Virus record (IMG/VR): IMGVR_UViG_3300042324_001245
Coordinates: 1-23,610 of that record
Length of the DNA: 23,610 nucleotides
Source of the DNA: a virus
Reading direction: 5' to 3' (one strand)
The translations under genes were made by a program, and so were the position numbers. Shown here piece after piece: positions 1 through 23,610 of the stretch (within the stretch, counting starts at the first letter, position 1; each line of letters opens with the position of its first letter). The notes beneath the pieces are model-generated. The model was not told the DNA's origin. It was given only the letters and a program-made list of their open reading frames with translations, and did no database searches.

Positions 1-760
1 CTGTAGTACTTGCTAAACATGCTATCACTGTTGTGTTGGCAGGAATACTATAAGTAGTAGAAAGGTTAGAACCAGTTGCACTAGTTTGAGTAGTGGAACT
101 AGCCAAATTAGTTGTAGTAATACTAGTCACTGTACTATATGTACTTGTATTAGGTGTTATAACAAATAAATTTGTTCCATCGTAACCTGAGCTGTAGTAA
201 TCTGTAGCTCTTGCACTTAAAGTAATTGTGATAGCTGAAGATGTAGGGTTGCGCAATGGCATCATTCTAAAACTATGTCCCCCATTGCTCGTGCTATTAT
301 CATACATTAACATATCGCGTTTATAACCCAAACGATTACCATTACTAAACATGAGTGCTCTTGCACCGCTGCCGCGATCGTCATCACCAAGATATGTATC
401 AGTGGTTGATGCTGCTCCGCCCTTACCATCTCCTAAGCACATATTGACAAATTGTATTAAATTAGGATCTGTGAATGCTGACTGATTAGTATATATACCA
501 CCACTAGGACCTGTAGAAGACCACTCACCTGTTGAATAAGTGTTTTGTCGATAAGTATGACTACTTATACTACCAAACATACCTTTACTTTCTAAAGCTA
601 CTGTATTTGTACCAGTAGAAGGAAAAGTGTATGCCGCACCAAGACTTAGATTGCCACTAGCATCTGTTATTACAAATTGTCCTGCTGTACCATCAACAGT
701 AGGGAACGCTAATTGAGCTCCCCCTGGTCTTTGAATAGTATTTACTATTAATTTTGACAT
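1..760 (-). CDS. Tail-fibre-like structural protein, C-terminus beyond window
   Basis: The reading frame is open from an ATG at 758-760 to the left edge, about 253 codons, so the protein is incomplete at its C-terminus. It begins MSKLIVNTIQRPGGAQLAFP, followed by a stretch around TAGQFVITDASGNLSLG, an opening often seen on fibre or virion structural proteins of marine T4-like phages. The rest is rich in Ser, Thr, Gly and Asn, has no visible signal peptide or membrane segment, and contains a MFGSISSHTYRQNTYSTGEW stretch and a Gly/Asp-rich loop near residues 115-135. A Shine-Dalgarno AAGGGA lies about 6 nt before the start, in the 15-nt gap after the large fibre gene at 776-3955, so the two are probably co-transcribed. 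A role as tail fibre or fibre accessory is inferred from composition and position. No catalytic motif is visible. Confidence 0.6.
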   Translation of the reverse strand, partial: MSKLIVNTIQRPGGAQLAFPTVDGTAGQFVITDASGNLSLGAAYTFPSTGTNTVALESKGMFGSISSHTYRQNTYSTGEWSSTGPSGGIYTNQSAFTDPNLIQFVNMCLGDGKGGAASTTDTYLGDDDRGSGARALMFSNGNRLGYKRDMLMYDNSTSNGGHSFRMMPLRNPTSSAITITLSARATDYYSSGYDGTNLFVITPNTSTYSTVTSITTTNLASSTTQTSATGSNLSTTYSIPANTTVIACLASTT

Positions 761-775
761 TTAATATCCCTTACC

Positions 776-3700
776 TTATGAAGCTAAAAGAGCAAATCCG
801 GATGGATTCATTACAAAATGATATGCATCAGAATTAATTGTATATACAGTATTACCAGAAATAGTAAGAGTATCCATTGAAAATCTCATTGTATTAGCTG
901 GAAGCGCTGCATTTGTACTAACTGTATTTGTAAAGGTAATAGTGCCGGTATTTAAATTACCAATAGTTGTATCGACATACGTCTTAACAGCATACTCTGT
1001 TGGTACAGCAAGGTTGGAGGCACCAGCCAACGTTCCATCAGAAGAGAACTCGTTAATTGATTCGCCAAGCTGGGCGCCAATCGAACCAAGTCGTAAGCTA
1101 GTCAAACCAGCCAAGTTAAATGCATTCGCATTTAGCGTTGCAGTACCTGTTGCCTGGTCAATTCTAAAAAACTCACCAACCCTGAAGTTACCGCTCTGGT
1201 CAGTGGATACGTAATATACACGACCTGGGAAAGTTTCAACAACCTCGTTACCTTGAGCAGCTGGCTGAGTTGGAACACCAGGATGATTTGTTGTTGTAAC
1301 ACCACCAGTACCAATTGACAAGAAATCGTGGCCAGTAAGTCGCACTTCTGAATAGCGATACCGAATAGTAATTACTGCGTTATTTGCAGAACCAGTTGGT
1401 TTTTCTTGCGATAGCACAATAACCATTCTACTAGTATTATTTACATAAGTACCAGACACGCTTTGAATAACATATGCTAAAGTATCACCGGCAATTGATA
1501 CACTGCCACCTGGTCGTGGAGCTTCGGTTAGACCATCAACAATTAATATGAATCCATCAACTGCTTCAGCTGCACCAAAATCTACAGTAAACAGCCCGCC
1601 GCTAGTTGTTGTACAGTTATTGCCTGCTCCGAATGTTCCTGTTCTATTCTCAATATAAACTTTATCAGCAGAGAATTGAACATTCAAAATAGTTGCTGTT
1701 GCGCCAGTAACAGTATCTGTGATTGTGTCCCCTACGTTTGCTGTTCCACTTACATACACAGCATTCAATTGCTCACCTACTAGAGCACCTGTAATTGGTG
1801 TTTCTGTTGCATCAAACCCTTGTGATGTGGCACCATAAGTACCATATGAGCAGTTGCCATTCAATGACCGAATCTTAGATCCACTAGTGCATGTGTATCC
1901 AAAGGTACAGTAATATGTAAAGTTAGAAACTAGTTCTGCCAATCCACCATTATCAACCCAGTAACCTACACCATTATCTGAAATAACAGTGTAACCATGA
2001 AAAATCATACTCTTATTGCCAGTATTATGGGCAGTGCCGTTAACATAAACACCAATACCGCCAACGCCAATGAATGAACATTCCAGTACATATGGAGATT
2101 TGGTAGTAACAGGAGATGCTTCGTTAAATGCAACTGCAATACCAGCAGGAGTTGACGTTTTGATATCGGCAGCAACAGAACCAGGAACCCAGCCAGTCAT
2201 ACCTCTAAACGTCATTCTGTTCAAAATAGAACCGTTAGACAACTTAAACATTGTTCCTGTTTCAAACCCTGCCGCAGGTTCAACAATAGTTGTGCGTTGG
2301 TTATCGCCAACAATAGCAGTATTTGCAGGAACAACAATTGGTAATTGTTCAGTAAACGTACCTGTTTTAACAAAGATTGTGGCATTAGCACCAGACTGCT
2401 CGCATGCGTATTTGATGGTACGGAAAGGAATTGACAAGTTTCTACCAGCTGTTGCAATATCCTGCCCATGAGGAGCTACATAAAATACTTTATCTGATGC
2501 AGTTGCACCAAGCCAACCGTAGTCCGATCCATTGGATAAAGCAGACAATGATTGACCTACATTGTCTCCATCAAATGCAGGAATAACATCCGCTCCTCCT
2601 ATTGCAAATTCTTCCCACTTAGGCGCCACAGTATAGGTTAGGCCTGTTGGTGTACCTGCGGTTGTAACAATTGCAACGCTTAATGTTGTTTGAAGAGTAA
2701 ATCCAGTAACAGCACCAGCCGAACCAGTAACAGAAGATACTTTATAAGAGTTTCCTGTTGTATAACCGGTAATTGTGCCGGTACCACCAAGAGTACCAGT
2801 AATTGTTACAGTGTCACCAACTATCAGGTTAGTCGCAGTGCAGGTGAACTGACCAGCAGTACCAGAAATTGCCACGCTTGCTAGTGTTCCGCCACTATAA
2901 TCAGTGTTAAATGCTACAGCATTTGACGTATGATCGATCTTAGCAATATAAGCTGAACCACCACTTTTTACAATGTCACCAACTTTAAAAAATGTACTGG
3001 TGGTCCAGTTACCTTTCCAAAAAACACCACTATTAAATTTTTGCCACTTGTTAGCTGCAAGATCGGTAGCGAAAGTTACTGATGCATGTGGTATGAGAGA
3101 TATATAAGTATTTCCCCCATACACTACAACTTCATCAATTCCATATGATGTTGTAGTGCTCCACTCCCCCTTAAACTTAAAACCGGATAATATCTTGTTC
3201 CATGTTTGAGTTGTAGTTGGATTAATGTTGATGTTGTCTGTAATAGCTTGGAATAATGATCCACCATAACTAACAACTTGTCCGATATAATATTGTGTGG
3301 AAGAAGACCAATCAGCTTGATATGCAAAACCAGAAACAAAAATTTCCCAAAAAGTAGCATTGGTGGGAAGGTTGCCTGTTGTGTTAGATTTTGCACGATA
3401 TATGTTGGCGCCATATGCAACTAAATCATTGGGAACATATGCGGTACCATTGTTATAAACAGATTTAGGAGATACGCCATCTACAAACTTATCCCAAAAA
3501 GTAGCATTAGTGGGGTTGTTGTTAGATGTGTCTTGCTTTGCAATGTATACCTGACCACCATATGTAACTACATCGTTTCTTTGATATGAAGTTTGTGCAG
3601 AAAAAGCACCTTCATATTGAATACCGTCAGCAAATAAACTCCAGTATGTTGCATTGGGAGGTGTCTGGTTTGTACTGTCCAGAATAGAAATATATACTTT

Positions 3701-3955
3701 ACCACCGTAAGCTATACCATCGCCTACTTTATAAGCGGTTGAAGAACTATACACACCTTTAAACTTAAAACCTTCAACCATCAGAGCCCAATGCGTTGTA
3801 GTGGTGGGTAAAACACCTGCTGATATCAATGCATATGTATACACATACACGTTACCACCATATTTTACAATGTCATTAGATTCGTACTGGGTGCCGCTGG
3901 CCCAATCACCAGCAAAATGAAATCTTAATTTACCCAAATCTATTAATTGTGTCAT
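776..3955 (-). CDS. Large tail fibre: seven carbohydrate-binding-like modules plus beta-helix
   Basis: This 1059-residue protein has two clear parts. Residues about 12-350 hold seven tandem modules of about 49 residues with the pattern W/Y..-T-Y-..-D-.V.YGG..Y.......P....W..F..G. This resembles the CBM5/12 (chitin-binding type 3) fold of secreted chitinases. The seventh module is interrupted by an insert of about 75 residues rich in Thr, Gly and Val before its closing KWEEFAIGG. From about residue 485 (FYVAPHGQD...IPFRTIKYACE) the sequence looks like the start of a right-handed parallel beta-helix, as in many receptor-binding or depolymerase tailspikes. No catalytic residues can be assigned. 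A later motif, YYVSTDQSGNFRVGEFFRID, resembles segments seen in marine myovirus fibres. The start overlaps the stop of the upstream 85-codon gene (ATGA). The likely role is host-surface glycan recognition; fibre identity is an inference from architecture. Confidence 0.75.
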   Translation of the reverse strand: MTQLIDLGKLRFHFAGDWASGTQYESNDIVKYGGNVYVYTYALISAGVLPTTTTHWALMVEGFKFKGVYSSSTAYKVGDGIAYGGKVYISILDSTNQTPPNATYWSLFADGIQYEGAFSAQTSYQRNDVVTYGGQVYIAKQDTSNNNPTNATFWDKFVDGVSPKSVYNNGTAYVPNDLVAYGANIYRAKSNTTGNLPTNATFWEIFVSGFAYQADWSSSTQYYIGQVVSYGGSLFQAITDNININPTTTQTWNKILSGFKFKGEWSTTTSYGIDEVVVYGGNTYISLIPHASVTFATDLAANKWQKFNSGVFWKGNWTTSTFFKVGDIVKSGGSAYIAKIDHTSNAVAFNTDYSGGTLASVAISGTAGQFTCTATNLIVGDTVTITGTLGGTGTITGYTTGNSYKVSSVTGSAGAVTGFTLQTTLSVAIVTTAGTPTGLTYTVAPKWEEFAIGGADVIPAFDGDNVGQSLSALSNGSDYGWLGATASDKVFYVAPHGQDIATAGRNLSIPFRTIKYACEQSGANATIFVKTGTFTEQLPIVVPANTAIVGDNQRTTIVEPAAGFETGTMFKLSNGSILNRMTFRGMTGWVPGSVAADIKTSTPAGIAVAFNEASPVTTKSPYVLECSFIGVGGIGVYVNGTAHNTGNKSMIFHGYTVISDNGVGYWVDNGGLAELVSNFTYYCTFGYTCTSGSKIRSLNGNCSYGTYGATSQGFDATETPITGALVGEQLNAVYVSGTANVGDTITDTVTGATATILNVQFSADKVYIENRTGTFGAGNNCTTTSGGLFTVDFGAAEAVDGFILIVDGLTEAPRPGGSVSIAGDTLAYVIQSVSGTYVNNTSRMVIVLSQEKPTGSANNAVITIRYRYSEVRLTGHDFLSIGTGGVTTTNHPGVPTQPAAQGNEVVETFPGRVYYVSTDQSGNFRVGEFFRIDQATGTATLNANAFNLAGLTSLRLGSIGAQLGESINEFSSDGTLAGASNLAVPTEYAVKTYVDTTIGNLNTGTITFTNTVSTNAALPANTMRFSMDTLTISGNTVYTINSDAYHFVMNPSGFALLAS

Positions 3956-4209
3956 ATTATTTTAACCTGTAAATGTCCGTTGTCGCCCCATTGGAATTGA
4001 AGTAAATGATCTGACCAGACCCAATGTTTATAAGCATATTTATCTATGATATCGTCTTGCAAATTTGGGAGTTTAATTGCTTTTGTACCATCATCAATCA
4101 TATCAATAACTAAACCTCCATCATCTGGGTTTAGTTGGAATCCATAAAATGTTTTGTTTCCAACGTTGTGACCTTCTGGAAATGAATCTGCGCCTTCGAT
4201 ACCAGCCAT
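3952..4209 (-). CDS. Small conserved-type phage protein, function unknown
   Basis: This 85-residue acidic protein is not recognised. It has no cysteines, signal peptide or membrane segment. It is rich in Asp and aromatic residues (YKHWVWSDHLLQFQWGDNGH near the C-terminus) and has the look of a small beta-sheet virion protein. The start is supported by a GGAG Shine-Dalgarno about 8-10 nt upstream. The ATG overlaps the TAA of the preceding 105-codon gene by one base, and the stop overlaps the start of the large fibre gene (ATGA). This tight coupling with a fibre gene suggests a tail accessory, fibre-attachment or assembly role, but that comes from context only. Confidence 0.6.
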   Translation of the reverse strand: MAGIEGADSFPEGHNVGNKTFYGFQLNPDDGGLVIDMIDDGTKAIKLPNLQDDIIDKYAYKHWVWSDHLLQFQWGDNGHLQVKII

Positions 4210-4526
4210 TAACTCACTCCTGTTAATATTGATAACACAACGTCTATTGAGTCATTCATTGAACTCTGAACCTTTATTGAATCGCCAATTTTAAGAACTA
4301 TTTTATTTCCTTTCATAATCTCATCGGAAGAACCAGTTGCTATGTTGAAATTTTTTCTTATAAAGACATCGGTATTTGCGCTGTTTAAAATGACACTAGC
4401 GGGAACGGTTTGATTTGTAGTATTACATAAATTGCAGCCGATGAGAATGGATTTCTCTGTCGCAGTAAAGACAGTATTTGCTATTGTTCCTATGCCGCTT
4501 ACTGGTACGTTTGTAAAGGCAGTCAT
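4209..4526 (-). CDS. Small structural-type phage protein, function unknown
   Basis: This 105-residue protein is not assigned to a family. Its composition (Thr, Asn, Ser, Ile, Val with alternating hydrophobic residues, e.g. TVPASVILNSANTDVFIRKN) suggests an all-beta virion protein. It contains two cysteines in a GCNLCN stretch near residue 30, which could be structural or bind metal but is too short to interpret. It is the first gene after an 87-nt gap that holds a late promoter box and a small hairpin, so it probably begins the transcript that also carries the 85-codon gene and the large fibre. An AGAGA sequence upstream can serve as a ribosome-binding site. Confidence 0.55.
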   Translation of the reverse strand: MTAFTNVPVSGIGTIANTVFTATEKSILIGCNLCNTTNQTVPASVILNSANTDVFIRKNFNIATGSSDEIMKGNKIVLKIGDSIKVQSSMNDSIDVVLSILTGVS

Positions 4527-4569
4527 TGATCCGTATCTCTTTTTGCTAAATTTATGTACAGTGAATTAT

Positions 4570-4577
4570 TATTTATG
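4570..4577 (-). promoter_or_regulatory. T4-type late promoter box CATAAATA
   Basis: On the minus strand the sequence reads CATAAATA, one base from the T4 late consensus TATAAATA and a match to NATAAATA. It ends 44 nt before the ATG of the 105-codon gene at 4526 and lies in one of the few intergenic gaps. Assignment rests on motif and position only. Confidence 0.5.
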
Positions 4578-4590
4578 TTATAATATTCCT

Positions 4591-4606
4591 GATGTCAAAT
4601 GACATC
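4591..4606 (-). terminator. Small hairpin after the collagen-like gene, possible weak terminator
   Basis: Seven-base perfect arms, GATGTCA and TGACATC, are separated by two bases 8 nt after the stop of the collagen-like gene. The real loop would have to open to about six bases. There is no uninterrupted U-run after it on the minus strand, only AT-rich sequence, so termination would be weak; an RNA-processing site is an equally good reading. Confidence 0.25.
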
Positions 4607-4613
4607 TTCCTTA

Positions 4614-5952
<1,339 letters not shown>

Positions 5953-5972
<20 letters not shown>

Positions 5973-7599
5973 CGTCGTTATCTCTTTCATACTCAGACGA
6001 TAGGGAGTTGTATAATCTAGCCATGCTCTCTATTAGAATTTTTTCTTCTAGAGGCAATTGTACACTCGCCGTATTGTCACTGACTGTGTCTTTATTATAC
6101 GTTAATTGTTCTTGGGTGTCAACACTATCTTCATTATCTTCGTCACCTGATTCATTCTCAATATCTCTATCAATAATTTCTATATCGTCTTCTGTCATTC
6201 TTAAAACATTTTTACGTACCCATGCCTTTGAGAAATATTTGCCTACTAGTGGATCTATATCGCCCAACAGTCTCAATCTCTCTGTCATAATTTCTGATTG
6301 TTTCAATTCTTCAAAATGATTGTCGCTAGCGAAATGGTATGTAATATTGTTCTTTACTTGTTTCCATTCCTCTCTTGTCATTACGCCTGTTAGTGTCAAA
6401 TGTATTTCCAACAACTGATCGAACATTACGGCAAATTTACTTCGGAGACGATTAATGAACTTTTTGAATTTTATTTCATCTCTTGATATTTCTGTCGAAC
6501 GGCCAATGTTGAAATTCACATCTGCTTCCAATCTACTGACAGGTACGTTCAAAGATCTCAAAAGCTTCTTCTGGAAATATAGAACATCGTCCATTTCACC
6601 AAGATTTTGTCCACCAGGCAACGTGGTAATTTCAGTACCTTTACCACCCTCTCTTCGAGGCAACCAAAAATCTTCAAGCATAGTCATATGACGTCTGTCG
6701 TCTCTTACTTCCCCAGTATTTGCATCATATACTAGTTTGTTTTTGTGCCTCACCATCATGTCGCGCAAATATTGCTCTGCTTTCATTTTTGGGAGATTAC
6801 CAACATCAATGTAGAAAATTCTTCTTTCTGGTGCTCTTGATAGTCTGTATATTACTACAGCATCTTCAAGCATTCTCAGTTGATTCAAGGGCTTGATGGC
6901 TTTGTGTAGATTGCCCAATCCCATTTTATTTTTCGAATCGACTAGGCCCGAAGGTACATAGCATATGCTATCTGGTGATATTTTTATACCGCCACTTTTA
7001 TCGGGGACACCTTTGGGATTGTAAATGTAATATTCGACTTGGTTAGGATATTCATCCATACCTGTTTTAGGATCAATTACTTTTTTTTGTTCTCGCATTT
7101 TGCGAATTTTGCGAGGATCAATATAACGTAGTTGCTTAATTCCTTCATTAGGTTTTTCTTTGTCGATCACTATTTGGTAGTACAATCTACCATCGACATA
7201 CCATCTACGAAATATTTCATATCCTTTATTATTGAAATCTAATAGACCTAATATGGTATCAAAATGTTCGCGGACCACTTTTCTGATACGGGGAGGTAAG
7301 TTGGATTCGTCAAGAATTATTTCAATAGGGTCGCTATTATCTTCCATAATAATAGCATCGTTAATTATATCTTCTATCGCTTGATCGCATTCAGGTTGCA
7401 AAGCCATTTCACGATATCTTGTAACCAAATCTGCTTCAGATTTAGCTGATGCCTCCATATCGAGATATGTGCCATACATACCACCAGGGGCAACTTCCGT
7501 AGCTGCTTCTTCTTGGTTTAATGGAACAATAGCTTGAAGATTTGATTGATCTTTCTCCTCGCTCGGTGTTCTTTTTATCTCAAATCCAAACAGCTGCAT
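5953..7599 (-). CDS. gp20: Portal vertex protein (T4 gp20 homologue)
   Basis: This 548-residue protein matches T4 gp20 in length (T4 about 524) and character: an N-terminal GGMYGTYLDMEASAKSEADL region, then RYREMALQPECDQAIEDIIN, YEIFRRWYVDGRLYYQIVID and LRYIDPRKIRKMRE, which are typical of the portal core. gp20 forms the dodecameric ring at the capsid vertex through which DNA is packaged by gp17 and to which the neck attaches. The C-terminal quarter is acidic (ENESGDEDNEDSVDTQEQ). A GAGG Shine-Dalgarno precedes the ATG and sits between 6-bp inverted arms (TTACGA/TCGTAA). A late promoter box lies 38 nt upstream, in the loop of a terminator hairpin. In T4, gp20 is followed by prohead core, protease and capsid genes; here a collagen-like gene overlaps its end instead. 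Confidence 0.95.
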
Positions 7600-7618
7600 T
7601 TACGACCTCGTAATATAA

Positions 7619-7653
7619 AAAAAGGGTACTATCTTCTATTTAGTACCCTTTTT
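7619..7653. terminator. Strong bidirectional intrinsic terminator before gp20
   Basis: Perfect 12-bp arms, AAAAAGGGTACT (7619-7630) and AGTACCCTTTTT (7642-7653), enclose an 11-nt loop and give a T-run on either strand (seven Ts when read on the minus strand). It should end the upstream tail-tube transcript before gp20. Confidence 0.85.
7637..7643 (-). promoter_or_regulatory. Late promoter box CTAAATA inside terminator loop
   Basis: The minus strand reads CTAAATA, a variant late box reported for cyanophages, 38 nt before the gp20 ATG, comparable to the other late boxes here. Its position in the hairpin loop would let new transcripts start just past the first arm and so avoid carrying the complete terminator. 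Motif and spacing are the only evidence. Confidence 0.45.
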
Positions 7654-7671
7654 ATTATTGTATTTTCAAAA

Positions 7672-8073
7672 TTACAGAGCAAAAATCTTATCAGCACCAG
7701 AACTGAATCTTACAATGATATCACCACCGTTTGGTAGAATAGGCAAGCCGGTTGCTGTATCGATGTATGCAATCAATCTTGAAGTACCTTGAGTACCGGT
7801 ATTGTGAAAAATTATCAACGCTTCACAGTTTGCACCACTTACAGCTGTGAATGTTGCATCATCTGCATCAAACACACCACTGGTAATAGTTTTGTTTGCC
7901 AAGTTAGCTGTAGTAATCACAGCACTGTTTGCAATATCAGCACGATCCTCATGGGCTGTACTGAACGTATACAAGGCTGTGTCAATCAACGCAATCGTTA
8001 TTGTATTGCTACTTAGATTTAAATTACCCGCAAGAAAATCTTCTTTTGCTTTTGGGTATAGAGCATTAGCCAT
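7672..8073 (-). CDS. Small conserved phage protein between tail tube and portal
   Basis: This 133-residue protein starts MANALYPKAKEDFLAGNLNL and continues with TITIALIDTALYTFSTAHED, GVFDADDATFTAVSGANCEA and LIAYIDTATGLPILPNGGDI. This pattern recurs in hypothetical or structural proteins of many tailed phages, with a predicted all-beta fold; no function is established that I can name. It has a good AGGAG Shine-Dalgarno about 10 nt before the ATG and follows gp19 by 26 nt with no clear promoter of its own, so it is probably co-transcribed with gp19 and ends at the terminator 18 nt beyond its stop. A decoration, head-completion or tail accessory role would fit the position but is only inference. 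Confidence 0.7.
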   Translation of the reverse strand: MANALYPKAKEDFLAGNLNLSSNTITIALIDTALYTFSTAHEDRADIANSAVITTANLANKTITSGVFDADDATFTAVSGANCEALIIFHNTGTQGTSRLIAYIDTATGLPILPNGGDIIVRFSSGADKIFAL

Positions 8074-8099
8074 TTTATTATCTCCTAATCAAATAAATT

Positions 8100-8645
8100 T
8101 TATACACCACCAGCATCGCCGGTTGTGCCGCCTTGTACTCTCCAGTAGTCGTACTGGAAGGTTACGGCGTACTCTTGAATACCTTCAGCATCCCACGTCA
8201 AATCAATGGGTGCAATGTCAGAACACCAAATACCATCAAACTCATACACTCTTATAACTGTTCCATCTTTTGCAAACTGCTTTACGAGAGCGGTAGATTT
8301 GTAAGAAGAAGGAGTATTGCCTGTAGCTCTCAAGTTTCCTTCAAATGTATTGATCTGGTTATTCCACTCTTCTATAGCATTTCTAATCAGGAAATCTTCA
8401 TCGTTTATAATAGTTACGGTCCAAGGATCGAATGTTCTATTGCCTGCTAACTTAATCTGTCTACCGAAATAAGATACCGGTACTGTACCGATAGATGCGC
8501 CGGGCAGCTGAGCTGCCCTACACATAAATGGTATTTTTAAGTCGCCAGCATTGTTGACAGGATTGAATATCTGTACTTCAAATAAGGACGGGCGTGCCCC
8601 TCCAAACTCCAACTGACCTCTGAAGTCACTAACGTTAAAAGCCAT
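8100..8645 (-). CDS. gp19: Tail tube protein (T4 gp19 homologue)
   Basis: This 181-residue protein resembles T4 gp19 (163 residues), the tube protomer that stacks in hexameric rings inside the contractile sheath. Family-like features are an N-terminal FRGQLEFGGARPSLFEVQIF, the PFMCRAAQLPGASIGTVPVS and YFGRQIKLAGNRTFDPWTVT segments, and WTVTIINDEDFLIRNAIEEW, characteristic of T4-type tube proteins. Its place directly after the sheath gene supports the call. A clear AGGAGAG Shine-Dalgarno and a late box 30 nt upstream indicate separate strong late transcription, which fits a high-copy structural protein. The C-terminal tail GGTTGDAGGV is probably disordered. Confidence 0.93.
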   Translation of the reverse strand: MAFNVSDFRGQLEFGGARPSLFEVQIFNPVNNAGDLKIPFMCRAAQLPGASIGTVPVSYFGRQIKLAGNRTFDPWTVTIINDEDFLIRNAIEEWNNQINTFEGNLRATGNTPSSYKSTALVKQFAKDGTVIRVYEFDGIWCSDIAPIDLTWDAEGIQEYAVTFQYDYWRVQGGTTGDAGGV

Positions 8646-8674
8646 TTGCGCTCTCCTTTATATGTGGTATACAC

Positions 8675-8682
8675 TATTTATG
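8675..8682 (-). promoter_or_regulatory. T4-type late promoter box CATAAATA (gp19)
   Basis: CATAAATA on the minus strand ends 30 nt before the gp19 ATG within a 73-nt gap between gp18 and gp19. Spacing matches a late box at about -10 with a short leader. Confidence 0.6.
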
Positions 8683-8718
8683 TTGTTGATAACAAACTGT
8701 TGATACATTTGGTGCACC

Positions 8719-10632
8719 TTATCCAACTATTTCGGAGAATTCAACGCCTGTTCGTACAGCAACAAAATTTAGTTGAATGAAGTTAATGGATTTGTTTGGC
8801 TTAATGTATATGTCTCCAACAAATTCGTTTCTATCAATAACACTAGGTGTATTGTTTGTTGTGTCGCAAACTACGCGGAAATCACTTACACCACGTCGAC
8901 CTTTTACATCGCGCAAGAATGGTTCAACCAAGTTTCTGAACTGTGCTCGTGTGAAGTCATCGTTAAATTCAAACAAGGTAAAGTTTGCAGCAGTAGATAT
9001 TGCTTTTTCAAGAACAATAAACAATCTTCTTACGTTTATTCTATCGAAAGCGCTAGGCTGTCCTACCAATGTTTTATCGCCATACAGAACTGTGCCCTGA
9101 CCTGGGAATGTTACAACAGGATTTATGCTGTTCTTGTACAGTGTATCTCTTTCTGACTTGCTTGGGTTGAAAGCAAGTTTGATAACATTTTTAATATTAC
9201 CACGGTTGAAGCCTGCTGGAGAAAACCAAGGATCTCTCAGAGAATCAGTTCTAACCATCAAACCAGCTGTGTCGCCGTTGAGAGGAATATAACGATACTC
9301 GTCGTTGTACTTATCGTATTGATACTTGTAACCGCTGTCCAATACTGCGTAGGTTGTAGACGGTAACAGATTTCTGTAAGTGACGATGTCTTCTGCCTGT
9401 TTGCCTGCATACGCGTTATTATCCACAACTGCAGCTGCAGGAGGAGATATACAAACAATACAATCCTTGCGTACTTCTGCAATGTTATTAATCAAATGTG
9501 TTGCTACTGTTTGACCAGCGGTACCACCAACAACAAACGAAATATCCACGTCTTCAGGATTGCTGAACAAATTGTAAGCGGTGATAACTTGACCAGATGT
9601 AGGTACACTACCATCAGCACCATTTACAAACGATGCGGACTGAGGAATAACTGGAGCACCAAATGTTACACCTGCTGCAGCACTGCCAGCGTTTGTGTTA
9701 TTGGCGTTGTGAGCTGCCCAGTAAACATAACGTGATTTGTTGTTAACAACATTCTTATAGAAAATGCTGGATCCAGTACCATCTTTAGCATCAGAAGCTT
9801 TTGAAACATTTTCAAAAATCTCCAACACAGTTCCTCTTGTACCTGTCCACAGACCATCTTCGTCAACAACTGCAATGTGCATTGCATCATTTGCTGCATT
9901 ATTTGTTACTGCAAAATCAGTTGTACCAGGTGCTCTGTTAGTGTTACCAGAGAACTCCCACTTACGTACCAAGCCAGTGTTAGCTGTAACTGTAACACCA
10001 GTATATCTTGTTGCAAGTGTAATTGCTGTGCCGTTAGCAGCTATGCTAGCTACTTTAACGTTTTCTTTTGCACCAGAAGTCAATCCGAGCTCCAGAATAT
10101 CGCCAGCCACTATCAATCCCGATTGGTTAGCAGATGCTGTCACTAATGTAGTATTAGCTGTTATAGAATATGTACCTGTCAGCGTAGCCTTGAAAGCTGT
10201 TGCACCTGGACATACGGATATTCTCAGTGAGTTGCCAAGAGCGCCTGGGAATTTTGCAACAAAGTCGCCTATATTAGATATTCCACTGGAAAAGTTATTT
10301 TCATAATCGTCGTTATTTTTTATCAACGTAGCTGTTGTATTAGCTGCGTTTGTGGTAGCGTTTTGCTGACCAGTCGTTGCTACTCGTACAACGTACAATG
10401 TGTTACCGTAGCTCAGGAAATTCACAGCAGTGAAGAAATCCAAAGCGTTGGCTGATGTTGGCTTTTGAAATTGAGCTACTAGTTGATCTTCAGAAGATAT
10501 AAGTACTCTTTGTTCAACTGGACCCCAACGATAGTGTCCTGCAATTGCACCTTCTGTTGTTGATACCGAAGGTACAACCGTTGTCAAGTCAATTTCACTA
10601 ACATTAACGCCTGGTGATACTTGAAATGGCAT
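8719..10632 (-). CDS. gp18: Contractile tail sheath protein (T4 gp18 homologue)
   Basis: This 637-residue protein is close in length to T4 gp18 (659). The N-terminus SPGVNVSEIDLTTVVPSVST and the C-terminal RRLFIVLEKAISTAANFTLF, FEFNDDFTRAQFRNLVEPFL and RDVKGRRGVSDFRVVCDTTN are hallmark sheath segments; the C-terminal domain forms the conserved interlocking core of contractile sheaths. Between about residues 145 and 230 lies a Thr/Val-rich beta stretch (GDILELGLTSGAKENVKVAS) that looks like an inserted surface domain, a region known to vary among sheaths. A strong AAGGAG Shine-Dalgarno precedes the ATG, and a late box is 39 nt upstream. The protein assembles around the gp19 tube on the baseplate and contracts at infection. 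Confidence 0.95.
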   Translation of the reverse strand: MPFQVSPGVNVSEIDLTTVVPSVSTTEGAIAGHYRWGPVEQRVLISSEDQLVAQFQKPTSANALDFFTAVNFLSYGNTLYVVRVATTGQQNATTNAANTTATLIKNNDDYENNFSSGISNIGDFVAKFPGALGNSLRISVCPGATAFKATLTGTYSITANTTLVTASANQSGLIVAGDILELGLTSGAKENVKVASIAANGTAITLATRYTGVTVTANTGLVRKWEFSGNTNRAPGTTDFAVTNNAANDAMHIAVVDEDGLWTGTRGTVLEIFENVSKASDAKDGTGSSIFYKNVVNNKSRYVYWAAHNANNTNAGSAAAGVTFGAPVIPQSASFVNGADGSVPTSGQVITAYNLFSNPEDVDISFVVGGTAGQTVATHLINNIAEVRKDCIVCISPPAAAVVDNNAYAGKQAEDIVTYRNLLPSTTYAVLDSGYKYQYDKYNDEYRYIPLNGDTAGLMVRTDSLRDPWFSPAGFNRGNIKNVIKLAFNPSKSERDTLYKNSINPVVTFPGQGTVLYGDKTLVGQPSAFDRINVRRLFIVLEKAISTAANFTLFEFNDDFTRAQFRNLVEPFLRDVKGRRGVSDFRVVCDTTNNTPSVIDRNEFVGDIYIKPNKSINFIQLNFVAVRTGVEFSEIVG

Positions 10633-10670
10633 TGTATTCTCTCCTTATAATGGTTTGGTTTGCGTTTTAT

Positions 10671-10678
10671 TATTTATT
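10671..10678 (-). promoter_or_regulatory. Late promoter box AATAAATA (gp18)
   Basis: AATAAATA on the minus strand, 39 nt before the gp18 ATG, in the AT-rich gap after gp17. It is one base from TATAAATA. The gap is AT-rich, so chance occurrence is more likely here than at the other sites. Confidence 0.45.
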
Positions 10679-10696
10679 AATTATAGGTATTCTCAC

Positions 10697-12334
10697 TTAC
10701 CACTTTTCTAATATGGTATCACTTGGTGGCAATGACCATCCAAGTCTATCTGTGTCTATATTTATAATATCGCTATTGTCATGTCCATCGTCCAAAAACC
10801 CAAAAGGAAGAAGCTCATCTTCAATCATTTTTTGATTATCTTCGTATAATTTTTTACGTAAATCTGTATTGCTCATATCTTTAAAATAATCCTGCCTTAT
10901 CAACCAAGCAAAGAGTACTGTACACATTACCACATCGTCATTATATCCCTCATCAGCTTCGTAGCTTTCTCTCACTTGTACAAAATTCGATAGCTCGTGA
11001 ATAAAATAGTAATCTTCAAAAATCAATTTGTCTTGCTCTATAATGTCTTTGAGTGTTGAACATCCAATACGCTTTACGGATTTAGTTGTTCTTACTCCAA
11101 GCTGGGGTCTTCCAGAACCAAATCCAGACGATATTCCTTGAAGTCCATTTTTCTGTGCAATTTTAAATATATTTTCATATTCAAAATCGTAATGTAGGAT
11201 ACTAGAAACTTGTTCTCCTATATCGTTGATTTCAACAAGAACAAACGCGTCGTTATATTTTTTTGCTGCATTAAAGATTACATCAGGATATAACAAAGGG
11301 GATATATCCTTGCTCCGATATAGACCCACTCCCCTGTATGGGTATTCGGTTATATCAAAAACAATGAAAGCTGAGTAATCTTGACCCAGACCTCTCGATG
11401 TATCAACTACAATTACATATGTATGATCTCGTTGAACTTCCTCGTGGCATTTAAAATTATTTTTTTCATACAACGGTTCGACGAATGTCATCATTCTCAA
11501 TTTATTAGGATGTATGAGAGTATTGGTACTACCTAAAAATAAACATTCAAATTCTTGACGGAATTGCTCTTCAGAAGTATTCCGTATAATCTCTTCGCGC
11601 CACTTCTCATCCCTACCTGGTACATCCGACCAGTGTATCTCCATTCTCTCGTAGTCATTTCTTCCTTGCTCACTATCGATCCAAATCTTGTAAAACAGAT
11701 TCATACCGTTGGGCGTGGATGTTATTATAACTTTTGAAGTTTTACCAGATGATATGGTAGGAAATACAGATGTGAAAAACTCTTCTTGAATATTGTTCGG
11801 TACGAATGCAAATTCGTCCAGGTATATGAGGTTTTGAGTCTTGCCTCGAATAGCACTTGATGATGTGGAGGAAGCAATAATTTCTGTTCCATTTTCTAAC
11901 TTGATGCTAGCCTTGTTCCACTCTATCACGCCCTGCTGCATCCATTTAGGGAGATGCTCATACATCAACTTTATGCGCCCAAGAATGTCGATTGCTTGGG
12001 ATCTCTTGTTGGCCAATATTGCTATATTGTAGTCTTCAGTAAAAAGTGCTTTCCACAATATATACGCGCCAACACTGGTTGTCTTTCCTACCTGTCTTGG
12101 AAGTTTGCAAATTGTAAATCTGTTTTGGTCCATTGTCCGTATCATTTTATCCTGGAAATCCCAGGTATTGAATGGTACTAGACCTTCATCGATGCTTACT
12201 ATCTTGACATAATTTTTAATAAAATATAAATAATTTGTGGCAACCTTGATGTATTCTTGAACTTGATCGTGGGTGAATTCAATCTTTACGCCAGCAGCTT
12301 TGAGATTGTTGTTACCTAGATATATTTTGGTCAT
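10697..12334 (-). CDS. gp17: Terminase large subunit, packaging ATPase/nuclease (T4 gp17)
   Basis: This 545-residue protein (T4 gp17 is 610) has an N-terminal ATPase with Walker A LPRQVGKTT (about residues 78-86, Lys84), Walker B LIYLDEFAF (Asp173, catalytic Glu174) and coupling motif TSTPNG (205-210). The C-terminal RNase H-like nuclease shows the acidic triad positions in VVDTSRGLGQDYSAF (Asp311), LVEINDIGE (Glu368) and DEGYNDDVVM (Asp466/467). It drives DNA into the prohead through the gp20 portal and makes the cuts that begin and end packaging. gp16 lies 60 nt upstream. The ATG follows a GAAGGG Shine-Dalgarno about 8 nt away. All catalytic positions appear intact. The moderately short length reflects smaller terminal regions, not a broken gene. 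Confidence 0.97.
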   Translation of the reverse strand: MTKIYLGNNNLKAAGVKIEFTHDQVQEYIKVATNYLYFIKNYVKIVSIDEGLVPFNTWDFQDKMIRTMDQNRFTICKLPRQVGKTTSVGAYILWKALFTEDYNIAILANKRSQAIDILGRIKLMYEHLPKWMQQGVIEWNKASIKLENGTEIIASSTSSSAIRGKTQNLIYLDEFAFVPNNIQEEFFTSVFPTISSGKTSKVIITSTPNGMNLFYKIWIDSEQGRNDYERMEIHWSDVPGRDEKWREEIIRNTSEEQFRQEFECLFLGSTNTLIHPNKLRMMTFVEPLYEKNNFKCHEEVQRDHTYVIVVDTSRGLGQDYSAFIVFDITEYPYRGVGLYRSKDISPLLYPDVIFNAAKKYNDAFVLVEINDIGEQVSSILHYDFEYENIFKIAQKNGLQGISSGFGSGRPQLGVRTTKSVKRIGCSTLKDIIEQDKLIFEDYYFIHELSNFVQVRESYEADEGYNDDVVMCTVLFAWLIRQDYFKDMSNTDLRKKLYEDNQKMIEDELLPFGFLDDGHDNSDIINIDTDRLGWSLPPSDTILEKW

Positions 12335-12394
12335 GCCTGTTGCCCTTCTTTCTCAAAGATGTTATAATGATCTTGTAGCCCCTGAAGGATGCAA

Positions 12395-12820
12395 TTAAAG
12401 GCCTTCTTTCCTATCCTTGATAAGCTTCTGTAGCTCTGCTGTATTGCCTATGAAGAGAGCATTGGTAACGTTCTTTGGTGATTCCTCTTCTCTTAGCTTC
12501 TTTAGTTTAGATTGAACTTCAAGAAGATCTTTGTTGGTATCGGAAAGTGTTTTTATCAATGTGCTTACAACTTCGAACGCACGCGGGGATTGACTCTGGT
12601 TGGCAATATCAACTAAGATATCTAGAGCATTGGTTCCCTTTTCAATTACGCAGTAAAGATTCTCCCTCGCATATCTATAGTCCTTGTCTATCTCATCCAC
12701 GCCAGTTTCTTTCTTTTTTGCAGGAATAAACTGTTGCTGCTCGGCGATGTCAGCAAGTGGTAGATTGAATATTTCAGTAAACTTATCATCCATTATTGTG
12801 TTAGGCATATCAATACTCAT
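12395..12820 (-). CDS. gp16: Terminase small subunit (T4 gp16 homologue)
   Basis: This 141-residue helical protein (T4 gp16 is 164) has the family pattern: a DKDYRYARENLYCVIEKGTN segment, then NQSQSPRAFEVVSTLIKTLS, a NKDLLEVQSKLKKLREEE coiled-coil region and a C-terminal VTNALFIGNTAELQKLIKD, which corresponds to the conserved end of T4-like gp16. It forms oligomeric rings that recognise viral DNA and stimulate gp17 ATPase activity. The start is uncertain: the first ATG (12820) overlaps the end of gp15 by 11 nt and has no Shine-Dalgarno; an in-frame ATG at 12806-12808 (residue 5) is an alternative with a weak GAG upstream. Either way translation is probably coupled to gp15. Confidence 0.92.
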   Translation of the reverse strand: MSIDMPNTIMDDKFTEIFNLPLADIAEQQQFIPAKKKETGVDEIDKDYRYARENLYCVIEKGTNALDILVDIANQSQSPRAFEVVSTLIKTLSDTNKDLLEVQSKLKKLREEESPKNVTNALFIGNTAELQKLIKDRKEGL

Positions 12821-13625
12821 TTATAGATTTTGCAAAACCATAATCATCATCAGAATCTATTTGTCTATAATCGACTGATAAAGCAGGATCTGAAGTGGGT
12901 TCGCCTGCTGCAGTTAAACCAGGTGTGATAACAGCTGTTCTCGATTCACCGGCAGACAAACCATCTTGGAAGCCCGAAGAACTTATAAAATTAAGTTCCG
13001 TTCTTTTAATAAATCCACTTGTCGATATAGGACCAAATATATATCCCTTCATTGTAAAGCTCAAGGTGTAAACTATAGCTCTTCTTGTTTCAAAATCTCC
13101 TTGATACGAATCTTCCAGGCTCACATCGTTCAAAATACAAGGCACATCATAAGCAAGATTCAGTTCGGGAATCAAATTGATATTGTTGGTCCACTCGGGT
13201 TGAAAATAAGGAAGTATTTGTTCTACTATCTGAGTACCATCATCAGCATTTCTTACAAATATACTCATTTGAAATTGTATGTCGTAAGGAACCGGTCTGT
13301 ATTGAGATATATATGCGTTTGGGTCAGTGGCAGAAGCTTTGACGTTTTTCTGTAATGAAGGCAATTTCCTAGCAGGGGCATAACTCAACCCAGTCATCTC
13401 AAATCCAATGCGAGGCAAAGAAATGGCAATAGCTTGGTTTAGATCCGGATCTTGACTAGCTCTAACAAGAAACTTTTCTTTTGGTCCATACGCGATAGGA
13501 ACTTTGAGTGTTTGTATTCTCTCGTCATTTTGATTAAAACGCTGTACGTATATTCCATTGAACATATTTCCAAACGTAATAACATACTTCCTCAACGTAC
13601 TGTGATAAAAACTTCTTCCGAACAT
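12810..13625 (-). CDS. gp15: Tail completion / sheath terminator protein (T4 gp15)
   Basis: At 271 residues this almost equals T4 gp15 (272). The N-terminus MFGRSFYHSTLRKYVITFGN corresponds to the T4 MFGYFYNSSFRRYA type of start, and the internal ISQYRPVPYDIQFQMSIFVR and EQILPYFQPEWTNNI are strongly conserved gp15 segments. In T4, gp15 forms a hexameric ring that caps the sheath and tube and joins the tail to the neck. It follows gp14 with a 2-nt gap, with an AGG-type Shine-Dalgarno, and its end overlaps gp16. The C-terminal 30 residues are acidic and probably flexible. Confidence 0.94.
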   Translation of the reverse strand: MFGRSFYHSTLRKYVITFGNMFNGIYVQRFNQNDERIQTLKVPIAYGPKEKFLVRASQDPDLNQAIAISLPRIGFEMTGLSYAPARKLPSLQKNVKASATDPNAYISQYRPVPYDIQFQMSIFVRNADDGTQIVEQILPYFQPEWTNNINLIPELNLAYDVPCILNDVSLEDSYQGDFETRRAIVYTLSFTMKGYIFGPISTSGFIKRTELNFISSSGFQDGLSAGESRTAVITPGLTAAGEPTSDPALSVDYRQIDSDDDYGFAKSINEY

Positions 13626-13627
13626 AA

Positions 13628-14479
13628 TTAATACCTGTCAATTTCAGAAAAGGGATTGCTCTCGCTGAAGTCAAGTATGTTACCAGCCTGTGTCTGGAAT
13701 AGACTATTATTCGCTGATCTGTCTGTGGACTCAACACTAAATTCTTGCAACAACGTACCATCGTCTTGCGTCTTAATAACTCCTGACTCATGCTCAAGAT
13801 TGAATTGATATATCAACGTATCCAGACTGTATGTTGATTGCACAGAATCAATAGCTGTATTGCCGGTTGTAAATCTTTCTGAACTGTACTCTAACAATTC
13901 ACATTTGAGATCGTAAGTTTGCAGGCGACCCGTTTGATAAAAAATTTGTTCATGCTCAACAAATTTAATTTCAAATAATTTTTGCACCAACGGAAAGAAT
14001 ATAATATCCCCTTCCATTGGTCTATTTAGTGTGTTGATATAATCGTCACCCTCGAGCATAAATGCATCGGTGTCTTTGGATTGAGTGAGAAATTGTCGTG
14101 ACGGTGTTTTAGTACTACCATTTTCGAATATTAAATTATATCCAACCTGGGTTAATAACTTTGGCGATGATATAGCTTGATCAAAACGTTTCCTGGCAAC
14201 TGTAAAAGTAATTTCATCTCTTATCTCCAATCCAAAACGAGAAAACAGATCTCCTTGGCCTTCAAAGCCTTCCACATTTTTTATGTACATTTCAATGCCA
14301 ATTTCTTCTTCAAACTTTGATATTAAATCTTCGCCAAATAAATTGTCGACATTTACCATTGTTCCTGGAATATATTTTACATTGTGACCGTAAACTTTAA
14401 TAGCTTCAATGGTCAAATCTTCAACTAAATCCTGCTCGCGAGGATAATTAAAGTTATTGAAGTATACGTTAGTAGCCAT
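13628..14479 (-). CDS. gp14: Neck protein (T4 gp14 homologue)
   Basis: This 283-residue protein is slightly longer than T4 gp14 (256). Family-like features are LVEDLTIEAIKVYGHNVKYI near the N-terminus, NLFGEDLISKFEEEIGIEMY, and NVEGFEGQGDLFSRFGLEIR followed by DEITFTVARKRF; a later EGDIIFFPLVQKLFEIKFVE matches the family pattern EGDLIYFP...FEI. The C-terminal ESNPFSEIDRY resembles the gp14 ending SNPF. With gp13 it forms the neck under the portal, to which the completed tail binds. It begins 1 nt after the gp13 stop and ends 2 nt before gp15, an arrangement typical of a single late transcript. Confidence 0.93.
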   Translation of the reverse strand: MATNVYFNNFNYPREQDLVEDLTIEAIKVYGHNVKYIPGTMVNVDNLFGEDLISKFEEEIGIEMYIKNVEGFEGQGDLFSRFGLEIRDEITFTVARKRFDQAISSPKLLTQVGYNLIFENGSTKTPSRQFLTQSKDTDAFMLEGDDYINTLNRPMEGDIIFFPLVQKLFEIKFVEHEQIFYQTGRLQTYDLKCELLEYSSERFTTGNTAIDSVQSTYSLDTLIYQFNLEHESGVIKTQDDGTLLQEFSVESTDRSANNSLFQTQAGNILDFSESNPFSEIDRY

Positions 14480-14480
14480 A

Positions 14481-15224
14481 TCAACCTATCATGTCAGCGA
14501 CGGGAAGACTGTAGCTAGAAATCATCTCATCTTCTAGTTTAATAAGAGCTTCTTGAGACTCTTCCCATATTTTTTGACCATTGAATGTTATACCACCTGG
14601 CATCTGCAACCCTTCAAACTTTTTGAGATTTTCTCCCCATTGCCTCTTGATAAGTTGAGTGGTATAACGGAGTAACCATCTGTCACTATACATATCCGTA
14701 TTTTCATCAGGATTAATAACTCTATACGCATCAAGAATTATGTAGCTGTCAACAGGTATTTTATCTTCCCAGCTGGTGTCAATGAACACCCTGTTGTTGT
14801 GACGATTGTATCTGATCGGCTGTTTTCCGACAAAAATTTCTTCGAGCAAATTGACATGCGTCATTGCCATAACATAAGGAACAACGGACGATTGGAGAAG
14901 GTCGTATAGATCGTTTAAGTGTATCTGATATCTTACATTAAACAAATTGTTGACAGAGTATGTACCGCCAAGTACAAAGCAACCCGACACACCAATTATG
15001 GCCTCGGGTACAGTTATGAAACCATTTATTTGATCTTGGGTAGTACACTGGTGCTTGTAATAAACATGTTCGGTACCATCGAAATGATAGTCCCGATAAT
15101 AAGCAATAGCCTCATCAATGCGATCTTCAAGTTGCTCGTCGTCAACGTTTATATCAACAACGGGTGCTCCAAGATTACGGAGACAATATTGTTTCAAATC
15201 TTCTCGTGACGTGGGTCTTGCCAT
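14481..15224 (-). CDS. gp13: Neck protein, head completion (T4 gp13 homologue)
   Basis: This 247-residue protein is shorter than T4 gp13 (309), as in marine T4-like phages. The N-terminus has the family pattern LKQYCLRNLGAPVVDINVDD, EQLEDRIDEAIAYYRDYHFD, followed by a beta-rich middle and an amphipathic ending (LLRYTTQLIKRQWGENLKKF). In T4, gp13 binds the portal after packaging and recruits gp14. It is the first gene behind a late promoter box 37 nt upstream and heads the gp13-gp17 transcript. The upstream ACAGTT sequence is a weak ribosome-binding site, with AAGGT further upstream. Confidence 0.87.
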   Translation of the reverse strand: MARPTSREDLKQYCLRNLGAPVVDINVDDEQLEDRIDEAIAYYRDYHFDGTEHVYYKHQCTTQDQINGFITVPEAIIGVSGCFVLGGTYSVNNLFNVRYQIHLNDLYDLLQSSVVPYVMAMTHVNLLEEIFVGKQPIRYNRHNNRVFIDTSWEDKIPVDSYIILDAYRVINPDENTDMYSDRWLLRYTTQLIKRQWGENLKKFEGLQMPGGITFNGQKIWEESQEALIKLEDEMISSYSLPVADMIG

Positions 15225-15260
15225 AACTGTAACCTTCGATAATAATTTGCAATATAATAC

Positions 15261-15268
15261 TATTTATG
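15261..15268 (-). promoter_or_regulatory. T4-type late promoter box CATAAATA (gp13 operon)
   Basis: CATAAATA on the minus strand, 37 nt before the gp13 ATG, in the 69-nt gap that separates the oxygenase genes from gp13. It would drive gp13-gp14-gp15-gp16-gp17. Confidence 0.6.
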
Positions 15269-15293
15269 ATTATATCAAAGGTACAGTTTATAT

Positions 15294-15887
15294 CTACCTA
15301 AATTCAACCCAGCCAGTCATAATATATTTTTCTCCTGACAAAGGAGGATTGCCTCTGTGCGCCCAAGGGTAGTTAGGAGGAAATATAATTAATCGTCCTT
15401 TTTTAGGAGCAATGCGCTTTGATTGATAGAGAAACTCTGTTTCACCACCCTCAGCTACATCATTCAAATATAGAATATATACACCTATTCTATCAGAGAA
15501 ACTCTTACTACCGTCTTCACTATGCCACACATGGTATCCACCTGAGGGTAAGGTTTTTTGAACTTTGTAGGTATATATTGTGTGATCTTGATAGTTGTTC
15601 AAATCGCTAAAATTGTTGGTGTAATTCTTATAACACACATCCCAAAAACTTGTATTGAATTCTTGCAACAAATGTTGGATGTGTTGTGAAGAAAAACTAA
15701 TTTCATTTGAAGTAGGATTGAGATTACACGACTCATCCTTTTTCATTATCTCTGGATTTGATCTACTATAGGTTCTGTTGTTTGCTTGGCACCATTTGAA
15801 ATGTTCAATTATTTTATCACAAAAATTAATTGAAAATGCACCATCATAAACACCAATAAAATTATCGTACTCAGCAATCATATTCAT
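15294..15887 (-). CDS. 2OG-Fe(II) oxygenase, prolyl-hydroxylase type (second copy)
   Basis: This 197-residue protein has the double-stranded beta-helix motifs of the prolyl 4-hydroxylase-like superfamily. WHSEDG (His122, Glu124) is an H-x-E form of the usual H-x-D iron site, YLNDVAEGGETEF is the typical core strand, KGRLIIFP precedes the distal His177 (AHRGNPPLSG), and Lys187 in KYIMTGWVEF is the probable 2-oxoglutarate-binding base. This subtype is common in marine T4-like phages, where the substrate is unknown. It starts by an ATGA overlap with the stop of the first oxygenase and has no good Shine-Dalgarno, so it depends on translational coupling. The two oxygenases share the fold but little sequence, so they are not a recent duplication. 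A collagen-like protein is an attractive substrate because of context, but DNA, ribosomal proteins or small molecules are also hydroxylated by this superfamily. Confidence 0.88.
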   Translation of the reverse strand: MNMIAEYDNFIGVYDGAFSINFCDKIIEHFKWCQANNRTYSRSNPEIMKKDESCNLNPTSNEISFSSQHIQHLLQEFNTSFWDVCYKNYTNNFSDLNNYQDHTIYTYKVQKTLPSGGYHVWHSEDGSKSFSDRIGVYILYLNDVAEGGETEFLYQSKRIAPKKGRLIIFPPNYPWAHRGNPPLSGEKYIMTGWVEFR

Positions 15888-16477
15888 CTAAATTTAGGCC
15901 CCGCTATCCACGCAACTAAAGATTTTCTCACACCACGAGTAACAGGTGTTACTCTATGTAGTATATAGCTTGGAAATAAAACCGCTAATCCTTTTTGTTT
16001 TTGTACAATAGTGGGGTCGCGGCTCGTCATTATTTCCAGATTACCCCCATCATATTCATCGGGGTCAGTTAATTGTATTACTATAGATAATTTTCTGGGA
16101 CTCTCAGTGTTAGTACCGGCATCCATATGCCAATCATAGTGACCGTCTTTATCACTTTCGTATACAGAAAATTGTAAACTTTCACATAACCCGTGTATAT
16201 CAAAACCATAATATTCACTATTGAGGTTTTGTATAATATATCTCAATCTATTATACAGCCAGTCTGTACTTTGGTCATAATGAATCCAAGATACATCGGT
16301 GCTGCGATAATCATCGTCAACAGTATTTTTATTTATTACAGCACGACTTTTTATACGCGATTCACCCATTTCTATTATTTGTTCAATTTCACTGTCAGAA
16401 AAACCATCCCGCCATGTTGTGAAGGAATGATCTCCATACCCCCTTGAGGGGGCTGGAGTAAAAATATAATGTGTCAT
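15884..16477 (-). CDS. 2OG-Fe(II) oxygenase, PKHD-type hydroxylase
   Basis: This 197-residue protein has the complete active site of the PKHD-type/prolyl hydroxylase family: HMD (His117, Asp119) and His174 for iron, and Arg184 in the HRVTPVTRGVR segment for 2-oxoglutarate. That segment is nearly the motif of bacterial YbiX/PiuC proteins (HRVTPVTRG). YDGGNLEI and KGLAVLFPSY are further family elements. Such enzymes couple decarboxylation of 2-oxoglutarate to hydroxylation, often of prolyl residues. The ATG overlaps the stop of the 1196-residue Gly-X-Y gene (ATGA), so both are made from the same transcript by coupled translation. Y-position prolines in that protein are the obvious candidate substrate, by inference only. 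Confidence 0.92.
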   Translation of the reverse strand: MTHYIFTPAPSRGYGDHSFTTWRDGFSDSEIEQIIEMGESRIKSRAVINKNTVDDDYRSTDVSWIHYDQSTDWLYNRLRYIIQNLNSEYYGFDIHGLCESLQFSVYESDKDGHYDWHMDAGTNTESPRKLSIVIQLTDPDEYDGGNLEIMTSRDPTIVQKQKGLAVLFPSYILHRVTPVTRGVRKSLVAWIAGPKFR

Positions 16478-19400
16478 TGTCTATCCCAATCTACTACAAT
16501 TTCTCCTGAACTTGCTACGGTTACTGGAAATGTAGATCTCATTGTAATTGATGCTTGCGCATTTTGAATATTAGCAGCAGCGCCTGAATTACCTGCACCA
16601 CCACCGCCCGCACCGGTACCGTTATTACCCGATGTTCCTGCATTACCATTGTTACCAGGATTACCAGGATTACCAGCTGGTGTACCAGAACCAGATGATC
16701 CTGTGTTGCCTGGTGAACCATTGTTGCCTGCTGATCCTGGGTTACCAGCTGGTGTACCAGAACCAGATGCTCCTGTGTTACCTGGTGAACCATTGCTGCC
16801 AGGATTACCAGGATTACCAGCTGGTGTACCAGAACCAGATGCTCCTGTGTTACCTGGTGAACCATTGCTGCCAGGATTACCAGGATTTCCAGCTGGTGTA
16901 CCAGAACCAGATGCTCCTGTGTTGCCTGGCGATCCGTTGCTACCAGCATTACCTGGATTGCCAGGATTAGCACCAGTACCAGATGCTCCTGTGTTACCTG
17001 CAGGGCCTGGGCTTCCAGGATTGCCAGGACTTCCTGCTCCACCACCTGAACCTGGTGATCCATTACTACCAGGGTTTCCTGGTCCACTACCAGGATTACC
17101 AGGATTACCAGCGTTACCAGGATTACCAGGATTACCAGGGCTACCTGGATTACCTGCATATCCTGGATTACCTGGCGATCCCCCTGTTGCACCGAAACCA
17201 CCAGGGCCTGCACCACCTGGGTTGCCAGGTGATCCGCCAGAGCCTGGATTACCTGGACCGCCTGGATTACCAGGGTTACCTGGATTCCCTGGATTGCCAT
17301 AACCAGAATTACCAGGACTACCAGGATTACCAGAACCACCAGGACTACCTGAACCTCCCCCTGAACTACCCCCACTACCCCCACTACCTCCACCACCAGG
17401 TGATCCTGGAGATCCTGGATTTTGATAATTTATACTAACAGAACCGGAGATGCTTGTAACAGTACCCCCACCTCCTCCTCCACCACCACCAGCATTACCG
17501 GCATAACCAGGATTACCAGGACCACCAGGATTACCAGCGTTACCAGCGTTACCAGGATTGCCTGGGGGTCCACCATAACCACCTGGTCCATTATTACCAG
17601 GATTACCGGCATAACCAGGGGAACCAGGATTACCAACGGGGCTGCCAGCACCAGCGTTTCCATTACCACCTGGGTTACCACCACTGCCTGAATTTCCTGG
17701 ATTACCTGCTGATCCTCCCGAACCACCCGTTCCATTGTAACCAGGATTACCAGGATTACCTGCACTTCCTGGATTACCTGCTGATCCACCAGCGCCGGCC
17801 GATCCATTATAACCTGGGCTACCAGCATTACCTTGGGCACCTGGATTACCGGCATTACCACCACCGCCACCTGATCCATTATTACCAGGATTGCCTGAAT
17901 TACCTTGGGCACCTGGATTACCAGCACTACCACCTGTGCCACCTACACCATTGTTACCAGGATTTCCCGAATTACCTTGGGCACCTGGATTACCAGCACT
18001 ACCACCTGTGCCACCTACACCATTGTTACCAGGATTACCTGAATTACCTTGGGCACCTGGATTACCAGCACTACCACCTGTGCCACCTACACCATTGTTA
18101 CCAGGATTTCCCGAATTACCTTGGCCACCTGGGTTACCAGCACTACCACCAGTACCACCTACACCATTGTTACCAGGATTTCCCGAATTACCTTGGGCAC
18201 CTGGATTACCCGTTACACCTGCACTGCCTGCACTACCGGCATTACCACCTGAGAAATTAATAGAGAAAACGTTCGATACATTACCTACATTACCATCAGC
18301 TCCTGGATTACCTGCTGCTCCTGGGTTTCCAGGACTTCCAGCCGCACCTGGATTAGCACCAGTACCATCAGCTCCTGGATTACCTGCTGCTCCTGGGTTT
18401 CCAGGACTTCCAGCCCCGCCTGCATTAGCACCAGTACCATCAGCTCCTGGATTACCTGCTGCTCCTGGGTTTCCAGGACTTCCGGCCGCACCTGGATTAG
18501 CACCTGTACCATCAGCTCCTGGATTACCTGCTGCTCCTGGGTTTCCAGGACTTCCAGCCGCACCTGGATTGGCACCAGTACCATTAGCTCCTGGATTACC
18601 CCCTGATCCAGCATTTCCTGGCGAACCTGGTTGACCTGAACCTGCTCCCGATCCCCCACTACCTGGGTTGCCTGCATAACCAGGATTACCTGGATTACCT
18701 GGATTGCCGGAAGAGGCACCTGATCCACCACCTCCTGGATTACCTGGTGATCCAGGACTTCCTGGGGAACCTGGTTGACCCGAACCTGCTCCAAATCCAT
18801 TATTACCTGGGTTACCACCACTGCCTGGATTTCCTGGATTTCCTGGATTTCCTGGGTTGGCACCAGAACCTGAAGGACCAGGATTGCCGAAGAATCCATT
18901 GGATCCTGGACTGCCTGGACTACCTGGACTGCCGCCTGGATTTCCTGGATTACCAGGAGGGCCGTAATTACCCCCATTACCACCTACGCCATATGATCCA
19001 TACATAAACACGGCACCAGGTGCATTGGCTGTTGCTCCAGTACTACCAGCAGGCCCACCAGGACCACCGTTACCCGATCCACTGCCTCCTCCTGGACCAG
19101 CCACGCTTCCTGTAAAACCAGCAGGAAAAGATCCTAAATAAACGAAGAAAAATTGACTGCCACCACCTGATCCCCCATTACCACCTGGGGAACCACCACT
19201 ACCACCGTTACCACCAGAACCACCGCTGCCACCAGGTCCACCTGGACCAGCATAACCAGGATTGCCCACACCACCAGGATTACCAGCATTACCACCAGTA
19301 CCTCCATTACCACCGGTACCATTGCTACCACCATTGCCAGGATTACCAGGATTACCAGGATTACCTCCTGCTCCACCTGGACCACCTGGACCACCACTAC

Positions 19401-20064
19401 CAGAGTTACCTGGGCTACCTGGGTTACCAGCAGCACCACCAGTTCCGGCGTTACCAGCATTACCAAACCCACCTGGATTACCAGCATTGCCAGCATTACC
19501 GGCGTTGCCACCTGCCCCACCTGCTCCACCTGGCCCATTGGTACCAGGGTTACCAGATGCTCCTGGATTACCGGCATTGCCTTGGGCACCACCAGCCCCC
19601 CCAGTACCAAATGTACCAGCGTTACCAGATGCTCCTGGATTACCGGCATTGCCTTGGGCACCACCAGCCCCCCCAGTACCAAATGTACCAGCGTTACCAG
19701 ATGCTCCTGGATTACCGGCATTGCCGGCAGCTCCCCCTGCTCCACCAGTACCAAATGTACCAGCGTTACCAGATGCTCCTGGATTACCAGCATTACCTTG
19801 GGCACCACCTGCTCCACCAGTACCAAATGTACCAGGGTTACCTGATGCTCCTGGATTGCCAGCATTGCCGGCAGCTCCACCTGCTCCACCAGTACCGTTA
19901 TTTCCTGGATTACCAGGATTACCAGGATTACCAGGAGAACCTTTTCCCGCCACAGTCACATCTTCCACGCCAAATGGAGACGTGAAATTTCCACTCGCGT
20001 TAAAAGTTTCTGTATCGCCTGGAACTAAGGTTCTTCGCGTTAAGGTGGTTCTTGAAATAGGCAA
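16474..20064 (-). CDS. Giant Gly-X-Y repeat (collagen-like or polyglycine-II) fibre protein
   Basis: This 1196-residue protein begins at a TTG (20062-20064) with GAGGGA six bases upstream; the Shine-Dalgarno lies over the stop of the previous gene. Residues about 1-40 (ETFNASGNFTSPFGVEDVTV) resemble the N-terminus of phage glycine-rich domains. Residues about 41-1150 are Gly-X-Y triplets made mostly of Gly, Asn, Pro, Ala and Ser, with GNP and GSP very frequent and virtually no Lys. Four blocks repeat every 24 residues. Short hydrophobic interruptions occur near residues 302 (FFFVYLGSF), 350 (AVFMYGSYG), 593 (VFSINFSG) and 866 (SISGSVSINYQN). The C-terminus (SITMRSTFPVTVASSGEIVV) is non-repetitive and beta-like. 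It could form a collagen triple helix or a bundle of polyglycine-II helices as in some phage adhesins. Function as a fibre or adhesin is inferred. Confidence 0.88.
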   Translation of the reverse strand: MPISRTTLTRRTLVPGDTETFNASGNFTSPFGVEDVTVAGKGSPGNPGNPGNPGNNGTGGAGGAAGNAGNPGASGNPGTFGTGGAGGAQGNAGNPGASGNAGTFGTGGAGGAAGNAGNPGASGNAGTFGTGGAGGAQGNAGNPGASGNAGTFGTGGAGGAQGNAGNPGASGNPGTNGPGGAGGAGGNAGNAGNAGNPGGFGNAGNAGTGGAAGNPGSPGNSGSGGPGGPGGAGGNPGNPGNPGNGGSNGTGGNGGTGGNAGNPGGVGNPGYAGPGGPGGSGGSGGNGGSGGSPGGNGGSGGGSQFFFVYLGSFPAGFTGSVAGPGGGSGSGNGGPGGPAGSTGATANAPGAVFMYGSYGVGGNGGNYGPPGNPGNPGGSPGSPGSPGSNGFFGNPGPSGSGANPGNPGNPGNPGSGGNPGNNGFGAGSGQPGSPGSPGSPGNPGGGGSGASSGNPGNPGNPGYAGNPGSGGSGAGSGQPGSPGNAGSGGNPGANGTGANPGAAGSPGNPGAAGNPGADGTGANPGAAGSPGNPGAAGNPGADGTGANAGGAGSPGNPGAAGNPGADGTGANPGAAGSPGNPGAAGNPGADGNVGNVSNVFSINFSGGNAGSAGSAGVTGNPGAQGNSGNPGNNGVGGTGGSAGNPGGQGNSGNPGNNGVGGTGGSAGNPGAQGNSGNPGNNGVGGTGGSAGNPGAQGNSGNPGNNGVGGTGGSAGNPGAQGNSGNPGNNGSGGGGGNAGNPGAQGNAGSPGYNGSAGAGGSAGNPGSAGNPGNPGYNGTGGSGGSAGNPGNSGSGGNPGGNGNAGAGSPVGNPGSPGYAGNPGNNGPGGYGGPPGNPGNAGNAGNPGGPGNPGYAGNAGGGGGGGGGTVTSISGSVSINYQNPGSPGSPGGGGSGGSGGSSGGGSGSPGGSGNPGSPGNSGYGNPGNPGNPGNPGGPGNPGSGGSPGNPGGAGPGGFGATGGSPGNPGYAGNPGSPGNPGNPGNAGNPGNPGSGPGNPGSNGSPGSGGGAGSPGNPGSPGPAGNTGASGTGANPGNPGNAGSNGSPGNTGASGSGTPAGNPGNPGSNGSPGNTGASGSGTPAGNPGNPGSNGSPGNTGASGSGTPAGNPGSAGNNGSPGNTGSSGSGTPAGNPGNPGNNGNAGTSGNNGTGAGGGGAGNSGAAANIQNAQASITMRSTFPVTVASSGEIVVDWDRQ
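16684..16971. repeat. 72-bp tandem repeat block, four units
   Basis: Unit starts at 16684, 16756, 16828 and 16900 are exactly 72 nt apart. Each unit encodes eight triplets, one of which (TPA) lacks the leading glycine. Units differ by a few bases. Confidence 0.9.
17833..18210. repeat. 72-bp tandem repeat block, five to six units
   Basis: A TTGGGC/TTGGCC anchor recurs at 17833, 17905, 17977, 18049, 18121 and 18193, always 72 nt apart. The unit encodes GNPGAQGNSGNPGNNGVGG plus TGGSA, all perfect Gly-X-Y triplets. Central units are the most similar; the last is partial. Confidence 0.9.
18295..18600. repeat. 72-bp tandem repeat block, four units plus a partial
   Basis: Unit starts at 18295, 18367, 18439, 18511 and a diverging one at 18583 are 72 nt apart. 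Each encodes eight triplets, of which one (ANP, once ANA) has Ala in place of the leading Gly. Confidence 0.9.
19552..19911. repeat. 72-bp tandem repeat block, five units
   Basis: Unit starts at 19552, 19624, 19696, 19768 and 19840 are exactly 72 nt apart. Each encodes GAGGAQGNAGNPGASGNAG plus TFGTG or variants in unbroken Gly-X-Y register. Near-identical units indicate recent duplication or gene conversion. Confidence 0.9.
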
Positions 20065-20067
20065 GGT

Positions 20068-20391
20068 TTATCCCTCGAATGCTTTCAATTCAGCCCACGG
20101 AGCCGATAAAATATTTTCAATGCCGTGCACTAAAACTTGTTGTGGATACCCTTCTGAATACAACTTCTCGTAAACCACAAAAGGGAAGGTAGGTGATTCA
20201 ACAGCATATTCTGTATTGATGAAGTTGAGTCTGGCCCAATTTAAAATTTGATCCATACCACTCCAATAATGCATGTGCCGATATTCAATACCATTTTCGT
20301 TCAGATGTTCCATTGCTTGAACACCACTAGCAGCCGTGCTATCAAATGCGGTGTATAGATAAAAATTTGAATTTTGTACATGTGTTGTCAT
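20068..20391 (-). CDS. Glutaredoxin-like fold protein lacking active-site cysteines
   Basis: This 107-residue protein reads like a glutaredoxin across its first half: a hydrophobic strand (FYLYTA), a loop where glutaredoxins have C-P-Y-C but here is FDSTAASG, a helix (VQAMEHLNENGIEYRHMHYW) matching the family's LxxxGIxYxxx, and a TFPFVVYE segment where glutaredoxins have the cis-proline strand TVPQIFI. No cysteine is present anywhere, so it cannot be a thiol oxidoreductase; the fold may be reused as a structural or chaperone-like protein. The family assignment is my pattern reading and needs a profile search. AAGGAG lies 8 nt before the ATG, next to the previous gene's stop. It sits between a fibre-like gene and the Gly-X-Y gene, so a fibre assembly role is possible. 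Confidence 0.6.
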   Translation of the reverse strand: MTTHVQNSNFYLYTAFDSTAASGVQAMEHLNENGIEYRHMHYWSGMDQILNWARLNFINTEYAVESPTFPFVVYEKLYSEGYPQQVLVHGIENILSAPWAELKAFEG

Positions 20392-20403
20392 ATATTTTGC
20401 TCC

Positions 20404-20967
20404 TTAAGCAACGTTTGCTAGTGCAAGAGTACCAAAATAACTGGTACCTTGATCTATTGTGAAGAATGTAAGTACATCAATATCTGTTGCGCCAGTCGAT
20501 AAAGGCGGTAACAGACCATCAGTATATTTTGCTCCCGTAAAAGTAGCTGTTCTATTACCTGTTGCATCTTGACGTAAAACAATAGTTGCAGGCTGAGAGA
20601 ATGTAGCAGCAGGAGGATTAATAAATGTGAATGTCACATTTGCCCCTAGAGTAACATCAAATATATTGCCTTGATCAAGATTTATATTCGTTGCAGTAGT
20701 TACCGTACCTAGCGATACTATCTTTTCTTTATACGATTGAAAATTCGCATCGCTAATAGTGCGGTTATTATCAATAATAGTTGCGCCAGAAATTTGTAAT
20801 GTATTGGCACTTACAACCTTAAAAATGTTTGTATTACCAGTGAAAGTGTTATTGGCTGAAACGCCAGCAGCCACATTTATAATCTGGTTAGTACGCCCAC
20901 GCCACTGATTGAACGTGTCCGTTATTGCCACGTTGGCTAGCAAAATTCCCGAGTTAAACAAGGCCAT
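20404..20967 (-). CDS. Small virion/fibre-like structural protein
   Basis: This 187-residue protein opens MALFNSGILLANVAITDTFN followed by QWRGRTNQI, an N-terminus seen on structural or fibre-related proteins of marine T4-like phages. The rest is rich in Thr, Asn, Ala and beta-branched residues (NTFTGNTNIFKVVSANTLQI; GNIFDVTLGANVTFTFINPP), typical of beta-sandwich virion proteins. There is no cysteine and no catalytic motif. AAAGG precedes the ATG, and a perfect TATAAATA late box is about 30 nt upstream, making it the first gene of the late transcript that includes the Gly-X-Y gene and both oxygenases. It may be the attachment domain or partner of the Gly-X-Y fibre, by position. Confidence 0.65.
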   Translation of the reverse strand: MALFNSGILLANVAITDTFNQWRGRTNQIINVAAGVSANNTFTGNTNIFKVVSANTLQISGATIIDNNRTISDANFQSYKEKIVSLGTVTTATNINLDQGNIFDVTLGANVTFTFINPPAATFSQPATIVLRQDATGNRTATFTGAKYTDGLLPPLSTGATDIDVLTFFTIDQGTSYFGTLALANVA

Positions 20968-20997
20968 TTGGTATACCTTTAATTTTGGTTTGTTAAA

Positions 20998-21005
20998 TAT
21001 TTATA
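20998..21005 (-). promoter_or_regulatory. Perfect T4 late promoter TATAAATA
   Basis: The minus strand reads TATAAATA exactly, 31 nt before the ATG at 20967. It is the best late box in the window and would drive the operon of the fibre-like protein, glutaredoxin-like protein, Gly-X-Y protein and two oxygenases. Confidence 0.75.
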
Positions 21006-21080
21006 AAAAAAATATCACAGCGTATGATGTCTTCTCCCTTATTTATATAATGTGTCAATCAAATGATATACTCAATCTAA

Positions 21081-21087
21081 CTAAATA
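21081..21087 (+). promoter_or_regulatory. Possible late promoter box CTAAATA, plus strand
   Basis: CTAAATA lies 24 nt before the GTG start at 21112. A sigma70-like TATAAT also occurs at 21046-21051 but has no convincing -35 partner. Which one drives the glycosyltransferase cannot be settled by eye. Confidence 0.35.
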
Positions 21088-21111
21088 TCTTTGAAACCAT
21101 GGGAGTATATT

Positions 21112-21921
21112 GTGAATAATGAAACTATAAAAGTATTTGTGGGATGTGCACCTAACGGTGAAGATGCAGAATCAATGATGGTACTAGAATATAGTATCAA
21201 AAAACATTGTAGCATGCCAGTTGAAATAGTATGGATGATGATAAGCGATGATCCAAATAGTTTTTGGTATGGCTGGGATTCCTCAAAATGGGCTACACCG
21301 TTTTCTGCTTTCAGATGTGCAATTCCCGAATACTGTAATTTTCAAGGGCAGTCCATATATATGGATAGTGATGTCATGGTCCTTGCTGACTTAGCTGAAC
21401 TTTGGAATTTACCATGGACCGATGATACAGCAATTGTACAATCAAGAGGCAAGTGGCGACTGTGTGTTAGTAAATTCAACAACGAGCGATGTCGCGATAA
21501 TCCAGCATGGCCCAGAGTAGCCCAGCACAAAAAGTATCCAGACTTGTACGGTAACGTGTACGGATTAATAAGTCGTACAGATTCGCTCAGACAAGATTTT
21601 GGATCTGAATGGAACAATCTTGATGGCGAAAACAATACACTACTTTCTGAAATAAAAATACTTCATTATACTGACATGTCATCACAGCCCCAGTTAAAAT
21701 ATGCTATTCCTAGACTCGAGCAGCAAGGTAAAAAACATTGGTTTGATGGACAAGTGAAGCAGCATAAAAGAGCGGATGTACAGGAGTTGTTTGATACTTT
21801 GTATCAAGAAGCAATCCAGGAAGGGTATCGCTTGGAAGATTATTTGCCAAAGCGCTCTTACGATATCAACTACAAAAAAGCATGTTTGAAAAACTGGAGT
21901 TTTGATAAGCTGAGAGGATAG
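21112..21921 (+). CDS. GT8-like glycosyltransferase
   Basis: This is the only convincing plus-strand gene in the window. The preferred start is GTG at 21112 (269 residues) with GGGAG six bases upstream; an in-frame TTG at 21091 lacks a Shine-Dalgarno. The protein looks like a GT-A fold family-8-type transferase: an N-terminal strand (IKVFVGCAPNGED), SIKKHCSMPVEIVWMM, FSAFRCAIPEYCNFQGQSIY, then YMDSDVMVLADLAELWNLP with the metal-binding D-x-D (Asp85, Asp87), and ILHYTDMSSQPQ with His185 where GT8 enzymes have a second metal ligand. It would transfer a sugar from a nucleotide-sugar; acceptor unknown. Its stop is 2 nt from the stop of the convergent 84-codon gene. It belongs to a local group of glycan-related genes and may act on virion proteins or host surface glycans. 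Confidence 0.8.
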   Translation: MNNETIKVFVGCAPNGEDAESMMVLEYSIKKHCSMPVEIVWMMISDDPNSFWYGWDSSKWATPFSAFRCAIPEYCNFQGQSIYMDSDVMVLADLAELWNLPWTDDTAIVQSRGKWRLCVSKFNNERCRDNPAWPRVAQHKKYPDLYGNVYGLISRTDSLRQDFGSEWNNLDGENNTLLSEIKILHYTDMSSQPQLKYAIPRLEQQGKKHWFDGQVKQHKRADVQELFDTLYQEAIQEGYRLEDYLPKRSYDINYKKACLKNWSFDKLRG

Positions 21922-21923
21922 AT

Positions 21924-22178
21924 CTATTTGGTAGTTGTGTATACCATATTGACGTGTTCCACATCTTGATCGTTTAATTCTTCAGTATCTTGATTATTGA
22001 GAATATTGTATAGACGATCAATCAACACATCAATAACTATGCTCATCTCGTCTAACTCTTGCTGCATATTAGCTCGCTTTTGAACTAGATGTATTATTCT
22101 TTCATCTAACAATGCTTGCTCTTGAGTAAAGTCTTCTCGATCATACTCAAATCCATCTATAATTAATTTATTTGACAT
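21924..22178 (-). CDS. Small coiled-coil protein, DUF6447-like
   Basis: This 84-residue protein starts MSNKLIIDGFEYDREDFTQE, then a long helix LLDERIIHLVQKRANMQQEL with heptad-like spacing to about residue 60, and an acidic tail. The pattern 'I-x-I-D-G-x-x-Y, then a helical coiled coil' resembles small phage and bacterial proteins of the DUF6447 type; the match is tentative. AAGGAA is found about 11 nt before the ATG, which overlaps the end of the 236-codon gene by 11 nt. Function unknown; small coiled-coil proteins of this type often sit beside fibre or glycan genes in marine phages. Confidence 0.55.
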   Translation of the reverse strand: MSNKLIIDGFEYDREDFTQEQALLDERIIHLVQKRANMQQELDEMSIVIDVLIDRLYNILNNQDTEELNDQDVEHVNMVYTTTK

Positions 22179-22878
22179 TTATCATAGATTCCTTAATATT
22201 ACCCAATAATAATTTAGATTGGGTTATTTTGCTTTCCACAATCTCAGAAATATCAACCTTAATATTATTTGTATATTGATACAGTAATTCAAATGGCATT
22301 AGAAGGAACGACTCAATACTACTGGACTCAATAATTTCATTAGAAAAATTAATTAGTCCAGCATTTTGAGTAAGCCACACATTCCTTTTCAACATCATAT
22401 GTGCCTCTAATATTTCTGGCATCAAACAATCATCTTTGCCATTCAACCCATATGACATCAACGATACTTTCAAATCTTGTTTCATATCCCATATGTTGCC
22501 GTTCCGATGTTCAGAATATTGTCGCGGATTCACTAGCATAACATCAGTATCAAATGCTGTTTTCCAATCTGCTATTCCTGATATTTCATATGCTTTATAA
22601 TAGGATTTCTTTAAGTAAGCACCTGGGTATTTTTTACCAACGCTAAAATATCTTGTGTTCTCCTGTATTGCTTGGAGTAGTTGCTTTTCAAAAGGGATGT
22701 TAATAATTTTAACAGAGTTACCTCTAATAAAAAAAACAGGATCTGTTAAAGACGTATTTTCATCAATGTAAGTGTCGACGTTATCAGTTACAATAACTTC
22801 CACTGCAGATGAGCAATGTCTTTCAATTGATGCTAATGTAATTTCTAGATATTTGCTTTTCTCAAGTAGAATTATCAT
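22168..22878 (-). CDS. Putative glycosyltransferase-like protein (D-x-D motif)
   Basis: This 236-residue protein is only weakly recognisable. Features suggesting a GT-A-like transferase are an N-terminal EITLASIERHCSSAVEVIVT, resembling the first strand-helix-strand of nucleotide-sugar-binding folds, and GIADWKTAFDTDVMLVNP with a D-x-D at Asp110/Asp112 in a hydrophobic strand. The preceding YLKKSYYKAYEIS helix also resembles that seen before the D-x-D in family-8-type enzymes. The C-terminal 60 residues are helical. It starts within the stop of the upstream 219-codon gene (ATGA), so the two are translationally coupled and probably act together. No membrane segment is visible. The alternative is a nucleotide-sugar-binding protein without transferase activity. 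Confidence 0.45.
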   Translation of the reverse strand: MIILLEKSKYLEITLASIERHCSSAVEVIVTDNVDTYIDENTSLTDPVFFIRGNSVKIINIPFEKQLLQAIQENTRYFSVGKKYPGAYLKKSYYKAYEISGIADWKTAFDTDVMLVNPRQYSEHRNGNIWDMKQDLKVSLMSYGLNGKDDCLMPEILEAHMMLKRNVWLTQNAGLINFSNEIIESSSIESFLLMPFELLYQYTNNIKVDISEIVESKITQSKLLLGNIKESMINVK

Positions 22879-23534
22879 GTTCTTTTACATATCAAATTGT
22901 AAGAGTTTAAAAAATTATACATTTTTTCAACAGCACGAGGATCATCCATGTGTATTATTCCACTATACTCACTTGACAATAATTTATGTAGAGCATCCCG
23001 AGCTGAATAATGTTGTGAATTTAAAATAGTGTTGTAGATTGATCCGTACGTACAAGGACCTGAATATTTTTCATTTTGTACCAAACACATCTTCTTACCC
23101 AACAACAAAGAGGATAAACCCATTTCTGAATTTTTACAACAAAAAACTACTTTGGCATTCAGCAAGTATTGGAATGCACTAGCGTTGCTATTTAACACAT
23201 TGGCATCACCGAATTGTTTTCTCAACATAAACAAATGATAATTACTCGTCAAAGGATGGGGCTTAACTTTAGCACCTTGGTTGTCTACAATATCCTTAAC
23301 TTTATTGAAATCCAATATGTCATCTAATATATTTGTACCAGGCAAAAAAACAACACGGTCGTAGAATTGCTCCTCCTGATGAGGGATCAAATTATACTTG
23401 TCAGCCAAATTATTTGCTATACGATGAACCACAAAAGGATCAATGGTTTCATGTTTGTTCAATAAAACTGTTTCGAGTATTTCTGTGTTTAATTTATCAC
23501 TAGGCACACGAAAATACAAACACTTGTTTAACAT
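22875..23534 (-). CDS. Putative GT-B-type glycan/capsule transferase-like protein
   Basis: This 219-residue protein has no sure family. Its second half (KPHPLTSNYHLFMLRKQFGD ... AFQYLLNAKVVFCCKNSEMG, LSSLLLGKKMCLVQN) resembles the C-terminal nucleotide-sugar-binding half of GT-B enzymes in capsule, sialic-acid or CDP-glycerol-type polymer synthesis, where K-P-H-P, a 'v..s.S' strand and a 'e.ll.gkp..l' helix-strand recur. The N-terminal half is shorter than usual, so the enzyme may be reduced. The ATG lacks a Shine-Dalgarno; a sigma70-like promoter is 20-50 nt upstream, different from the late boxes elsewhere, suggesting earlier or host-polymerase expression. The stop overlaps the next start (ATGA). 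Confidence 0.45.
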   Translation of the reverse strand: MLNKCLYFRVPSDKLNTEILETVLLNKHETIDPFVVHRIANNLADKYNLIPHQEEQFYDRVVFLPGTNILDDILDFNKVKDIVDNQGAKVKPHPLTSNYHLFMLRKQFGDANVLNSNASAFQYLLNAKVVFCCKNSEMGLSSLLLGKKMCLVQNEKYSGPCTYGSIYNTILNSQHYSARDALHKLLSSEYSGIIHMDDPRAVEKMYNFLNSYNLICKRT

Positions 23535-23555
23535 GTCAGTGTATAAAAAAGAAGT

Positions 23556-23584
23556 TATATATGATCTGTTTGTTTTTTTGTCAA
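23556..23584 (-). promoter_or_regulatory. Sigma70-like promoter TTGACA-17-TATATA
   Basis: On the minus strand TTGACA (23579-23584) is followed after 17 nt by TATATA (23556-23561); a TATAAC with a 19-nt spacer is an alternative -10. It precedes the three-gene minus-strand cluster. The region 23535-23610 holds no gene I can support. Confidence 0.45.
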
Positions 23585-23610
23585 TATTGTTGCTGTTATA
23601 CCACAGATCA

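Follow-up and report, generated by a model that had tools for sequence, protein, structure and literature searches.

We detected, in a phage contig of IMG/VR, a large Gly-X-Y protein gene that is directly followed by two genes of intact 2-oxoglutarate (2OG)-Fe(II) oxygenases related to prolyl 4-hydroxylases (P4Hs), and the linkage between such genes is kept through repeated rearrangement in related loci of many uncultured aquatic phages, in which proline is biased towards the Y position (Y-Pro) of the Gly-X-Y protein. The oxygenases are almost certainly coupled functionally to the fibre that this protein is predicted to form. It is also highly probable that the fibre is hydroxylated, and Y-Pro is likely to be at least one of the targets. 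While 2OG-Fe(II) oxygenases are common yet unexplained in marine phages, this module gives them a candidate substrate, a candidate site motif and defined gene pairs.

The contig was analysed over its 23,610 bases (the window), the minus strand of which carries a T4-like late block. The encoded terminase shares ~55% identity with cyanophage and Methylophilales-phage homologues. From upstream to downstream, the block contains a tail-fibre-like gene, a 107-aa gene, the 1196-aa Gly-X-Y gene, the oxygenase genes oxA and oxB, gp13 and more structural genes, the latter presumably being those expected from T4 gene order, from which we took their names. The features discussed here are as follows:

20404..20967, minus strand: tail-fibre C-terminal domain protein, a recurrent upstream neighbour in the module (PHROG tail fibre, E 3.7e-11)
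20068..20391, minus strand: conserved small protein of 107 aa, adjoining the fibre gene and recurring in the module (neighbourhood comparison)
16474..20064, minus strand: predicted Gly-X-Y tail-fibre/adhesin gene of the Gly-rich lattice type, the proposed substrate (ORF, Pfam Collagen, PHROG tail-fibre matches, AF2 terminal strands)
19930..20064, minus strand: N-terminal fibre-family segment (ETFNASGNFTSPFGVEDVTVAGKG), with beta strands at residues 17-41 (family alignment, AF2 model)
16474..16560, minus strand: C-terminal fibre-family segment (ITMRSTFPVTVASSGEIVVDWDRQ), with beta strands at residues 1178-1193 (family alignment, AF2 model)
15884..16477, minus strand: oxA, 2OG-Fe(II) oxygenase of 197 aa, H-x-D/H/R (Pfam, alignment, PDB profile matches)
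15294..15887, minus strand: oxB, 2OG-Fe(II) oxygenase of 197 aa, H-x-E/H/K (Pfam, alignment, PDB profile matches)
14481..15224, minus strand: T4 gp13-like neck gene, directly downstream of the module (PHROG head-tail adaptor, E 1e-39)

Both junctions, i.e., between the Gly-X-Y gene and oxA and between oxA and oxB, are ATGA overlaps on the minus strand. The coordinates, the Pfam assignments and the motifs confirm the first-pass annotation, which had described a 1196-residue Gly-X-Y gene followed through such overlaps by two 2OG-Fe(II) oxygenase genes with intact sites. Since the gp13-like gene lies directly downstream, the module sits in the late tail/neck block. The 107-aa protein had no Pfam or PHROG match and is possibly an assembly factor. 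A GT8-like enzyme is coded 1 kb away.

The assignment of oxA and oxB to the 2OG-Fe(II) oxygenase superfamily follows from the domain, the HxD/E...H motif and the basic 2-oxoglutarate residue, all of which are present in both proteins, with matches to Pfam 2OG-FeII_Oxy_3 (PF13640) above the cut-off (E 1.1e-16 for oxA and 1.4e-12 for oxB). The motif reads H117-x-D119...H174...R184 in oxA and H122-x-E124...H177...K187 in oxB, and these catalytic residues are invariant in alignments of close relatives (10 and 11 sequences, respectively). Fibre-linked homologues also keep the motif (HDHR in 141/147, HEHK in 111/115), which indicates that neither enzyme is degenerate. When compared with the PDB at E <= 0.01, the oxB profile retrieved prolyl 4-hydroxylases only, the best being 3itq and 5hv0 (E 3.5e-12). 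The oxA profile retrieved PiuC (PKHD-type) first (E 1.4e-11), followed by the B. anthracis P4H and human EGLN1/PHD2. In oxB, Lys187 is conserved at the 2-oxoglutarate-binding position, as P4H membership requires, while the HxD iron triad of prolyl 4-hydroxylase is absent, with HxE instead both in the window and in those 111/115 linked homologues. HxE is found in some active 2OG oxygenases. Because of this difference, we term oxB P4H-like rather than a P4H. Considering their PDB relatives, we conclude that both enzymes belong to the prolyl-hydroxylase (P4H/PHD) branch, so that the earlier description of them as prolyl-hydroxylase-type with intact sites holds; the target residue is not fixed by sequence. 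Among bacterial and archaeal genomes, just four relatives of oxB were found, all in metagenome bins, one of which (L535) carries oxA-oxB-fibre.

The linkage was surveyed by scanning IMG/VR from four starting points, i.e., oxB, GNPGNPGNPG DNA, the oxA profile and the fibre N-terminus. The GNPGNPGNPG scan used no oxygenase information; an oxA or oxB homologue nevertheless lay within 3.5 kb in 42/55 of its non-redundant loci, on the same strand in 42/42 and at 100 b or less in 18. A control scan by the same procedure, with an 11-letter query for classic collagen, gave an oxygenase within 3.5 kb in 0/74 loci (Fisher 9e-23, the control not being habitat-matched). For oxA, a single-sequence scan gave nothing, while the profile scan succeeded and revealed a Y-Pro fibre in 39/68 distinct loci, on the same strand in 39/39 and at a median distance of 776 b, which was equalled by 0/400 random placements. 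The scan with the fibre N-terminus relied on a single peptide, the N-terminal alignment being too variable, and here linkage was found for 39/40 fibres with at least two Y-Pro and for 4/11 with fewer (p 2e-5). The survey of co-occurrence and adjacency that had been suggested with the first-pass annotation gave an overwhelming result in both directions.

The nearest relatives of oxB show the order fibre-oxA-oxB in seven loci. Oxygenases kept in the absence of a Gly-X-Y protein had been anticipated as an argument against the coupling; this situation holds for distant oxB relatives (<=47% identity), with a Y-Pro Gly-X-Y neighbour in 0/26, but not for most close ones (>=52% identity and enough flank), with such a gene within 3.5 kb in 6/9. 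This difference indicates that the fibre-linked oxB forms a specialised offshoot within a broader family of enzymes. Likewise, inspection of the oxygenases in nine records from cultured and uncultured phages revealed no Y-Pro fibre within about 8 kb, and none was seen in the stretches examined of three records with a close terminase. In cultured phages, the fibre N-terminus gave just two weak, partial matches, both in a single Burkholderia phage (E 0.4).

The genes occur in at least five orders, namely oxA-oxB-fibre (63), fibre-oxA (28), fibre-oxA-oxB (14), oxB-fibre-oxA (11) and fibre-oxB-oxA (5), and quick trees required a minimum of 16 (oxA) and 9 (oxB) label changes, corresponding to several gains or losses of linkage under biased sampling. 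Adjacency that is preserved despite rearrangement is the pattern expected from functional coupling; the linked loci come from related phages, so the counts are not fully independent. A few linked fibres (L455 and L522) lack Y-Pro in their runs and still have an oxygenase adjacent, which suggests that proline may not be the sole target.

The Gly-X-Y ORF (20064-16474, minus strand) has a TTG start preceded by GAGGGATAAACC and matches Pfam Collagen (E 1.3e-36) as well as PHROG tail fibres. The fibre family has conserved ends, PAGSxTFNSSGTFTxPFGVxxVxVxGxG at the N-terminus and YxVTVxSGGxVxISWxxQ at the C-terminus. In the window protein, the Gly-X-Y body is split into runs rather than forming one unbroken collagen repeat; the longest comprise 87 and 67 triplets. 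Two stretches show run restarts with a strict period of 24 residues (405, 429, 453 ... 573 and 1035, 1059 ... 1131). Super-repeats of 24 to 36 residues occur in many large members of the family. In a large number of linked relatives, the runs are all short and accompanied by poly-Gly.

Proline occupies Y 116-118 times and X 13-14 times in the window fibre, depending on the run cut-off, with 82 of the Y-Pro in GNP and 30 in GSP; the runs contain no GAP or GTP triplet, though X is often Ala or Thr. The 91 linked proteins that were not chosen by GNP agree with this distribution (Pro at Y in 13.9% and at X in 3.3% of triplets), and the placement of proline at Y, as in collagen P4H substrates, was thus correctly anticipated. 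Classic phage collagens (73 proteins) have proline at 39.0% of X and 4.0% of Y positions. In the linked proteins, Y-Pro is more frequent than expected after Asn (2.1x) and Gln (2.4x), near expectation after Ser and rare after Ala (0.21x), and is also avoided after Gly, Val and Pro; the preceding residue is mostly Asn, Gln or Ser, Asn being the commonest residue at X. A 2012 analysis that included E. coli prophage proteins attributed neither a Y-Pro preference nor a prolyl hydroxylase to bacterial and viral collagens (PMC3368898), and the Y-Pro bias and the candidate enzymes described here make this fibre group an exception. We did not retain the Y-Pro bias alone as diagnostic of hydroxylation, because a polyproline-II (PPII) bundle or lattice fold could itself favour Y-Pro.

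The AF2 model of the full window fibre was confident at the N- and C-terminal strands only, the body having pLDDT below 50, and a VIA-align structure search with this model reached a best Z of 2.2. A linked relative of 289 aa (L109, with a 41-sequence alignment) is predicted to adopt a single-chain fold, with 124 residues at pLDDT >=90 that include its glycine-rich GNP segments. The best PDB match of this model is cyanophage Pam3 gp24 (83 aligned, 2.4 A), at a Z of 7.1 that is in the range where arrangements can match by chance. In Pam3 gp24, a four-layer glycine-rich lattice continues from TNF-like strands and terminates in a variable tip, which is the proposed receptor binder (PMC9608196). 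Neither S16 gp38 nor the snow flea antifreeze protein was among the structure matches. The PDB match 8zxl ('spindlefibril') was set aside as low-complexity GAPGAPGSQ similarity.

The window contains a second collagen-like gene, absent from the first-pass annotation and of the classic type (4614-5990; 22 Pro at X and 3 at Y), which is 9.3 kb from the oxygenases and unlinked to them. A lysine parallel was observed in the cultured phages S-CAM9, S-8S55 and Roseobacter CRP-6, whose tail fibres have GQKGEKG-like repeats with 22-26 Y-Lys and 0-2 Y-Pro. Near these fibres, a protein that combines GT25 and PLOD-GT domains is coded (domains shown in S-CAM9, by homology in the others), and tandem 2OG oxygenases occur in S-CAM9 and S-8S55. 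As judged from these sequences, the enzyme type appears to track the residue at Y across phage fibres, which supports the general idea of phages modifying Gly-X-Y fibres.

Based on these results, we propose that the Gly-X-Y gene, oxA and oxB constitute a fibre-maturation unit. The large protein would be a glycine-rich tail fibre or adhesin, the Gly-X-Y stretches of which would form polyproline-II/polyglycine-II-like strands packed onto a small beta sandwich. Both enzymes would be translated from the same late message as the fibre. With Fe(II), 2-oxoglutarate and O2, they would hydroxylate the freshly synthesised chain ahead of folding, at the Y-Pro of [N/S/Q]-P-G sites. The new hydroxyl groups would stiffen the PPII strands and place polar groups on the outer face, thus improving folding, stability or receptor binding of the fibre. 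We infer that the fibre is the substrate and proline the residue, that oxA and oxB divide the labour and that the phage benefits, and we regard this explanation as a whole as probable. It is doubtful that the hydroxyls further act as handles, with Pro (or Asn) in the lattice being first hydroxylated and then glycosylated, e.g., by the GT8-like enzyme coded 1 kb away, and plant-like Hyp-linked sugars tuning receptor binding.

The first-pass annotation suggested that the phage may modify its own collagen-like fibre, in analogy to the prolyl hydroxylation that stabilises collagen helices. The modification of the phage's own fibre is supported by the linkage, the P4H branch and Y-Pro, while the triple-helical nature of the substrate is not borne out by the terminal beta strands and the lattice-like model of the best-modelled relative. 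A true trimeric collagen rod, with the long runs wound into a triple helix that 4-hydroxyproline would stabilise, would be in line with the uninterrupted 87- and 67-triplet runs and with Y-Pro as in animal collagen. The Pfam Collagen match has also been counted in its favour, but it results from glycine at every third residue and is by itself no proof of a triple helix. In addition, the breaks every 24 residues fit a folded-back lattice more easily than a straight triple helix, although this is unproven, the terminal strands are the sole confident parts of the window model, the 289-aa relative has a single-chain model with similarity to Pam3 gp24, and many linked relatives offer short runs and poly-Gly only. 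We therefore consider such a rod, and a triple helix in the fibre in general, improbable, and the label 'collagen' is probably wrong for the window fibre given these models.

The oxygenases could also hydroxylate the fibre on another residue, most likely Asn at X (FIH-like), or each act on a residue of its own, with Y-Pro being a feature of the fold. The frequency of Asn at X and its enrichment before Y-Pro, the presence of two different enzymes at each locus and the adjacent oxygenase in L455 and L522 point in this direction; however, the solved relatives are mostly prolyl hydroxylases and include no asparaginyl hydroxylase, and within the fibre family linkage tracks Y-Pro content, which makes this reading unlikely. 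The same correlation argues against hitch-hiking of the oxygenases as auxiliary genes on a mobile tail-fibre cassette, with a host or nucleotide substrate. Although cyanophages frequently carry 2OG oxygenases in diverse gene contexts and distant oxB relatives occur without such a fibre, the existence of at least five gene orders, in which the strand is always shared, and the missing oxygenase link at classic phage collagens render it very improbable. If fibre maturation by Y-Pro hydroxylation is true, tailed phages modify their fibres post-translationally with enzymes of their own, a lysine counterpart existing in cultured cyanophages, and the module would be a source of compact hydroxylases for Gly-X-Y materials.

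Among known systems, the PiuC/PKHD-type hydroxylases, which are bacterial and iron-related, are the best solved relatives of oxA and share H-x-D/H/R, while oxA is phage-borne and fibre-linked. The best solved relative of oxB is the B. anthracis P4H (3itq, 5hv0), the iron site of which is HxD, as opposed to HxE in oxB. Chlorella virus PBCV-1 infects a eukaryote, unlike the phage that carries the module, and we know of no paired enzyme-fibre module in it. It codes for a prolyl 4-hydroxylase whose peptide substrates are known (Eriksson 1999, cited by PMC9301287). The B. anthracis P4H has been described to hydroxylate Pro in synthetic peptides, favouring the Y position, and is a cellular enzyme for which adjacency to a substrate gene is not reported in the accessible text (PMC8968730), whereas oxA and oxB are phage-borne and lie beside the fibre gene. 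Mimivirus has both collagens and collagen-modifying enzymes, including L230, a 2OG lysyl hydroxylase-glycosyltransferase (PMC5802723, PMC9546862); with its action on lysine and glycosylation, it is nearer to the S-CAM9 arrangement than to the window module. The beta base, glycine-rich lattice and variable tip of Pam3 gp24 and Salmonella phage S16 gp38 belong to far shorter proteins than the window fibre, and hydroxylases are not mentioned in the accessible portions of these reports (PMC9608196, PMC6851490). The collagen-like proteins of E. coli prophages are phage Gly-X-Y fibres like that of the window but have no Y-Pro preference or prolyl hydroxylase (PMC3368898). A 2022 survey of Baltic viruses counted the prolyl 4-hydroxylase gene P4HA as one of their abundant auxiliary genes and called its use cryptic (PMC9301287), and no description of the module was found in the open-licence literature on phage prolyl hydroxylases with collagen-like fibres.

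Four fibres depart from the pairing of Y-position proline with an oxygenase. The Gly-rich fibres of loci L522, L524, L525 and L455 adjoin an oxygenase yet carry no proline at Y in their Gly-X-Y runs, and these exceptions hint at another residue as the oxygenase target. The fibre-like protein of locus L236 (94 triplets, proline-free) resembles the fibre family; neither oxA nor oxB was found across its 6.4-kb locus, and the 64-kb record containing it holds a single weak PF13640 match. Two other fibre modules include a third oxygenase, at L454:2644-3231 and L402:6340-6918, from other Pfam families (weak PF13532, PF13759).

Outside the fibre and its two oxygenases, the window encodes, among others:

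776-3955, protein of 1059 aa in which 'FKFKGVYSSSTAYKVGDGIAYGGKVYIS' units recur
4614-5990, another collagen-like gene, belonging to the classic GPKGDT type
20068-20391, small protein adjoining the fibre gene
21091-21921 (+), GT8-like glycosyltransferase adjoining the fibre block on the opposite strand
22168-23534 (-), two more genes adjoining the block, one being phrog_26179

The 'FKFKGVYSSSTAYKVGDGIAYGGKVYIS' units are similar to carbohydrate-binding repeats, and their protein is probably another fibre. No oxygenase lies among the neighbours of the GPKGDT-type gene. The small protein, without a match in Pfam or PHROG, is a possible chaperone; similar small proteins adjoin such fibre genes at several loci, some of them with only remote similarity.

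Lysine-type collagen-like fibres occur in cultured phages and elsewhere:

S-CAM9 (KU686205), 1528-10387, Y-Lys tail fibre near a protein that has a GT25 domain (Pfam E 1.4e-28) and a PLOD-GT domain (Pfam E 7.6e-47)
S-8S55 and CRP-6, Y-Lys collagen-like tail fibre near a homologue of that protein
L435:5704-7944 (746 aa) and L448:5072-7525 (817 aa), proteins combining GT4/GT1, GT25 and OGFOD2-like/2OG domains, adjoining Y-Lys-rich collagens (86 and 28 Y-Lys)

Both cyanophages, S-CAM9 and S-8S55, also carry tandem 2OG oxygenases. The gene sets of the three phages look like systems for lysyl hydroxylation and glycosylation of phage collagen, comparable to mimivirus L230.
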